NCBI RefSeq assembly: GCF_000020585.3
Contig: NC_011138.3
Coordinates: forward strand, 1,120,137 to 1,184,136
Length of the DNA stretch: 64,000 bases
Direction of reading: 5' to 3'
Origin: Alteromonas mediterranea DE
GTDB taxonomy: Bacteria; Pseudomonadota; Gammaproteobacteria; Enterobacterales; Alteromonadaceae
In this document: piece by piece, positions 1 through 64,000 of the stretch
Layout: each line of letters begins with the position of its first letter
Numbering within the stretch: the first letter of the stretch is position 1
Program-made: the position numbers and the translations under genes
The notes under the pieces: generated by a model
Database searches by the model: none
What the model was told of the DNA's origin: nothing
The model's input: the letters and a program-made list of their open reading frames with translations, nothing else

Positions 1-548
1 TAAACCCACGACTGAATGGACGCATTTATTTCACGACTGATGACGCATTATTGCAAATGTACTAATACGCGCACTGAGACGACTGATCCCCAGACATCGC
101 AGGATACCTTGCTGCCTCATCAACACTGGACAGACTAAAACAGCCCGCAGAGTTATTGTTACAGGAGAAACAACACCGGCTGGAAAGTGCACTCAAAGAC
201 GTTGCTCTCCATATTGATGAGGGAGACAATCGAAATGTGATCATGAAAAATCGTACCGGTACCCGCTGGCGTCTGCCGACCAAAAGCGCTACATCTCTGG
301 TCAACAATCCCTTTTTTAAGCGAATGCAACCGGTCGGTATCGCGGATGTACTGCGGTATGTAGAGCGCGAAACCGGGTTCATGAAATGTCTGACTCATGT
401 ACTTCCGATACAAAAACAAGGGTTCACTCATCAGGATGATTTACTGGCCATTCTGATTGCCAACGCCACTCACCGTGGTGTGTATGGCATGGCGCAGATC
501 TCCGATCGAAGCTATGAACACCTGAGTACGGTGCAGGCCAACTATATC
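1..548 (+). pseudogene. Tn3-family transposase fragment (inverted partial copy)
   Basis: From about base 114 this stretch is identical to the reverse complement of the transposase gene located at 4193-7171. In frame it encodes an internal piece of about 130 residues, with no start codon and no catalytic C-terminus. At 548 the match stops and the sequence becomes the 3' end of merB on the other strand. The first about 113 bases match the same gene only with many one-base losses in repeated-letter runs and one extra stretch of about 20 bases, so the reading frame is broken there. An open frame running on to about 935 is a chimera of this fragment and antisense merB and is not a gene. This is a dead remnant. 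Confidence 0.85.
114..548. repeat. 435-bp inverted repeat of 5228-5662
   Basis: By eye the two copies are identical over 435 bp in opposite orientation; position x in one pairs with 5776-x in the other. They enclose merB, merT, merP, merT2, hisI and merR, so homologous recombination between them could invert about 4.7 kb of the mercury cluster. Confidence 0.85.
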
Positions 549-1174
549 TGCAGCAGATGTCGATTAAGCTCTTGGCCCAAGCGGAAGCCATCTTGGACGC
601 TTACGATCTCCACTCCTTCATGCTTGGAGGCCCAATCTTTCGCCGTCACGGCCGATGCAAAGAAATGGACGTGGCAACAGAATGACCGACGAATGTCCGC
701 TGTTTCCTGCGGCAGTACCAACGACACTGCGGCGTCGGTCGGTGCGATATCCCGGATTTCGTTCGGCGAAACCGTGAGGGAAACTGGCGCCCCGGTTGCA
801 GCGCAATGCGACGTCACGCGCGCCGTCTGGCCGATGAGGGCCGGAAGCATCAGAGTGTCCAGTGCGCACCAAGCGTATAGACGGCGGCCGTCAATCTCAA
901 AGATATGCGAAGTCTCGCGCAAGGTGAGGACATAACCAACAATATTCCCATCACTATCGTACTCGGTACTAGTCGTCCGTTCGAGTACCGCATTCACTTG
1001 CTGAGCAGGCCAGTCGAGAGACTTGGCAAGCGTCGTTCGTGAAACTGGACGCCCCTTGGCAAGCTCACGCAGCAGCACGACGAACAGTTCCCCGAAGCCT
1101 TGGGGCTGATTGGCTGGCGTCAGACTTTCTGCAATCTTGGTGAGGTAGCGGGTATGTTTCATACTAATTTTCAT
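542..1174 (-). CDS. merB: Organomercurial lyase MerB, 3'-truncated by transposon junction
   Basis: MerB cleaves the carbon-mercury bond of organomercurials in the cytoplasm and passes Hg(II) to MerA. The 210-residue product carries the family catalytic residues: Cys103 and Asp106 in YAWCALDTL and Cys166 in FCCHVHFF (Cys96, Asp99 and Cys159 in the reference enzyme). The start at 1174 is supported by an AAGGAA ribosome site 7 bases upstream. A 12-bp tandem repeat (ATTAGTATGAAA twice) duplicates the start codon and adds four residues. The stop codon and last residue lie inside the transposase-derived repeat, so the usual short C-terminal tail after RHLLQ is missing. It is transcribed away from merT under a MerR-type promoter. 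A second, full merB lies at 11903. Confidence 0.9.
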
Positions 1175-1229
1175 ACTAATTTCCTTTAAGAATGGTTAAG
1201 TTTGATTGTTACAAACGTGCGTGAATATA

Positions 1230-1255
1230 AACTCGGTACCACGGTACTGAGTCAA
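1230..1255 (-). promoter_or_regulatory. MerR-type operator/promoter facing merB
   Basis: On the minus strand TTGACT (1255-1250) is followed by a 19-bp spacer containing the dyad GTACCGTGGTAC and then TTATAT. The overlong 19-bp spacer with a central dyad is typical of MerR-activated promoters. It points at merB. In the other direction TTGATT (1202-1207), 18 bp and TATAAA (1226-1231) could give a weaker promoter toward merT. Confidence 0.75.
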
Positions 1256-1379
1256 GTATCCCAGAGCATTAAAATAGAAAAAGGTCACTCTGGCAGTGAA
1301 CTTTCAACCCAAATAATTGACTAAGAACCTACAAAGCTGTACCAATCTTACTGAAGGAAATAACGATGGAATTCTATTT

Positions 1380-1733
1380 ATGATACAACGCAGTGAATCC
1401 AAAAAGTCACTTTTGGTAGCCAGTCTAACTGCAATAGGCGCTTCAGTTTGTTGTGTTGGCCCATTGGTTTTGCTGACGTTAGGTGTTGGTGGAAGCTGGG
1501 CGAGTACCTTGACTGCGTTTGAGCCCGTACGACCTATATTTATTTTGATAACGCTTGGTTTGTTAGTGTGGACGTTCAGAAAACTATATATCGCACCACG
1601 TCAATGTAATGAAGGTGAGCTATGTGCAATTCCGAGAGTACAGCGGAATCAACGTATTATTTTTTGGGTCGTGTCAGTACTAATTATGCTGTTGCTGACT
1701 TTCCCCTACTATGCAGAATTTATTATCACTTAA
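1380..1733 (+). CDS. merT: Mercuric transport protein MerT (copy 1)
   Basis: MerT is an inner-membrane protein that receives Hg(II) from periplasmic MerP and moves it into the cytoplasm for MerA. The 117-residue product has three hydrophobic segments. The paired cysteines Cys24-Cys25 sit in the first (ASVCCVGP) and a second pair lies in the cytoplasmic loop (CNEGELC). I chose ATG 1380 over an in-frame TTG at 1317 because it gives the normal family length. A five-codon frame, ATG at 1366 encoding MEFYL, has the better ribosome site (GGAAATAACG), and its stop codon overlaps the merT start. merT could therefore be translationally coupled to this mini-leader. merP follows after 13 bases. Confidence 0.92.
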   Translation: MIQRSESKKSLLVASLTAIGASVCCVGPLVLLTLGVGGSWASTLTAFEPVRPIFILITLGLLVWTFRKLYIAPRQCNEGELCAIPRVQRNQRIIFWVVSVLIMLLLTFPYYAEFIIT

Positions 1734-1746
1734 CTTGGAGATTTTT

Positions 1747-2073
1747 ATGATGAAGATAACGACTGATTTCGTACGGTACCTTAATATTTTTATATTTGCC
1801 GTTCTTCTTGGGACGTCTTTCAATGCCGCTCAGGCAGAGGAAAGTGTTAGTACGGACGTTAGAACTGCAACATTAGCGGTTGAAAATATGACCTGTGCCA
1901 TGTGCCCAATTACAGTGAAAAAGTCATTAACCAATTTAGAGGGCGTAATAGATGCCGACGTGAATTTTGACCATAAAACGGCGAAGGTTGTCTATCATGA
2001 GAATAGTGTCAGTATTGAACAGCTAACCAAAGCGACAACAAATGTAGGCTACCCCTCGGTCGTATCAAAATAA
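1747..2073 (+). CDS. merP: Periplasmic mercury-binding protein MerP
   Basis: MerP binds Hg(II) in the periplasm and hands it to MerT. The 108-residue precursor has a signal peptide ending at about residue 30 (AAQA followed by EES). A heavy-metal-associated fold follows with the Hg ligands Cys50 and Cys53 in NMTCAMC. Two adjacent ATG codons (1747 and 1750) follow a GGAG ribosome site. It is the only merP in the window and sits directly behind merT copy 1, so it may serve both complete MerT proteins. No merA follows here; the sequence changes to unassigned DNA right after the stop. Confidence 0.92.
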   Translation: MMKITTDFVRYLNIFIFAVLLGTSFNAAQAEESVSTDVRTATLAVENMTCAMCPITVKKSLTNLEGVIDADVNFDHKTAKVVYHENSVSIEQLTKATTNVGYPSVVSK

Positions 2074-2373
2074 TAGGAGTTCCGTGAAAATAGGAAGGTT
2101 AAGAGAGGCATTGCTTTTTTCATGATCTCTATTAAAGCAACCTCGGCATTTTAGGTCGATGTGTACATTTGCATGACTTATGAATTTGAATTTCTTGCCA
2201 CGTGAGTATGGGTAATAAAATTCTGCCGGCAGTAGCACCGTCCAAAGCAGAAGACTTCAAACGCATTACAAAGGCACTTGAAGTCTTTATTTGTAATAAT
2301 ATAATCTCAGCTAGAAGCAATTTGTTCCTCGTTCCCTTCACAGTACTAACTTGAACCCCAATCACCAAAACAC
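2074..2373. other. Intergenic stretch after merP, no convincing gene
   Basis: A GGAG ribosome-like site follows merP, but the GTG frame behind it (2084) stops after 13 codons, which could be the stump of a lost downstream mer gene. A 48-codon frame at 2208-2354 has no ribosome site and no recognisable family, so I do not call it. The stretch ends at the next mer promoter. Confidence 0.4.
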
Positions 2374-2404
2374 TTGACAGCGTACATTAGTACGGCATTT
2401 AGAC
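2374..2404 (+). promoter_or_regulatory. MerR operator/promoter before merT copy 2
   Basis: TTGACA (2374-2379) is followed by a 19-20-bp spacer holding the dyad CGTACATTAGTACG and then TTAGAC/TAGACT. This is the stretched-spacer architecture that MerR untwists when Hg(II) is bound. It directs transcription of merT copy 2 and hisI. Confidence 0.85.
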
Positions 2405-2437
2405 TTTCTCCATCAACTAACACTCGAGGAGTAAGTT

Positions 2438-2785
2438 ATGTCCCAAAAAGAAACAAGTCTACCACTTATTGGCGGATTTATTGCTGCCGTAGGCGCAGGC
2501 ATTTGCTGTGCAGGACCACTCATTTTACTCATGCTGGGTGTCAGTGGTTCCTGGATTGGCAGTCTAACGTTCTTTGAACCATACCGGCCCATCTTTATCC
2601 TGTTCGTTATATTATTACTTGGTTTTGCAGGATGGAAAGTCTATCGCCCTGTTGAGGATTGCAACCCAGGTGATGCATGTGCCGTGCCTCAAGTTCGCAA
2701 GCGTCGACAGTATATTTTTTGGTTAACCGTATTATTTGCCATAGTGTTAGTGACTAGTAACTATTGGGTTGTCTTGCTTGCCTAA
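2438..2785 (+). CDS. merT: Mercuric transport protein MerT (copy 2)
   Basis: This 115-residue three-segment membrane protein has the MerT signature: Cys23-Cys24 in the first transmembrane helix (GICCAGP) and the loop pair CNPGDAC. It starts at ATG 2438 behind GAGGAGTAAGTT. It is clearly diverged from copy 1 at 1380 (for example GVSGSWIGSL against GVGGSWASTL), so it looks like a paralogue of different origin. It has its own MerR-type operator 34 bases upstream but no merP behind it; hisI follows after 99 bases. It presumably imports Hg(II) using MerP from the neighbouring operon. Confidence 0.92.
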   Translation: MSQKETSLPLIGGFIAAVGAGICCAGPLILLMLGVSGSWIGSLTFFEPYRPIFILFVILLLGFAGWKVYRPVEDCNPGDACAVPQVRKRRQYIFWLTVLFAIVLVTSNYWVVLLA

Positions 2786-2884
2786 TAAAAATTGCACAGC
2801 AAGCAATGTACTTTGAGAGCCGAGAGAGATACTCGCGCAACTTCTCTTGCTGGCCACTTTTAAGAACGCACACGAGTAAGTAGT

Positions 2885-3286
2885 ATGAAACACTGGTTTA
2901 AATCCATTGAAAACGATGTGGCTGGTACGAGCTATTCCTTAGACAAGGTGATAGCAGAGCTAAACTTTGATGCCGATGGGCTCATTCCTGTGATTGCTCA
3001 AGATGAGAAGTCAATGAAGGTACTTATGTTTGCCTGGATGAGCAAAGAGTCTTTAGATGAAACACTGAGAACAGGGAAAATGTGCTACTGGTCACGTTCA
3101 AGACAAGGCTTGTGGCGAAAAGGTAGCAGCTCTGGCCACTCGCAAACCGTGAAATCCATTGCAGCCGATTGCGATGGCGATGTTCTTCTCGCCGAAGTAA
3201 GCCAAGTTGGGTTTGCATGCCATACAAGGCGCCATAGCTGTTTCTATCTAAGGTTTTGGGAAGATAAGGTGACACTGATCGAGTAG
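2885..3286 (+). CDS. hisI: Phosphoribosyl-AMP cyclohydrolase (HisI-type)
   Basis: HisI opens the purine ring of phosphoribosyl-AMP in histidine biosynthesis and needs zinc and magnesium. The 133-residue product shows the family core: VLMFAWMSKESL, YWSRSRQGLWRKG, SSGHSQ, the acidic metal motif DCDGD, and the cysteines in ACHTRRHSC. It is the single-function form with no HisE domain. It lies between merT copy 2 and merR and may be read from the Hg-inducible promoter at 2374. A histidine gene here is unusual; a stress-expressed spare for a cysteine-ligand enzyme poisoned by mercury is one possible reason. That role is inference; the family call is firm. Confidence 0.88.
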   Translation: MKHWFKSIENDVAGTSYSLDKVIAELNFDADGLIPVIAQDEKSMKVLMFAWMSKESLDETLRTGKMCYWSRSRQGLWRKGSSSGHSQTVKSIAADCDGDVLLAEVSQVGFACHTRRHSCFYLRFWEDKVTLIE

Positions 3287-3582
3287 TAAGCCCTACAGGG
3301 TTTAATTTAGTCACTTTTAATGTGGTGATAGCTCACATTGAGCATCATTGGAACAACCAATAATTTTCCTAACTAATCAGAAGCCCCAGAATTTAGTACT
3401 TTTCATTGAGGGAAAACAGATATCGGTCTAACTAACACCTGCCTAGTTTTCTCTTTCAAATACCGGTTAACAAGGACTAAGCTATATAGTGGGAGGTCAA
3501 TTGTCGACAATAATACCATCCAAGATTTTTGTGGGTGTAAAAATAGCTCATAGGTACCGTTTGTGAAAAGAGGAGGTGAAAA
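3287..3582. other. Intergenic stretch before merR, no gene seen
   Basis: No reading frame of note. Unlike the other copies, no clear MerR dyad lies directly upstream of this merR, so its promoter is not identified. A strong AGGAGGTGAAAA ribosome site ends the stretch. Confidence 0.5.
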
Positions 3583-3969
3583 ATGACACGAAGTATCAGC
3601 AAAGTTGCCAAAGAGCTCGATATAAACGTTGAAACAGTTCGATTTTATGAGCGTAGAGGCTTAATTCTGCAACCGACTAAACCCGAAGTGGGATACCGCC
3701 ACTATCCCGATGACACAGTGAGTCGAATTCGCTTTATCAAACGCGCACAAGTGCTTGGATTTACGCTAGATGAAATTGCCAACCTCTTGAGTTTGAATGA
3801 TCACCCATGTGGACAGGTTCAAGAGCTTGCAGAATATAAGTTGAGCACCGTCAAAGAAAAGATGGCAGACCTGAAACGGTTAGAAAGTGCGCTAATGGAG
3901 TTATTAACACAATGTAATAGCAATGACGATGATAGTTATTGTCCTATTATCGACTCCCTACAACCCTAG
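3583..3969 (+). CDS. merR: Mercury-responsive regulator MerR (copy 1)
   Basis: MerR binds the dyad in stretched mer promoters, represses without metal, and activates by DNA underwinding when Hg(II) binds. The 128-residue protein has an N-terminal winged helix (residues about 4-40, ETVRFYERRGL), a long dimerisation helix and the three Hg-ligand cysteines Cys76, Cys111 and Cys120. Their spacing (35 and 9) equals that of the classical Tn501 protein (Cys82, 117, 126). It starts behind AGGAGGTGAAAA. The gene runs in the same direction as the operator it precedes (4001) rather than divergently as in Tn21/Tn501. The merT it would control is cut off after 11 codons. Confidence 0.95.
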   Translation: MTRSISKVAKELDINVETVRFYERRGLILQPTKPEVGYRHYPDDTVSRIRFIKRAQVLGFTLDEIANLLSLNDHPCGQVQELAEYKLSTVKEKMADLKRLESALMELLTQCNSNDDDSYCPIIDSLQP

Positions 3970-4000
3970 TGACTTTTTCTTATTTTGTCACAAATAACGC

Positions 4001-4032
4001 TTGACTCCGTACATTGGTACGGCTCATAGACT
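4001..4032 (+). promoter_or_regulatory. MerR operator/promoter before truncated merT
   Basis: TTGACT, then CCGTACATTGGTACGG within a 19-20-bp spacer, then ATAGAC/TAGACT. The dyad is identical to that before merA (10365). It now drives into the end of a transposon. Confidence 0.85.
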
Positions 4033-4065
4033 TATTCAATCGACAACTAATACGAGGAGTAAGCA

Positions 4066-4098
4066 GTGTCAAAAAAAGAAACTAACCTACCACTTATT
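4066..4098 (+). pseudogene. merT: merT stump (copy 3), cut by transposon
   Basis: GTG at 4066 follows CGAGGAGTAAGCA and opens SKKETNLPLI, closely matching the start of merT copy 2. After 11 codons the reading runs into the terminal repeat of the Tn3-family element at 4099. The rest of the gene is not in this window. Confidence 0.85.
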
Positions 4099-4177
4099 GG
4101 GGTTCTAGGGATTTTCCCCTCTAAAAAGACATAATCCTCTGTAGACCACACCAATAAATGGCTGCGGAGGTGGTTTA
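4099..4177 (+). repeat. Terminal inverted repeat, left
   Basis: It pairs with 7232-7310. The mismatches are at GACATAATCC against GACTTAATCC and near the inner end (GTGGTTTACT against GTGGGTTACT). The GGGG start is typical of Tn3-family ends. Confidence 0.9.
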
Positions 4178-4192
4178 CTTTCAGCTTGGAGC

Positions 4193-7171
4193 CTAATCAT
4201 CCACTATCGGCCTTGTTATTTCGCCAATATTGGGCAATTTCCCAGTATTAGTGAAGTTATACGTTCCGCTTAAGTTGATATTTTGCCACGCAACGGGCGA
4301 AACAGCACGAGTGATACCCGCTTTCTCTTCATCTCCTCTCGCTTCAAAGTGTCCCAGAAGATGACTCAGTATCGCGGAGTTGAAGTAGATGATCGCGTTG
4401 GCAAGCAATCTTGCGCATTCATTCCAGATAGCGATTTCAGACTCGTTTTTGCCACGGAACTGATCACCATTCACCGACGCAATGGCTCGTCTAAGGAAGT
4501 GCCATGCTTCTCCCCGGTTCAGGGCACGTTGCACATACTGCCGCAAACTGGCATCGTCGATGTAGTCAAGTAAATATTGCGCTTTAACCAGTCGATTATA
4601 CTCCGTCAGAGCCTGTAATATTGGGTGTCCAGAAGGGTAACCAGACAACTTTCTTACCAGCATTGCCTGTGTCGTTCACTTTGTCTGAAGTGACAGAACA
4701 ATGCGCCTAATATCCTGCCATCCCGTTTCGATGACATTCGTCCTGATGGGCTTTTTCAGGGCAAGGTTGGTGCCGCCGTGTTCATTTTCAGTTACGTCAA
4801 ACAGATCATTGATGACACTACTGAACTGCGCGTATCGCGGTGCAAAACTGTAACCGCATAGATCCAGTAAGGCGAAGTTAACATGATTGACACCGTGTGT
4901 ATCTGTCGAGAGTACGTCAGGTTTGATTTCACTGCTGTTGGATTGTAACAGGTCATAAATATAGTGTGATTCGTGCTCGTTGGAACCGATGATCCGAGCA
5001 TTGAGGGCGCTGTGGTTGGCCACCAGTGTCATGGCCGTGATCCCTTTGTTGGTGCCGAAATACTTAGAGGAGTACCGGGTTTTAAAGGTTTCCAGATGGG
5101 TTTCGAATTTCTGACCATCCGCACTGGCATGCAGCTGGTCCTCCTGAATATGGTAGTGGCGGAAGATGGGTAGCGCTGCAACCGCATTATTGATCACGTC
5201 GCTGGCGTCATGCAGCGTTTCAGGCCGGATATAGTTGGCCTGCACCGTACTCAGGTGTTCATAGCTTCGATCGGAGATCTGCGCCATGCCATACACACCA
5301 CGGTGAGTGGCGTTGGCAATCAGAATGGCCAGTAAATCATCCTGATGAGTGAACCCTTGTTTTTGTATCGGAAGTACATGAGTCAGACATTTCATGAACC
5401 CGGTTTCGCGCTCTACATACCGCAGTACATCCGCGATACCGACCGGTTGCATTCGCTTAAAAAAGGGATTGTTGACCAGAGATGTAGCGCTTTTGGTCGG
5501 CAGACGCCAGCGGGTACCGGTACGATTTTTCATGATCACATTTCGATTGTCTCCCTCATCAATATGGAGAGCAACGTCTTTGAGTGCACTTTCCAGCCGG
5601 TGTTGTTTCTCCTGTAACAATAACTCTGCGGGCTGTTTTAGTCTGTCCAGTGTTGATGAGGCCAGCAAGGTATCCTGCGATGTCTGGGGGATCAGGTCGT
5701 CTTCCAGTGCGCGGTATTTGGTAACATTTGGCAAATAAATGCGTCCATTCAGTCGTGAGGTTAACTGCCGGTAGAGCAGCCATTCGTAACGTTGCGGGTT
5801 AACGTTATCCTGTTTAACCAACCATGGGAGGTGCTTTTTCGGGATGAGCGACGTATCCATCGTCTTCAGTGGTCCACCGAATGCGATTTCCGTCTGCATC
5901 TGTTGAAGTTGGGCGACGACGGCTTCTGAGCCTTTACCGGCCTCACATTCAAGGCACAAAAACACCTGCCTTAACAGTTGCTCCAGGAGATTGCATTGTT
6001 CATCGTAATGTTGCCACTGGTACTCTTCCACGGTCCGTTTCTGTTTTTTCAGGTAAAGGCAGAGGGTCTGGATATCCCTGTCATTCATGACCTTCAATGC
6101 CTGTTGTCTGACTACTGAGAAGGGTTGATTATCATCAATGTTCTCATCCACAAACAGATGCAGTAACTCTGCCGCTTTCGTGACATTGTCCGCGGCTGAC
6201 TGCCAGGACAGGAACACTGCTTGTTGTGCAAAGGTGTTGGCAGCTTCTTGTTGCTTGCGGATATGGTAAATGAACCCATCAGTTAACCGTTCCAGTGCCA
6301 GTTGTATCCGCTCTGTCAGGTGACATAGCAACCATAGATGCTGCTGTGCGCGTTTGAATCGTTTGAGTTTACTACCGTAATAGTTGATGAGCTCACCGAA
6401 GTGTTGTCGATTTTTAAGAGACAGATTAAGCCCATCGATAACGCCATTGATTTGCGTGCGCCATGGCGCTAACTGATGATAAAGGGCAAGCTCTTTTTTA
6501 AGTTCAGGTACGGTCAGACTTTTTGCACCGCCTCTGAGCTGGTTCAGGCTTAGTCCGTCATCAATGGCTGTTATGCTGTCCAGAAAGACGTGAAGTTCAG
6601 GACTGGTGAGTTGATTAAGTTGGTGCGCCAGGTCTTTTCTGACCTGCTGCATCGCTCTGCTTATCAGTCTCTGGAGTACGGTGTACCTAGGGATAGCAAT
6701 GCTGTGACTGGTTAGGAATTCAATAGCAGTATCAAAGAGGTAACGCGGCTCCAGCCAGGCATTGCCCACCTGAACAAGGTGGTCGAAAAGAGAATTGAAG
6801 TGCTGACTTTCGTCCCATTTGTGATAACCAGCAAGGTCTAATACTTTTGCGTAGAGTCGATCTTTTTGTTTTTGTGAGGGAGTGAATGGTCTGAGCCCCT
6901 TGCCGCCAAGCAGCTCTTTACTGATGAACATTAAATCCTTAGAAACCTGCGAGTAAGCGATATCTAGGATGACGGGCTTTGATTTGAAGTATCCCAAAAT
7001 CGCGACAAAGTAACATCTATGAGCTCTGAGACGAATTGACCGAAAAACTGCCAATTCCGCATCGTTCAGAGAAAAGTACAGACGTTGTTCTTCGATTGAA
7101 AAAATGGGTGGGGAATAAAGATCTGCCTGTTCTGCTCTCGTGAGAATAGTAATTTCGTTTTTGATGGCCAT
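4193..7171 (-). pseudogene. tnpA: Tn3-family transposase with in-frame TGA
   Basis: Read through, this encodes about 990 residues, the usual Tn3 transposase length. The first 831 codons (7171 to 4679) include the DDE-domain aspartates in ASADGQKFE and LSTDTHGVN. A TGA at 4676-4678 follows SLQTK. The same frame continues with TTQAMLVRKLSGYP and holds the third catalytic residue, Glu in NRGEAWHFL. The stop therefore separates the active-site acids. No frameshift is involved; a CGA-to-TGA change is the simplest origin. The 831-residue product should be inactive unless the stop is read through. A partial inverted copy that lacks this region lies at the window start. Confidence 0.88.
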
Positions 7172-7231
7172 ATCAGGGCTGTTCCGTATTAAATGTACGA
7201 TATTTACCTAATTTGCCACACTTATAAGTAG

Positions 7232-7310
7232 TAACCCACCTCCGCAGCCATTTATTGGTGTGGTCTACAGAGGATTAAGTCTTTTTAGAGGGGAAAATCC
7301 CTAGAACCCC
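7232..7310 (-). repeat. Terminal inverted repeat, right
   Basis: Partner of 4099-4177; outer end CCCTAGAACCCC at 7299-7310. Confidence 0.9.
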
Positions 7311-7491
7311 ACACTGGCGAGCTTCTGCTCGCCCAGTACCCGTGCTTCATCGCAATGGGTGCCGTCTTGCAGTGTTAGCAGTCCTCCGATTTCATCCAGG
7401 CTGAAGCCCAACCATTGGGCCGTTCGAATGAACTGAAGACGCGCCAACGCCTGATCGTCGTAATGGCGGATGCTTCCATAGGGTTTGTCAG
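7311..7491 (-). pseudogene. merR: merR internal fragment between two transposon ends
   Basis: The minus strand reads in one open frame from [18 protein letters not shown] through [19 protein letters not shown] to EQKLASV. This is the middle of MerR, including the first Hg-ligand cysteine. It resembles Tn501/Tn21-type MerR more than the two complete MerR proteins here. The N-terminal DNA-binding part is cut by a GGGG-starting transposon-like end at 7492 and the C-terminal cysteines by the Tn3-family end at 7310. It is a nonfunctional remnant of a third mer lineage. Confidence 0.85.
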
Positions 7492-7537
7492 GGGGCCTGT
7501 GGAAGAACCGACAAATTTGACAAGTTTGGCTCTAACG
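7492..7537 (+). repeat. Candidate Tn3-type terminus bordering tnpT
   Basis: The sequence opens GGGGCCTGTGG and ends with CTAAC at bases 41-45, like the 46-48-bp ends of Tn4651-type elements. It starts exactly where merR homology stops and lies 3 bp from the end of tnpT. No matching partner was found near the second transposase (19780-19830), so this is tentative. Confidence 0.4.
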
Positions 7538-7540
7538 CGA

Positions 7541-8590
7541 TCACAGCGAGCCCTGTAGTTGTTTGAACTGTCCCAGGATCATCGCCTTTTCCTGAAGTAT
7601 TACCTTGTTCTCGTCAGTCAGAAATGCAATTTTGTCCTGACAGACTTTTAGTTCGGCTTTGGTGGTCTCCAATGCTTGAGTTAACACAGCCACTTGCTTA
7701 TCGACATCTGCTTTCTGAGTGGTAATCACTGCCGCGTTTTCCGCCAGTTGTTCATTTTTATGCTGAAAATCCCGGCACTTCGTTAAGGCATCTTCAAGAT
7801 CACGCTTCAGATTTTGAATATCCTCTATCTTTCCGTTTAGCTCCCTGTTTAGCGTTGCATTGGCCTGTTCAAGTTTACCAGCGTCACTTTGTAACTGAGC
7901 ATTGGCATCAAATAACTCGGACGCTTTGAACTCGGCCTGGGTGAGCCGGTGTTGCAGATCCCGAACCTGGTCTTTTAATCCCTGAGTAACTGTACGAAAC
8001 TGTTCGCGCTCCTGCTGACGGTCTTCCGCTGTGCGCTGCTGATAGTGTTCAAAGTGTTCTCGAATATCCTTGTTTTCCTGCTTGAGTTCAGCAACGCTTT
8101 CCTTCAGTTCAGTGGTCCTCGCAATCGCTTCGTCTCGTTGGGACTCGGCTTTAACCAGGCTAATACGGACATCTTCCAGAGACTTTTCTGTCTCACCTTT
8201 TTCTTTGTTTTGCCGCTCAATCTGGCTATCAAGGTCTTGCTGTCGGGCAGTTAGCTGCACGATGGTGTTTTTGGCATCGGACAACTCTTTGCGAAGCGCT
8301 TTATTGAAACCTTCAAATTCCTGACGGACCTGCTCGATACGATGGTCGGCCATTTGTTGTACCCGCTCATGCAGTGACTTTACCACTTCGATCAAATCGT
8401 TCGGTAACCCGCCGGTATCGACCGCCTCTCCGTTATCGGATCGCCAACGTTTGAGCAGTGGCGCGATGGTGCTTTTGCTGCCGGTGCCGAGATGTTCACG
8501 CACCCGGTCTACAGTAGGTTCTTGGCGCTGACTTTTGATGGCCTCAGCGGCTTTGGCAACGTCGTGGTAAGTGACACCGGCACGGGCCAT
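7541..8590 (-). CDS. tnpT: Cointegrate resolution protein T (KfrA-like coiled coil)
   Basis: The 349-residue product has an N-terminal KfrA-type DNA-binding domain (residues about 5-75, VTYHDVAKAAEAI and REHLGTGSKSTIAPLLKRW). It then continues as an almost unbroken charged coiled coil from about residue 80 to the end. It is divergent from a tyrosine recombinase gene at 8796 across 205 bp holding inverted repeats. This is the layout of tnpT/tnpS in Tn4651- and Tn5041-type Tn3 transposons, where TnpT assists TnpS in resolving cointegrates. A plasmid KfrA is the alternative, but the tnpS neighbour favours TnpT. A palindrome 31 bases upstream may be its operator. Confidence 0.82.
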   Translation of the reverse strand: MARAGVTYHDVAKAAEAIKSQRQEPTVDRVREHLGTGSKSTIAPLLKRWRSDNGEAVDTGGLPNDLIEVVKSLHERVQQMADHRIEQVRQEFEGFNKALRKELSDAKNTIVQLTARQQDLDSQIERQNKEKGETEKSLEDVRISLVKAESQRDEAIARTTELKESVAELKQENKDIREHFEHYQQRTAEDRQQEREQFRTVTQGLKDQVRDLQHRLTQAEFKASELFDANAQLQSDAGKLEQANATLNRELNGKIEDIQNLKRDLEDALTKCRDFQHKNEQLAENAAVITTQKADVDKQVAVLTQALETTKAELKVCQDKIAFLTDENKVILQEKAMILGQFKQLQGSL

Positions 8591-8621
8591 GGTGAATTCC
8601 TCATAGATTATTTAATAACGT

Positions 8622-8638
8622 ATTACGTATCACGTAAT
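8622..8638. promoter_or_regulatory. Palindrome upstream of tnpT (possible TnpT site)
   Basis: ATTACGT-ATC-ACGTAAT is a perfect 7-bp-arm inverted repeat in the tnpT/tnpS gap. KfrA-type proteins bind palindromes in their own promoters, so self-binding is a reasonable inference. Confidence 0.55.
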
Positions 8639-8684
8639 ATAACATTATATATGTGAAATTCAACTGCACTTGAATTGCAATTAT

Positions 8685-8716
8685 TAACCCTCGATAATGA
8701 GTATTATCGTTGGTTA
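8685..8716. other. Likely recombination core (rst/res site) for TnpS
   Basis: Two 14-bp arms, TAACCCTCGATAAT and ATTATCGTTGGTTA, face each other across a 4-bp spacer (GAGT). The inner 7 bp of each arm are perfect, and over the whole arm there are two mismatches. Paired inverted arms around a short spacer are how tyrosine recombinases are loaded at a crossover site, and the site lies between tnpT and tnpS as in Tn4651. Confidence 0.65.
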
Positions 8717-8795
8717 TAATAGTCAGACAGAATTTTTCCACTTGTAACGCCGGTACATAGCCGCCTTTTGAGCGACTCCGGTAGGAATCCGATAC

Positions 8796-9806
8796 ATGAT
8801 CAATAAACCGACCAAATTAGCTACTGACTTATCGTTACGTAATGATGAGCCAGGTCAGATTGCCCGCCAGGACTCCGAAGCGCTGCGTCATTACCTCCAG
8901 GCAGCCACCTCCGACAACACCCGCAAGGCGTATCGGTCGGCCATCCGACAGTTTGAAAAATGGGGTGGGCGTCTGCCCACGGATCGGGATACGCTAATTC
9001 GTTATCTGCTGGCCCGTGCGGAGTCGCACAACTCTCGAACCCTGGATCTCCATTTGACGGCTATCAGCCAGTGGCACCACTACCAGGGCATCATTGACCC
9101 GGTGAAAGATCCGCTCGTTCGAAAAACAATGGAGGGCATTCGACGTACCCATGGCCTGCCCAAACGCAAAGCCAAGGCACTGCGCCTGTCGCACATTGCG
9201 CAGATGGTGGATCACCTGAGGCATTTGCCAGACTGTAAAAAGAAATGTAGAGATATTGCATTGGTGTTGACTGGCTTTTTCGGTGCCTTTCGCCGCAGTG
9301 AACTGGTCAAAGTGCAGGTTAGTGATCTGGTGTGGGAACCGGAGGGGCTGATCATCAAGTTACCCCGTTCCAAAACTGACCAACAGGCGATGGGTTTGAT
9401 ACGAGCTTTACCCTTTGGTGAGCAAAGCTGCTGTGCTGCGACGGCAGTTAAAGTGTGGATGGAAACGGCAGGCATTGACGAAGGGCCACTCTTTCGACCA
9501 GTAAACCGATGGGACCAGGTTCAAGCAAGACAACTAAATCCGGGCGCGATTAACGACTTGCTCAAGTCTTTGGGCAAAGCCTGTCGCTTCGATTTTGTGC
9601 CGGATCTAAGCAGCCATAGCTTTCGTCGAGGTTTGTCCACCTCAGCAGCTCGCGAGCGTATAGACTTTGAACTGATCAAAAAGCAAGGTGGCTGGAAAAG
9701 CGATGCCACCGTGTGGGAATACATCGAAGAAGGACAGCAATTGTCCGAAAATGCCTCTTTGATACTTATGGAAAAGATGGCAGCGATGATTTCAACTGAT
9801 AGCTAA
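8796..9806 (+). CDS. tnpS: Cointegrate resolution protein S (tyrosine recombinase)
   Basis: The 336-residue integrase-family protein has an N-terminal SAM-like DNA-binding domain (residues about 25-115) and a C-terminal catalytic domain. The recognisable active-site residues are Arg166 (GAFRRSEL), Lys193, His274 and Arg277 (HSFRRG), Trp300 in place of the second His, and the nucleophile Tyr309 (WEYIEEG). With TnpT it would resolve the cointegrates formed by a replicative Tn3-type transposase. The intact transposase at 16807 is the plausible partner, which would make 7.5-19.8 kb one degraded or mosaic transposon. ATG 8796 follows TAGGAATCCGATAC. Confidence 0.88.
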   Translation: MINKPTKLATDLSLRNDEPGQIARQDSEALRHYLQAATSDNTRKAYRSAIRQFEKWGGRLPTDRDTLIRYLLARAESHNSRTLDLHLTAISQWHHYQGIIDPVKDPLVRKTMEGIRRTHGLPKRKAKALRLSHIAQMVDHLRHLPDCKKKCRDIALVLTGFFGAFRRSELVKVQVSDLVWEPEGLIIKLPRSKTDQQAMGLIRALPFGEQSCCAATAVKVWMETAGIDEGPLFRPVNRWDQVQARQLNPGAINDLLKSLGKACRFDFVPDLSSHSFRRGLSTSAARERIDFELIKKQGGWKSDATVWEYIEEGQQLSENASLILMEKMAAMISTDS

Positions 9807-9824
9807 GCGAATCAGACCCTCCAC

Positions 9825-9856
9825 TTGACTCCGTATCTTAGTACAGAGTTTACTAT
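9825..9856 (+). promoter_or_regulatory. MerR-type operator/promoter before merR copy 2
   Basis: TTGACT, a spacer with CCGTATCTTAGTACAGAG (imperfect dyad), then TTACTA/TACTAT. It points at merR copy 2, 86 bp downstream. The half-sites are less symmetrical than at 4001 and 10365. Confidence 0.75.
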
Positions 9857-9941
9857 ATTCTACCCTTTCCACTAATCAGCATGTTGAACAGGGTTTCTCA
9901 AACGAATTGCAACCTTAGTCACGAGGAATAATAGAGCACGA

Positions 9942-10337
9942 ATGAACAGAACGATCAGCAAATTGGCCAAAGCACTCAATATAAATGTCGAGACGGTTCG
10001 TTTTTATGAGCGCCGGGGGTTAATCACACAACCACCCAAACCGGATACTGGTTATCGTCATTATCCAGAAGAGACGGTTAATCGCATCCGCTTTATCAAG
10101 CGTGCGCAAGAGCTTGGTTTTACCTTGGATGAGATCTCCAACCTGTTAAGCCTGAATGATTACCCCTGCAGCCAAGTGCAGGATCTAGCCGAGCTCAAGC
10201 TCATCGCCGTGAAAGAAAAAATGGCCGATTTACGGCGTTTGGAAAAGGCGTTAAAGGCGTTAAAGGCGTTATTAGCGCAATGCCAAAGCAATGACGACGA
10301 CAGCCATTGCCCCATCATCGATTCCCTACAACCCTGA
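9942..10337 (+). CDS. merR: MerR (copy 2) with three-residue helix insertion
   Basis: This Hg(II) sensor is closely similar to MerR copy 1 (same ETVRFYERRGL helix and CPIIDSLQP end) but has 131 residues. The extra residues come from a perfect threefold 9-bp repeat in the long dimerisation helix, giving KALKALKAL. The ligand cysteines are at 76, 114 and 123, so the first interval is 38 instead of the conserved 35. In known MerR dimers Cys of one subunit and two Cys of the other share one Hg, so a shift in this helix could change metal response or dimer register. The gene lies between two operators (9825 and 10365), in the same direction as merA. Confidence 0.93.
   Translation: MNRTISKLAKALNINVETVRFYERRGLITQPPKPDTGYRHYPEETVNRIRFIKRAQELGFTLDEISNLLSLNDYPCSQVQDLAELKLIAVKEKMADLRRLEKALKALKALLAQCQSNDDDSHCPIIDSLQP
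10244..10270 (+). repeat. Three tandem copies of a 9-bp unit inside merR
   Basis: AAAGGCGTT occurs three times without a mismatch. MerR copy 1 and reference MerR have the equivalent of one copy fewer here, so slippage added three codons. Confidence 0.9.
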
Positions 10338-10364
10338 TCAGATCGACCGATAATAAAATTCCAC

Positions 10365-11889
<1,525 letters not shown>

Positions 11890-11902
11890 GACGGTGCCGC
11901 CA

Positions 11903-12538
11903 ATGTATAACATGGATGAGATCGTGGAACGGCTGGGTCTGACCGGCGAAAGGGAAGCCGCGCTTCATGTGACGCTGTTGCGCGAGCTTGCCCTGGGACA
12001 ACCGGTCACTGTTGAGCGGCTCGCGAAGTCGCTCAACTGGACGACTGATGAGGCAGAGTTGGTGCTGGAAAAACTGCCCTGCGGGACCATCGAGTACGAC
12101 GGCCAGGGACGGCTGATCGGCTCCGGCATCACACTGCGAGAAACCCCGCATGCATTTGTTGTCAACGATCGGCCACTTTATACCTGGTGTGCACTGGATG
12201 CCTTGATGTTTCCAGCTGTCATCGGCGAACGGGCGCAGGTGCAATCGCGTTGCCCGCAGACGAACAACCCGGTCACCTTGACGGTTACGCCACAGGGAGT
12301 GGTTTCGCTTGAGCCGGAGGACGCGGTCGTCTCTTTAGTCTCGGTGGCCGCAGCGGGAGACATTCGAAGTGCGTTTTGTTGCGACGTCCATTTCTTTGCT
12401 TCACGGCAGGCCGGGGAGGCCTGGGGGCGGGATAAAATGCATGTGCACATGGTGAGTGTTCAGGAAGGTTTCGAACTGGGGCAGCGGATTGCGCACCTTA
12501 TACTCAACAGGGCAAGGAGTGACCAACATGGGAGCTAA
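11903..12538 (+). CDS. merB: Organomercurial lyase MerB (copy 2)
   Basis: The 211-residue protein protonolytically cleaves organomercurials. With ATG 11903 as start, the catalytic residues fall at Cys96, Asp99 (YTWCALDAL) and Cys159 (AFCCDVHFF), the numbering of the reference enzyme. That supports this start over GTG 11879, which would overlap merA. It differs widely from merB copy 1 and has a complete C-terminus. Its 3' end overlaps merD by 11 bases, which implies translational coupling. Confidence 0.93.
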   Translation: MYNMDEIVERLGLTGEREAALHVTLLRELALGQPVTVERLAKSLNWTTDEAELVLEKLPCGTIEYDGQGRLIGSGITLRETPHAFVVNDRPLYTWCALDALMFPAVIGERAQVQSRCPQTNNPVTLTVTPQGVVSLEPEDAVVSLVSVAAAGDIRSAFCCDVHFFASRQAGEAWGRDKMHVHMVSVQEGFELGQRIAHLILNRARSDQHGS

Positions 12539-12950
12539 TACCCGAATGGTAAACCCCAACCTTGAAGGTGGGCCGGGGGCGCAAAAAGAAGGCTGTGTCA
12601 TTTCCGAAGCGGCCCGTCTCTGCGGCCTGTCAGTGCATCAGATCCGGACTTATCTGGACATGCGATTGGTGTACGCCTGTGGCACCACTCAGGGGGGCTC
12701 TCGCTTGTTCGATGACGGCTGCCTGCAACGGTTGGCGTTGATCCGCTCCTGTCGTGAAGCCGGTCTCGGTCTCCCCGAGATTGCCGAATTTATACAGGCG
12801 CTCGACAACGGGGATAAAGGGCAGTGTCGAGCCGTCGAACGGCAAATTCAACACACAATTGCTGTTAAACGAGCCGCACTGAATCGCTGCACCCAGGCAC
12901 TCACCAAGGCGGCGCATGGAGTGAAGTTGAGCGCTCTCAAAGGGCCGTAA
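12528..12950 (+). CDS. merD: Secondary mer regulator MerD
   Basis: MerD is a MerR-like protein that down-regulates mer transcription by acting at the same operator. The 140-residue protein has a MerR-type HTH (ISEAARLCGLSVHQIRTYL), the GGSRLFDD wing and a helical C-terminal part. It lacks the three-cysteine Hg site layout of MerR. It carries an extension of about 20 residues before the HTH relative to the Tn501 protein. ATG 12528 follows AAGGAGTGACCAAC and overlaps the end of merB. Confidence 0.88.
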   Translation: MGANTRMVNPNLEGGPGAQKEGCVISEAARLCGLSVHQIRTYLDMRLVYACGTTQGGSRLFDDGCLQRLALIRSCREAGLGLPEIAEFIQALDNGDKGQCRAVERQIQHTIAVKRAALNRCTQALTKAAHGVKLSALKGP

Positions 12951-13027
12951 GTTGAGGTGGCACCGGACAGTGGCCGAATTGGGCTTTTGCAGGGAGTCGT
13001 AACTCTTCAATGCATTGGAGGTGGTTT

Positions 13028-13258
13028 ATGACGAACAATGAGCGCGAACCGACAGAAGTATCCCGGTCGCGCAATGGTTACTTGTGGGGGATATTGGCCG
13101 TGCTCAGTTGCCCCTGTCATTTGCCGATTCTCGCCATCGTGCTGGCTGGCACGAGCGCCGGCGCTTTTCTCGGGGAGCACTGGGTAATCGTGGGTATCGC
13201 GCTGACCGGCCTGTTCGTGCTGTCGCTGAGCCGACTACTAAGGGCCTTCAGCAAGTAA
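13028..13258 (+). CDS. merE: Mercury transporter MerE
   Basis: MerE is a small inner-membrane protein implicated in uptake of Hg(II) and methylmercury. The 76-residue product has the family core GYLWGILAVLSCPCHLPIL, with a vicinal-type cysteine pair in the first of two transmembrane segments, and the end SRLLRAFSK. ATG 13028 follows GGAGGTGGTTT. It closes the classical D-E end of the operon and supplies a possible importer in an operon that lacks merT. Confidence 0.92.
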   Translation: MTNNEREPTEVSRSRNGYLWGILAVLSCPCHLPILAIVLAGTSAGAFLGEHWVIVGIALTGLFVLSLSRLLRAFSK

Positions 13259-13353
13259 CGGTCCGGTGTCGTATCCGGTATGGATCGCGGCCCACTGTAT
13301 GTCAGATGCTAATCACGCGAGTTTACATTTACATAATAGCTGGAGAAAACTAA

Positions 13354-13806
13354 ATGAATTTCGACAATCAACTGTTAAGTAAAGAGAAATACATACCACT
13401 TATACTCCGGGTCATTGTTGGCCTATTGTGGGTTTGGATGGGCATCGTTCCCAAGCTAATTTATCCTGAACCGAGAGTTGCGATGGTGAGTAAAAGCTGG
13501 GTAATTGATTTGCTACCCATGAGTCCGGCGCATTTCATCTTTATTCTGGCAATAGCCGAAATAATAACTGGAGTAATGCTTCTCTTAGGCCTGTTCACAA
13601 GACTTGCTTCAATAGCACAAGCATTAATGATTATTATGATTATTGTCGGTGTTTGGAATATCGCTGCGATGCATGGCATTACTTCTCCTCATGCACATTT
13701 GCTTATGAAAGATATTCCATTATTCGGGATAAACATGGTGTTAATAATTACTGGCGGAGGTCTGTACTCCATAGACAATTGGAGAAAACAGAGTAAGGGT
13801 GTTTAA
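13354..13806 (+). CDS. DoxX-family membrane protein
   Basis: The 150-residue protein has four hydrophobic segments and resembles the DoxX/SURF4-like group (VGLLWVWMGIVPKL, EIITGVMLLLGLFTRLASIAQ). Members associate with redox enzymes or act in stress defence, but the biochemical role is not defined. It starts 95 bp after merE behind CTGGAGAAAACTAA and could be the last gene of the mer transcript. It is more AT-rich than merA-merE, so it may have been picked up separately. Confidence 0.75.
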   Translation: MNFDNQLLSKEKYIPLILRVIVGLLWVWMGIVPKLIYPEPRVAMVSKSWVIDLLPMSPAHFIFILAIAEIITGVMLLLGLFTRLASIAQALMIIMIIVGVWNIAAMHGITSPHAHLLMKDIPLFGINMVLIITGGGLYSIDNWRKQSKGV

Positions 13807-13884
13807 AACTCTGAAGACTCTGATTGAAGTGTTCGACATAGGCGATAATATAGCTCTCGTCAACCGCATAGGATCGTTGCCGCC

Positions 13885-14111
13885 ATGAACCAGTTAACCC
13901 TCTCCGAAGCCGAGTACCAGACCAAGAAGAGCAAAATTCGCCGCGAAATCTTTCTCGAACGAATGGACACGTTGATTCCCTGGAAACAGCTGGAGAAGAA
14001 CGTAGCGCATTATTACCCAAAAGGTCAGGACGGACGGCCTCCTGTCCCGTTGTCTTCCATGCTGCGCGTTCATTGTATGCCATTGTTCTATAACCTGAGC
14101 GATCCGATCTT
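13885..14111 (+). pseudogene. IS5-family transposase N-terminal remnant
   Basis: The frame encodes about 76 residues matching the start of IS5 transposases (LSEAEYQTKKSKIRREIF, then PWKQLEKNVAHYYPKGQDGR and FYNLSDP). It stops abruptly at the beginning of the globin gene. The catalytic domain is missing, so it is inert. It marks a deletion joint between doxX and the globin cassette. Confidence 0.8.
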
Positions 14112-14114
14112 GAA

Positions 14115-14510
14115 ATGCAGTCAACGCCGCGCGATCTAGACTCGCCCGAGGCTATCGCCGAAATGCTGGACGCCTTCTACCGGAAGGTCCTGGCCGATGA
14201 TCGCCTGCGTCCGCTGTTCTTGGATGTGGCAGAAATTGACCTCAGAACGCACCTGCCGTGTATCCGCGCCTATTGGTGCAAGCTGCTGCTCGGCGAACGC
14301 GACGGCTACCAGAGCAACATGGTCGCCCGCCACTTGGCGTTGCACGAGCAACACCCTTTGCAGCTAGATGACTTTGAGCGCTGGCTGGAGCTGTTTCGGG
14401 AGACCGTGAACGCAGATTTTACAGGGCCGAGCGCAGACCGCGCCAAGACATTAGCAACACGGATCGCGGGGAATCTTGTGCGACTTACACGTTCACCTAT
14501 CAGCACGTAA
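14115..14510 (+). CDS. Group 3 truncated hemoglobin
   Basis: The 131-residue protein has the short 2-on-2 globin pattern of group III (P-type). It shows the helix DAFYRKVLADDRLRPLF, a central THLPCIRAYWCKLLL segment and a likely proximal His region in ARHLALHEQHPLQLDDFERW. Such proteins bind O2 or NO; the substrate here is unknown. The start lies directly at the joint with the IS5 remnant, so its native promoter may be lost. It is the first of three high-GC genes in the same direction (globin, glutamate dehydrogenase, sterol-desaturase family). Confidence 0.85.
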   Translation: MQSTPRDLDSPEAIAEMLDAFYRKVLADDRLRPLFLDVAEIDLRTHLPCIRAYWCKLLLGERDGYQSNMVARHLALHEQHPLQLDDFERWLELFRETVNADFTGPSADRAKTLATRIAGNLVRLTRSPIST

Positions 14511-14598
14511 CGGACGATCGCACAACCCACTTGCATCGGGAAGCTGAATCATAAGACATCGCAAAACACTTTTTCGGGTTCGATAAGGAGTCACAACC

Positions 14599-15900
14599 AT
14601 GAGTCATTCCAACGACCAAAGCTTCGGTGACGACGGTCACCTGAACGGGATTTTTGACCAACTTGACGTCCCTGAGGACGTTCGCAGGCGTCTGGCCCAG
14701 GCGCAGCAAACCGTACAAATCAACATCCCGATCCGCATGGACGACGGCGCCTTGCAATTCTTTCCGGCCTGGCGCATTCGTTACGACGACACGCGTGGGC
14801 CGGGCAAAGGGGGCATCCGTTTCCATCCGGACGTGAGCTCGGAAGAAGTCACTGCGCTGAGCTTCTGGATGACCATCAAGTGCGCCGTGGTGGACCTGCC
14901 ATTCGGCGGTGCCAAAGGTGGTGTTCGGGTCGATCCCAAGGCGCTCTCCCGACTGGAACTGGAACGTCTGTCGCGTGGCTATATCCGCGCTTTTCATGAC
15001 CTTATCGGGCCGAACAGTGACATCCCGGCACCGGACGTCAACACCAACGACACCATCATGGGCTGGATGGCCGACGAATTTGCCCAGATCGAACGCCGTC
15101 AGGTACCGGCCACCATCACCGGCAAGCCTTTAGGGCTGGGCGGTTCCAGGGGACGCACCGCGGCCACCGGACGTGGCGCGCTGCAGGTGCTTGATCTGTG
15201 GGCCGAGCGCCGCGGCAAAACCCCTGAAGAACTCCGTGTGGCGGTCCAGGGTTTCGGCAATGCCGGTTATCACTTCGCCCGACTGGCCCGCGAGCGCGGC
15301 TATCGGATCGTCGCGCTGTCGGATTCCCAGGGTGCCATTCATGCCGCTGACGGACTTGATCCAGACCCGATCTGGCGCCATAAACACAAAAACCGGGAGC
15401 TCAAGGGCATGGTTTACTGTGATGAATCGATCTGCCAGGAAGCCGACGTCGAGCAACTGACCAACGACGAGCTGCTGGCGATGGATGTCGATGTACTGGT
15501 ACTAGCCGCACTGGAGGACGCCGTCACCGAGCAAAATGCCGCGACCGTGAACGCCGCCACGATCCTGGAAATCGCCAACGGGCCCGTCAGTAATGAGGCC
15601 GATGATCAACTAGCCAAACGCGGCGTCGAAGTGCTACCGGATGTATTGGTCAATGCCGGCGGTGTGATCGTCAGCCATCTGGAATGGGTGCAGAATCGCA
15701 TCGGTGATACCTGGTCCGAAGACGAAGTCAATCGGCGCCTCACCGAACGCCTGGCCCGCGAGGCCGCCGCCTGTTTCGACCGGGCGGAGGAAGATAACAT
15801 AACGCTGCGGACTGCGGCCTATACACAGGCCATCGGCCGCATCGCCGAGGCCATGACCCAACAAGGCACTCAGGGCTATTTCAACCATCATCAAGGATAG
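14599..15900 (+). CDS. gdhA: Glu/Leu/Phe/Val-type dehydrogenase (glutamate dehydrogenase)
   Basis: The 433-residue enzyme interconverts glutamate and 2-oxoglutarate plus ammonia. It shows the substrate-binding and catalytic lysine region (RGPGKGGIRFHPDVS, then LPFGGAKGGVRVDP), PNSDIPAPDVNTN, and the Rossmann nucleotide motif AVQGFGNAGYHFARL. It is full length for the hexameric catabolic type. ATG 14599 follows AAGGAGTCACAACC. Its GC content is far above the host flagellar genes. The next gene starts 12 bp after its stop, so the pair is probably co-transcribed. Confidence 0.9.
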   Translation: MSHSNDQSFGDDGHLNGIFDQLDVPEDVRRRLAQAQQTVQINIPIRMDDGALQFFPAWRIRYDDTRGPGKGGIRFHPDVSSEEVTALSFWMTIKCAVVDLPFGGAKGGVRVDPKALSRLELERLSRGYIRAFHDLIGPNSDIPAPDVNTNDTIMGWMADEFAQIERRQVPATITGKPLGLGGSRGRTAATGRGALQVLDLWAERRGKTPEELRVAVQGFGNAGYHFARLARERGYRIVALSDSQGAIHAADGLDPDPIWRHKHKNRELKGMVYCDESICQEADVEQLTNDELLAMDVDVLVLAALEDAVTEQNAATVNAATILEIANGPVSNEADDQLAKRGVEVLPDVLVNAGGVIVSHLEWVQNRIGDTWSEDEVNRRLTERLAREAAACFDRAEEDNITLRTAAYTQAIGRIAEAMTQQGTQGYFNHHQG

Positions 15901-15911
15901 ACGGTAAAGTC

Positions 15912-16715
15912 GTGCTCGGTAATGAGGTGGTCATACGGCTCGGGGTCTTCACGGGCATTCTGTGTGTCATGATACTTGCCGAAGCCGCCGCGCCACGTCG
16001 CGACCAGCGCTACACTCGCCGGCAACGGTGGCCACATAACCTCTTGATGGTCGTGGTGGATACCCTGGTGGTTCGGCTATTGTTTCCCGTGGCCGCCGTC
16101 GGAGCGGCGGTGATGGCGAATGAGCAGGCGTGGGGACTGTTAAATCTGGCCAATCTGCCAGTTTGGTTGTCGGTCCTTCTGGGGACGATCGCGCTTGATC
16201 TCGCAATCTACTTTCAGCATCGCATCTTTCATGCCGTGCCCTGGCTCTGGCGCTTGCATCGTATGCACCACGCGGATCTGGAATTTGACGTAACGACGGG
16301 CCTGCGTTTCCATCCTCTGGAAATTGTGCTTTCCATGGTCATTAAAATCTCCGTCGTGGTTGCGCTGGGAGCACCTGCGATCGCGGTACTGATTTTCGAG
16401 GTGATTCTCAATGCGACCTCAATGTTCAACCACGGAAACGTACGATTGCCTCAAGGACTGGAGCAAAAGTTGAGACCGGTGGTTGTTACGCCGGAAATGC
16501 ACCGCGTGCACCATTCGATTGTTCCTGAAGAGACAAATAGCAACTTTGGTTTTAATTTGCCTTGGTGGGACCGGCTTTTTGGCACCTATCGCGATCAGCC
16601 TGCCGCTGGCCATATTGGAATGATCATCGGCATCGAGGATTTTCGCGAGCCGCAGGACCTCCGGTTGGATCAGATGCTGATTCAGCCATTTCGTCGGACC
16701 CACCGACGGCCTTGA
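15912..16715 (+). CDS. Sterol desaturase / fatty acid hydroxylase-family protein
   Basis: This 267-residue membrane di-iron oxygenase-type protein has four or more hydrophobic segments. The histidine clusters expected of the family are present: HRIFH, HRMHH, FHPLE, NHGN and HRVHH. The substrate cannot be read from the sequence; bacterial members act on lipids or carotenoids. It begins with GTG 15912 right behind gdhA and is the third gene of the cassette. Confidence 0.85.
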   Translation: MLGNEVVIRLGVFTGILCVMILAEAAAPRRDQRYTRRQRWPHNLLMVVVDTLVVRLLFPVAAVGAAVMANEQAWGLLNLANLPVWLSVLLGTIALDLAIYFQHRIFHAVPWLWRLHRMHHADLEFDVTTGLRFHPLEIVLSMVIKISVVVALGAPAIAVLIFEVILNATSMFNHGNVRLPQGLEQKLRPVVVTPEMHRVHHSIVPEETNSNFGFNLPWWDRLFGTYRDQPAAGHIGMIIGIEDFREPQDLRLDQMLIQPFRRTHRRP

Positions 16716-16806
16716 TTGTAATGGGCAATAGGATTTTCAGGAATTATTGATCTTTTATTCGGCCAGAGAGGTCCCTTAAAAGGGCCGAAATATCAAGGGA
16801 TTGTCC

Positions 16807-19779
16807 ATGAGTAGCCTCCATGAAACCGCCTATCCAAGATTGAAAGCGGCCGTCTCCGACCAGGAACTGGCAGAAATTTATACACCCACGGTCAAGGAAC
16901 GATCTTTTGCCAGACAACATGGTCGAACACCCGCTGCTCGGGGCGCTCTGCTCATTCTCCTGAAAACAGTTCAGCGTTTGGGCTACTTTGTCAGTCTCAA
17001 AGCCGTTCCCAAATCGATCACATCACACATTCTCGCCTGCGACGACCTCTCACATCTCGCACTAAGCCGACTCAGGGAATACGACCGCAGCGGCGGCGTC
17101 CGTCAGCGGATGTTGGACGCGATTCGTCAACAGGTGGGCATCAAGGCGTTTACCGTCGAAGGCAAGGCGGTCGTGCGGGACTTGGCACGAGAAGCGGCGA
17201 CCACCAAACAGGATCTGGCAGACATTATCAATGTGGTGATCGAAGAGCTGGTGCGCCAGCGTTTTGAGCTACCCGGTTTTTCAACGCTGCAACGGACAGC
17301 CCGTCAGGCTCGCAGCCAGGTCAACACGGGGTTCTTTCGGACACTCAATGCGGCTTTGACGGAGCAGCAAAAACAGGAATTTGACCGGCTGCTGCGTGTG
17401 CCTGACGATTCACCTCATACCAGTTGGCATAAACTGAAACAGGAACCCAAAAAACCGACCAATACAGAAGTGAAGAAGTATCTTCAGCATCTGGAGTGGC
17501 TTCAGGGCTGGTGTCAACGATTGCCCGCTGTTGATCACATTCCAGCCGCCAAGTATCACCACTTCATACTGGAAGCGCGCGCGTTGGACGCAGCCAACAT
17601 CAAGGCCATGCAGAGCACCAAACGCTATGCCTTGATGATTCTGCTGGTCCATGCTCAACTGCGTCGCGCAATGGACGATGCCGTCGACATCTTTGTCCGC
17701 AAGATGCGCAACATCAAGACCAAGGCGGAAGCGAACCTGAACCAGTATCACCTGGATCACATGAAGCGGATGGACAAACTGGTCGCACAACTGCGTGACT
17801 TGCTGACCGTCGTTCAGGAAGCGCCGACGGATTCCGAGCGAGGTGCCCGTGTCGCGGCCGCCATCCAGGGCGATCCTGATGAATTGCTGGCCGAGTGTGA
17901 GGAACACATGGCCTATGCCGGCAATAACTTCATCCCGTTCATGCTGCACCCCTATCGCCCGTTACGCCCGCTGTTATTCAATTGCCTTGAACTACTGGAC
18001 TTGACGGCGACCAGCCACGACCAGTCCTTGGTTGACGCGATTGCTATCTTGAAAAAGCACCGGCACAGCCGTAAAGAATGTCTTGTTCTGAGCACTCATC
18101 CTATTGATGTGGCCTGGTTACCAGAGCGCTGGCGCCGTTTGATTTTGGGTACTGGGTCAAGCCTGCTACCACCGGGCATGGTCTACCGGAAGTATTTTGA
18201 GCTGGGCGTATTGATGCAGGTGAAGCGTGAACTGATGTCCGGCGACCTCGCGGTTGCGAACAGCGACCAGTACAGCGATTACCGAGAGCAACTGGTGAAT
18301 TGGAGTATCTATGAGGCGCAAATAGCCGACTACAGCAAGATGGTCGGCATTGCCTCCGAGCCCGCTGCATTTGTGGCGCAAGCCCGCTCACGGTTGAGCG
18401 CAACGGCAGAGCGCATCGACCGTGACTTCCCGGAGAATGAACACGCCGTCTTCAATGGCGAAGAACTGGTGATCCGGAAGCACCGTCGTACAGCACCTCC
18501 GGATGGGTTGGCTGAGATTGATAAGCAGTTATCCCTGAATCTGCCCGAAAAGAATATTCTCGACATTCTGGTGGAAGCCGAAAAATGGCTCGGGCTCCAT
18601 AAACGCTTTGGGCCACTGTCCGGCTACGAAAGCAAACTGGAGGACCCCCGTACCCGTTTTGTTTCGACCCTCTTTTGTTATGGCTGCAATCTTGGGCCGA
18701 CCCAGACCGCTCGATCCATCACAACGCTTAATCGCCGGCAGGTGTCCTGGCTCAACCTGCGGCACGTCACTGAAGAGCGCTTGGAGCAGGCTATTGCGCA
18801 GGTCATCAATGCCTACAACCGCTACCGGTTACCGCGACACTGGGGAACCGGACAACATGCCGCCGCCGATGGCACAAAATGGAACCTGTACGAACAGAAC
18901 CTGCTATCGGAATACCACATACGGTACGGCGGTTATGGCGGGGTGGGCTACTACCACGTTTCGGACAAATACATCGCGCTGTTCAGCCACTTCATTCCTT
19001 GCGGCGTCTATGAGGCCATTTACATTCTTGATGGGCTGATCAAAAACGATTCCGATATCCAGCCTGACACCCTGCATGGCGATACCCAGGCGCAAAGCGC
19101 GCCCGTCTTCGGGTTGGCCTACCTGCTGGGTATCAACCTGATGCCCCGAATCCGTAATCTGAAGCAGTTGGTGTTCTACAGGTCCGATAGACGCCAACGT
19201 TACGAGCACATCGATGCCTTGTTCAGCGAGACCATCAACTGGAAACTGATCGAAACCCATGTGCCGGACATGCTCCGGGTGGCGCTATCGATTAAGGCTG
19301 GAAAAATCGCACCGTCCACCATATTGCGACGCCTGGGTACCGCAAGCCTCAAGAACAAGCTCTACTTTGCTTTCCGGGAACTGGGGAGGGTCGTTCGAAC
19401 AACCTTTCTTCTGGACTACATTGGCAGCGTGCAGTTGCGGCGAACCATTCATGCGGAGACGAACAAAACCGAAGAGTTCAACCAGTTCGTGAAATGGCTG
19501 TTCTTTGGCGGCGAGGGGGTGATCGCCGAGAATATCCGCCACGAGCAACGGAAAGTGATCAAATATAACCACTTAGTGGCCAACCTGGTCATTCTTCATA
19601 ATGTGGAGTCGATGACGTTAACCCTTAAAGATCTCAAGGAGCGCGGCCATCATATTGATCACGATATTCTCAAAGGATTGGCTCCATACCGCACGGACCA
19701 TATCAATCGATTCGGCGATTATACGCTTGATGTTGAACAGCAAGTTTCACCCATGAGCCACCATATAAAAATAATTTAA
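16807..19779 (+). CDS. tnpA: Tn3-family transposase, intact
   Basis: The 990-residue product spans the normal length of the family with no interruption. It has the N-terminal DNA-binding region (SDQELAEIYTPT), a long helical middle, and a C-terminal DDE domain with AAADGTKWNLYE, LHGDTQAQSAPVF and the late glutamate region HAETNKTEEFNQFVKW. It is only distantly related to the broken transposase at 4193-7171. Replicative transposition by this enzyme would give cointegrates resolvable by TnpS/TnpT. I see no terminal repeat next to it that matches the one before tnpT. ATG 16807 is preferred; an in-frame TTG lies two codons upstream. Confidence 0.9.
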   Translation: MSSLHETAYPRLKAAVSDQELAEIYTPTVKERSFARQHGRTPAARGALLILLKTVQRLGYFVSLKAVPKSITSHILACDDLSHLALSRLREYDRSGGVRQRMLDAIRQQVGIKAFTVEGKAVVRDLAREAATTKQDLADIINVVIEELVRQRFELPGFSTLQRTARQARSQVNTGFFRTLNAALTEQQKQEFDRLLRVPDDSPHTSWHKLKQEPKKPTNTEVKKYLQHLEWLQGWCQRLPAVDHIPAAKYHHFILEARALDAANIKAMQSTKRYALMILLVHAQLRRAMDDAVDIFVRKMRNIKTKAEANLNQYHLDHMKRMDKLVAQLRDLLTVVQEAPTDSERGARVAAAIQGDPDELLAECEEHMAYAGNNFIPFMLHPYRPLRPLLFNCLELLDLTATSHDQSLVDAIAILKKHRHSRKECLVLSTHPIDVAWLPERWRRLILGTGSSLLPPGMVYRKYFELGVLMQVKRELMSGDLAVANSDQYSDYREQLVNWSIYEAQIADYSKMVGIASEPAAFVAQARSRLSATAERIDRDFPENEHAVFNGEELVIRKHRRTAPPDGLAEIDKQLSLNLPEKNILDILVEAEKWLGLHKRFGPLSGYESKLEDPRTRFVSTLFCYGCNLGPTQTARSITTLNRRQVSWLNLRHVTEERLEQAIAQVINAYNRYRLPRHWGTGQHAAADGTKWNLYEQNLLSEYHIRYGGYGGVGYYHVSDKYIALFSHFIPCGVYEAIYILDGLIKNDSDIQPDTLHGDTQAQSAPVFGLAYLLGINLMPRIRNLKQLVFYRSDRRQRYEHIDALFSETINWKLIETHVPDMLRVALSIKAGKIAPSTILRRLGTASLKNKLYFAFRELGRVVRTTFLLDYIGSVQLRRTIHAETNKTEEFNQFVKWLFFGGEGVIAENIRHEQRKVIKYNHLVANLVILHNVESMTLTLKDLKERGHHIDHDILKGLAPYRTDHINRFGDYTLDVEQQVSPMSHHIKII

Positions 19780-19814
19780 AGCCAATAGGTTAGTTCACTT
19801 TTTGGAGGATTTCG

Positions 19815-20516
19815 TCAGAATCGTTGCCGACCCTCGAACTGGTGATACGCTGATTTCCGGTAGAACGCGGTATCATCATGCGGTGAGTTTGAAGCAAAGA
19901 CGGTCATCGCACCGGCTAAACTATTTTGCTTTCGTAATTTAGCCATTGCCGCCTCACAATGGCCTACAAGCGCTCTATGTAACTCATTGCTGCTGGTCAC
20001 GCGCTCCCCAAATGTTCTGGTGCTGTATATTTGCTGCTTGTCTGGCCTTACATCGTCCCACGCTATTCGAACTTCACCATTAAGCTCTCTGATAGTATTT
20101 TCCACCAGAATAGAAAACTGTTTGCGCATATACGTCGGCGATTTTTTAGAGAGTTCATAAGCACTGTGGATACCCATAAATTCAAGTTTTTTCCCCAATC
20201 GGCTTCCAATGCCCCAGACGTCCGTCACTGCCATTTGTTTAAGTATGGCCACTCGCTCTTCATCTGAAGAGATAACGGCAACGCCGCGGTATCCCTCAAT
20301 GCGCTTTGCTGCATGACTGGCTGCTTTCGCTAATGTTGGTGTTGGTCCTCCACCGGCGCCAACGGGTAGGCGCACTTCTTTCCAAACGGTCTTTCTTATC
20401 TCGAGGCCTAGGGAAAGCCAGCTTTCATGATTTAGTGGTTTATCAAAACGTGCGAACAGTTCGTCAATCGAGTAGATATGAACGTCATCTGCAAACCGAG
20501 CAATCGTATCCATCAT
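19815..20516 (-). pseudogene. umuC: umuC (DNA polymerase V subunit) internal fragment
   Basis: The 233 residues match the middle of UmuC-type Y-family polymerases (MDTIARFADDVHIYSIDE, LPVGAGGGPTPTLAKAASHAAKR, DVWGIGSRLGKKL, RTFGERVT, TVFASNSP). The N-terminal part with the first catalytic acids and the C-terminal part are gone. The homology begins at its first codon, next to a secretion-ATPase tail on the other strand, so both genes were cut at about 20517-20520. It is a boundary scar of the island. Confidence 0.85.
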
Positions 20517-20519
20517 TTT

Positions 20520-20641
20520 ATTACTCAGTGACTGATAGAGCGATTGTGGTTGAAAACGGAAAAGTCATTGCAGATGGTAAAAAGGAAGACGTACTTGTGC
20601 AATTTAGAAAGCCAAGTCAAACACTTAAGAGGGCACCATGA
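20520..20641 (+). pseudogene. Type I secretion ABC ATPase, C-terminal stump
   Basis: The last about 40 codons remain: VTDRAIVVENGKVIADGKKEDVL and a short tail. This is the end of the nucleotide-binding domain of an LapB/HlyB-like exporter. Walker A, signature and membrane domains are missing. Its stop overlaps the start of the adaptor gene by 4 bases, showing the original operon order ATPase then adaptor. Confidence 0.82.
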
Positions 20642-22005
20642 TTTTAAAAAGTGGTGGTGAGAAAAAAGACTGGCTTCAACGATTAATGCGCGGGTGGCTT
20701 GCGCCACCTCCGGGGCAAGATTGGGTGTTAGAAGCCGAGTGGTCACGGATTATGCAAACGCCAGTAAAGGCAAAGGGGCTATTGTACCTCGTATCCATCG
20801 TACTTTTTCTTTTAGTGGTTTGGTCGTATTTTGCCGAAATCGACGAGGTGGCAAAAGGCGACGGGAAGGTTATATCGTCTCAACAGCTTCAGGTGCTGCA
20901 ATCGTATGATGGCGGAATTGTTCAAGACATTTTAGTGGCAGAGGGGCAAACCGTAAAAGCGGGGCAAGTTTTGCTTAGGGTTGACCCGACGCGATTTCTA
21001 TCCAGCCTTGAAGAGAACACCACACAATTTGCTGCGCTCGCAGCAAAAGTGCAAAGACTGTCGGCGCTTACTCAAGGTAAGGCACTGAGGTTTAATAAAG
21101 AGTTGCAAGAGCAGGCCCCCAGCATTATCGAAAACGAGCGCAAGCTTTATAACTCGAATCTGGCGGAGCTTGACGAAGTAGCCGCTGGCTCAGATTCACG
21201 TATTATGCAGCGCCGCCAAGATGTGGAAGAGGAACGTGCAAACCTTTCCCAATATCAAAATGTACTGTCTCTAACGAGAAAAGAGTTATCCGTTACAAAG
21301 CCGCTGCTTGCTTCAGGTGCCGTTTCGGAAATCGAAATTCTCAGGTTAGAGCGACAAGTGGTAGAACTTGAAGGCAATATCACGAAGTCTAAGGTGGCCA
21401 TCGAACGCGGACTTAATGCCATCGAAGAAGAAATCATAAAAAAGGAAGAAAGCCGATTAAGATTGGTAAATCGTTGGAATCAAGAGCTTACTGATGCTAC
21501 CGGCGAGATGGCTACTTTGCAGCAATCCCAAACCAGCTTAGAGGATGTGGTATCACAAGCTGATATCAGATCACCCATTAACGGCACGGTTCAGCGGTTA
21601 CTCATCAATACGGTTGGCGGTGTTATAACGCCAGGTAGTGCCGTGGTTGAACTTGTACCCCAGGATGACCAACTTATCGTAGAAGCCAAAGTTTCGCCGA
21701 AAGACATCGCGTTTATTCGACAAGGCCAGCCAGCTATTCTTAAGTTCAGCGCTTACGATTTTACCATTTATGGTGGCATGTCAGCAGAAGTACAACATAT
21801 TAGTGCCGATGCTATTACTAATGATAAAGATGAAACTTACTACTTAGTAAGATTGGAAACAAAAAGGAGCATAGCAGATGAATCCCTCGACATTTTGCCG
21901 GGGATGATAGTTCAGGTTGATATATTGACGGGGAAGAAAACCGTGCTTAATTATATATTATCGCCATTGTTCAACGTAACAGCCTCTGCGCTGAGGGAGC
22001 GTTAA
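20638..22005 (+). CDS. HlyD/LapC-like membrane fusion protein of type I secretion
   Basis: The 455-residue periplasmic adaptor has a short cytoplasmic N-terminus, one transmembrane helix (residues about 45-65, LLYLVSIVLFLLVVWSYF), a lipoyl-like half (GGIVQDILVAEGQTVKAGQVL), a long coiled-coil hairpin (about 130-310) and the HlyD C-terminal beta domain (DIRSPINGTVQRL). It would bridge an inner-membrane ATPase to a TolC-like pore to export a large adhesin. Its ATPase partner is destroyed just upstream, so it is probably orphaned. The following regulator starts directly after its stop. Confidence 0.88.
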   Translation: MILKSGGEKKDWLQRLMRGWLAPPPGQDWVLEAEWSRIMQTPVKAKGLLYLVSIVLFLLVVWSYFAEIDEVAKGDGKVISSQQLQVLQSYDGGIVQDILVAEGQTVKAGQVLLRVDPTRFLSSLEENTTQFAALAAKVQRLSALTQGKALRFNKELQEQAPSIIENERKLYNSNLAELDEVAAGSDSRIMQRRQDVEEERANLSQYQNVLSLTRKELSVTKPLLASGAVSEIEILRLERQVVELEGNITKSKVAIERGLNAIEEEIIKKEESRLRLVNRWNQELTDATGEMATLQQSQTSLEDVVSQADIRSPINGTVQRLLINTVGGVITPGSAVVELVPQDDQLIVEAKVSPKDIAFIRQGQPAILKFSAYDFTIYGGMSAEVQHISADAITNDKDETYYLVRLETKRSIADESLDILPGMIVQVDILTGKKTVLNYILSPLFNVTASALRER

Positions 22006-22602
22006 ATGAGACATTTTATTGCCGAAAAAGATTTACAAGGCGCGCTAACTCAGTACTCATGGACAAAATATAATACCGTTACCAGTATTGAGTGTAAGGA
22101 AAGTGACTGCATCTGGATATTAGCTACCGACGACGACTGGCGCCAGCAACTTATCGCCGCAAAACAGAAAGTTTCTCAGGTGGTATTACTTACCTACAAG
22201 TATGATCGTTTAGAAATGCAGACAGCGCTGGTGCTAGGAGCAAGAGCGTATTGCCATGCCCTTGGCGCTGAATCTTTATTAGCATCGGTTGCTCGCGTTA
22301 TAGAAGCCGGAGGCATGTGGCTACCTAACGAGTTATTGTCTGTTACGACGTCAAACGTTGCTTCAAACCTCCAAACGAAGCGAATACTACCAACCCTTAA
22401 AAGCCTAACAAACAGAGAAAGGGATGTATTAAGCTGTATCCTAGATGGGCTTAGTAATAAGGAAATAGCGCGGGAACTCGGTATCACCGAGCGTACCGTC
22501 AAAGAATATGTCGGTACGCTGCTCAACAAATTCCAAGCTAAAGACAGAATTAGTCTGCTGCTTCGCTTAGGTGAGTTTAGTCATCTAAAAGATGCTCTAT
22601 AA
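22006..22602 (+). CDS. LuxR-type response-regulator-like transcription factor
   Basis: The 198-residue protein has a C-terminal LuxR helix-turn-helix (about 134-190: LTNRERDVLSCILDGLSNKEIARELGITERTVKEYV written over two helices). The N-terminal domain is shaped like a receiver but has no clear phospho-acceptor aspartate pocket. It begins on the base after the adaptor stop and so belonged to the secretion operon, where it may control adhesin production. Its last 26 bases overlap a convergent EAL-domain remnant. Confidence 0.8.
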   Translation: MRHFIAEKDLQGALTQYSWTKYNTVTSIECKESDCIWILATDDDWRQQLIAAKQKVSQVVLLTYKYDRLEMQTALVLGARAYCHALGAESLLASVARVIEAGGMWLPNELLSVTTSNVASNLQTKRILPTLKSLTNRERDVLSCILDGLSNKEIARELGITERTVKEYVGTLLNKFQAKDRISLLLRLGEFSHLKDAL

Positions 22603-23082
22603 CCTCAATATGAGAAACCACCCCGTCAATACCAAGCTCGATAAATAAATCTTGGTGATCAGCACGTTTAACGCCATCAGCGTATACATTAATACCAAAG
22701 GTGTGAGCTAACGAGCAGAAGCCTCTGATAAATGCGTGATTGGCGGGATTAAAGTCGATGTCCGCCATAAAAGCAGAATCAATCTTCACATAATCTAAGC
22801 CCATCTCTTGTACGTTTAATAATTGAGAGAAAGACTCGCCAACGCGCTTAAGGCCAATCATGCAATCTTTGGCTTTTAGCGTGTTACAAAAATCTTTAAA
22901 TTCATCTGGGAAACGCGTGGCGGTAGACTCACGTACTTCAAAACATAATCTGCTCCAAATTTTTCTTTAACTTCCTGTTCGAGTTTTGGAAACTCGATAA
23001 TATAGTGATCCTTGATTTGCTGGCCAGCTAGTAGCAGAGCTACGAAAGCTAAGCAGTGCGACGCAAATAGGGAAAGGGTCAT
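22577..23082 (-). pseudogene. Degenerate EAL-domain (LapD-like) gene remnant
   Basis: The downstream half encodes the C-terminal EAL fold in one frame (RLCFEVREST, then LKRVGESFSQLLNVQEMGLDYVKIDSAFM, and FGINVYADGVKR). The upstream half (23082 to about 22960) is open in another frame with no clear EAL match, and a frame change lies near 22960. The EAL signature and the DDFG-type acid pair are absent or changed, as in c-di-GMP receptors such as LapD. Next to a LapC-like adaptor, a decayed LapD homologue is the likeliest reading. Confidence 0.65.
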
Positions 23083-23232
23083 GGTTTTTGATTATTTTTA
23101 GACTAAAGTATAAATGAGGTTACTAGGACGAACATTAAACTTAAGTATTGATTGTTATACGTTGTTATAGATATAGCACGGCTATGCTGATAAACCAACC
23201 ATGAATTTGCTAGGGGATTTATTTGTTAGAGG

Positions 23233-24420
23233 TTATTTTTTTACTACAAAATCGTTTTCTTGGATGTTCGCGATAACGCCTGTACCTGTGTTTACCACCG
23301 TTGATGAATTGCCAAAGGCACGGTCGACAATAAACGTGCCAGGGTAGACAGCATACTGAAGGTACGTCCTGCCAAGGTTATCTATTACTTCTTTAGCTTG
23401 ATAAAGATATAGTTCATCTTTCTCAGAAATGCCATTATCTCTCCCTAAAGAAATTGAAATTTTGTTGTTCGCAACGCTAATTACCCTACCTGTTATAGGC
23501 TGGCAAGCAGTGGATTCTTTGATGTCTTCTATTGCCTCGCTGATGCTTACGTCAATGGCTTGACCATAGCGGGACTGCCAAAAGGTTGACGAAAACTCAT
23601 CAACATCTTCGAATCTGTCAAACGTCCATTCTTCTTGGTTTCTATACGACGAGGTATAAAGCAGGCCCCCATTTATTCCATCATAAACCTGAAGTGACAT
23701 TGAGAACGCGCGCTCTGGTGTACTATCACGCCACGGTGTAAACACAGGCGGGGTATCTTTTGGGCCCATACTTAAATCGTCGATAACACCAATAATCACA
23801 AACTGAGTGTTACTTTGGGCCGATAGGGTGCGTATATTCTCTGCGGTAAACCGGCTGTCAAATTTTGCCGTATGAGGTGCAACATAAGTAATGCTAAGGT
23901 TGTTGGTTTGAGCTTTCATTGCCTCTACGAGTCGCTGAGTGAAAGCTTTGTCGAAATTAGGCATATTGCCATGGGTCAAATGACCTCTATTTCTAATTCT
24001 AAAGTGTGTAGTGGCGAAGTGTTTCTCATCAAGCTGTGCATCGCACGTCTTACCTTTAGGAAAAATATCGGCTCGGACACGCACGGTAATTACCTCACCG
24101 TTAAAGGTTTCGTTAACTAGCTCAAGCTGATTAACTTCGCCGGTAGAGCGGATTGTCATTTCTTCGTTTTTAAGCAATCCATTGGTGAGTTTGGCAACAC
24201 TGTGCACTGAAGCGCCGGCAAACAGCATTGCTTGTTTTAACGCTTCTTGCGTGGCCGTGCGTTTAGCTGCTTCTTTATTACCATCTAGCACAACTGCTTG
24301 CCCCGTGGCCTCATACCACGCGGCATGCGCTTGCCCAATAAAAAAAACTAATAGGCAAACTACCGCCACAGCAATATTAAAAAATTTCGCCAGAGTTGTT
24401 CTGCTTATGCGTTGCACCAC
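23233..24420 (-). CDS. flgT: Flagellar assembly protein FlgT (H-ring)
   Basis: FlgT builds the H-ring around the basal body of the sodium-driven polar flagellum in Vibrio-like bacteria. The 395-residue precursor has a signal peptide cut near GQAHA/AWYEATG. It then has the N-domain typical of FlgT (GQAVVLDGNKEAAKRTATQEALKQA), a middle TolB-like domain and a C-terminal SH3-like part (VISVANNKISISLGRDNGISEKDELYLYQ). A GG-N10-GC promoter lies 51 bp upstream. It is divergent from flgP across a shared control region. Confidence 0.9.
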   Translation of the reverse strand: MVQRISRTTLAKFFNIAVAVVCLLVFFIGQAHAAWYEATGQAVVLDGNKEAAKRTATQEALKQAMLFAGASVHSVAKLTNGLLKNEEMTIRSTGEVNQLELVNETFNGEVITVRVRADIFPKGKTCDAQLDEKHFATTHFRIRNRGHLTHGNMPNFDKAFTQRLVEAMKAQTNNLSITYVAPHTAKFDSRFTAENIRTLSAQSNTQFVIIGVIDDLSMGPKDTPPVFTPWRDSTPERAFSMSLQVYDGINGGLLYTSSYRNQEEWTFDRFEDVDEFSSTFWQSRYGQAIDVSISEAIEDIKESTACQPITGRVISVANNKISISLGRDNGISEKDELYLYQAKEVIDNLGRTYLQYAVYPGTFIVDRAFGNSSTVVNTGTGVIANIQENDFVVKK

Positions 24421-24470
24421 ACACTCCTATTGTTGCTCAGTCTATGCGCCAGATTAATACCACGAACTAT

Positions 24471-24485
24471 GCGAAAAAAGTGCCA
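24471..24485 (-). promoter_or_regulatory. Sigma-54 promoter for flgT
   Basis: The minus strand reads TGGCAC-TTTTTTC-GCA, with exactly 10 bases between GG and GC. It lies 51 bp upstream of the flgT start and back to back with another such site facing flgP. Confidence 0.75.
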
Positions 24486-24518
24486 AGTGATGTGGGTTTT
24501 CTATAATAAGTTAAAATG

Positions 24519-24532
24519 GGCGCACATCTTGC
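24519..24532 (+). promoter_or_regulatory. Sigma-54 promoter for flgP
   Basis: GG-CGCACATCTT-GC has the required 10-base spacing followed by TTT. The expected start near 24543 leaves a leader of about 170 bases before flgP. Confidence 0.7.
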
Positions 24533-24542
24533 TTTCTTTGGG

Positions 24543-24715
24543 CTATATCAGCGAGTAAATGCGTGCCTGATGTAGGCAGGCGAATCGGTGAATACCGAAA
24601 AATTAGGCGTTAGGTCAAACAGGCCATCGAGCGTTGTCATAGCGTATCTAATAGAAGCTAACAAATAGTTAAGCCGTCAGTAACCTGTTATTGATGCAAA
24701 TTGAGGTTTAGATTC
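24543..24715 (+). other. Long, possibly structured 5' leader of flgP
   Basis: The leader contains several short complementary blocks, such as GCCTGATGTAGGC and CGGTGAATACCG. No known riboswitch consensus is met; GEMM-type c-di-GMP landmarks are absent. I record it only as possibly structured. Confidence 0.3.
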
Positions 24716-25201
24716 ATGTGCTTGAATAAATTGAAAAAATCGAAAGTGTTTATTCAGTCTTCCATTCTCGGTTTCGCTCTCAGTATAAGTGGCTGTGGCA
24801 TTATTGATAAACATGTCGAGTGGGAGACGGTTGAGCCAGAAAGCTATCCCGTTCTGAAGGCCATTGGCTATGCGCCGATTTCATCTCAGCGAGGTGAAAG
24901 TGATAGTATGAAATTGATAATGGCAATGAAAGCGTCAAAATTAGATGCATACAGAGAACTCACAGAACAAGTTTATGGTCAAAAAATTGAAGGCAGCCAA
25001 TCAGTTTCCCATCTTGTTGTAGAGTCGGAATCGTTGCGAGCCTCAGTTGAAGGCGTGATAAGAGGCGCTGAAGTCGTCAAAACTTATCCGGTAGGGGAGG
25101 ACACCTACGTGACAGAACTCTCTTTAGATATGCAGCAAGTTTATGATATTTATTTATCTACCGCGAAGCCAAGAAGAGTCAAAGACGTAAAATACTATTA
25201 G
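24716..25201 (+). CDS. flgP: Flagellar outer-membrane lipoprotein FlgP
   Basis: FlgP is an LPP20-family lipoprotein that forms the outer disc near the H-ring. With ATG 24716 (behind GAGGT) the product has 161 residues. The signal sequence ends in a lipobox (LSISGC) and the LPP20-like domain follows (LKAIGYAPISSQRG, KASKLDAYRELTEQVYGQKIEG). The usual partner gene flgO is not adjacent here. It is divergent from flgT and under its own sigma-54-type promoter. Confidence 0.85.
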   Translation: MCLNKLKKSKVFIQSSILGFALSISGCGIIDKHVEWETVEPESYPVLKAIGYAPISSQRGESDSMKLIMAMKASKLDAYRELTEQVYGQKIEGSQSVSHLVVESESLRASVEGVIRGAEVVKTYPVGEDTYVTELSLDMQQVYDIYLSTAKPRRVKDVKYY

Positions 25202-25247
25202 GAATGGGGCGATATAAAGCAGCGCAGGCTACCTTGGTATATAGGGC

Positions 25248-25679
25248 CTAAGCGCTGACGCCAGAACCTAAGGTTCCGCCTTTTGGCTTTCCCTTCTTAT
25301 CATAAGTAAGCGACTCTTTCGCACGCACTTCCATCATCAAATTCCGCAGGTGTGTGAGGCGTAGCTGTCCTTGCTCCACGGCTTTTTGATTGACTTGTGT
25401 GCGGTACTTGCAATCGTCAAGTAGACGCTTTGCTTGCTCCATTAAACCTTCATCGTATTGGGACAATGAGGCAGAGCCGGCAAGAGTACGTTCAATATCA
25501 CTATCAAGTGTCTGAATGGACGTAAGTAGCTGCGTTTTTTCGTCTAGTACTTTCATCAACGATTCAGCGTCACGAGAGCTTATAAGCTGAAGCTCCTTCT
25601 CAAGCAAGGCAACAAGTGTAGAGAGTTGCTCTACTTGCTTAGCTATTGCTTGTGATAATGGGCTGTTTTGTTCAGTCAC
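25248..25679 (-). CDS. flgN: Flagellar export chaperone FlgN
   Basis: FlgN keeps the hook-filament junction proteins FlgK and FlgL soluble before export. The 143-residue product is nearly all helical, with the family pattern LVALLEKELQLISSRDAESLMKVLDEKTQLL and a loose C-terminal tail that would bind clients. It follows flgM after 30 bp on the same strand, and both are read from the FliA promoter at 26075-26101. Confidence 0.88.
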   Translation of the reverse strand: MTEQNSPLSQAIAKQVEQLSTLVALLEKELQLISSRDAESLMKVLDEKTQLLTSIQTLDSDIERTLAGSASLSQYDEGLMEQAKRLLDDCKYRTQVNQKAVEQGQLRLTHLRNLMMEVRAKESLTYDKKGKPKGGTLGSGVSA

Positions 25680-25709
25680 TCTTACGCTCTACTATTCACT
25701 TGATTATTT

Positions 25710-26039
25710 TTATTTGGTACCGAAAATTTCACCTTCAAGTTTCGCTATTTTGTTAGCGAGCACTTCTGGATTCACTTTATATTCGCCACTTTGAATCGCT
25801 TTCTTTAAACGATCTACTTTGTCTTGATTAACAGGCGCTTCAGTTCCTTTTTTCTGCACTTGATTTAGCTGCTGTGCAGATTGAGTCAGCGACACTGAGT
25901 CTTGACGTGGCGCTGGAGCCGTCTGCGCGCTTTGTGCCGCAGCCTGTTGCTGAGACTGCTGCGTCTGGTTTTGTTGCGCAACCTTCCCATTATCAACGGG
26001 TGTTTTAGGTAACCCATTGTTTATATTATTAATAGCCAT
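25710..26039 (-). CDS. flgM: Anti-sigma-28 factor FlgM
   Basis: FlgM holds sigma-28 (FliA) inactive until the hook is complete and FlgM is exported. The 109-residue protein has a low-complexity, glutamine-rich N-terminal half (about 20-45). The conserved C-terminal FliA-binding helices follow (VNQDKVDRLKKAIQSGEYKVNPEVLANKI). A near-consensus FliA promoter 35 bp upstream gives the familiar autoregulatory loop. Confidence 0.92.
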   Translation of the reverse strand: MAINNINNGLPKTPVDNGKVAQQNQTQQSQQQAAAQSAQTAPAPRQDSVSLTQSAQQLNQVQKKGTEAPVNQDKVDRLKKAIQSGEYKVNPEVLANKIAKLEGEIFGTK

Positions 26040-26074
26040 AATAAGTCCTCACTACTTTTTTGCCTCTGTAAAGT

Positions 26075-26101
26075 ATATCGGCCTTTACGCTTATTTCTTT
26101 A
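26075..26101 (-). promoter_or_regulatory. FliA (sigma-28) promoter of flgMN
   Basis: On the minus strand TAAA (26101-26098), 15 bases, then GCCGATAT (26082-26075). This matches TAAA-N15-GCCGATAA at all but the last base. Confidence 0.88.
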
Positions 26102-26141
26102 GCCAAATTATGCACAAAAAAGTAGATATTTACTGCCTCAA

Positions 26142-26858
26142 TTACAAGTGTATCACGACTTCTTCAGGGCTTGCGACTCTAGCGATTACTGCTTTTCTGC
26201 TGCTTGCGTTTAAAACCTTAATATTATCACCCACGACGCCGTCTTGTTGCGCAATACCGGCAGTCTTAACTTCCATGCCAGCTACCTCAGCAGTAATAGT
26301 AATTCTATCGCCTTTGCAGACAAAGCATAGCATATTCGATTGGATTGCTTGTCCGTTAGTTACTCGGCGCTTCATTCTAGCGCCAATAAGGGCTTCTAAA
26401 TCGGTAAAAGCGGTATGCCGCAATCGTCTAACGTCAACTTTTGCCAGTGTTAAATTAGAAGAAGTAAGAACCGTGCCAGGACTGACGGCTCCTTGGGTAA
26501 CAACGATTTCTTTTGTGCGTGTAACTTGGCCGCTGGTAAACAGATACCACTCATTATTTTGACAGCTAACGCGCACCGATATATACGACTGACTTAGCGC
26601 TTCTTGCGAAGCATTATACTGAAAACCGGTGGGGCAATCTGGAATATTTATCCTATCGTCTATCTTCACAATAGCCACATCAATGCTAGTATCCTGCGCA
26701 TTATCAGTAAGTTGAGAGAGCAAATATTGCTTTGCGCCTTCTTCTACGCGTACGTGATTAGTCATTGCCGCTAAGCAACTTATTGAAATCACACTAAGTA
26801 CCACGCATAGAAGTAAGCGAGTAAGTGATTGGTGCATTGTAGCGTTATTTGGTTTCAT
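26142..26858 (-). CDS. flgA: P-ring assembly chaperone FlgA
   Basis: FlgA helps FlgI assemble into the P-ring in the periplasm. The 238-residue precursor has a signal peptide ending near SCLA/AMTNHV. The C-terminal SAF-like domain shows VVTQGAVSPGTVLTSSNLTLAKVDVRRL, then GARMKRRVTNGQAIQSNML and AEVAGMEVKTAGIAQQDG. The first ATG is used, though an internal Met at codon 8 is possible because neither has a strong ribosome site. It lies upstream of flgM on the same strand, giving the standard flgA-flgM-flgN order. Confidence 0.9.
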   Translation of the reverse strand: MKPNNATMHQSLTRLLLCVVLSVISISCLAAMTNHVRVEEGAKQYLLSQLTDNAQDTSIDVAIVKIDDRINIPDCPTGFQYNASQEALSQSYISVRVSCQNNEWYLFTSGQVTRTKEIVVTQGAVSPGTVLTSSNLTLAKVDVRRLRHTAFTDLEALIGARMKRRVTNGQAIQSNMLCFVCKGDRITITAEVAGMEVKTAGIAQQDGVVGDNIKVLNASSRKAVIARVASPEEVVIHL

Positions 26859-27015
26859 AGTGACTTTTCGTGTTCAGTTTACGAGTTATTGACTATGCTT
26901 AGTAACACCAGTGTAAATCCGCATTGGATTTAATTGCAAAGCGTACAGTAAGGTCAATAGGTGCTAGTCTCAACGCAGGCTTATTAACGCTGTAATAATT
27001 GGCTATTACAAAAAC

Positions 27016-27040
27016 AAAAATGACATTAAGTGTCATTTTT
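27016..27040. other. Palindrome in the flgA/cheV gap
   Basis: AAAAATGACA-TTAAG-TGTCATTTTT is a perfect 10-bp-arm inverted repeat in the 271-bp divergent gap. It is AT-rich and centred between the two genes. It fits an operator or a weak bidirectional terminator equally well. No sigma-54 or FliA promoter could be placed confidently in this gap. Confidence 0.5.
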
Positions 27041-27129
27041 CTGTCGTTTGACCTGCAAAAATTTAGTGATATTGTCTATCTTTATTATCAGAGGCAATGA
27101 TCATGCCCAGTATTATTTAGAGGTGACCT

Positions 27130-28059
27130 ATGTCGGGGATTTTAGATTCAGTAAACCAGCGCACGCAGCTTGTTGGGCAGAATCGCTTGGAGCTGTTGCT
27201 GTTTAGACTGAACGGCCGCCAACGCTTTGGGATCAATGTTTTTAAAGTGCGGGAAGTGCTGCAATGTCCTCCGCTAACCGCTATGCCAAAACTCAATCCT
27301 CTGGTGCGGGGGGTGGCACATATTCGTGGGCAAACTATTTCAGTTATCGACTTAAGCATGGCAACGAGAGGCCGACGGATTGAGGACCTTTCTAATGCCT
27401 TTATCGTTATCGCAGAATACAATCGTTCGGTGCAGGGGTTCTTAGTGGGCGCTGTGGAACGTATTATAAATACCAACTGGGACGCAATTATGCCTCCTCC
27501 ACAAGGTACGGGGCGAGCAAGTTACTTAACCGCGGTTACTGAAGTTGAAAATGAATTGATTGAGATCCTTGATGTAGAAAAAATTCTCAATGAAATTTCG
27601 CCGCTTAATGCAGAAGTAAGTACTGAGGTAGCTGAAGGCTTAACCACAGAGGGCCAAGAAAATAAGATTATCTTTATTGCAGATGATTCTTCAGTGGCTC
27701 GAAATCAGGTTAAAAAAGCATTAACGTCGCTTGGCCTTGAAATTGAGCTTGCGAAAAACGGCTTAGAGGCTTTGAAACGGTTGAAAGAAATCGCTGAAGA
27801 GTATGGCGATGTAACTAACCGTGTTGGGGTTTTAGTGTCTGATATTGAGATGCCGGAAATGGATGGTTATACGCTGACGGCGGAAATAAAAAATACGCCG
27901 GAATTGCAGAAGCTTCACGTCGTGCTCCACACTTCACTTAGTGGTGTATTTAACCAAGCAATGGTACAGAAAGTCGGCGCTGATGACTTTATCGCAAAAT
28001 TTCATCCTGATGAGCTTGCGACCGCAGTACAAAAATGGCTAATGACAGAGTGCGAATAA
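27130..28059 (+). CDS. cheV: Chemotaxis coupling protein CheV
   Basis: CheV links receptors to CheA and adapts signalling through its own receiver. The 309-residue protein has a CheW domain (about 15-160, RQRFGINVFKVREVL, RGVAHIRGQTISVIDL) and a C-terminal receiver (about 175-305). The receiver has the acidic pair in FIADDSSVARN, the acceptor Asp in VLVSDIEMPEMDGY and the Lys in FIAKFHPDEL. It starts behind AGAGGTGACCT and is followed by cheR after 15 bp. Confidence 0.93.
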   Translation: MSGILDSVNQRTQLVGQNRLELLLFRLNGRQRFGINVFKVREVLQCPPLTAMPKLNPLVRGVAHIRGQTISVIDLSMATRGRRIEDLSNAFIVIAEYNRSVQGFLVGAVERIINTNWDAIMPPPQGTGRASYLTAVTEVENELIEILDVEKILNEISPLNAEVSTEVAEGLTTEGQENKIIFIADDSSVARNQVKKALTSLGLEIELAKNGLEALKRLKEIAEEYGDVTNRVGVLVSDIEMPEMDGYTLTAEIKNTPELQKLHVVLHTSLSGVFNQAMVQKVGADDFIAKFHPDELATAVQKWLMTECE

Positions 28060-28074
28060 CGGAGCAATATAGGA

Positions 28075-28905
28075 TTGGCTAATAAAGACGTTTCGCCAGC
28101 AAGTTACCTGAAGTTCAGAGAATTCTTAGAAAAGCAGTGCGGTATAGTACTAGGTGATAATAAACAATATCTAGTGCGCAGCCGCTTGGCTTCTTTGCTC
28201 TTCAAATATAAATACGAGTCGGCTGACGAACTGATTGATGTCGTTGTACGAGGTTTTGACAGATCTTTACTTCAAAGCGTTATAGATGCAATGACGACCA
28301 ATGAGACCCTTTGGTTTCGCGACAACTATCCTTTTGACCTTCTTGTTAAAGACCTGCTTCCTAAGTTATCGGCAAAGAACCAAAAGATACGGATTTGGAG
28401 CGCAGCATGCTCTTCCGGTCAAGAGCCATACTCCATCGCTATGTCTGTACTTGAGTATCAGCGTCAGCGTCCCGGCGCTTTGCGTGCGGGGGTTGAAATT
28501 GTTGCCACTGACTTGTCCTCTGAAATGTTGCAAAAGTGCGAATCGGGCATCTATGACGAGCTGTCGTTGGCTCGGGGTTTATCGCCCCAACGACGACAAG
28601 CATTTTTTCAAAAAAATGAAAGCGGTTTGATGCAGATAAAGCCTGATGTTCGCCGAATGGTAAACTTCAGAAGCCTTAACCTTCTTTCAAGCTATGCCGC
28701 CCTTGGCCGCTTTGACATCGTTTTCTGCCGCAACGTGCTCATTTATTTTTCAGCAGACATCAAGCAGCGCATACTGCAACAAATTGCCGGACAACTGCAG
28801 TCTGAAGGCATACTTTTCCTTGGCGCTTCTGAGTCTATCAGCGCGGCAAGCGATACATATAATATGGTGAAGTGCCACCCTGGCCTCTACTACCAGAAAA
28901 AATGA
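28075..28905 (+). CDS. cheR: Chemotaxis methyltransferase CheR
   Basis: CheR methylates glutamates of chemoreceptors using S-adenosylmethionine. The 276-residue protein has the helical N-domain and a Rossmann methyltransferase domain (IWSAACSSGQEPYSIAM, IVATDLSSEML, FDIVFCRNVLIYF). The start is TTG 28075 with GGAG about 10 bases upstream. It forms a pair with cheV directly before the flgB operon, as in other polar-flagellum loci. Confidence 0.93.
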   Translation: MANKDVSPASYLKFREFLEKQCGIVLGDNKQYLVRSRLASLLFKYKYESADELIDVVVRGFDRSLLQSVIDAMTTNETLWFRDNYPFDLLVKDLLPKLSAKNQKIRIWSAACSSGQEPYSIAMSVLEYQRQRPGALRAGVEIVATDLSSEMLQKCESGIYDELSLARGLSPQRRQAFFQKNESGLMQIKPDVRRMVNFRSLNLLSSYAALGRFDIVFCRNVLIYFSADIKQRILQQIAGQLQSEGILFLGASESISAASDTYNMVKCHPGLYYQKK

Positions 28906-28988
28906 TCTCACTTATCGGTCTGATAAATAATAATTTTTTATCGATCAGGTCGACCACTATTTAAAAAACCTCCGTCAAAAACTCATTA

Positions 28989-29005
28989 TGGCATCTGCCT
29001 TGCTA
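28989..29005 (+). promoter_or_regulatory. Sigma-54 promoter of the flgB operon
   Basis: TGGCATCTGCCTTGCTA has GG-N10-GC spacing and is very close to TGGCAC-N5-TTGCA. It lies 97 bp before flgB. Confidence 0.85.
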
Positions 29006-29101
29006 ACTATTTTCATAGACGACATTTAACGGAAACCGTCACATCTTAATTCCGTCAAATTGTCACCATGAAATGTTTATAAGTATGTCAGAGGTCATGT
29101 T

Positions 29102-29536
29102 ATGGCTATTAACCTAGATAAACTGGTTGGCTTTAACGAGTCGGCGCTCAAGATACGCACAGAGCGTATGGAAGTTATTTCAGGGAATCTAGCAAACGCA
29201 AATACGCCAGGCTACAAAGCGAGAGACATCGACTTTAATAAAGCGATGCAGTCGGCAATGCATGAGGCATCAAGCAGCTCATCAAGCCGGGCTTCTTCAG
29301 GTCTAGTGCGGACAAATGATCGCCACTTAAGCGGCAATTCTACGTCAGTAGCGGCAAACTTTGACATGCAATACCGCATCCCAACACAACCAGACACTGG
29401 CGACGGTAATACGGTTGAAGTTCAAGCGGAAAGAAATCGGTTTTTAGACAATGGATTGCGCTACCAAGCCAGCCTAGAATTTTTGAACGGAAAAATTAAA
29501 GGCATGAAAAAAGCGCTTAGCTCAGGAGGTCAGTAG
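29102..29536 (+). CDS. flgB: Flagellar basal-body rod protein FlgB
   Basis: FlgB forms the proximal rod at the MS-ring. The 144-residue protein has the rod signature EVISGNLANANTPGYKARDIDF near its N-terminus and the helical C-terminal end NGKIKGMKKAL. It opens the flgBCDE operon downstream of a sigma-54 promoter, and flgC starts 3 bases after its stop. Confidence 0.95.
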   Translation: MAINLDKLVGFNESALKIRTERMEVISGNLANANTPGYKARDIDFNKAMQSAMHEASSSSSSRASSGLVRTNDRHLSGNSTSVAANFDMQYRIPTQPDTGDGNTVEVQAERNRFLDNGLRYQASLEFLNGKIKGMKKALSSGGQ

Positions 29537-29538
29537 TC

Positions 29539-29961
29539 ATGAGTTTATTTAATGTAATGCAAATTTCGAGTACGGGTATGGAGGCGGAGAATGTACGTCT
29601 TAATACTACGGCAAGTAATATTGCCAACGCTAACTCGGTTAGCAGCAGCTATGACGAAACATACCGAGCTCGCCATCCAGTTTTCGCTACGGCGTTGCAA
29701 GATGCAATGCGCGACCAGTCGAAAGGTGCAGGTGTTCAAGTAAAGGGTATTGTAGAAAGTGATGCTCCTTTGCAAGTGGAGTATTCACCTAACAACCCGA
29801 TGGCAGATGAAAACGGCTACATCTATAAACCCAACGTGAACATTGTGGAAGAGATGGCGAATATGATGTCAGCGTCCAAAGCGTATGAAACTAACGTGCA
29901 GGTTGCGGACACCACAAAGCGTATTTTCCGTCGCGTACTGCAGCTAGGTCAAGGGCAGTAA
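29539..29961 (+). CDS. flgC: Flagellar basal-body rod protein FlgC
   Basis: This proximal rod subunit has 140 residues. It contains the N-terminal ANIANANS-type rod motif (TTASNIANANSVSSSYDETYRA) and the C-terminal conserved block ANMMSASKAYETNVQVADTTK. A GGAGGT ribosome site lies inside the end of flgB, so the two genes are coupled. Confidence 0.95.
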   Translation: MSLFNVMQISSTGMEAENVRLNTTASNIANANSVSSSYDETYRARHPVFATALQDAMRDQSKGAGVQVKGIVESDAPLQVEYSPNNPMADENGYIYKPNVNIVEEMANMMSASKAYETNVQVADTTKRIFRRVLQLGQGQ

Positions 29962-29992
29962 CTTGCCGCTTGAATAATGTGAGGATTACTCA

Positions 29993-30679
29993 GTGAATAC
30001 CATAAACAATACTGGCTTAAATACTGATCTGTATTGGCAAGAGGAAACCGTCAAAATAGCTGACGGCACCGAGCAGCAGTTAACCCAGGAAGATTTCTTC
30101 TCAATGTTAACTGAGCAGTTAGCCAATCAGGATCCCACTGCACCCGTTGATAACGATCAAATGGTAGCGCAGATGACATCATTTACGATGGCCGACGGTA
30201 TTTCCCAGCTTAACGAAAAGTTTGAGTCGTTTGCAGCTTCAATGACATCGAATCAAGCGTTACAAGCTTCTAGTCTTATCGGGCAAAACGTGCTGGTTCA
30301 AGGTAACGTGGGTTATATGGCCAATGAAGGCGATGGCATTTCGGGTGTCATCGTGAATGAAAAAACAGTTCAGAATATGACGATCACTATTGAGAACCAG
30401 TTTGGTGAAGTCATAAAAACCATTGATGCAGGCACACAAAGCGCTGGCAACATTGAGTTTGAATGGGATGGCAAAGATAAGCATGGCAACCAGATGGCAC
30501 CGGGTGAATATGTTATCAGTGCCACTGGCGAGTTGAATGGAGAAGGTGTTCAGCTGAATACCGCCGTTAATCGCCATGTTGGAAGTGTAAGCTTGGCTGG
30601 TAGTGGTCAAGGCGTAATTTTGAATTTGGATGGTGATGTCAGTATCAATCTTGATGACGTCATTCAAATCGGCAGTTAG
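29993..30679 (+). CDS. flgD: Hook assembly scaffold FlgD
   Basis: FlgD caps the growing hook. The 228-residue product has the conserved N-terminal export and scaffold segment (LTQEDFFSMLTEQLANQDPTAPVDNDQMVAQMTSF) and FlgD Ig/tudor-like C-domain features (FEWDGKDKHGNQMAPGEYVI). It starts with GTG 29993 behind GTGAGGATTACTCA. flgE follows after 14 bp. Confidence 0.94.
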   Translation: MNTINNTGLNTDLYWQEETVKIADGTEQQLTQEDFFSMLTEQLANQDPTAPVDNDQMVAQMTSFTMADGISQLNEKFESFAASMTSNQALQASSLIGQNVLVQGNVGYMANEGDGISGVIVNEKTVQNMTITIENQFGEVIKTIDAGTQSAGNIEFEWDGKDKHGNQMAPGEYVISATGELNGEGVQLNTAVNRHVGSVSLAGSGQGVILNLDGDVSINLDDVIQIGS

Positions 30680-30693
30680 TAGGAGAATCAATA

Positions 30694-32079
30694 ATGTCTT
30701 TTAATATTGCACTGAGTGGCGTATCGGCCGCACAAAAAGATTTGGATGTAACCGCCAACAACATCGCAAACGTAAATACTGTTGGCTTTAAAGAATCTCG
30801 TGCTGAATTTGGCGATGTTTATGCGGCATCACTGTTAGCAGGTGGTAAAACGAAAGTGGGTGACGGTGTACTAACTCAGGAAGTTGCACAGCAATTTTCT
30901 CAAGGTAGCCTTCAGTTTACGAATACGTCGTTAGACCTTGCGATTACAGGTAACGGTTTCTTTGCGACAGTACCTGAAATTACATCACGTGACTTTTCAT
31001 TTACTCGTGCCGGCCAGTTTAAGCTCGATAGTGACAACTTCGTGGTAAACAGTAATGGTGACAACCTTCTGGGCTTCCCGGTAAACGCTGATGGAACCAG
31101 TGCATCTGTTGCGCTAAGTACTACCGAGCCTGTTCGTATTCCTGACTCTTCGGGTTCACCGCAACAAACCTCAGAGGTTGATATTCGTATGAACCTTCCT
31201 GCTGGCGACGCTGGTCTAGACCCACAAGACTTCAACCCTGAAGATCCGTTGACTTATAACGCAGCAACCTCGGTAACTGTTTATGATTCACTGGGTGATA
31301 GCCATGTTATGACCTATTACTTCATAAAAGACGGTTCACCAGGCGTTGATAACGAATGGTATGTCGCTACCGCGATTGACGACACACTTGTTGATATGAC
31401 CGACTCTGCTGGTAATGATACCGACCCAGCTACAGCGGTTAACTCAGTAGGTGGAAATACAGGTAATGCAGTAACTGCGTCTAAGCTTATCTTCTCTCAA
31501 GGCGGTGACTTTTCTGGTATGGAAACACCAGACGGCAATGCTACGTTAGACTTTAAAATGCAAACTGAAGCGCTAGGTGCTGGCATATTGGCAAATGGTT
31601 CTGACCCAAATCAACAAATTAGCATCGATTTTAACTTGGACGTGAACAGCGCCACACCTAATGAGCCGACTCAGTTCGCCTCTGCGTTTGAAGTTACTTC
31701 ACTAGAACAAGACGGTTTACCTGTAGGTCGATTAACGGGTATCGACATTGGTCCGGATGGCTTGGTTCGTGCAACGTTCTCTAATGGTACGTCTGAACCT
31801 ATTGTTCGTGTCGCTTTGGTTCGCTTTTCTAATGAACAAGGCCTAACTCAAGAGAGCAGTACTCAGTGGAAGGAAAGTATTCTTTCAGGTGAGGCACTAG
31901 CAGGGGAAGCAACAACCGGTACTTTCGGTGAAATTAACTCTTCGGCGCTGGAACAAGCCAACGTTAACCTTACCACTGAGCTCATCGACATGATTATCGC
32001 TCAGCGTAACTTCCAGGCAAACTCGCGTGCGCTTGAAGTGAACAACTCGCTAAACCAGACTATCCTTAACATTCGATAG
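30694..32079 (+). CDS. flgE: Flagellar hook protein FlgE
   Basis: FlgE polymerises into the hook. The 461-residue product has the N-terminal rod/hook motif (DVTANNIANVNTVGFKESRAEF), two hook domains (FlgE D1/D2-like, about 85-375) and the C-terminal block LIDMIIAQRNFQANSRALEVNNSLNQTIL. Its length is within the usual marine gammaproteobacterial range. A strong terminator follows 80 bases after the stop and ends this transcript. Confidence 0.95.
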   Translation: MSFNIALSGVSAAQKDLDVTANNIANVNTVGFKESRAEFGDVYAASLLAGGKTKVGDGVLTQEVAQQFSQGSLQFTNTSLDLAITGNGFFATVPEITSRDFSFTRAGQFKLDSDNFVVNSNGDNLLGFPVNADGTSASVALSTTEPVRIPDSSGSPQQTSEVDIRMNLPAGDAGLDPQDFNPEDPLTYNAATSVTVYDSLGDSHVMTYYFIKDGSPGVDNEWYVATAIDDTLVDMTDSAGNDTDPATAVNSVGGNTGNAVTASKLIFSQGGDFSGMETPDGNATLDFKMQTEALGAGILANGSDPNQQISIDFNLDVNSATPNEPTQFASAFEVTSLEQDGLPVGRLTGIDIGPDGLVRATFSNGTSEPIVRVALVRFSNEQGLTQESSTQWKESILSGEALAGEATTGTFGEINSSALEQANVNLTTELIDMIIAQRNFQANSRALEVNNSLNQTILNIR

Positions 32080-32158
32080 TTTGCAGTAAGCCACATTAGC
32101 AGATTGCTAAGCGGCAAATTTTAGGCGCGGAAAACCGTACCTATTTGACCCGATTTAG

Positions 32159-32190
32159 AAAGGTCGCAACAATGCGACCTTTTTATTTTT
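32159..32190 (+). terminator. Rho-independent terminator after flgE
   Basis: AAAGGTCGCA, a 4-base loop, TGCGACCTTT then a T-rich run. It separates flgBCDE from flgF, which has its own promoter. Confidence 0.9.
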
Positions 32191-32248
32191 CTATATATAT
32201 CAATTCAATACCGCCCTTATTTTTCAATTGCACTAAATATCCACAGAT

Positions 32249-32264
32249 TGGCACTGCCTTTGCA
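32249..32264 (+). promoter_or_regulatory. Sigma-54 promoter before flgF
   Basis: TGGCACTGCCTTTGCA matches TGGCAC-N5-TTGCA exactly, with 10 bases between GG and GC, 40 bp before flgF. Confidence 0.9.
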
Positions 32265-32303
32265 AAATCTTGTTTAAGGTTTAATCAGAGTCAAAAGTCA
32301 GTC

Positions 32304-33047
32304 ATGGACAAACTTCTCTATATTTCAGCAAGTGGTGCCTCCCAAGACCTACTAGGAACAGGGATTAGGGCCAATAACTTGGCTAATGCACAGACAACGG
32401 GATTCAGAGCGCAGTTAGAGCAGGCAAGGTCAATGCCGGCCTACGGCGAAGGTTTGCCGACTCGCGTGTTTTCCATGACAGAAAGCCCGTCGAATAATTA
32501 CGAGTCGGGTCCGATGATTAAAACAGACCGCGATTTAGACGTAGCCATTCAAGGTGATGGTTGGTTCGCTGTACAAGATCAAAATGGTCAAGAAGCTTAC
32601 TCGCGTGATGGAAATTTCAAGTTGGGCGATGACGGAATTTTGACAGATATCCACGATCGCGTCGTGCTTGGTGACAATGGGCCAATATTCCTTCCTGTTC
32701 CTTTAGATAATCTCAATATTGCGGCCGATGGCACGTTGTCAATGAGACAGCTAGGTGCCCCTGCCAATGTTATTGAAGAAGTGGGGCGACTTAAATTGGT
32801 TAGCCCAAACTATGCAGACATGGAACGTGGGAACGACGGCTTATTTAGAATGGAAGATGGCTCAATAGCGCCAGCCAATGCCAACGTAAAAGTAATGTCA
32901 GGCATGCTTGAAGGTTCCAACGTCAATGCGGTTGACGAAATGGTAGACATGATAAGTCTGCAGCGTCACTACGAGCTTCAAGTCAAAATGATGAAGCAAG
33001 CAGAGAAACTAGATCAAAGTGGCAATGCGTTATTACGCATTCTGTAA
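32304..33047 (+). CDS. flgF: Flagellar basal-body rod protein FlgF
   Basis: This rod subunit has 247 residues when started at ATG 32304 (MDKLLYISASGASQ). That start matches the family N-terminus; the frame is open upstream but the extra residues have no homology. It carries RANNLANAQTTGFRAQLEQ and the C-terminal VDEMVDMISLQRHYELQVKMM. The perfect sigma-54 promoter before it suggests flgF starts a second transcript, running at least through flgG. Confidence 0.94.
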   Translation: MDKLLYISASGASQDLLGTGIRANNLANAQTTGFRAQLEQARSMPAYGEGLPTRVFSMTESPSNNYESGPMIKTDRDLDVAIQGDGWFAVQDQNGQEAYSRDGNFKLGDDGILTDIHDRVVLGDNGPIFLPVPLDNLNIAADGTLSMRQLGAPANVIEEVGRLKLVSPNYADMERGNDGLFRMEDGSIAPANANVKVMSGMLEGSNVNAVDEMVDMISLQRHYELQVKMMKQAEKLDQSGNALLRIL

Positions 33048-33093
33048 AAGAATTTTTATCACCGTTGCCCTATGAGCAACGTCGGAGGTTAAC

Positions 33094-33882
33094 ATGCATC
33101 CAGCATTGTGGATTAGTAAAACCGGACTAGACGCCGCACAGACCGATGTGGCAGTGGTGTCTAACAACCTAGCAAACGCATCAACAGTGGGCTTTAAAAA
33201 AGACCGCGCGGTGTTTGAAGATTTGCTTTATCAGAATATCAATCAGCCAGGCGGTCGTTCGTCTGCTGACACGGAACTACCTTCTGGGCTTATGCTTGGT
33301 TCAGGCTCGAAGGTCGTTGCTACTCAAAAAGCACACACGCAAGGTAACCTGTTAACCACTGAAAACGCGTTGGATATGTCAATTCAGGGCCGTGGTTACT
33401 TTGAAATATTGCAGCCAGACGGCACCATTGCATATTCGAGAAATGGTCAGTTTTCACTGAACGACCAAGGCCAAATTGTTACATCTGGCGCGGGCTTTTT
33501 GCTTCAGCCTGAAGTGGCTATTCCCGAAGATGCGCAACAAATCACAATTTCTCAAGATGGTGAAATTAGCGTAAGTATTCGAGGACAAGCAGAGCCTCAG
33601 GTATTAGGGCAATTAAATATTTCTGATTTTGTGAACCCAACGGGCCTTCAGCCTACGGGACAGAACCTTTTCGTAGAGACAGCGTCAAGCGGTGCACCTA
33701 TTCAGGGGATCCCTGGTCTGCAAGGTTTGGGTTATATCTCACAAGGCACGTTGGAAACGTCTAATGTAAACGTGACCGAAGAGTTAGTAAACCTTATCGA
33801 AAGCCAGCGCTTGTATGAGATGAACTCAAAGGTTATCTCATCGGTCGACCAAATGCTTGGTCAGGTTATTCAGCAACTTTAG
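33094..33882 (+). CDS. flgG: Distal rod protein FlgG
   Basis: FlgG forms the distal rod that carries the L- and P-rings. The 262-residue protein has the typical NNLANASTVGFKKDRAVFEDLLYQ N-terminal segment, given here over two parts, and ends with EELVNLIESQRLYEMNSKVISSVDQML. The start at ATG 33094 follows CGGAGGTTAAC. flgH follows after 11 bp. Confidence 0.95.
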   Translation: MHPALWISKTGLDAAQTDVAVVSNNLANASTVGFKKDRAVFEDLLYQNINQPGGRSSADTELPSGLMLGSGSKVVATQKAHTQGNLLTTENALDMSIQGRGYFEILQPDGTIAYSRNGQFSLNDQGQIVTSGAGFLLQPEVAIPEDAQQITISQDGEISVSIRGQAEPQVLGQLNISDFVNPTGLQPTGQNLFVETASSGAPIQGIPGLQGLGYISQGTLETSNVNVTEELVNLIESQRLYEMNSKVISSVDQMLGQVIQQL

Positions 33883-33893
33883 TAGGTAGCATC

Positions 33894-34574
33894 ATGCGTA
33901 TTTTAGGTTTATCTGCTGCACTTCTGATACTTGGCGGTTGCGCCAGTACAAACGAGCCTCCCGTTCAGGCAAACGACCCGTCGTTTGCACCGGTAGTGCC
34001 AGATTACCCGCGTGAAACGGTAGTAGAAGATGGCTCGCTTTTTCGTTCGCAGCTTGCTAACAACTTATATTCTGACGTTACCGCAAGAAGAGTCGGTGAC
34101 ATCATCACTGTAACGTTAAGCGAGAATACCCAAGCGAGTAAGTCCGCGGATACATCTACTGCTAAAGACACGAACGTGAATCTTAATCCTATTACAGGGT
34201 TGGCAGGTCAAGCCATTAACATAGGCGGTGAGTCCATACAGTTAGGCGTAAGTTCGTCACGGGACTTCTCAGGAGATGCCGCAGCGAATCAAAGCAACAG
34301 CTTAATCGGCGCTATTTCCGTTACCGTAGTCGACGTTCTGCCTAACAGCAATCTTGTTATTCGTGGTGAGAAGTGGTTAACGCTAAACCAAGGTGACGAG
34401 TACATTCGGCTTACCGGTATTATTCGCCCCGCAGATATTAGCCCTGAAAACGAAATCGTTTCGACTAAAGTGGCCAATGCACGCATCCAATATTCAGGTA
34501 CCGGTTCCTTTGCGCGTGCGCAAGAAAAGGGTTGGTTAACCAAGTTTTTTGATTCCACTTGGTGGCCTCTTTAG
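33894..34574 (+). CDS. flgH: L-ring protein FlgH (lipoprotein)
   Basis: FlgH makes the outer-membrane L-ring. The 226-residue precursor has a signal peptide and lipobox (LILGGC, Cys at about residue 16). The family body follows ([39 protein letters not shown]) and [29 protein letters not shown]. flgI starts 20 bases after its stop. Confidence 0.95.
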
Positions 34575-34594
34575 GTTTAGGAAGGAGAGTGAAT

Positions 34595-35707
34595 ATGCGT
34601 TTATTTTCAGTTGTACTTGCCGTTTTCACACTGCTTTTACCCTCGCAGGCATTTGCCCAGCGCATTAAAGATGTAGCGAGTATTCAAGGCGTACGTAGTA
34701 ACCAATTAGTGGGATATGGTCTTGTTGTAGGTTTGCCTGGAACGGGTGAACAAAGCCCGTTCACCGAACAAAGTTTCAGAACCATGCTGCGTAACTTTGG
34801 TATCAGCCTTGACGCCAATACCAAGCCAAAAATACGAAACGTGGCCGCAGTGGCGGTACACGCCGACCTGCCTGCTTTTGCAAAACCCGGACAAACCATT
34901 GATATTACGGTTTCTTCAGTTGGCGAAGCGGCCAGTCTTCAAGGCGGAACGCTGCTCCAGACGTTTCTTCGCGGTGTTGACGGTAAAGTCTACGCTGTAG
35001 CGCAAGGCAGCTTAGTCGTGAGCGGGTTTGGCGCACAAGGCGGTGACGGCTCTCGTATTGTCGTTAATACGCCAACGGTAGGCAGAATTCCAAACGGTGC
35101 GATGGTAGAGCAATCTGTACCAACAGGCTTTGCCAATGGCGACACGTTAACGCTTAACCTCCATTATCCAGATTTCTCAACAGCCAAGTCGCTTGCAGAT
35201 ACGATCAACGAGCGCTTAGGTGCACAGCCGGAAAATGGCTATGTTATTGCTAAGCCCATTGATGCAGCGTCTGTTCGCGTGTCGGCCCCGCGAGATGTCG
35301 GTCAGCGCGTGGGCTTTTTGGCTACCTTAGAAAACTTCGAATTTACACCAGCTGATGCGCCAGCGCGCGTAGTGATAAACAGCCGAACAGGCACCATTGT
35401 GATTGGTAGTGACGTTCGCTTATTACCAGCAGCAATTACCCATGGCGGCTTAACGGTGACTATTTCTGAGAATCAACAGGTGACGCAGCCTAATGCATTT
35501 GCAGATGGCCAAACTGCCATAACCACCCAATCTATTGTTGATGTGGACTTGGCTGATAGCAGAATGTTTAAGTTTGAGCCTGGCGTTACCCTCGACCAGT
35601 TAGTGCGTGCAGTTAACGAAGTGGGCGCGGCACCGGGCGACTTGATGGCAATTTTAGAGGCACTGCGTCATGCGGGGGCTTTACGCGGTGAACTTGTAAT
35701 TATCTAA
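34595..35707 (+). CDS. flgI: P-ring protein FlgI
   Basis: FlgI forms the periplasmic P-ring around the rod. With ATG 34595 (behind AGGAAGGAGAGTGAAT) the precursor has 370 residues. The signal peptide is cut after SQAFA, and the mature start [25 protein letters not shown] is conserved. Starting further upstream would overlap flgH and spoil the signal peptide. Confidence 0.95.
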
Positions 35708-35767
35708 AGCGAACAGTTTTTAACAGTATCTGGTGGGAATAAAACGGGTTACAACGGAATAAATACG

Positions 35768-36718
35768 ATGGAATCACTTAGCACAAAAAGTCAGCTTGAT
35801 ATGGCACGCAATGTCCACGATATGGGCAGCATTAATAAAATGCGCGAAGCTATCGCATCAGGTGACGAGACAGTATTGCAAGAGGCTGCCCAGCAGTTTG
35901 AAGCGATTTTTGTGCAAATGATGTTGAAGTCTATGCGTAAAGCGCAAGATGCCCTTGCTGATGAAGATAGCCCGTTTAATTCTCAGCAAGTTAAGTTTTA
36001 TCGTGATATGCATGACCAACAATTAGCGACAGACCTTACCTCAGGTGGGGGATTAGGTCTCGCTGATGTCATTGTTAAACAGCTAGGTCAGACCGAGGAT
36101 AGCTATACGCCTGCCAGTGTAATCAGAAGTGACGGCGACTTATCATCACTTAACAGAAACCGTGTGTACAACGTAGCTGAGGCGCAGGATATTGCCCTTT
36201 CTTCACAGTCTATTCGTAGCCAGTCAGCACAAAAAGATGCCATGTTCGAAAGTCCCGAGCAGTTTGTAGAGAGCCTAATGCCAATAGCTGAGAAAGTGGC
36301 AGAAAAATACGGAATGGATCCTAAAGCAATAATTTCCCAAGCCGCGGTTGAAACCGGGTGGGGCAAATTTGTTATCCATAAAGCGGATGGGGAAAGCTCG
36401 CACAACTTATTTGGCATCAAAGCAAATAAGGGATGGCAAGGAGAGCAGGCTGTAGTCGACACGTTGGAATTTAACAATGGACTACCGCAAAAACAAAAGG
36501 CTGCTTTTAGGTCCTACTCGTCAGTAGAAGACGCAATGGAAGACTATGGACGCTTTATCACATCACAGCCTCGCTACAGCCATGCTGTCGAGAATGCTTC
36601 TGACGCAGCGCGTTACACCCATGCGCTTCAGGAAGCGGGCTACGCTACAGACCCTGAATACGCAAGCAAGATAATGGCAGTGTATAACAGCGACCGTCTT
36701 AGCGCGTTAATGCCATAG
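35768..36718 (+). CDS. flgJ: Flagellar rod-cap and muramidase FlgJ
   Basis: FlgJ caps the growing rod and opens peptidoglycan for it. The 316-residue protein has the N-terminal rod-binding domain (AQQFEAIFVQMMLKSMRKA, DQQLATDLTSGGGLGLADVIV). The C-terminal GH73 glucosaminidase domain has the catalytic Glu in ISQAAVETGWGKF. It is the dual-domain form typical of gammaproteobacteria. Confidence 0.95.
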   Translation: MESLSTKSQLDMARNVHDMGSINKMREAIASGDETVLQEAAQQFEAIFVQMMLKSMRKAQDALADEDSPFNSQQVKFYRDMHDQQLATDLTSGGGLGLADVIVKQLGQTEDSYTPASVIRSDGDLSSLNRNRVYNVAEAQDIALSSQSIRSQSAQKDAMFESPEQFVESLMPIAEKVAEKYGMDPKAIISQAAVETGWGKFVIHKADGESSHNLFGIKANKGWQGEQAVVDTLEFNNGLPQKQKAAFRSYSSVEDAMEDYGRFITSQPRYSHAVENASDAARYTHALQEAGYATDPEYASKIMAVYNSDRLSALMP

Positions 36719-36734
36719 CATTGGAGATGATATA

Positions 36735-38777
36735 GTGAGTTCTGTTGATTTATTTTCATTAGCGACCAGTGGTGTAAACGCCAGCAGTAAGCTTTTACAA
36801 ACGACCAGCAACAATATTGCCAACGTCAACACGCCAGGGTACGTTCGCGAGCGCACTGAGCTTCAAAATAGTCAGGTTTTCGGTGTAGAAATCGGCAATA
36901 CCGAACGCATCATCAACGTATTTGCACAAAACCAATTGCGCAGGGACATAACAGCGGTAGGAGAACTGGAAGCCTTTTCTAGTAAAACTACGGCAATTGA
37001 CAATCTTCTGGCCAGCGAAGCCAACTCTATTTCTCAGGGGTTAAGCGAATATTTTTCTGCCCTCCAAACTGCTGCAGATGACCCTACGAATTTGGCATCA
37101 AGAGAGCAAGTGCTTGGTAAATCAGAATCATTATTCCAAAGGGTAAAAACACTTTCTGACTTCATGATTGAAAAAGAAGAAGAGCTGAATTTAGAGTTCA
37201 CAGCACTCGTAGACAGGGCAAATACCCTTATAAGCAATATTGGTGAGTTGAATGAAGGGATAGTGATAGCAAATGGGAATAGTACAAGCGACCAACCCGG
37301 CGCCTTACTTAATGAACGAGATAAAGCTGTGGACGAATTATCGTCTATTATGGGTATAAACGTAAAAGAGAGCAAAACGCAGAATGGTGCCGTCAGCATT
37401 AACTTGACTTCAGGTGAGTCATTAGTCTTAGAGAACGGAGAGTTAAACCTATTTGAAGTTAGTTCTAATGCTGATACGGCTTCCAAGCAGTTATCTCTTC
37501 AGAATGTGTTTAGTTCGGAATTTGATGAAGAAAAATCATTGCGAATTAGAGAAAGTGATTTAGGTGGCGCGCTGGGGGGATTATTTAGATACAGAGACGA
37601 GGTTCTAGGTCCCGCTATGCGTGATGTCGGCCAGCTGTCCATCGCATTTGCAGATGCGATGAATCAGCAGAATAAGCTTGGTATGGATCTAGATGGCCAA
37701 TTAGGTGGCAATATTTTTGATATTCCGTCTTTTCGCGGCCTTCCTTACGAAGATACCGATGGCGACCTAATAGTGACTGGAAGGGTAACTGAAGGCAAGG
37801 GCGCCGAGCTGACAGATGCAGACTATAAAATTAGAGTAACTGCCGTTTCGGGCGGAGTACCAACTGAGATAGAAGTTACATTTTTAAATGCTGATGGCAC
37901 CATTAAGAAAGCCAGTGATGGACAGGAAATTCCACCAGAGACAGTAACAATCAGCTCAGGCTTTAACGAACTGCCACGAGGTATTGAAGTCGATTTCTCT
38001 GGAACGGATCCTTATCAGGTAGATCATGAATTTTTGATAAAGCCAGCACAAACGCTTGCCTCCAAAATCGACTTGGCAACCTCAAGACCAGAAGATTTAG
38101 CCTTTGCAGCTCCAATTCGGGGGCAGGCTGATGCATCAAACCTTGGCGATGCAAACGTAGTTGATGTATCAGTGAATAACACTGAGGTGGGAACCTCAGC
38201 TTTTGACGGCGCAGGAGGGATACTTAACACAGCGCCCTCGCAGATTCGTTTTACCGCAGCGGATTCTTATGACGTACTTGACGGCACAGGTAATGTACTA
38301 GCCTCGGTTTCTGGCACCTCTGATTTAAAAAATCTCATAGATCAAGCCGCTATAACTCCAGCACCAGGTTATGACATAAGTTTAGATGGTGTACCAAGAG
38401 CGGGAGACACATTCACAATAGAATATAATACCGATGGCTTTAACGACAATAGCAATGCCCTTAATTTAGCAGATCTTCAAAATGAGAGTTTAGTGCAGTT
38501 AAGCAGCGAAGCTACTAACAAGCCGAGGACTTTTCAAGATGCTTATGCCTCAATGGTCGGCCGTATTGGTGGTGAGGCTTCTATGGCAAAAGTGTCGTTA
38601 GCTTCTGCAGAGGCAATGAAAGTGCAATCAGAGAACTGGTTTCAGTCTGTTTCTGGCGTAAGTTTAGATGAAGAAGCGGCGAATTTAATTAAATATCAAC
38701 AGAGCTATGCTGCCGCTGCTCGTATTCTTACCACGGCTCAAGAGCTTTTTAACACCATATTACAGTCTGCGAGGTAG
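36735..38777 (+). CDS. flgK: Hook-filament junction protein FlgK
   Basis: FlgK is the first junction protein between hook and filament. The 680-residue product has the N-terminal TTSNNIANVNTPGYVRERTEL motif and the C-terminal GVSLDEEAANLIKYQQSYAAAARILTTAQELFNTIL, both required for stacking. The central part (about 330-560) is long and acidic, making it larger than enteric FlgK. It starts with GTG 36735 behind TTGGAGATGATATA, and flgL follows after 7 bp. Confidence 0.94.
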   Translation: MSSVDLFSLATSGVNASSKLLQTTSNNIANVNTPGYVRERTELQNSQVFGVEIGNTERIINVFAQNQLRRDITAVGELEAFSSKTTAIDNLLASEANSISQGLSEYFSALQTAADDPTNLASREQVLGKSESLFQRVKTLSDFMIEKEEELNLEFTALVDRANTLISNIGELNEGIVIANGNSTSDQPGALLNERDKAVDELSSIMGINVKESKTQNGAVSINLTSGESLVLENGELNLFEVSSNADTASKQLSLQNVFSSEFDEEKSLRIRESDLGGALGGLFRYRDEVLGPAMRDVGQLSIAFADAMNQQNKLGMDLDGQLGGNIFDIPSFRGLPYEDTDGDLIVTGRVTEGKGAELTDADYKIRVTAVSGGVPTEIEVTFLNADGTIKKASDGQEIPPETVTISSGFNELPRGIEVDFSGTDPYQVDHEFLIKPAQTLASKIDLATSRPEDLAFAAPIRGQADASNLGDANVVDVSVNNTEVGTSAFDGAGGILNTAPSQIRFTAADSYDVLDGTGNVLASVSGTSDLKNLIDQAAITPAPGYDISLDGVPRAGDTFTIEYNTDGFNDNSNALNLADLQNESLVQLSSEATNKPRTFQDAYASMVGRIGGEASMAKVSLASAEAMKVQSENWFQSVSGVSLDEEAANLIKYQQSYAAAARILTTAQELFNTILQSAR

Positions 38778-38784
38778 TTAAAAA

Positions 38785-39999
38785 ATGCGTATTTCTACAA
38801 ACCAAATTTATGATCAAAACATACGCTCTATCTTGAATAATCAAAGCGATTTAGCGAACACTCAAGAACAGCTTGCGTCTGGGAAAAAACTGTTGAAGCC
38901 AAGTGATGATCCTGTTGGGGCTGCAAAGGCACTTAGGCTAACCGAGGAACTAGATAGTCTCACTCAGTATCAAAGAAATAATGACTTGGTTACTGGCTCT
39001 CTCGAGTTACAGGAGACAGTGCTCACAAACGTTACAAACTCTATCAACCGCGCTAGAACCTTAGCCATTCAAGCTGGAAATGGAGCATATTCTTCTGCAG
39101 ACAGAGCAGCAATAAGTTCTGAACTTAAACAAATCAAGTTAGAAATTTTAGATCTGATGAATACAAAAGATGCCAACGGCAATTATCTTTACTCTGGTTA
39201 TCAATCTGGTAAACAAGCTTTTGAATTTGAACCATCATCTAATGGAAATGCTGTGTCTTTTAATGGCGATCAGGGCGTAAATTTTGTGCAACTTTCTGAT
39301 AGTGCCAAAATACAGTCGACTAGTAGCGGCTTTGAAGTCTTTGAAAATGTGCAAAGCAGGTACAAATTTACTGTAGACCCTGCGTCTGTTGTTGTTCCGA
39401 CCGTGAGTGAAATAGCAAATCAAGATAACTTCGATAATTTCTTTAAGGCAAACTATGACGCTACTAATAATGATTTTCGTGTGAATTTTTTAGCGAGCGG
39501 ACAAGCAGAACTTGTCAATCAAGGAACTGGGGCGGTCTTAGATAGCGTTGATTTTTCCTTTGGTGTGCCTTTTACACTTCAAGGAATGAAATTCGAAGCT
39601 AATGCAAGCCCAGGAGATTCGTTCGATTTCTCACTCGATGCGCCGCAAAATAAAAGTATGGCACAAACATTACATGAACTTGAAACTTTGCTAAGCAACT
39701 CCTCTGCTAGTAATGATTTGTTAGAAGAGGGAATCGCTGACGCATTGATAGGGTTAGATAACGGGCTTGAAATAATTTCTCTGGAACGTGCATCAATCGG
39801 CGGAAGGTTAAATATTGCTGAGAGTATATCTAAAAGCAATTTTGACTTAGAAATAGCAGCCCAAGCTTCGCGCTCGTCCATTGAAGATGCAGATTTTGCA
39901 AAGTTATCAACCGAATTTGCCAAACAAGAGGCTGCCCTCAATGCCGCGCTCGCCACCTTCCCAAAAGTAAGTGAACTTTCGTTATTTAATTTTATTTAG
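38785..39999 (+). CDS. flgL: Hook-filament junction protein FlgL
   Basis: FlgL is the second junction protein, of flagellin type. The 404-residue product has the flagellin-like N-terminal coil (MRISTNQIYDQNIRSILNNQ, QEQLASGKKLLKPSDDPVGAAKALRL) and a C-terminal coil (ISKSNFDLEIAAQASRSSIEDADFAKLSTEFAKQEAAL), with a variable insert between. It ends the rod, ring and junction gene series. Confidence 0.93.
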   Translation: MRISTNQIYDQNIRSILNNQSDLANTQEQLASGKKLLKPSDDPVGAAKALRLTEELDSLTQYQRNNDLVTGSLELQETVLTNVTNSINRARTLAIQAGNGAYSSADRAAISSELKQIKLEILDLMNTKDANGNYLYSGYQSGKQAFEFEPSSNGNAVSFNGDQGVNFVQLSDSAKIQSTSSGFEVFENVQSRYKFTVDPASVVVPTVSEIANQDNFDNFFKANYDATNNDFRVNFLASGQAELVNQGTGAVLDSVDFSFGVPFTLQGMKFEANASPGDSFDFSLDAPQNKSMAQTLHELETLLSNSSASNDLLEEGIADALIGLDNGLEIISLERASIGGRLNIAESISKSNFDLEIAAQASRSSIEDADFAKLSTEFAKQEAALNAALATFPKVSELSLFNFI

Positions 40000-40528
40000 G
40001 CGCACTAAGACTTAAGAAGTGGTCAATAAATATTATTTTCGTCAATAAATTTTATCTTTATTGGCGTGCTTTAAAGTTATCCGTTCGGTATAACATCACA
40101 TCAATTTCTCCGATGCTGCCAGCTCAAGCCTATTTTGCTTCATTCAGAACAATGTTCTATTTCGACTTTCTAACATGTTGCATGTAAAAATTGTTGTCTA
40201 GCGGTAAGTTGATAAGCCTGCGAAATTAAAAATACAATTTTTGTTTTAAATAATTTTTTGCATGTCGGTATCATTGCAATGCTTTACTCATCCGGGTTTC
40301 TTTTTTTAATTTCCTATCTAATTGATTTTAATTGTTTTATTTTCTTCTTTTGTTTGCTGGAGGCCACTGTCGATAATTTATGATTGCAATGCGAAAAAGT
40401 GCTTAAGTTATTTTTTTGATTGCCGTTATAAATATTAACTGGGGCATATACCCAAACGTAAATGCTGAGATAGTGTGTAAAGGTAAATCTAAAAAACCTC
40501 GGCACACGCTTTGAAAGAGGAAAATACA
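40000..40528. other. AT-rich leader region before flagellin 1
   Basis: No gene is seen in these 529 bases. GTCAATAAAT occurs twice (40022, 40041), and CAATAAA/TTTATTG could form a weak hairpin behind flgL. A FliA-type promoter lies at 40404-40429. Confidence 0.6.
40404..40429 (+). promoter_or_regulatory. FliA-type promoter of flagellin 1
   Basis: TAAG (40404), 14 bases, then GCCGTTAT (40422-40429). The -10 is close to GCCGATAA, but the spacing is one base short of consensus. Predicted leader of about 90 bases. Confidence 0.6.
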
Positions 40529-41488
40529 ATGGCTTTAACTGTCAATACAAATATCAGTTCATTAAATGCACAACGTCAAATGATGGGTTCAAGCCTTGGA
40601 CTCGACCAAGCATTCGAGCGTTTATCGTCTGGTTTACGCATCAATAGCGCGGCAGACGATGCTGCGGGTTTGCAAATCACAGACAGATTACAATCTCAAA
40701 TTCTCGGATTAGACCAGGGTAATAGAAATGCGAACGATGGTATATCTTTAGCTCAGACCGCTGAAGGAGCGATGGAGGAGATTACATCCTCCTTCCAACG
40801 AGTGAGAACTCTTGCGGCTCAAGCAGCTAACGGCTCTAATTCTGATGTAGATAGGCTAGCCATCCAAGATGAAGTTCGAGCTTTGATGGAGGAGGTTAAT
40901 AGAATTGCGGGAGATACTACATTTGGTGGAGAAAATATCTTAGATGGTTCGTATAACGGCGTTTTTCAGGTGGGCGCAGACGCAATACAAACTATCGGCT
41001 TTGATATGAGAAATGTAGATGGAAACACCATCAGCGCCACCGGTGGCTTTACTCTTTCGGGTATTGCAAGTATCGCAAGCGCTATCGGAAGTGATGGATT
41101 ATCAGTACTAGCTGCAGAAGTAAGTGAAGCTGGGGGAACTGAACAGGCTAGTGAGTTTTCCTTTGCCGGTGTCTTTACGGCAGGCGGTATTAGTGTATCT
41201 ACCCAAGGGAATGCACAAGGTGTTTTGGCTGGAATGGACAGCCTGATTGCAGTTGTCGACAAAAAGCGAGCAGAGCTTGGTGCTGTTCAAAATCGTTTTC
41301 AGTCAACTATCAGCAACCAAGCTAACATTTCTGAGAATTTATCAGCAGCCAAATCTCGCATAAAGGATGCTGACTTTGCAGCTGAAACCGCAAAGCTTAC
41401 TAAAAATCAAATATTGCAACAGGCTTCTCAGACAATCCTTGCGCAGGCCAATCAGCGCCCTCAAGCCGCATTGAGTCTATTACAGTAA
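40529..41488 (+). CDS. Flagellin 1
   Basis: This 319-residue filament subunit has the conserved N-terminal coils (MALTVNTNISSLNAQRQMM, FERLSSGLRINSAADDAAG) and the C-terminal ANISENLSAAKSRIKDADFAAETAKLTKNQ and QANQRPQAALSLLQ. The central surface domain is short and rich in Ser and Gly, fitting O-glycosylation by Maf enzymes. From 40913 to 41349 the DNA is identical to flagellin 2 except for one base, while the first 384 bases differ at many silent sites. ATG 40529 follows GAGGAAAATACA. Confidence 0.95.
   Translation: MALTVNTNISSLNAQRQMMGSSLGLDQAFERLSSGLRINSAADDAAGLQITDRLQSQILGLDQGNRNANDGISLAQTAEGAMEEITSSFQRVRTLAAQAANGSNSDVDRLAIQDEVRALMEEVNRIAGDTTFGGENILDGSYNGVFQVGADAIQTIGFDMRNVDGNTISATGGFTLSGIASIASAIGSDGLSVLAAEVSEAGGTEQASEFSFAGVFTAGGISVSTQGNAQGVLAGMDSLIAVVDKKRAELGAVQNRFQSTISNQANISENLSAAKSRIKDADFAAETAKLTKNQILQQASQTILAQANQRPQAALSLLQ
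40913..41349 (+). repeat. 437-bp block shared with flagellin 2 (one mismatch)
   Basis: It matches 42360-42796. The one difference is GGCGCAGAC against GGCGGAGAC (Ala against Gly). The flanking coding DNA on both sides is clearly diverged. Confidence 0.95.
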
Positions 41489-41495
41489 AAGAGAA

Positions 41496-41535
41496 AAGCG
41501 CCCTTGATTTGTAAGGGGTAGTAACAAGGGCGCTT
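41496..41535 (+). terminator. Hairpin after flagellin 1
   Basis: AAGCGCCCTTG and CAAGGGCGCTT form an 11-bp stem with an 18-base loop directly behind the stop. There is no T-run, so termination may depend on another factor, or the hairpin may protect the 3' end. Confidence 0.6.
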
Positions 41536-41574
41536 AGAATGGACAGCAAAAGTGGAGACTAAAGCTTTATCCAT

Positions 41575-41607
41575 GTATGCCAAAGCTGTGTCATAGTTTT
41601 GGCATAC
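41575..41607. other. Second stem-loop between the flagellin genes
   Basis: GTATGCCAAA and TTTGGCATAC form a perfect 10-bp stem around a 13-base loop. No function is assigned. The rest of the 41489-41975 gap holds no convincing gene; a 90-codon frame at 41577 starts within this stem and has no ribosome site. Confidence 0.5.
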
Positions 41608-41846
41608 ACAATTTTAAAAGCAGAAATGATGCCATTATTTTTGGCCAAACAATCAATGCCCTACCTAGTTCTTCGAAAAGCTCTAAAAATATACTGAAAA
41701 AGAACGTCGCTAATTTTCCGTTTTTAGACGCTTTCCGGCAATGGTTTGCCGTGTTCATGGTCTGTAAAGTGAATAGTGGCCATAAGCAAAATTATTTACT
41801 CCACAGACTCCATCCTCAAAAATCTAAATTTTTTCACCTCAAATAC

Positions 41847-41873
41847 TAAAGATAGAAGTTTTGTAGTCGATAC
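41847..41873 (+). promoter_or_regulatory. FliA promoter of flagellin 2
   Basis: TAAA (41847-41850), 15 bases, GTCGATAC (41866-41873). This is close to TAAA-N15-GCCGATAA with exact spacing, giving a leader of about 95 bases. Confidence 0.8.
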
Positions 41874-41975
41874 ATAAAATAGCGAATTCTAATTTGTATT
41901 CGTTAATACACACTTGAACACGTTACTTAGGGGTAGGTAGGTGTCTCAAGATTTCTAAAAGAAGTGGAGGCTACT

Positions 41976-42935
41976 ATGGCTTTAACCGTAAATACCAATG
42001 TGAGTTCATTGAATGCTCAGCGTCAGCTAATGAATTCCGGAAATAGTTTGGATCAAGCGTTTGAGCGTTTGTCATCAGGGCTACGTATCAATAGCGCAAA
42101 AGATGATGCTGCAGGTTTACAAATTTCAAACCGCTTAGAAGGTCAAATCAATGGTTTGAACCAAGGTAATAGAAATGCCAACGATGGCATATCTGTGGCG
42201 CAAACTGCTGAAGGTGCGCTAGAGCAGGTAACTGATTCTTTTCAGAGAGTAAGAACGCTCGCGGCACAAGCTGCGAACGGCTCAAATACTGATGCTGACA
42301 GGCTAGCTATTCAAGACGAAGTTCGAGCTTTGATGGAAGAAGTAAATCGAATTTCTGAGGATACTACATTTGGTGGAGAAAATATCTTAGATGGTTCGTA
42401 TAACGGCGTTTTTCAGGTGGGCGGAGACGCAATACAAACTATCGGCTTTGATATGAGAAATGTAGATGGAAACACCATCAGCGCCACCGGTGGCTTTACT
42501 CTTTCGGGTATTGCAAGTATCGCAAGCGCTATCGGAAGTGATGGATTATCAGTACTAGCTGCAGAAGTAAGTGAAGCTGGGGGAACTGAACAGGCTAGTG
42601 AGTTTTCCTTTGCCGGTGTCTTTACGGCAGGCGGTATTAGTGTATCTACCCAAGGGAATGCACAAGGTGTTTTGGCTGGAATGGACAGCCTGATTGCAGT
42701 TGTCGACAAAAAGCGAGCAGAGCTTGGTGCTGTTCAAAATCGTTTTCAGTCAACTATCAGCAACCAAGCTAACATTTCTGAGAATTTATCAGCAGCGCAG
42801 TCGCGAATCAAAGATGCTGACTTTGCAGCTGAAACAGCAAAGTTAACTCAAAGTCAGATATTGCAGCAGGCATCTCAAGCAATTCTTGCTCAGGCAAATC
42901 AGAGGCCGCAGGCAGCATTAAGCTTATTAGGCTAA
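41976..42935 (+). CDS. Flagellin 2
   Basis: This second 319-residue flagellin has the same domain plan: N-terminal MALTVNTNVSSLNAQRQLM and C-terminal QANQRPQAALSLLG. Its conserved ends differ from flagellin 1 at many bases, yet the central variable domain is the same DNA. It has its own FliA promoter and a strong terminator. ATG 41976 follows AGTGGAGGCTACT. The two subunits would have the same surface-exposed, glycan-bearing face. Confidence 0.95.
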   Translation: MALTVNTNVSSLNAQRQLMNSGNSLDQAFERLSSGLRINSAKDDAAGLQISNRLEGQINGLNQGNRNANDGISVAQTAEGALEQVTDSFQRVRTLAAQAANGSNTDADRLAIQDEVRALMEEVNRISEDTTFGGENILDGSYNGVFQVGGDAIQTIGFDMRNVDGNTISATGGFTLSGIASIASAIGSDGLSVLAAEVSEAGGTEQASEFSFAGVFTAGGISVSTQGNAQGVLAGMDSLIAVVDKKRAELGAVQNRFQSTISNQANISENLSAAQSRIKDADFAAETAKLTQSQILQQASQAILAQANQRPQAALSLLG

Positions 42936-42948
42936 GATTAATGCTTAA

Positions 42949-42983
42949 AAAACATGAGCGCCCTTTGAGGGCGTTTATGTTTT
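42949..42983 (+). terminator. Rho-independent terminator after flagellin 2
   Basis: AAAACAT, a CGCCCT/AGGGCG core with TTG loop, then ATGTTTT. The stem is interrupted only by a weak GAG/TTT stretch. Confidence 0.85.
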
Positions 42984-43008
42984 CTCTAAAATACATGTGA
43001 GGTGGGAT

Positions 43009-43524
43009 ATGTCTGTTAACAACCCTTTGGAATTTAGTAATTCATCCGTCTATTTAACTGACAGGGAAGTTACAAAGCGAACTTCCTTAGATGATTTTGG
43101 CTCGAAACTTGCAGAAGCAGATGGCGCGGCTGCGGTTGATAGTAATAGAAGCACAGGTAATACTGTTGTTTCTGAAAATATCGTAAAAAAAGATTTTGAC
43201 AATTCTCCGAAAAATGACGGCTCAGAAAATTCTCAGCAGGAAAGTGCTCTCGCGCTGAGTACAATTGACGACAAATTGAAGATAGTTAATGAACAGCTTT
43301 CATTTAAATCTACAAGCTTAGTTTTCGAGTTTGATGATGCTAACGACCCCCCTATCGTCAAAGTGATTGACAAAGAGAGTGGGGATGTAATAAGAGAAAT
43401 TCCACCAAAGGACTTACGGGAAATCGCTAAAGCTTTAACGGAAATAGCAGATAATATAAATGAAAACGATTTGAAGAAACCAAATAAACTGTCATCTGGC
43501 ATATTTATCGATGAGAGGTTCTAA
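43009..43524 (+). CDS. flaG: FlaG-family protein
   Basis: FlaG proteins influence filament length. The 171-residue protein has a long polar N-terminus (about 1-85) and the conserved C-terminal FlaG domain (LNFEFD-like stretch STSLVFEFDDANDPPIVKVIDKESGDVIREIPP). ATG 43009 follows GAGGTGGGAT. It precedes fliD as in Vibrio and Pseudomonas. Confidence 0.9.
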   Translation: MSVNNPLEFSNSSVYLTDREVTKRTSLDDFGSKLAEADGAAAVDSNRSTGNTVVSENIVKKDFDNSPKNDGSENSQQESALALSTIDDKLKIVNEQLSFKSTSLVFEFDDANDPPIVKVIDKESGDVIREIPPKDLREIAKALTEIADNINENDLKKPNKLSSGIFIDERF

Positions 43525-43552
43525 ATTTTATTTAAGTTGAGGAGTTTTCTTT

Positions 43553-44968
43553 ATGGCAACTATAACAAATGCTGGCGTTGGGTCGGGCTTGGACCTAGAA
43601 GCCATTATTTCTGCAACTCTACAAGCCTCCAATCAGCCAAAGCTTCAAAAGTTTGCTTCTCGAGAATCTGAGTTGGAAGTTCAGCTCACAGGTATTGGTG
43701 GAATTAAGTCAGTTATGAGCAAGCTTCAAGATGTTTTTGAAGAGCTTGCTTCCCCAGAAGAGTTCAACCAAAGAGTCGCTAGCGTTCGCCAACCTAGTAA
43801 TTCAGCAGAATTAGGTGATCTTGTTTCGGTTAGTTCAGATAAAACTGCTACTACAGGGGCATTTGAAATCAATGTATTGCAACTAGCCAAGGGCAGCCGC
43901 GCACAAACAGACGCAACAAACCCAGCAAACGCATTTAATTCGGCTGATGAAGTTGTCACAACTTCCGCTGGTATTTTAACATTTACAGCGGGTGAAAATT
44001 CATTTGATATCGACATAGAAGCTGGTTCCACATTGGAAGATATTCGCCAAGCTATTAATAGTGACTCATCATCCGGTATCTCTGCCAATATTATCAACAC
44101 AGGAACTCAGACTTTACTGGTTATAGAAGCTGCAGAAACCGGGAGTGGTAACGATTTAGTTATCACAAACAACAACGCAGAACTAGACAGACTGTCTACT
44201 GTTGCAAACGGTGGTGGAGCTGGAGGGTTGGAAATTGGTGCTGAAGACCAAGCCCAAGATGCGATAATTGAAGTTGACGGAATCCAAATTAGTAACACAA
44301 GTAACGTTTTTAGTAATGCTGTACAAGGTTTGACCATAACAGCAGAAAGACAAAGCGAAACGAACGAAACTGCAAATGTTAATGTTGCCTTTGATAGAGA
44401 AGGGGTCACTGAAAAGATTGATGAATTTATTTCTGCATTCAACAACACAATCGATATGATTGGACAACAGTCTTCTGCAGTAAGCTCTCCTCTGTTCGGA
44501 GATGCTACCGTACGCGCTATAAAAGATCAGCTAACTAACGCGCTAACTACAACGGTTGGAAACGCAGGAGACTTTGAGACCATTTTTGACATAGGTTTAT
44601 CCTTGAATGAAAACGGTAAGTTAGAAAAGGAAAACGTTGTTAGAAGTTTAAGTGAAGCATTAGACACGAACTTTTCGGATATTGGTAAGTTATTTACGAA
44701 TCCCGGAGGTATTGCTGATACTTTTGGAAGTATATTGGAAAACTATGTGGATTCGTCAGGCGTATTAAAACAGCGCCAAGATATTTTGAACCTTCAGAAA
44801 GACGACCTTGAGGATGACCGACTGGATCATCAATTTCGAATGGAGCAACTTGAATCCAGTTTGCGAAAGAAATATGCATCACTAGATACACTGATAGCTT
44901 CGATGAGAAGTTCGGGCGATTACTTAATGGGGCAATTGAGTTCCTTACCCGGTTTTACTCGAGAATAG
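43553..44968 (+). CDS. fliD: Filament cap protein FliD
   Basis: FliD is the pentameric cap that folds incoming flagellin at the filament tip. The 471-residue protein has the FliD N-terminal domain (GVGSGLDLEAIISATLQA), a middle domain with the flagellin hook-IN-like repeat, and the C-terminal coil (DDLEDDRLDHQFRMEQLESSLRKKYASLDTLIASM). It starts behind TTGAGGAGTTTTCTTT. Confidence 0.94.
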   Translation: MATITNAGVGSGLDLEAIISATLQASNQPKLQKFASRESELEVQLTGIGGIKSVMSKLQDVFEELASPEEFNQRVASVRQPSNSAELGDLVSVSSDKTATTGAFEINVLQLAKGSRAQTDATNPANAFNSADEVVTTSAGILTFTAGENSFDIDIEAGSTLEDIRQAINSDSSSGISANIINTGTQTLLVIEAAETGSGNDLVITNNNAELDRLSTVANGGGAGGLEIGAEDQAQDAIIEVDGIQISNTSNVFSNAVQGLTITAERQSETNETANVNVAFDREGVTEKIDEFISAFNNTIDMIGQQSSAVSSPLFGDATVRAIKDQLTNALTTTVGNAGDFETIFDIGLSLNENGKLEKENVVRSLSEALDTNFSDIGKLFTNPGGIADTFGSILENYVDSSGVLKQRQDILNLQKDDLEDDRLDHQFRMEQLESSLRKKYASLDTLIASMRSSGDYLMGQLSSLPGFTRE

Positions 44969-45004
44969 AGAGTACCTTGTTTTTTTGTATAAAGTGAGAT
45001 TAAT

Positions 45005-45433
45005 ATGAACGGTAAAATTAAGCATTATCAACGTGAGGCGTTGAAAACACGTCTTGCAAGCGCAGATCCTTTTGAAGTTACACAAATGCTAATGGAAGGT
45101 GCGCTGGAGTCGATGAAAATAGCGAAGATCAATATACAAAATAACGATTTAGAGAATAAGAGCAAATTTATAGCGAAGGCAACCTCAATTATTGACTCTC
45201 TCCGACTTTCTTTGAACCACAATGTTGGCGGCGAACTTTCATCTAATTTAGAATCCCTGTATGTTTACATGTCAGATTCATTGCTTGAATCAAGCATAAA
45301 TAACGACATAGCAAAAATCGAAGAAGTGGTAGAATTGCTATCTGATATTAAAGTGGCGTGGGATCAAATACCTGAGCGTGACCGTCAATCAGCCTTCAAT
45401 CAAATGCAGAATAAGACTGCTGTAAGTGGATAA
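45005..45433 (+). CDS. fliS: Flagellin export chaperone FliS
   Basis: FliS binds the flagellin C-terminus and prevents early polymerisation. The 142-residue, all-helical protein has the family pattern FEVTQMLMEGALESMKIAKINIQNNDLENKSKFIAKATSIIDSLRLSLNHNVGGE, seen here in parts. Its stop overlaps the start of the next gene by 8 bases. Confidence 0.92.
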   Translation: MNGKIKHYQREALKTRLASADPFEVTQMLMEGALESMKIAKINIQNNDLENKSKFIAKATSIIDSLRLSLNHNVGGELSSNLESLYVYMSDSLLESSINNDIAKIEEVVELLSDIKVAWDQIPERDRQSAFNQMQNKTAVSG

Positions 45434-45722
45434 AGACGCTTATGACCGCATTTATTCGTCATCGCAAACGCTGGTAGAGTATATTGCTGATGAAAAGTAT
45501 GACGAAGCAAACGACGAGTTAAAGCTTATAGAGCTCAATATAAGAAGTCTGGATGAGGAAACTCTTTTTTCGTTAAACAAGAATCAAATAGATTTTTTGA
45601 AAGAATTAGCTGAGTGGCTATGTGATGTCGACGGTAAAATGGAAGAGCGTAAAGAAAAATTAATTGACATGATCGCTCCATTAAACAATGCAAGTGCGGT
45701 TAACAAAAGAAAGCAATATTAG
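45426..45722 (+). CDS. FliT-like small flagellar protein (tentative)
   Basis: This 98-residue acidic, helical protein is read from GTG 45426 and overlaps fliS. Position and size match FliT, the FliD chaperone, but sequence identity to known FliT is not evident. The C-terminal half (LNKNQIDFLKELAEWLCDVDGKMEERKEKLIDMI) is a probable amphipathic helix pair. I am sure it is a gene because of the tight coupling, but the function is inferred from context only. Confidence 0.65.
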   Translation: MDKDAYDRIYSSSQTLVEYIADEKYDEANDELKLIELNIRSLDEETLFSLNKNQIDFLKELAEWLCDVDGKMEERKEKLIDMIAPLNNASAVNKRKQY

Positions 45723-45733
45723 AGATAATCCGA

Positions 45734-47836
45734 ATGGACGATATACAATTAACGCTGAAAAACTTGGAGGCCAAGATAGAATCGGCGTTGCAAAATCAAA
45801 AGCTTCAGCTGGCCTTCGAAAAAGAGTCAGATACAAGATTTAAAAAAAATTTATTGGCGTTTGAAAAGTATTTTCCCGCACTCTGCAAAGAAATAAAAAA
45901 TTTTGAACCAAGAGACGATTTTAAAGTTTTTGCTGCTAAGTCTGGCGCAGGCAATTTTATTCCAAAGGATAGTCCTGTACCATTGTATGGAGACGAGCCT
46001 ATTGCACAGTGCGAAGCGCAGGTTGAACATTATACTCAATCTGCTTTTTTTGGGCGCTCAGAGATATATAAGGAAGTTCCAAAGGGGGCCGGTATCGACG
46101 ACAGGCTTCACTTCCGCTATATGGTTGAGCTTGCACAGACGTTCGTGAATGCAGACCTACGTAGCGAAGATAAACTTTCCTCACTGCCACCCCATTACCC
46201 CACATGCATGATGTTTGGTCTTGGTTTAGGCTATCCGCTTAAAACTATCATGGAAAGGTTTTCATTTGATTATGTATTTGTTTGTGAACCCGATTTTGAA
46301 GTTTTTTACGCTAGTCTTTTTTGCATCGATTGGGAAAAAATATTTCTAGATTCCGATGCGAAAAGCGGCTGCTTATTTCTTAAGGTTGGTATCAGCTATG
46401 ACACTTTTTTTGATGAATTAACTAGCGTGGTTCAAAGCGTTGGCAATTCTTCATTGATAAGCAGTTTTTGCTATCAGCACACTCCCGGCGCTGAAATAAA
46501 CTCTTTAATAAAACGTTTTTTCGATGATTTTAGTCATCTTCAAGCCGGATATGGTTTTTATAACGATGCAATAACAGGCTTAGCGCACGGTTTAGAAAAT
46601 TTCAACGAGCATAAGTGTCCAGTTTTTTTACCAAATAGAAATTGCACCGAGAAGCTTAAAAGCCTAACAGCTTATGTAGTCGCAAACGGGCCCTCTTTAG
46701 ATGAAGCTATTGATGTTATTCGAGACAATCAACACCAGGTTGTTATCTTTGCTGCTGGAACTGCGTTAAATTCACTTCTAAAGTTAGGGGTTACACCTGA
46801 TTTTCACGTGCTTGTAGAAAGACCGAAAACAACTTACGACTATTTATTGCAAACCTTAAATCCTGATGTTCTTGGGAAGATAAACCTGCTAAGCGTAGAC
46901 GTGATGTATCCGGAAGTTCCTCTTCTTTATAATTGGTCGGGGCTCGCATTAAAAGGGCCAGAAGCGTCTTCTCTGCTTTGCCAATATGATTATTTCACGA
47001 ATTATAGAAAAGTGCTTCCAGCAATTCCTCATCCTGGCCCATTAGTTGCGAATACGGCGCTTTCCTTTGCTGCATCTCTTGGTTTCGGTGAGGTATATAT
47101 GTTCGGTGTTGATAATGGATACCCAACGAGCGGAAAAACACACTCGGAACATAGCATATACAATGAGAGGGACCGTCACGCGGCTTTCAACGTTGATACC
47201 AAGGGCGCTGTTTACGAGTTGGATGGTAATTTTGAGGGGACGGTAAAAGCAACTTCGTTAATGGCACAGGCACACCAACAAATGGAGTTGCTTGTTAAAG
47301 TTGCAGCTAATACACAGTTTTATAATGTGGGAAGTGGTGCAAAAGTAAAAAGAGCAATACCGCTAAAAAGCGAAGACGTTCTTCGCACCCCGAAAGTGTT
47401 TGAAAAGGAAGATGTTGTAGAAAAAATTAAATCTGAATTTTTCCAGAAATTTGAAGTTACTAAGCCATCAAAATTAGTTGGTTTAGATGAGTTTGAATCT
47501 CTATGTGATTATTTAATCGAAATATGCAACAGACCTTATAGTACGAGAAAAGAGGCCTCTGATATGCTTAAGGCTCAAGCACGTGTTGTCTTTGCGTACA
47601 AAGGACGGAAGTTTGGGCATCTATACCATGTTATAAAGGGAAGCATGATGTATTTTCATTGTCCTCTTATTAGTCTGTTGTATTTGTATAATGATGAAGA
47701 AAAAACTCTCGATACCTTTGCAAACGCACTGGGTGTATGGAATCGGTACATACTAGCAATGAAATCCGACTTTAGAAGATCCTGGCAAAAGCGTTGTGAA
47801 CATTCTCTTGAAAAAGCAGCAATGCTAAAAATTTAA
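45734..47836 (+). CDS. Motility accessory factor (Maf) glycosyltransferase, DUF115
   Basis: Maf proteins transfer nonulosonic acids such as pseudaminic acid to Ser/Thr of flagellin. The 700-residue protein contains the central DUF115/MptE-like domain (LKSLTAYVVANGPSLDEAID, VVIFAAGTALNSLLKLGVTPDFHVLVERP, SFAASLGFGEVYMFGVDNGYP, KTHSEHSIY) between N- and C-terminal helical regions. It follows the FliT-like gene by 11 bp, so the transferase is coupled to flagellin chaperone expression. It is the only Maf in the window. Confidence 0.9.
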   Translation: MDDIQLTLKNLEAKIESALQNQKLQLAFEKESDTRFKKNLLAFEKYFPALCKEIKNFEPRDDFKVFAAKSGAGNFIPKDSPVPLYGDEPIAQCEAQVEHYTQSAFFGRSEIYKEVPKGAGIDDRLHFRYMVELAQTFVNADLRSEDKLSSLPPHYPTCMMFGLGLGYPLKTIMERFSFDYVFVCEPDFEVFYASLFCIDWEKIFLDSDAKSGCLFLKVGISYDTFFDELTSVVQSVGNSSLISSFCYQHTPGAEINSLIKRFFDDFSHLQAGYGFYNDAITGLAHGLENFNEHKCPVFLPNRNCTEKLKSLTAYVVANGPSLDEAIDVIRDNQHQVVIFAAGTALNSLLKLGVTPDFHVLVERPKTTYDYLLQTLNPDVLGKINLLSVDVMYPEVPLLYNWSGLALKGPEASSLLCQYDYFTNYRKVLPAIPHPGPLVANTALSFAASLGFGEVYMFGVDNGYPTSGKTHSEHSIYNERDRHAAFNVDTKGAVYELDGNFEGTVKATSLMAQAHQQMELLVKVAANTQFYNVGSGAKVKRAIPLKSEDVLRTPKVFEKEDVVEKIKSEFFQKFEVTKPSKLVGLDEFESLCDYLIEICNRPYSTRKEASDMLKAQARVVFAYKGRKFGHLYHVIKGSMMYFHCPLISLLYLYNDEEKTLDTFANALGVWNRYILAMKSDFRRSWQKRCEHSLEKAAMLKI

Positions 47837-48123
47837 GTCGTCATATAGCACTATCTGAATATGTTGGACCCACGATGCTCAGACTATATAATTACCCTTA
47901 TGTTTGCTGGAGCAATTTGCGTCAAAGCTTAAGTGAATTCTCAAAGGTCCTTTGAATTTGTTCAACCGAAAGAGTTAATCAAACAAGAGCTAAAGTTGAA
48001 TCTGATGTCTATGTAGTATCAATGCAGTCTATACCTTGTTATCTCATTAGGTAATCAAAAAATTTTTAAAGTAACTTACTAAACGAGCGTTACAATAAAG
48101 CTCGAAAAAAGCCGAGTAAAATA
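47837..48123. other. AT-rich gap before the glycan genes
   Basis: No gene and no clear promoter were recognised in these 287 bases. Confidence 0.5.
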
Positions 48124-48801
48124 ATGAAGGAAGTTGTCTTGATAGTTATTGCACATCCAGATGATGAAGCAATTTCAATGGCAGGAACAATCTTTAAACA
48201 CACCGAACAAGGTGATAGTGTTGTAGTAATGTCGATGACCAATGGAGTTGGTTCAAGATACGGCCAAGCTTCTTTTGATGTCGAGAACAGGAAGCAGGCT
48301 GCTAAGCTGGCAAGCAAAATTTTGGGTTTTGAGTGGGGCGATTGTTACAATTTTAATGATAATGCAATGGATTCTTACCCCCTGATTGAAATTGTGAAAG
48401 TAATCGAGAAAGCCAAACAAGAAGTCGGGCCTACGATTGTTTACACACATAGCGGTGCGGATTTGAATGTAGATCATAGAGTTGTTGCTAATGCTGTGTT
48501 AACTGCTTTTAGGCCTCAACCAAATGAAATTTGTAAAGAGTTGAGATTATTTGAAGTGGCATCTGCAACGGACTATGGTTGTGAAGCAATTACAGGCAGA
48601 TTTTCTCCTAATTTATACATCGATATTACCAACGAATGGCATAAAAAAGTTGAAGCATTGGCAGCCTATTGCGCTGAGATGAGGCAATATCCCCACAGCA
48701 GATCGGTTCAATCTATCAAAAATTTAACAAGAATCCGAGGAAATCAGGTTGGGTTAGAGTTTGCAGAAGCATTTGAAGTCGTGAGAAGAATTGAGCGATG
48801 A
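48124..48801 (+). CDS. PIG-L/LmbE-family N-deacetylase
   Basis: PIG-L enzymes remove acetyl groups from N-acetyl sugars using zinc. The 225-residue protein has the metal motif AHPDDEAI near residue 11 and the second histidine motif in LNVDHRVVANAV. The next gene overlaps its stop by 4 bases and is a formyltransferase. Within a pseudaminic-acid locus this pair could replace an N-acetyl by an N-formyl group; the substrate is inferred. Confidence 0.88.
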   Translation: MKEVVLIVIAHPDDEAISMAGTIFKHTEQGDSVVVMSMTNGVGSRYGQASFDVENRKQAAKLASKILGFEWGDCYNFNDNAMDSYPLIEIVKVIEKAKQEVGPTIVYTHSGADLNVDHRVVANAVLTAFRPQPNEICKELRLFEVASATDYGCEAITGRFSPNLYIDITNEWHKKVEALAAYCAEMRQYPHSRSVQSIKNLTRIRGNQVGLEFAEAFEVVRRIER

Positions 48802-49466
48802 GAATTGTAATCTGTAATTCTAAAACTTGGTTTGAGCTAAGACCTGAGATTTCAGCAATCCACGATGTTCTCAATATTGAGACAAAGTCTGATTTGAGTT
48901 TAGACGTTTTGACTAACTTCCAACCAGAGCTCATTTTTTTTCCACATTGGAATTGGCTGGTTGAGAAACAAATATTCACTAAATTCACGTGCATCGTTTT
49001 TCATGTTGCGCCTCTCCCTTACGGACGTGGCGGCAGTCCAATCCAAAACTTAATAAAGCGCGGTTTCACGAGCTCGCCTGTTTGTGCACTAAAAATGGCT
49101 GGTGGAATCGATGATGGCCCGATCTACGATAAAGAAGAAATAAGTTTAAAGGGGACATTGTCCGAAATACTTGCTAATTTAAATAGTGTCGTAAATAAAT
49201 TAATCTTTCAGCTAATTAATCATCTTCCAACTCCAATTGAGCAAAGTGGAGAGGCTGAGACATTTAAGCGATTAGGTTATGAAGATAATAAAATCAGTTG
49301 CGAAGCTAATATCGGTGAGTTTTACAACGCGATAAGAATGTTGGATGACTCAAGTTATCCAAGTGCTTATTTGTCATTTAAAAAGGTCAATATCGAATTC
49401 TCAAATGTCAAGAAAGAAAACGGTGAGCTAATTTGCGAGGCTAGAATTTTAGCAAAGGAAAGGTAA
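48798..49466 (+). CDS. Formyltransferase-family protein (sugar N-formylation candidate)
   Basis: This 222-residue protein resembles the formyl-tetrahydrofolate-dependent transferases of the Fmt/ArnA type. It has a core HVAPLPYGRGGSPIQNLI (the substrate loop around the catalytic His), MAGGIDDGPIYDKEEI and a C-terminal formyltransferase-like domain. It is too short and too diverged for methionyl-tRNA formyltransferase. Overlap with the deacetylase gene suggests consecutive steps on one sugar. Confidence 0.8.
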   Translation: MRIVICNSKTWFELRPEISAIHDVLNIETKSDLSLDVLTNFQPELIFFPHWNWLVEKQIFTKFTCIVFHVAPLPYGRGGSPIQNLIKRGFTSSPVCALKMAGGIDDGPIYDKEEISLKGTLSEILANLNSVVNKLIFQLINHLPTPIEQSGEAETFKRLGYEDNKISCEANIGEFYNAIRMLDDSSYPSAYLSFKKVNIEFSNVKKENGELICEARILAKER

Positions 49467-49699
49467 AAAACAATACAAGTGAAAGTTCTTATTACAAGCT
49501 CAATAATCAAATACTAAGGGTGCTAGTTAGTTTTGCGCTGAGATTTTGCAATGAGATAGTGAAGTTTGTCACTAAAACCTATGAAATTGTTCGTACATTT
49601 TGGGGAAGCTTGGGATTTGTTAATGCTTTGCAAAAAAAACGCTTAACGTATTCGCTAAGTTTTGAGAGTAAAAAAATTGGCTAAAAATTAAATAATTCT

Positions 49700-50119
49700 A
49701 TGAAATACCATTTCGAACGCGTAATCGCTACTTCAGATCAGACTAGGAGGTTATATGAATTGCTTGAGCGAAGAGAGTATAAAATTAGTCATACAAACCT
49801 TCCGAGCTACGAAGAACATTGTGATTTTGTAAAGAAAAATCCTTACCTGCATTGGTACATAGTCAGTGACGGACCAGAGCACCTTGGCTCATTTTACATA
49901 AAAAAAGATAATTCAATCGGTTTGAATATATACAGTCCGAGTCGAGCAGTATTAACCGCTTGTTTAGATTTCATCAAACGTAATTTTACCCCGCAAAATT
50001 CAATAGCCTCTATGGTGCCTGATTATTTTTACATAAATGTAGCGTACTCAAATAAGAAAGCGATAGATATTTTGGAGGACTTAGGGTTGTCTCCTATACA
50101 AATAAGTTTGAGGTTTTAA
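49700..50119 (+). CDS. GNAT-like acetyltransferase, possibly PseH role
   Basis: This 139-residue protein has a GNAT-like pattern: LPSYEEHCDFVKKNPYLHWYIV, then LGSFYIKKDNSIGLNIYSPS, and a C-terminal VAYSNKKAIDILEDLGL helix. In pseudaminic acid synthesis PseH acetylates the 4-amino group of the altrose intermediate, and this gene ends 2 bp before pseI. The acetyl-CoA loop is not clearly visible, so the PseH role is an inference. The 233-bp gap before it holds no gene. Confidence 0.6.
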   Translation: MKYHFERVIATSDQTRRLYELLERREYKISHTNLPSYEEHCDFVKKNPYLHWYIVSDGPEHLGSFYIKKDNSIGLNIYSPSRAVLTACLDFIKRNFTPQNSIASMVPDYFYINVAYSNKKAIDILEDLGLSPIQISLRF

Positions 50120-50121
50120 GT

Positions 50122-51165
50122 ATGAAAATAGATCAAACGAATATAAATGAAGCTCACAAGCCTTATATAATTGCTGAGTTATCGGCGAATCATGGTGGCG
50201 ACCTGTCTAGGGCAAAAGAATCTATTACCAAGGCTGCTGAAGTAGGAGTTTCAGCTATTAAAATACAAACATATACTCCTGATACAATGACTTTAGATAG
50301 TCTGCAAGATGATTTTATCGTCAAGGATGGCTTGTGGGCCGGTCGCAGTCTTTACGAGCTTTATACAGAAGCTTACACGCCTTACGAATGGCATGAGGAA
50401 TTATTCAATCATGCAAAAAATTGTGGTGTCACTATTTTTTCTACGCCATTCGACGAAACTGCCGTAGACCTTCTCGAGTCGCTCAACACACCTGCTTATA
50501 AAATTGCATCTTTTGAAATTGTTGATTTACCGCTCGTTAAATATATCGCCAGTAAAAATAAGCCAATTTTGATGTCTACAGGTATGGCATCACAAACCGA
50601 AATAGAAGAGGCAGTAACTAGTGTTAGGGCGAATGGGGACTGCGAATTACTTTTATTTCACTGCATAAGCAGCTATCCAGCGGTAACGGAAGATTCAAAT
50701 TTAAGAAATCTCAATTGGTTAAGAGAAAAATTTGGAGTAGAGGTTGGCTTGTCAGACCATACAACAAACAATATTGCTGCATTGACAGCTATTGGCATGG
50801 GAGCTGTCGCAGTCGAAAAGCACTTCAAATTAGATACAAATGATTGCGGACCCGATTCAAGTTTTTCACTTTCAGTAGAAGAACTACAAAGCTTAGTGAT
50901 TGAGTGCAACGAGGCATGGACTGCAAAAGGTTCTTTCGGATTCAAAAGGGCACATTCAGAGGCTCAAAATATGGTTTTTCGTCGCTCGCTGTATTTTGTC
51001 AATAGTCTTAAAAAAGGTCAGTCAATTAGTAGAAATGATATAAGACGAATTCGGCCTGGATATGGTCTTCCACCGAAATACTTTGATAGTATTTTAGGAA
51101 GGGAAGTGACCAAGGATGTCCATCCTGGAGAAGCTGTGACTTTAAAAAATGTTTCAAAAATGTAA
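50122..51165 (+). CDS. pseI: Pseudaminic acid synthase PseI (NeuB family)
   Basis: PseI condenses 2,4-diacetamido-2,4,6-trideoxyaltrose with phosphoenolpyruvate to pseudaminic acid. The 347-residue protein has the NeuB TIM-barrel motifs (YIIAELSANHGGDLSRAKESI, TIFSTPFDETAVDLLE, YKIASFEIVDLPLV, LSDHTTNNIAALTA) and the C-terminal antifreeze-like SAF domain (RRSLYFVNSLKKGQSISRNDIRRIRPGYGLPP). The altrose-type KIASFEI and LSDHT blocks fit PseI rather than sialic acid synthase. An IS110-type element lies 132 bp downstream. Confidence 0.92.
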   Translation: MKIDQTNINEAHKPYIIAELSANHGGDLSRAKESITKAAEVGVSAIKIQTYTPDTMTLDSLQDDFIVKDGLWAGRSLYELYTEAYTPYEWHEELFNHAKNCGVTIFSTPFDETAVDLLESLNTPAYKIASFEIVDLPLVKYIASKNKPILMSTGMASQTEIEEAVTSVRANGDCELLLFHCISSYPAVTEDSNLRNLNWLREKFGVEVGLSDHTTNNIAALTAIGMGAVAVEKHFKLDTNDCGPDSSFSLSVEELQSLVIECNEAWTAKGSFGFKRAHSEAQNMVFRRSLYFVNSLKKGQSISRNDIRRIRPGYGLPPKYFDSILGREVTKDVHPGEAVTLKNVSKM

Positions 51166-51383
51166 GTGGCTATATGTCAGAAATAATTCTTCCGTAGTCT
51201 TTGTTTCTATTAATTTATTCTAGCTATTTTTAATAAGTGGGCTTACAGAGTGAAGCGAATGATATGCTTCCTCTTGCTATGAAAGTGAGCAATGGGATGG
51301 ACTCCTCCTCAACTTGAATTGTTGTCCTTTTTTTGGTCAATATGGTGATGGTGAGTTACCAGCATTCAAATTAGGAGAAGCCC

Positions 51384-52427
51384 ATGGGTAAGATTACTCG
51401 AGTCGGTGTTGATATTGCAAAAGCCGTTTTTCATGTGCACGCGGTAGATAGGTTTGGTGAACGGCAGTGGAAAAGAAAATACTGTCGAACAAAGTGGTTG
51501 GATGCTATTGAGGACAGGGTCCCTAAAGGGACTGAAATTGCAATGGAAGCCTGTGGTTCATCTCACTATTGGGGGCGAGAATTACAAAAACGGGGTTTTA
51601 AAGTCAAAATCATTCATGCGCAATTTGTTAAGCCTTACGTGAAAAGTAATAAAAATGATGCGATTGATGCAGAGGCAATATGTGACGCTATGAGTCGTCC
51701 GAACATGCGCTTTGTAAGTGTGAAATCAAGTAAGCAACAAGACATACAATCTATACACCGTATCAGGGACAAGTTGATGGTTCAAAAAGCATCCAAAGCA
51801 AATCAAATACGAGGAATGGTAAGCGAATATGGGCTAGTTGCGCCAATGGGTATCAACAAACTGAGAGAAGCCATCCCCCTTTGGTTGGAAGATGCGGAAA
51901 ATGGTTTGTCGGCGCTTTTTCGCTTGTTGCTACGTGATTTGTTTGATGACTTAAGGCAACTCCAAGAGCGAGTCGATACGCTCGACACGCTTATTGAGAA
52001 AGAAGTCAAAAATGACCCTGTGGCAAGTTCGCTACTTCAGTTACGGGGTATTGGTATCCTGTGTGCCAGCGCATTGTCTTGCGCTATTGGTGATGCGAAA
52101 GGATACCGTAAAGGTAGGGATTTTGCTGCTTCTATTGGTTTAACACCGAGACAGCACAGTACCGGTGGCAAGCCTAGGTTACTAGGTATCAGTAAGCGAG
52201 GCGATGGTTACTTAAGAAAACTACTTGTTCATGGTGCACGGTCAGTCATCCGGCATGCTCATCGACATGATGATAATTTAAGTAAATGGATTGAAAAGCT
52301 TTGCGCATACAAGCACGTTAATACGGTAACTGTTGCGTTAGCAAACAAAACAGCGCGTGCAGCTTGGGCTATGGTGAATACAAACGAAAGTTATGATCCA
52401 GAGTTAATAGCAAGCACTCAAGTTTAA
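51384..52427 (+). CDS. IS110-family DEDD transposase
   Basis: This 347-residue RNA-guided-type recombinase has the N-terminal RuvC-like DEDD domain (VGVDIAKAVFHVHAVD, AMEACGSSHYWGREL, KNDAIDAEAICDA). The C-terminal Tnp20 domain includes GIGILCASALSCAIGDAKGYRKGRDFAASIGLTPRQ and the conserved Ser region STGGKPRLLGISKRGD. It is full length and looks intact. It is read in the same direction as the noncoding tail that would hold its guide RNA. Confidence 0.92.
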   Translation: MGKITRVGVDIAKAVFHVHAVDRFGERQWKRKYCRTKWLDAIEDRVPKGTEIAMEACGSSHYWGRELQKRGFKVKIIHAQFVKPYVKSNKNDAIDAEAICDAMSRPNMRFVSVKSSKQQDIQSIHRIRDKLMVQKASKANQIRGMVSEYGLVAPMGINKLREAIPLWLEDAENGLSALFRLLLRDLFDDLRQLQERVDTLDTLIEKEVKNDPVASSLLQLRGIGILCASALSCAIGDAKGYRKGRDFAASIGLTPRQHSTGGKPRLLGISKRGDGYLRKLLVHGARSVIRHAHRHDDNLSKWIEKLCAYKHVNTVTVALANKTARAAWAMVNTNESYDPELIASTQV

Positions 52428-52672
52428 ACGAATTAAAAAATACGAAAAGTTTTCATCCCAGTTGCAAAGTAAAATGTGAGATGGCTAACAGGTAAGACCG
52501 ACACTTGAAAAACCTTACCCGGACGAAGAGCCTTTAAGCTCGTGTGAGCGCTAAGGAGCAAGTGTGCGAATAGCCCATAGAGGTTCGATGCAGTAAATGA
52601 AAATGCATCATTGAGAAACCGGATACACGTTGGCAATCATACCCAGAGTTATCGAACAAATTACTTGCAAAA
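52428..52672 (+). ncRNA. Predicted guide (seek/bridge-type) RNA region of the IS110 element
   Basis: The 245 bases between the transposase stop and the right subterminal repeat lack a gene but have pairing potential (for example GGTAAGACC with its neighbourhood, and AGCTCGTGTGAGCGCT). Known IS1111-group elements encode their targeting RNA at this place. The exact ends and guide loops cannot be set from one copy. Confidence 0.5.
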
Positions 52673-52808
52673 GAGGAGGAGTCCATACACGTCCGGTAAT
52701 CCCCACATTCAATTTATACATTAGCTACGGCATGGTGCTCTTTTTTGCTAAGGAGAATAATCATGCAGCGATTTCAACGATGAGATATACGAGACTGTAT
52801 CAGTCTAT

Positions 52809-54549
52809 CCGTCATTCCGCACCTAATTAACTGATTTATTTTTCTTGACACCGATCCCCCATTTTGATCTATTACTCATCTTTGGGTGCAGCAAAATGGC
52901 TATTTCTACTTCCTCCCTATCAGGGTTAACTATCAAACGCATGGACCATCTTGGTTTAGTATCCGGTATGTGTCGGGAGCTTGGTATCGCTAAGATGATT
53001 GATGCGGTTATCCCAAAAAACAATGAGCATAAGGTGACTCATGGAGAAGCCTTTGTCGCCATGCTTCTCAATGGTTTGGGTTTTCACAGTCGCACCCTAC
53101 ACATGTTTGCAGATTTTTTCGCTGACAAACCCACTGAACGCCTGATTGGTCCGGGTGTACAGGCCAAGCACCTAAATGATGATGTACTTGGTCGGTGTCT
53201 TGATGCCCTCTATGAAGCAGACGTGTCGTCGCTATATCAAGTCATGGCTGAGCGAGTGGTCGACACGCTGGGGTTAGCCAGTAACGCTGTGCACCTGGAT
53301 ATCACCAGTTTTCATGTCGATGGTGAATACGCTGTTGATGAACAAGATAGCGAGACTAAACGCATTGAGCTGGTTAAAGGTTACAGCCGGGACCACCGGC
53401 CAGAATTAAACCAGGTGATACTGGAGCTGATTTGTGAAAATCAAGCCGGTATCCCTGTCTATATGCAGGCTTTAAGTGGCAATACGAATGACCAGAAAGC
53501 TTTTGCAGAAGTCACCCGTCACCATATTCAGTGTTTAAAGGCCGCACAACAATGCCGATATTTTGTTGCCGATGCGGCGCTTTATACCGAAGAATCTATC
53601 ACTGCCCTGGCAACACAGAACCAATTGTTTATCTCACGAGTCCCCATGACCATCAAAGACGCCAGGCAGCACGTAAGCAACGTGACGGAAGCCAGTCTCA
53701 CTGCCATGGGTAACGGTTACCACGGTTGTTGGGTGGATGCAGACTATGCCGGAGTGAAACAGAAATGGTTGATTCTGCGCAGTGAGCAGGCGACTAAACG
53801 GGAGCAGCAGACGCTGGCCCGCAATTTACTTAAAAGCAGTGAAAAAGAGCACAAGCAATTTATTAAATTGTGTAAGCAACGCTTTGCCTGCCAGACCGAT
53901 GCCGAGACGGCAATGAAAGTCTTTAGCAAGACGTTAAAAACAACCCGCATCAGTGAGTTTGACTGTATAGCCCACCCCGTGTTCTTAGGTAAAGGTCGCC
54001 CCAAAAAAGGACAACAGCCAGCATACTATGAATACCAACTCGATGGGCTGATAGCCACCTGTTTGGATAAAGTTGGAATAGCTCAGGCGCAAACCGGGAT
54101 GTTTATCCTCGCAACCAATGATTGTAGCGGGGAACTCAGTATGCAGACATTGTTAGATACCTACAAATCCCAGCAACATGTTGAGCGGGGATTTCGTTTT
54201 CTCAAAAGTCCGGAATTTTTGACATCCTCACTGTTTCTAAAGAAACCGGAAAGGATTGAAGCGCTGCTCATGGTGATGACGTGCAGTCTGATGATATACG
54301 CCGCCCTTGAACACCGGATCCGAACGTCATTAAAAGAAAGACAACAATACTTCCCTGACATGAAAAAGAAACCGTCCCAGAAGCCAACGGCACGATGGGT
54401 ATTTCTGTGTTTTAGTGGGATCCACGAAGTCAGCATTGGTGACTCTCCCCCCGTAATCACAGACAAACAGGAGCGCCAGCAGGTGATCATTGATGTACTT
54501 GGCACATTATACCAAGAGATTTATTCCTGAATTTGATGCGGAATGTCGG
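52809..54549 (+). mobile_element. IS1634-family element with 6-bp target duplication
   Basis: The ends CCGTCATTCCGCACCTAATT (left) and CCGACATTCCGCATCAAATT (right, inverted) match well. GTCTAT flanks both sides (52803-52808 and 54550-54555). The element of 1741 bp looks complete and relatively recent because the duplication is exact. Confidence 0.88.
52896..54530 (+). CDS. IS1634-family transposase
   Basis: The product is 544 residues when started at ATG 52896. It has DDE/IS4-type features: VHLDITSFHVDGEY with the first acidic residue, YFVADAALYTEESI with the second, and the late YKSQQHVERGFRFLK (YREK-like) block. Length and motifs match IS1634 proteins without interruption. More upstream start codons lie inside or near the left terminal repeat. 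Confidence 0.9.
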   Translation: MAISTSSLSGLTIKRMDHLGLVSGMCRELGIAKMIDAVIPKNNEHKVTHGEAFVAMLLNGLGFHSRTLHMFADFFADKPTERLIGPGVQAKHLNDDVLGRCLDALYEADVSSLYQVMAERVVDTLGLASNAVHLDITSFHVDGEYAVDEQDSETKRIELVKGYSRDHRPELNQVILELICENQAGIPVYMQALSGNTNDQKAFAEVTRHHIQCLKAAQQCRYFVADAALYTEESITALATQNQLFISRVPMTIKDARQHVSNVTEASLTAMGNGYHGCWVDADYAGVKQKWLILRSEQATKREQQTLARNLLKSSEKEHKQFIKLCKQRFACQTDAETAMKVFSKTLKTTRISEFDCIAHPVFLGKGRPKKGQQPAYYEYQLDGLIATCLDKVGIAQAQTGMFILATNDCSGELSMQTLLDTYKSQQHVERGFRFLKSPEFLTSSLFLKKPERIEALLMVMTCSLMIYAALEHRIRTSLKERQQYFPDMKKKPSQKPTARWVFLCFSGIHEVSIGDSPPVITDKQERQQVIIDVLGTLYQEIYS

Positions 54550-54826
54550 GTCTATTTGAGCAACAAAAATAAAGTGGCCTCACTGCGGTGGATTCTTGTC
54601 GCCAGTAGAAGATTAATGGTCAAACTTACTACACCAGACGTCGTGATCTTCGGCTGCAACGAACAAGCCGCAAGGTCGTTCATGTGAAACGTGAAGTCAC
54701 GAAAGTTGAGTCGTACACTGATTAAATGGGTTGCGACCTCCTCCTGAAATTAGGAAACGTGCAACTTAGCATGCCAACCAATTTTAACCCTCACTGTGTT
54801 GGTAACGTAATGAAAGCATTGGCCGA
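54550..54826 (+). pseudogene. IS66-type accessory gene (tnpA) remnant
   Basis: Near 54728-54829 the frame GCDLLLKLGNVQLSMPTNF to VMKALAE ends in a stop overlapping the next start (GAATGAAGATG). This is the layout of IS66 tnpA before tnpB. No intact start can be found upstream, and the IS1634 insertion may have cut it. Confidence 0.55.
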
Positions 54827-55066
54827 ATGAAGATGTTTGTTGAGCCTGCCGACATTTATTTATACATGGCTATAGTCGACTTTCGCAAATCGATTAACGG
54901 TTTAATTGTCGTTGTTGAGCAGAATATGAGCCTTAATTCGTTTCGCGATGCACTGTTCGTGTTTTGCAATAAAAAGCGCGATAAGGTCAAAATACTCTGT
55001 CCACTTCCCGTAAACTGAGACAGACAAAATTAGAGTTTTCTGTAATTATTAATGCAGGAGACGACT

Positions 55067-55336
55067 ATGAAAAAATCACGCTATACAGAATCTCAGATCA
55101 TCGGAGTCTTAAAAGAAGTCGATGCTGGTAGAAAAGTTGAAGAAGTGTGCCGCCAACACGGTATTAGCAGTGCCACTTATTACAACTGGAAGTCCAAATA
55201 CGGTGGCATGGAAGCGTCTGACGTTAAAAGACTGAAAGAGCTTGAAGAAGAAAATGCCAAGCTAAAGAAGATGTTCGCTGACGTTAGCCTAGAAGATAAT
55301 GCGATTAAGGAGCTTGTCGCAAAAAAGGGTTGGTGA
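55067..55336 (+). CDS. IS3-family OrfA
   Basis: This 89-residue helix-turn-helix protein (YTESQIIGVLKEVDAGRKVEEVCRQHGISSATYYNWKSKYGG) has a C-terminal leucine-zipper-like coil (LKELEEENAKLKKMFADVSL). ATG 55067 follows CAGGAGACGACT. Its end overlaps orfB near an A-run (GCAAAAAAGG), where -1 frameshifting would make the OrfAB transposase. Confidence 0.9.
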   Translation: MKKSRYTESQIIGVLKEVDAGRKVEEVCRQHGISSATYYNWKSKYGGMEASDVKRLKELEEENAKLKKMFADVSLEDNAIKELVAKKGW

Positions 55337-56136
55337 CAGCAGAGAAGCGAGAGTGCGCCAGCATACTAGTTGATGCGGGGCTGAGTATCGTAAAGGCTTG
55401 CCTATTTGTTGGTATTAGCCGTTCGACCTTCTACCGCCCCGAACGAGACTGGCGCAAAGCAGATGCTGCTGTCATTGATGCTATCAATGCTGTGCTTGAT
55501 AAGTCGCCACGAGCAGGCTTCTGGAAGTGCTTTGGCCGAATGCGTTTCAAAGGCTTTCCGTTCAACCATAAGCGCGTTTATCGCGTGTATTGTCAAATGG
55601 GATTGAATTTAAGGCGCAGAACCAAACGTGTGCTCCCTAAACGAATAGCACAGCCGCTGGAAGTCTTGGAGCAAGCGAACTACCAATGGGCGTTGGACTT
55701 TATGCATGACACTTTATACTGCGGTAAGCGGTTCAGAACATTAAATGTGGTGGATGAAGGAACACGGGAATGCTTAGCCATTGAAGTAGACACCTCATTA
55801 CCTGCTGGCCGCGTAGTACGCGTATTAGAACAGCTTAAAACTGAACGCGGATTGCCTAAGCAACTGCGCATGGATAATGGCCCCGAGCTAATTTCAGCGA
55901 CGCTAACAGATTGGTGTCAGAACCATAATATTGAACTGTTATATATTCAGCCAGGCAAGCCACAGCAAAATGGCTTTGTAGAACGCTTTAATGGTTCATT
56001 CCGCAGAGAGTTTCTCGATGCCTACTTGTTTGAGAATATCGGCCAGGTGAGAGAAATGTCTTGGTTCTGGCGACTAGATTATAACGAAGAGAGAACTCAT
56101 GAAAGTCTCGGAAATCTGCCTCCGGCAGCTTACTGA
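55330..56136 (+). CDS. IS3-family OrfB (DDE transposase)
   Basis: The 268-residue catalytic part has an N-terminal HTH_21 region (RAGFWKCFGRMRFKGFPFNHKRVYRVYCQMGLNLRRR) and an rve integrase core. The catalytic acids are in WALDFMHDTL, LRMDNGPEL and NGFVERFN. It appears intact. Expression is probably as a frameshift fusion with OrfA. Confidence 0.92.
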   Translation: MVTAEKRECASILVDAGLSIVKACLFVGISRSTFYRPERDWRKADAAVIDAINAVLDKSPRAGFWKCFGRMRFKGFPFNHKRVYRVYCQMGLNLRRRTKRVLPKRIAQPLEVLEQANYQWALDFMHDTLYCGKRFRTLNVVDEGTRECLAIEVDTSLPAGRVVRVLEQLKTERGLPKQLRMDNGPELISATLTDWCQNHNIELLYIQPGKPQQNGFVERFNGSFRREFLDAYLFENIGQVREMSWFWRLDYNEERTHESLGNLPPAAY

Positions 56137-56469
56137 GAAAAACTGGAAAACTCTAACTTAGAGTTGTGTCATTAATGGGGAAGTGGACAACTCTACTGGG
56201 ATAAAACAGGCATTGCACTCTGGTATGAACGCCTCGAGAAGCAGCGGTTTAAGTGGTCTGTCGATGCGGAATTACAGCAAATGCATATGAGTGAACAGCA
56301 ACTGCAGTGGCTGTTATCGTGCTACGATGTCATAGGCCATTAGTCGTTGCTCTATAGGGCATCAGGCTTATAACCTGTGATCATAAGTAGCGATTATCGT
56401 TCATGAGACGTTATCAATAATTTCGGGTAATTAGTGCCTTTTTGCATGATAATAACGTTATAAATAGTG

Positions 56470-57343
56470 ATATCGAAAGCTTATCTGACCCATCGAAACT
56501 TGAAAAGATGTATGCTGAAGAACGTATCAAAGCGTATATTCGCTAGGAAATCATCGAGGGAAAGTTCTAAGGTCATTCCAAAAGCACGAGATGGCAATGG
56601 AGTTAGTCAAGCAGCGTCAGTTCAGTGCTCGTCTGGCCAGGGATTGCGTGGAAATAATTCAAAGTTGCCATCGGTATGTGGCAACGCTGTCGAGCGAAAA
56701 TGCGCTTATTGCCGATTGGTTATTACGGCTAACTGCCCACTACCCATAAACGGTGCGGTTTTGGGCTGTGCTTTTTATGCTTGTGCTACGCGAAAGACTT
56801 CAGGTGTAATCACGAATGTGTGTATCGCATCTATAAAGAACTTGAGCTGAACCTTCGTATCAAGCCAAGAAAAAGGCTCATACGAGATAAGCCTGACACA
56901 CTGAGTGTACCGATAAAACCTAATCAAGTATGGTCAATGTCATTGACGATCATAACCGCGAAGGACTCGCGATAGATGTTAGACTTATCGATGCCAAGTG
57001 CCCGCGTTATCCAGTCGTTGGTGCGGACAATTGAATGGCGAGGAAAAGCAGCAGCGATCCGATGTAATAATGGTCCAGAATACGTTTCAAACCAATTAGT
57101 TGAGTGGGCAAATTATCAGCGAACCTCGTTATTGTATATCCATCCGGGTAAACCTATGCAGAATGCATATCATATGTAGAAAGGTTTAATCGGACGGCAA
57201 GGCATGAATGGTTAGATATGCATGAATTCGTTTCAATTGATGCACAATCGATAGCTACAAAATGGTTATCTACGTACAATAAGGAAAGGCCTAACTCGGT
57301 GATTGGCGGTGTGCCGCCAGCCACTATTTTAAAGGCAGCGTGA
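56470..57343 (+). pseudogene. Decayed IS3-family transposase
   Basis: Pieces of one IS3-type protein appear in shifting frames: KMYAEERIKAYIR, EMAMELVKQRQFSARLARDCV, CVYRIYKELELNLRIKPRKR, IEWRGKAAAIRCNNGPEYVS, YIHPGKPMQN and RFNRTARHEWLDMHEF to ERPNSVIGGVPPATILKA. Several frameshifts, an in-frame stop and loss of the first catalytic Asp region make it inactive. It is a different lineage from the intact IS3 element upstream. Confidence 0.85.
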
Positions 57344-57522
57344 TTATTTTTGGAATCGATGCTAGTTAAAATGGAAGGATTAAAATTGTAACTACTCTTG
57401 TTTTTTGGCGATTACAGAGTACTACCAACAGGCAGGTGCTCTCTTCTCACCATTTAACCAAGAGCGATGCATTTATTATATGAATTCGGTAGTCTTATGT
57501 ACTTCAATTTTTATGGTGGTTT

Positions 57523-58167
57523 ATGTATTTTTCTAGTGTAAATATTCTAGTTGATAATCAGTCATGGATATTACAACATGCGACAATTCTCTATAATAAA
57601 TTAAAAGAGTTAAATCTAAAGGTAAGGCTTGTGAGATCTCATAATGATTTGGATTATGCTGATGTGACTTTTTTATTGGGCTGTACACAAATTGTTTCAA
57701 CTGAGAACTTATCTAAAAGTAAATATAACTTAGTTGTTCACGAAAGCGCACTGCCGCAGGGTAGAGGGTTTGCACCTATGGCATGGCAGATTATCAATGG
57801 GGTTAACACTATTCCAATATCCTTAATTGATGCTACAGATAAAATAGATGGTGGGAAAATCTGGCTACAAAAACAGATGTACTTAAATGGTGATGAACTT
57901 TACGATGAATGGCGAAGCATTCAGGGTGAGTACACTATAGCACTGTGTTTGGAATTTATCGTATCTTATGACACTTTAGTTGCTCAACCCCAGAAAGGTG
58001 AAGCTTCATACTACAAGCGAAGAACACCTGAAGATAGTGAACTAGATGTCAACCAATCTATCGCTCAGCAATTTGATTTACTAAGAACTGTTGATAATGA
58101 AAACTTCCCTGCATTTATTGATTACCGCGGTAGTAGATATACAATCTTAATTAATAAACAAAAATGA
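57523..58167 (+). CDS. Second formyltransferase-family protein
   Basis: This 214-residue protein has the formyltransferase loop LVVHESALPQGRGFAPMAWQIINGVN with the likely catalytic His, and IDATDKIDGGKIWLQKQMYL, which resembles sugar N-formyltransferases. It differs strongly from the one at 48798. It lies after the IS patch and just before a pseG remnant, as in loci where a formyltransferase sits with pseG. Substrate unknown; N-formylation of a nonulosonic acid precursor is inferred. Confidence 0.75.
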   Translation: MYFSSVNILVDNQSWILQHATILYNKLKELNLKVRLVRSHNDLDYADVTFLLGCTQIVSTENLSKSKYNLVVHESALPQGRGFAPMAWQIINGVNTIPISLIDATDKIDGGKIWLQKQMYLNGDELYDEWRSIQGEYTIALCLEFIVSYDTLVAQPQKGEASYYKRRTPEDSELDVNQSIAQQFDLLRTVDNENFPAFIDYRGSRYTILINKQK

Positions 58168-58409
58168 GTCACTTTTTTGATTTATATGTCAGAGCAGATG
58201 CATTGAGTGTAATTGAATTAGGTCACACATATAGAACGCTCGTTTTGACAAATACGTAATGCTGCATGGGTGTAAAGCGCATTATTTTGCGGAGCCCATG
58301 ATAATTATGATTAGAACTGGCTACTAGAGTATGGCGTTAAGCTCCATTCAGGAAAGTCACACACAGAGCAGAACTAGACGGTATTTAAAATAAGACTGGC
58401 TACAAAAGC

Positions 58410-58817
58410 TGGTTAGGTGCAAAAGTATTTATGATAGCAATGAGTTTATTTTGCTTTTGTTTCAATTTCAAAAAGATGAAGCTATTGTACTAATTGACCA
58501 TGATGGAGTTGACCTGTATTGGGAAAAGCACGTTAGACAACATCGTTACCAGTTAGTAACAATAAATAATAAGGCGTCATGAATCATTTGCTGCATATAT
58601 GCTCGATAATCTAACATTTAATCGAACGGCTCAAGAGTTCTCAATTTGTGTTAATCATAATAAGCACGTTTTAGCTGGTGCAAGGATGTGCTTTATAGAC
58701 GATAGCTTTCTTGAATTACAGAAAAAACATTAAATAGACGAGGTAAAATAACGTCAGTTAGAAATGTTTTGGTAATGTTTGGTGGTTCAGGACCATTAAA
58801 CGCGAATTCAAGTCCGA
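58410..58817 (+). pseudogene. pseG: pseG remnant (UDP-sugar hydrolase)
   Basis: Fragments in shifting frames recall PseG: EAIVLIDHDGVDLYWEKHVRQ and LVTINN, then KHVLAGARMCFIDDSFLELQKK and, one frame on, VRNVLVMFGGSGPLN (compare the GG-D-P-N loop of PseG). Stops and frame changes interrupt it, and it runs into an IS30-like remnant. PseG removes UDP from the sugar before PseI acts, so its loss matters for the pathway unless another copy exists outside. Confidence 0.65.
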
Positions 58818-58835
58818 AGTGCACCACTCGCTAAA

Positions 58836-58925
58836 TTAGGTTGCATCGAGTAATTTGTTAAAGACGACTTCAGGCTGTTTGTAACCGAAGCACTCTCTTG
58901 GTCTCAAGTTCAGAGGTGCCCAGTT
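58836..58925 (-). pseudogene. IS30-family transposase C-terminal remnant
   Basis: The minus strand encodes LNLRPRECFGYKQPEVVFN and a short tail with a stop. This matches the LNNRPRKCLGFKTP-EVF end of IS30 transposases. Only about 30 codons remain. Confidence 0.65.
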
Positions 58926-58960
58926 CAATTTTTAAATAATCTTCAGGTTGACTAAACCTT

Positions 58961-59665
58961 TTATTTAAAATGGCTCATCTCTTTCAGTACTTTATACATA
59001 ACCTCTGCTCGCTTCCAATCTTCGGGCGTATCAATGTCCTGAACGATATATGAAGGAAGCTTAAACATCTGCGAGTTTTCCGAAAAGATTTCTTTCGAAG
59101 AATCAAGCCACGTAGAAGTGTGAGCAATATAAAGCTGACCCGCGTCATGGAAGGTATGCGGTAAATCTTGGGAGCGCTTATCGATATTTTCCGGATCAAA
59201 TACGCGAATTTTACCATCCTCATTTTCAAGTAAGGCTCTTTGGATTGGAAACGAAAATTGATTTGCAGTAAATAAGTAATCAGGTTTACCTTGTTGAAAC
59301 AGTGCAAAAGCTTTTTCGATAATATCGCGCGTGACAAAAGGAGCGGTCGCATAAAGACATAAGCAATTTTCAACCTCATTCCCAAGAGCTATATATTTAG
59401 TGATCGCATCACGAATTACCTCGGTTGTTCCTGTCATATCGTCAGCAAGTGCTTTATTTCGAATAAAAGGCACCTCTGCTCCCAATTCAGTGGCAATTTC
59501 CGCAATCTCAAAGTCATCAGTGGATACAATAACTTTTTCAATAACGTCAGTTTCCAATGCTGCTTTTATGGAGTAAGAAATAATTGGCTCGCCGCAAAAG
59601 CTGAGAGCATTTTTCCTTGGAATGCGTTTGCTACCGCCTCTAGCCGGTATTATTGCTATGTTCAT
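58961..59665 (-). CDS. pseF: Pseudaminic acid cytidylyltransferase PseF
   Basis: PseF makes CMP-pseudaminic acid, the donor used by Maf. The 234-residue protein has the CMP-sugar synthetase start IAIIPARGGSKRIPRKN, KVIVSTDDFEIAEIA and the late FHDAGQLYIAH and VQDIDTPEDW motifs. It is the third gene of the minus-strand pseB-pseC-pseF run, 68 bp after pseC. Confidence 0.93.
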   Translation of the reverse strand: MNIAIIPARGGSKRIPRKNALSFCGEPIISYSIKAALETDVIEKVIVSTDDFEIAEIATELGAEVPFIRNKALADDMTGTTEVIRDAITKYIALGNEVENCLCLYATAPFVTRDIIEKAFALFQQGKPDYLFTANQFSFPIQRALLENEDGKIRVFDPENIDKRSQDLPHTFHDAGQLYIAHTSTWLDSSKEIFSENSQMFKLPSYIVQDIDTPEDWKRAEVMYKVLKEMSHFK

Positions 59666-59733
59666 AAAAGTTGGCTCTTTTGGTTAAAGATTGTGATACG
59701 CTCGCATTTACAAATAGAAAAAAGTTGAAGAAG

Positions 59734-60902
59734 TTACTTTTCAAGTTCGTCTAATAATGTCTTTACTTTATTGGCGACAAATTTAACTTGTGAAGGTTTT
59801 AAACTAGGAAAAATAGGCAACGTAATTGCCTGTTGATAATATAGCTCTGCGCTTGGTAAATCCCCACATTTAAACCCTAAAGCTTTGTAATATGGTTGAG
59901 TATGAATAGGAATGTAGTGTACGTGCGCAAGTATTCCCTCGTTTCTAAGGGATTCAATCAGTTCCTTTTTTTTCACAAAATTCAAATTAGTTACACGAAT
60001 TACATAAAGATGATAGCTTGAGTAGCTCCGGTTGTTGACTATTAGTGGATAAATTTTCGGGCAAGACTTGAAAAGCTCATCGTAATTTTTAGCTATGGCA
60101 TTACGTTTACCTATAAATTCAGAGAGTTTTTTTACTTGGCTAATACCCAGCGCTCCTTCAATATCGTTCATTCGGTAGTTATATCCGAGACTTATTTGCT
60201 GGTAATACCAAGGCCCATGAGAAGGTTCCGTCATTGACTGTTCTGTATTGGTTACGCCATGGCTTCTGCCCATCCGCATTGATTCGGCTAGTGCTGGATT
60301 ATTTGTCATTGCCATTCCACCTTCCATAGTGGTTATAATTTTTACTGGATGAAAACTAAAAACGCATATGTCGGAATATTCGCAACTACCTACAAAGCTG
60401 CTATCGTATTTTGCTCCCACGGCATGAGATGCATCTTCTATAATTCGAAACCCATAATGGGAAGCAAGAGTCGCTATACTCTCCATGTCACACGATTGCC
60501 CTGCAAAATGCACGGGAATGACGACTTTTGGTAAAGTGTTTGTCTTTTTTGCCTTTCTCAACTTGCTTTCTAACGCAGTGATACACATGTTGCCGGTTTC
60601 AATATCAATGTCTACAAAATCAACGATAGCATTGCAGTAAAGAGCGCAGTTTGAAGAGGCTACAAACGAGTTGGGAGATGTCCAAACTCGATCCCCTTCT
60701 CCCACCGATAGTGCCAGGCAAGCCAAATGTAACGCTGACGTAGCGCTATTAACCGCGACAGCATATTTCGCACCGCAGTATTCGGACATCGCTTGTTCGA
60801 ACATAGGAACTGTTGGGCCTTGCGTAAGCCAATCAGATTTTAGTGTTTCAACAACTGCTTTGATGTCTTCATCATCTATATGCTGTTTGCCATAAGGAAT
60901 CA

Positions 60903-60903
<1 letters not shown>
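59734..60903 (-). CDS. pseC: PLP aminotransferase PseC
   Basis: PseC aminates UDP-2-acetamido-2,6-dideoxy-4-hexulose at C4 with pyridoxal phosphate. The 389-residue DegT/DnrJ-family protein has MIPYGKQHIDDEDIKAVVETLKSDWLTQGP, EDASHAVGAKYD (PLP-stacking region) and the lysine-bearing CVFSFHPVKIITTMEGGMAMT. Its start overlaps the pseB stop by one base (TAATG), so the two are translationally coupled. Confidence 0.94.
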
Positions 60904-62127
<1,224 letters not shown>

Positions 62128-62925
62128 ATGCAAATAAACAACGTTGGTTCCTCGTCGTTATTAGGTCAAATTCAAGAAAAACAAGAATCACTATTTGAAA
62201 AGTTAGCGTCGGGTAAAAAGGTAAATAACGCTATCGATGGTGCCTCAGCTCAACAGATTATAGAACGCTTAACCTCTGAGGTTGAGGGAAAGCGCCAAGC
62301 AATTACCAATGTGTTTGATGGTATTTCTTTTACCCAAACTGCAGAGAGTGGGCTGAGTAATATTAATTCAGACGTTGAAAGAATAAGAGAGCTAACTGTC
62401 CAGTCTGGTAACGGTATTCTGAGTGCAGCAGATCGCGATGCGATTCAATCGGAAATTACACAGCTGCAGAAAAATATTTCTCAGACCATAGAGCAAACGA
62501 ATTTTGCAGGAAGGCCACTTCTATCAGAAGATGATTCAATAAGTTTTCAAGCTGGCGTGGGAGCGAATCAATCTATTAGCGTGGATACACAGAATGTAGC
62601 TTCTGAAATTGATGGTATTCTTAATATCAATATTACTTCCGGTACTAGTGTGAATGATGCACTAAGTGCGGCAGACCAAGCCTTGGAGTTTATTGGAAGC
62701 GCTCGAAGCGAGCTTGGTGCGACACAGAATCGCTTTGAGAGCGTGGCAAGGGTTTTAACTCAAGGCGATATAGATGCAGCAGAATCTCGCGGTAGAATAC
62801 AGGATTTAGACTTCGCACAGGCTACTTCTCAAAGCGTTATTAATAATATTCGCTCGCAAGCAGCACTTACTGTACAAGCTCAGGCAAACATACAGGAAGG
62901 TCAAGCGTTAGCATTACTAAGTTGA
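62128..62925 (+). CDS. Short flagellin-like protein
   Basis: This 265-residue protein has flagellin N- and C-terminal coils (SSLLGQIQEKQESLFEKLASGKKVNNAIDGASAQQ; SELGATQNRFESVARVL and VINNIRSQAALTVQAQANIQEGQALALL) and almost no central surface domain. The N-terminus MQINNVGSS is unlike the MALTVNTN start of the two main flagellins. It stands next to flrA, separate from them. It could be a minor or specialised filament subunit, or a junction-like protein. ATG 62128 follows CTGGAGGATAGCCTT, which rules out the earlier in-frame start. Confidence 0.85.
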   Translation: MQINNVGSSSLLGQIQEKQESLFEKLASGKKVNNAIDGASAQQIIERLTSEVEGKRQAITNVFDGISFTQTAESGLSNINSDVERIRELTVQSGNGILSAADRDAIQSEITQLQKNISQTIEQTNFAGRPLLSEDDSISFQAGVGANQSISVDTQNVASEIDGILNINITSGTSVNDALSAADQALEFIGSARSELGATQNRFESVARVLTQGDIDAAESRGRIQDLDFAQATSQSVINNIRSQAALTVQAQANIQEGQALALLS

Positions 62926-63003
62926 TAGATTGTTTTTTCTCAGCGTTAAACGGTGAGTCCGCAATGTTGCTTACCCTAAAATTTTCTACAAATTAACCAA
63001 AAG

Positions 63004-63027
63004 AAGCAGGGTAACCTGCTTTTTTTA
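63004..63027 (+). terminator. Rho-independent terminator before flrA
   Basis: AAGCAGG-GTAA-CCTGCTT followed by a run of T. It ends the short flagellin transcript about 80 bases after its stop. Confidence 0.9.
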
Positions 63028-63129
63028 TTGCTATATTTCCGCAAACATTGGTTGCAGAGTTATCTTTTACCGTTACAATTTGCTTATGCGCTACACTATA
63101 AATAATAACAAAGCGTCATTGGGGAATAG

Positions 63130-64000
63130 ATGAAGGACATATTGCTGGTTAGTGATAATCAGGAACTTATTCAAAACTTGGAAACTATCGTTACCTTCAT
63201 GGGAGAGTCGTGCCAGTCACGAGGCTTCAGTGAATGCGAGCGATACCTCCATGAAAGTGGTGCAGACGCCGTGCTTATCGAGTACCGCTCGCCCACTGCA
63301 GTAAGTAATCTGGTAGAAAAGTTTCCACACATACCGTTCGTCGCTTTAGTTGAGAGTAATACACAGGCATCTGCAAGCTGTAACCTGGTTAGTGTTATCG
63401 CAACACCATTAACTTACCCAGTTTTAACGCAGGCTATACATCGCTGCCAAGAGTACTCTAGACGCAAACCCGGTTTATCTCGTGCGGCAGGCACGAAAAC
63501 CCGATTGTTCAGAAGCCTTGTTGGCAAAAGTGAGCAAATCCAAATTGTGCGGCGCTTAGTTGAGCAAGTCGCACCGACCGACGCTACCGTATTGATTTTA
63601 GGTGAGTCTGGTACGGGTAAAGAGGTGGTTGCACGTAATGTTCACTTTTTATCTGAACGTAAAGACGGTCCGTTCATTCCGGTAAACTGCGGCGCTATCC
63701 CAGGCGAGCTGCTAGAAAGCGAGCTGTTTGGTCATGAAAAAGGCGCCTTTACTGGCGCCATCAGCGCGCGTAAAGGGCGCTTCGAGCTAGCCGAAGGCGG
63801 CACATTATTCCTTGATGAAATCGGTGATATGCCCCTTCAAATGCAGGTTAAGTTATTACGTGTGTTGCAAGAACGTATGTTTGAACGGGTAGGTGGGAAT
63901 AAGCCCCTTCAATGCAACGTACGCATTATAGCTGCGACGCACCGCAATTTGGAAACCATGATCAGTGAAGACAAGTTCCGTGAGGACTTGTATTACCGAC
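63130..64000 (+). CDS. flrA: Sigma-54-dependent flagellar master regulator FlrA/FleQ (partial, 3' end outside)
   Basis: The first 290 residues are in the window. They show a FleQ-type N-terminal domain (about 1-115, receiver-like without a usable acceptor site) and most of the AAA+ domain: Walker A GESGTGKE, the sigma-54 contact loop GAFTGA, Walker [12 protein letters not shown] and [11 protein letters not shown]. FlrA activates class II flagellar genes through sigma-54, matching the GG-N10-GC promoters upstream of flgB, flgF, flgT and flgP. ATG 63130 follows a GGGGAATAG site. Confidence 0.94.

Follow-up and report, generated by a model that had tools for sequence, protein, structure and literature searches.

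Probable recent gene conversion confined to the centre of tandem flagellin genes in Alteromonas mediterranea, and its recurrence among relatives

Two tandem flagellin genes of Alteromonas mediterranea DE, A (5' copy) and B (3' copy), have very probably undergone recent gene conversion of their central part, as one case of a recurrent, domain-limited process in a flagellin type of about 319 residues. The genes lie in the window, a stretch of 64,000 nucleotides (positions 1,120,137 to 1,184,136) of a single-contig 4.48-Mb genome, and appear to have exchanged a tract that is now nearly identical between them and is bounded on both sides by strongly diverged coding DNA. The ends of these flagellins would keep the identity of each copy across species, and the centre would tend to match within a genome and to turn over between genomes. 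Coordinates are collected in Table 1.

Table 1. Flagellin genes, shared block, diagnostic codons and candidate glycosyltransferase gene in the window.
Feature	Coordinates	Strand	Evidence and remarks
Flagellin A (5' copy, 319 aa)	40529..41488	+	ORF; PF00669, 149.0 bits; PF00700, 89.2 bits; gap-free alignment to B
Codon 128 of A	40910..40912	+	Gly where B has Glu; final divergent codon on the 5' side of the block; A-type G 21/25, B-type E 24/30
Converted block in A, from codon 129 into codon 274	40913..41349	+	1 difference in 437 bp
Codon 150, only mismatch (40977)	40976..40978	+	Ala here, Gly at the matching codon of B (42423-42425)
Codon 262, direction marker	41312..41314	+	Ser in A, the usual B-type residue; B partner 42759-42761
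Codon 275 of A	41351..41353	+	Lys (Gln in B); just after the block; A-type K 20/25, B-type Q 30/30
Flagellin B (3' copy, 319 aa)	41976..42935	+	ORF; PF00669, 149.6 bits; PF00700, 84.2 bits
Counterpart of the block in B, probable source of at least the right end	42360..42796	+	Alignment, breakpoint fit, diagnostic residues
Maf-type glycosyltransferase, candidate flagellin glycosyltransferase (putative role)	45734..47836	+	PF20157 and PF01973

Results

The flagellin pair and its genomic setting

Both copies pass the curated cut-offs for the flagellin N-terminal helical domain (PF00669, 26.6 bits) and the flagellin C-terminal domain (PF00700, 23 bits), and they stand in tandem, preceded by FlgK- and FlgL-like ORFs and followed by FlaG-, FliD- and FliS-like ORFs, names that were given by reading of the translations rather than by family searches. 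The region from 45734 to 61901, whose ORFs were partly scanned, encodes the Maf-type protein, a PIG-L deacetylase, two formyltransferase-like proteins, NeuB and a DegT aminotransferase, and is probably a flagellin-glycosylation island; it is broken up by three transposase genes of the IS110, DUF4277/DDE and rve integrase types. A further, divergent flagellin-like ORF of 279 aa with both flagellin domains (62086-62925; PF00669 and PF00700) is found near a DegT-type aminotransferase gene, away from the main pair. Outside the window, the same genome carries a short flagellin N-terminal fragment with an internal stop (G000:C1:1445325-1445504; L006, L119) and another flagellin gene with a 449-aa ORF (G000:C1:3920066-3920410, minus strand; L003, L118), which is far from the main flagellin cluster.

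The promoter search of the A and B copies gave no exact match to the sigma-28 pattern used; sigma-54-like matches with at most two mismatches numbered 83 against 67.35 expected, none of them decisive. In invertible flagellar phase switches, such as that of Salmonella fliC/fljB, inverted repeats flank the switch segment; phase inversion was rejected on a count of 0 inverted repeat pairs of at least 25 nt between 38000 and 46000. A silent third cassette was likewise rejected, as the genome itself matches the block at the two known places only (E 1e-20), and a search of the plasmid collection gave no match.

A step in divergence along the two genes

The genes align gap-free at an offset of 1447, with 128 differences over 960 bases, of which 96 fall in gene positions 1-384 (codons 1-128), 31 in the last 139 bases and a single one (40977 versus 42424) in the 437-bp block between them. 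The edges of the block are exact, as the flanking positions 40912 and 41350 both differ. By the Nei-Gojobori method, 63.5 of 88.8 synonymous sites differ in codons 1-128 and 22.5 of 31.5 in codons 274-319, and synonymous change outside the block is near saturation; in codons 129-273 none of 104.0 synonymous sites differs, with a 95% upper bound of about 0.029 on synonymous change. For a preset stretch of 437 among 960 positions to take up no more than one of 128 differences by chance has a probability of 7e-36, or 4e-33 once multiplied by 524 windows. A two-breakpoint fit delimits the tract as codons 129-273 with a likelihood gain of 79.8; none of 200 shuffles gained more than 12.6. The sequence-only reading had described a block of 437 bp with one base difference between divergent flanks and had ascribed it to gene conversion of the central domain. 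Its description is exact (1/437 against 96/384 and 31/139), synonymous divergence along both genes is stepped rather than uniform, and conversion is supported by this step together with the likelihood gain. A repeat search did not report the block, picking up instead just a 73% similarity across the first 300 bases.

In the predicted structure (mean pLDDT 73.7, poor at both ends), a hairpin at residues 143-159 lies between helices 106-129 and 226-318; leading solved matches of the model include flagellar filaments of Vibrio, Pseudomonas, Stenotrophomonas and Shewanella. The block starts at the end of helix 106-129, covers the hairpin and the variable part and reaches halfway along helix 226-318; in domain terms, the exchanged tract would extend from the point where the predicted N-terminal D1 helix stops to midway along the predicted C-terminal helix.

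Direction and age of the exchange

Residues 128 and 275, just outside the block, largely split A-type from B-type proteins and are retained in the window pair. Among the matches listed, residue 262 is Asn in 24 of 25 A-type and Ser in 22 of 30 B-type proteins, and the single A-type exception with Ser262, P0003, bears the window's own centre. Because A carries the usual B-type Ser262, copying probably ran from B to A, at least at the right end, as judged from this one site; the exchange had been called one-way, and to this the one residue lends modest support. The route would most likely be RecA-type homologous recombination without crossover.

The mismatch at codon 150 looks like an inherited difference that escaped conversion rather than a new one, because Gly150 occurs in nine of 119 proteins among the matches listed, all nine with a B-type N end, and because the closest sister pair P0010/P0002, from another assembly and compared at the protein level, has the same split (Ala in A, Gly in B). 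If the mismatch is inherited, the block may combine two tracts or consist of a single patchy one.

Close database proteins

A total of 120 flagellins were listed of 7,832 database proteins, and 119 of them were aligned, P0001 (a 511-aa A-B fusion) being left out by its length; in typing of the ends, ties (13 at the C end) were assigned to B. Fifteen pairs presumed to share a contig were formed from the window pair and 14 pairs that the analyst picked from the 120 listed proteins because their longest contigs are equal in length, and neighbours were sought among these 30 proteins only. The ends were nearest to those of the partner in 0 of 30 proteins, with two ties (P0059, P0074), and the centre in 26 of 30; P0016, P0017, P0092 and P0102, which depart from this, belong to one lineage present in two near-identical versions. 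Between window B and its sister P0002, 0.6% of the end residues are different, against 23% of codons 151-236, a stretch that is wholly shared by A and B of the window.

By identity, the closest centre to that of the window among 120 listed of 777 matches is that of the near-identical P0003 (99%), followed by those of the window's own sister lineage (81% and 80%); import of the centre from another lineage was rejected, with no donor in this set. Hybrid flagellins were noted among the 119 aligned proteins, 25 of them A-then-B (22 clear) and 13 B-then-A (5 clear), with P0008, P0009 and P0024 as examples; these and P0001 may be real hybrids or assemblies joined through the shared centre.

Recurrence of matched centres among relatives

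The set of relatives comprised the window, L115, L116 and 70 further loci (including L037 of Salinimonas profundi), which amounts to 73 loci with 198 flagellins, each an ORF scoring more than 330 bits to B; 66 of the 73 loci have two or more. The sample leans to flagellins like B because the 70 loci derive only from the best 80 of 252 relatives. The centre was less than half as diverged as the ends in 12 of 194 pairs, belonging to 12 of 66 loci (window included), and no pair had the reverse; the comparison of centres across relatives that the sequence-only reading had proposed reveals a recurrent pattern. Thirteen low-divergence tracts (window included, two from L038) were called at a likelihood gain above 18 and a divergence below 0.06, thresholds chosen by the analyst. 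Their edges differ, and on average 95% of a tract lies inside codons 129-273, a confinement reached by none of 20,000 random placements. Likelihood gains above the highest shuffled value of the window pair were seen in 25 of the 194 pairs, some of which may reflect conserved stretches.

Nearest neighbours were counted as coming from the own or another locus, with the seven one-copy loci left out and the genomes of Colwellia sp. D2M02 and P. peptidolytica each split over two loci. The nearest flagellin was from the own locus in 8 of 191 cases for the ends, in 86 for the centre (3 ties; another locus in 102) and in 94 for codons 151-236 (3 ties), figures that depend on how densely species are sampled. 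Copies within a genome are closer than those across genomes in the centre (26/30 among the database pairs, about half in the wider set) and not over the whole gene, given 0/30 (2 ties) and 8/191 for the ends, and the claim of concerted evolution is therefore limited to the centre. In three-copy loci, the nearest ends elsewhere came from the same gene position in 142 of 144 cases, and the nearest codons 151-236 in 104 of 144. On average, the nearest cross-locus match differed by 0.062 and the own-locus copy by 0.200 in codons 1-16, against 0.376 and 0.280, respectively, in codons 193-208; averages of within-locus pairs per 16-codon bin were 0.18-0.34 in the ends and 0.16-0.29 in the centre. Two further observations concern single loci: the flagellins of L095 (Rheinheimera maricola; 4626-5594 and 5939-6907) are nearly identical over the whole gene, and those of L115 (Salinimonas-type; 4066-5013 and 5596-6531) have the same central deletion relative to relatives.

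Turnover between sibling genomes

Pseudoalteromonas gelatinilytica (L054) and P. shioyasakiensis (L100) are colinear through three flagellin genes. The p-distance between them is mostly 0-0.1 in ends and flanks, 0.1-0.2 in the shoulders and 0.3-0.5 in the centres of all three genes; between the two genomes, copy 1 differs by 0.046 in the ends and 0.393 in codons 151-236, copy 2 by 0.111 and 0.412, and copy 3 by 0.073 and 0.397, respectively. Copies 1 and 3 have a common core within each genome (0.070 in L054, 0.041 in L100), and the core of copy 2 is more distinct from its neighbours (0.23-0.25 and 0.34-0.36, respectively). Of 40 close cross-locus pairs, which share genomes and hence are not independent, 38 had more fourfold-site divergence in codons 151-236 than in the ends; this points to replacement of the core rather than protein-level change alone, with codon-usage effects possible. 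The suggestion that a new surface type had been swept into both copies finds no support in the window itself, whose centre, among the matches listed, is closest to that of P0003 and its sister lineage; in these relatives, two sibling genomes do carry different centres, each common to copies of the genome.

Trees and limits of the process

For the ends, AU tests rejected a clade of copies 1 and 3 in L054 (p 1.7e-7) and in L093 (p 0.0115) and did not reject a clade of the first copies of L054 and L100 (p 0.447). The latter was rejected for the centre (p 5.9e-5), whose tree recovered both own-genome pairs (100/99 and 100/100). Window A and B as a clade were not rejected in the larger tree of ends (p 0.447), and a DNA tree of ends that includes three Salinimonas-type genomes groups A with B (90/99, not starred). 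At this depth the ends are near saturation and their DNA tree did not show A-type orthology, the A-type clade being not rejected (p 0.196); for the centre it was rejected (p 5.6e-5). The three Salinimonas-type genomes are at most weakly homogenised, with centre values of 0.131, 0.227 and 0.232.

The sequence-only reading had also assumed that flagellin paralogues normally conserve their ends and diverge in the centre. This fits the 279-aa flagellins examined in the genus, with 0 of 73 pairs reversed, and, according to the available text of PMC6299084, S. putrefaciens; it does not hold in the type of about 319 residues (12/66 loci reversed, window included) or, by the text of PMC5126078, in Campylobacter jejuni PT14. 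As no homogenised centre was found in these 73 pairs of 279-aa flagellins, taken from 20 other genomes of the genus picked by the analyst, the process is not general to flagellins. The nearest 279-aa flagellin was from the own genome in 10 of 64 cases for the centre and in 3 of 64 for the ends.

Discussion

Multiple flagellins in one genome are often explained by their differences. In the present type, such difference is retained in the ends, and the exposed part is homogenised time and again, so that two functions are kept apart within a single gene. The reversed pattern recurs, is confined to the centre and is accompanied by a closer relationship of the ends across genomes; selection would keep the ends distinct and the centres matched. 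Plausible reasons for matching are contacts between neighbouring variable regions, as in the FlaA filament of S. oneidensis, and a common glycosylation apparatus (Maf and NeuB are encoded downstream), and phage or grazer pressure may be a further one. It falls just short of an even prospect that the centre is an exchangeable cassette, in which a new centre would enter one copy, often from another lineage, and would then be copied to the other flagellins of the genome, the ends being fixed by function and the window being caught shortly after copying. If so, sibling strains with swapped centres would offer a direct test of what drives change of the filament surface.

Several explanations of the pattern were considered. 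Selection for surface change, by which a new centre, perhaps from another strain, is copied into every flagellin and presents one surface to phages, grazers or glycosylation enzymes, is a tentative possibility. It is consistent with the sharp rise in distance at the centres of L054 and L100 and the common core of copies 1 and 3 in each, with the excess of fourfold divergence in codons 151-236, and with the Maf and NeuB genes downstream in the window. Against it stand the lack of a donor for the centre of the window among the 120 listed matches, the distinct core that copy 2 keeps in both sibling genomes, and the non-independence of the 40 cross-locus pairs. A neutral alternative, in which only the centre retains enough identity to start recombination and matching surfaces are not selected, seems unlikely. 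A homogenised centre would be the best substrate for the next event, but ends and centre are similarly diverged on average within loci, yet the tracts are confined to the centre, a comparison of averages that is no proof of selection.

An independent recent tandem duplication of the whole gene, with ends that then diverged fast, is highly improbable. The genes are in tandem, the DNA tree of ends at Salinimonas level joins A with B, and the available text of PMC6053082 names such duplication as an alternative in Alteromonadales; a fresh duplication is nevertheless excluded for the window because near-saturated synonymous ends adjoin a centre without synonymous change, and one duplication cannot give both. 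The ends of the 15 presumed pairs, none of them nearest to the own partner, and the shared gene position of nearly all nearest ends in three-copy loci argue against it as well. An assembly collapse or polishing error that copied one centre onto the other is scarcely credible, even though hybrid database flagellins (25 A-then-B and 13 B-then-A of 119) may be assemblies joined through such regions, because the genome is a single contig, the sister pair, from another assembly, likewise has Ala in one copy and Gly in the other at the retained mismatch, and independent assemblies show the pattern too, with edges that differ. Gene conversion of the centre remains the preferred reading, and it carries a warning that assemblies may join different flagellins through a common centre.

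Comparison with known systems

Wang and Chen (2018; PMC6053082), in the text available, count fla of Alteromonadales (8 species) as a case of long-lasting concerted evolution and mention tandem duplication as an alternative. Their case and the window share the order, the tandem arrangement and a greater likeness of copies within genomes than across species, and for most of their genes the likeness reaches synonymous sites, as it does in the centre of the window (0/104). However, the whole gene is reported there as concerted, whereas here only the centre is and the ends keep copy identity; their eight species may hold another flagellin type. The present results bear on this printed ambiguity between conversion and repeated tandem duplication.

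The window pair also resembles, across a distant lineage, flaA/flaB of C. jejuni, which are likewise tandem copies with divergent ends and a common centre. As described in the text available of PMC5126078, those of strain PT14 have most of their differing residues at the termini (26, with 4 in the centre), and intragenomic recombination between them is reported there, with citation of Harrington 1997, Wassenaar 1995 and Meinersmann and Hiett 2000. In the Campylobacter-type pair, one copy is under sigma-28 and the other under sigma-54. Replacement of the centre across sibling genomes, seen here in Pseudoalteromonas, is absent from that account of Campylobacter, so far as the available text goes. 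Shewanella FlaA and FlaB are likewise encoded by two adjacent genes; according to the portions available of PMC6299084, PMC11839096 and PMC3765264, these polar flagellins are placed differently along the filament and both carry glycans, which in S. oneidensis sit mostly on serines of the centre. Neighbouring variable regions touch each other in the FlaA filament of S. oneidensis (PMC11839096, in part), and FlaA and FlaB of S. putrefaciens differ mostly in the variable region (PMC6299084, in part), opposite to the window.

No description of domain-limited conversion in these flagellins was found in the open-licence literature, mostly judged by listing. The event in A. mediterranea is real, but because related bacteria show the same habit it belongs to a process already reported for flagellins, to which the limits of the exchange within the gene are what is added.
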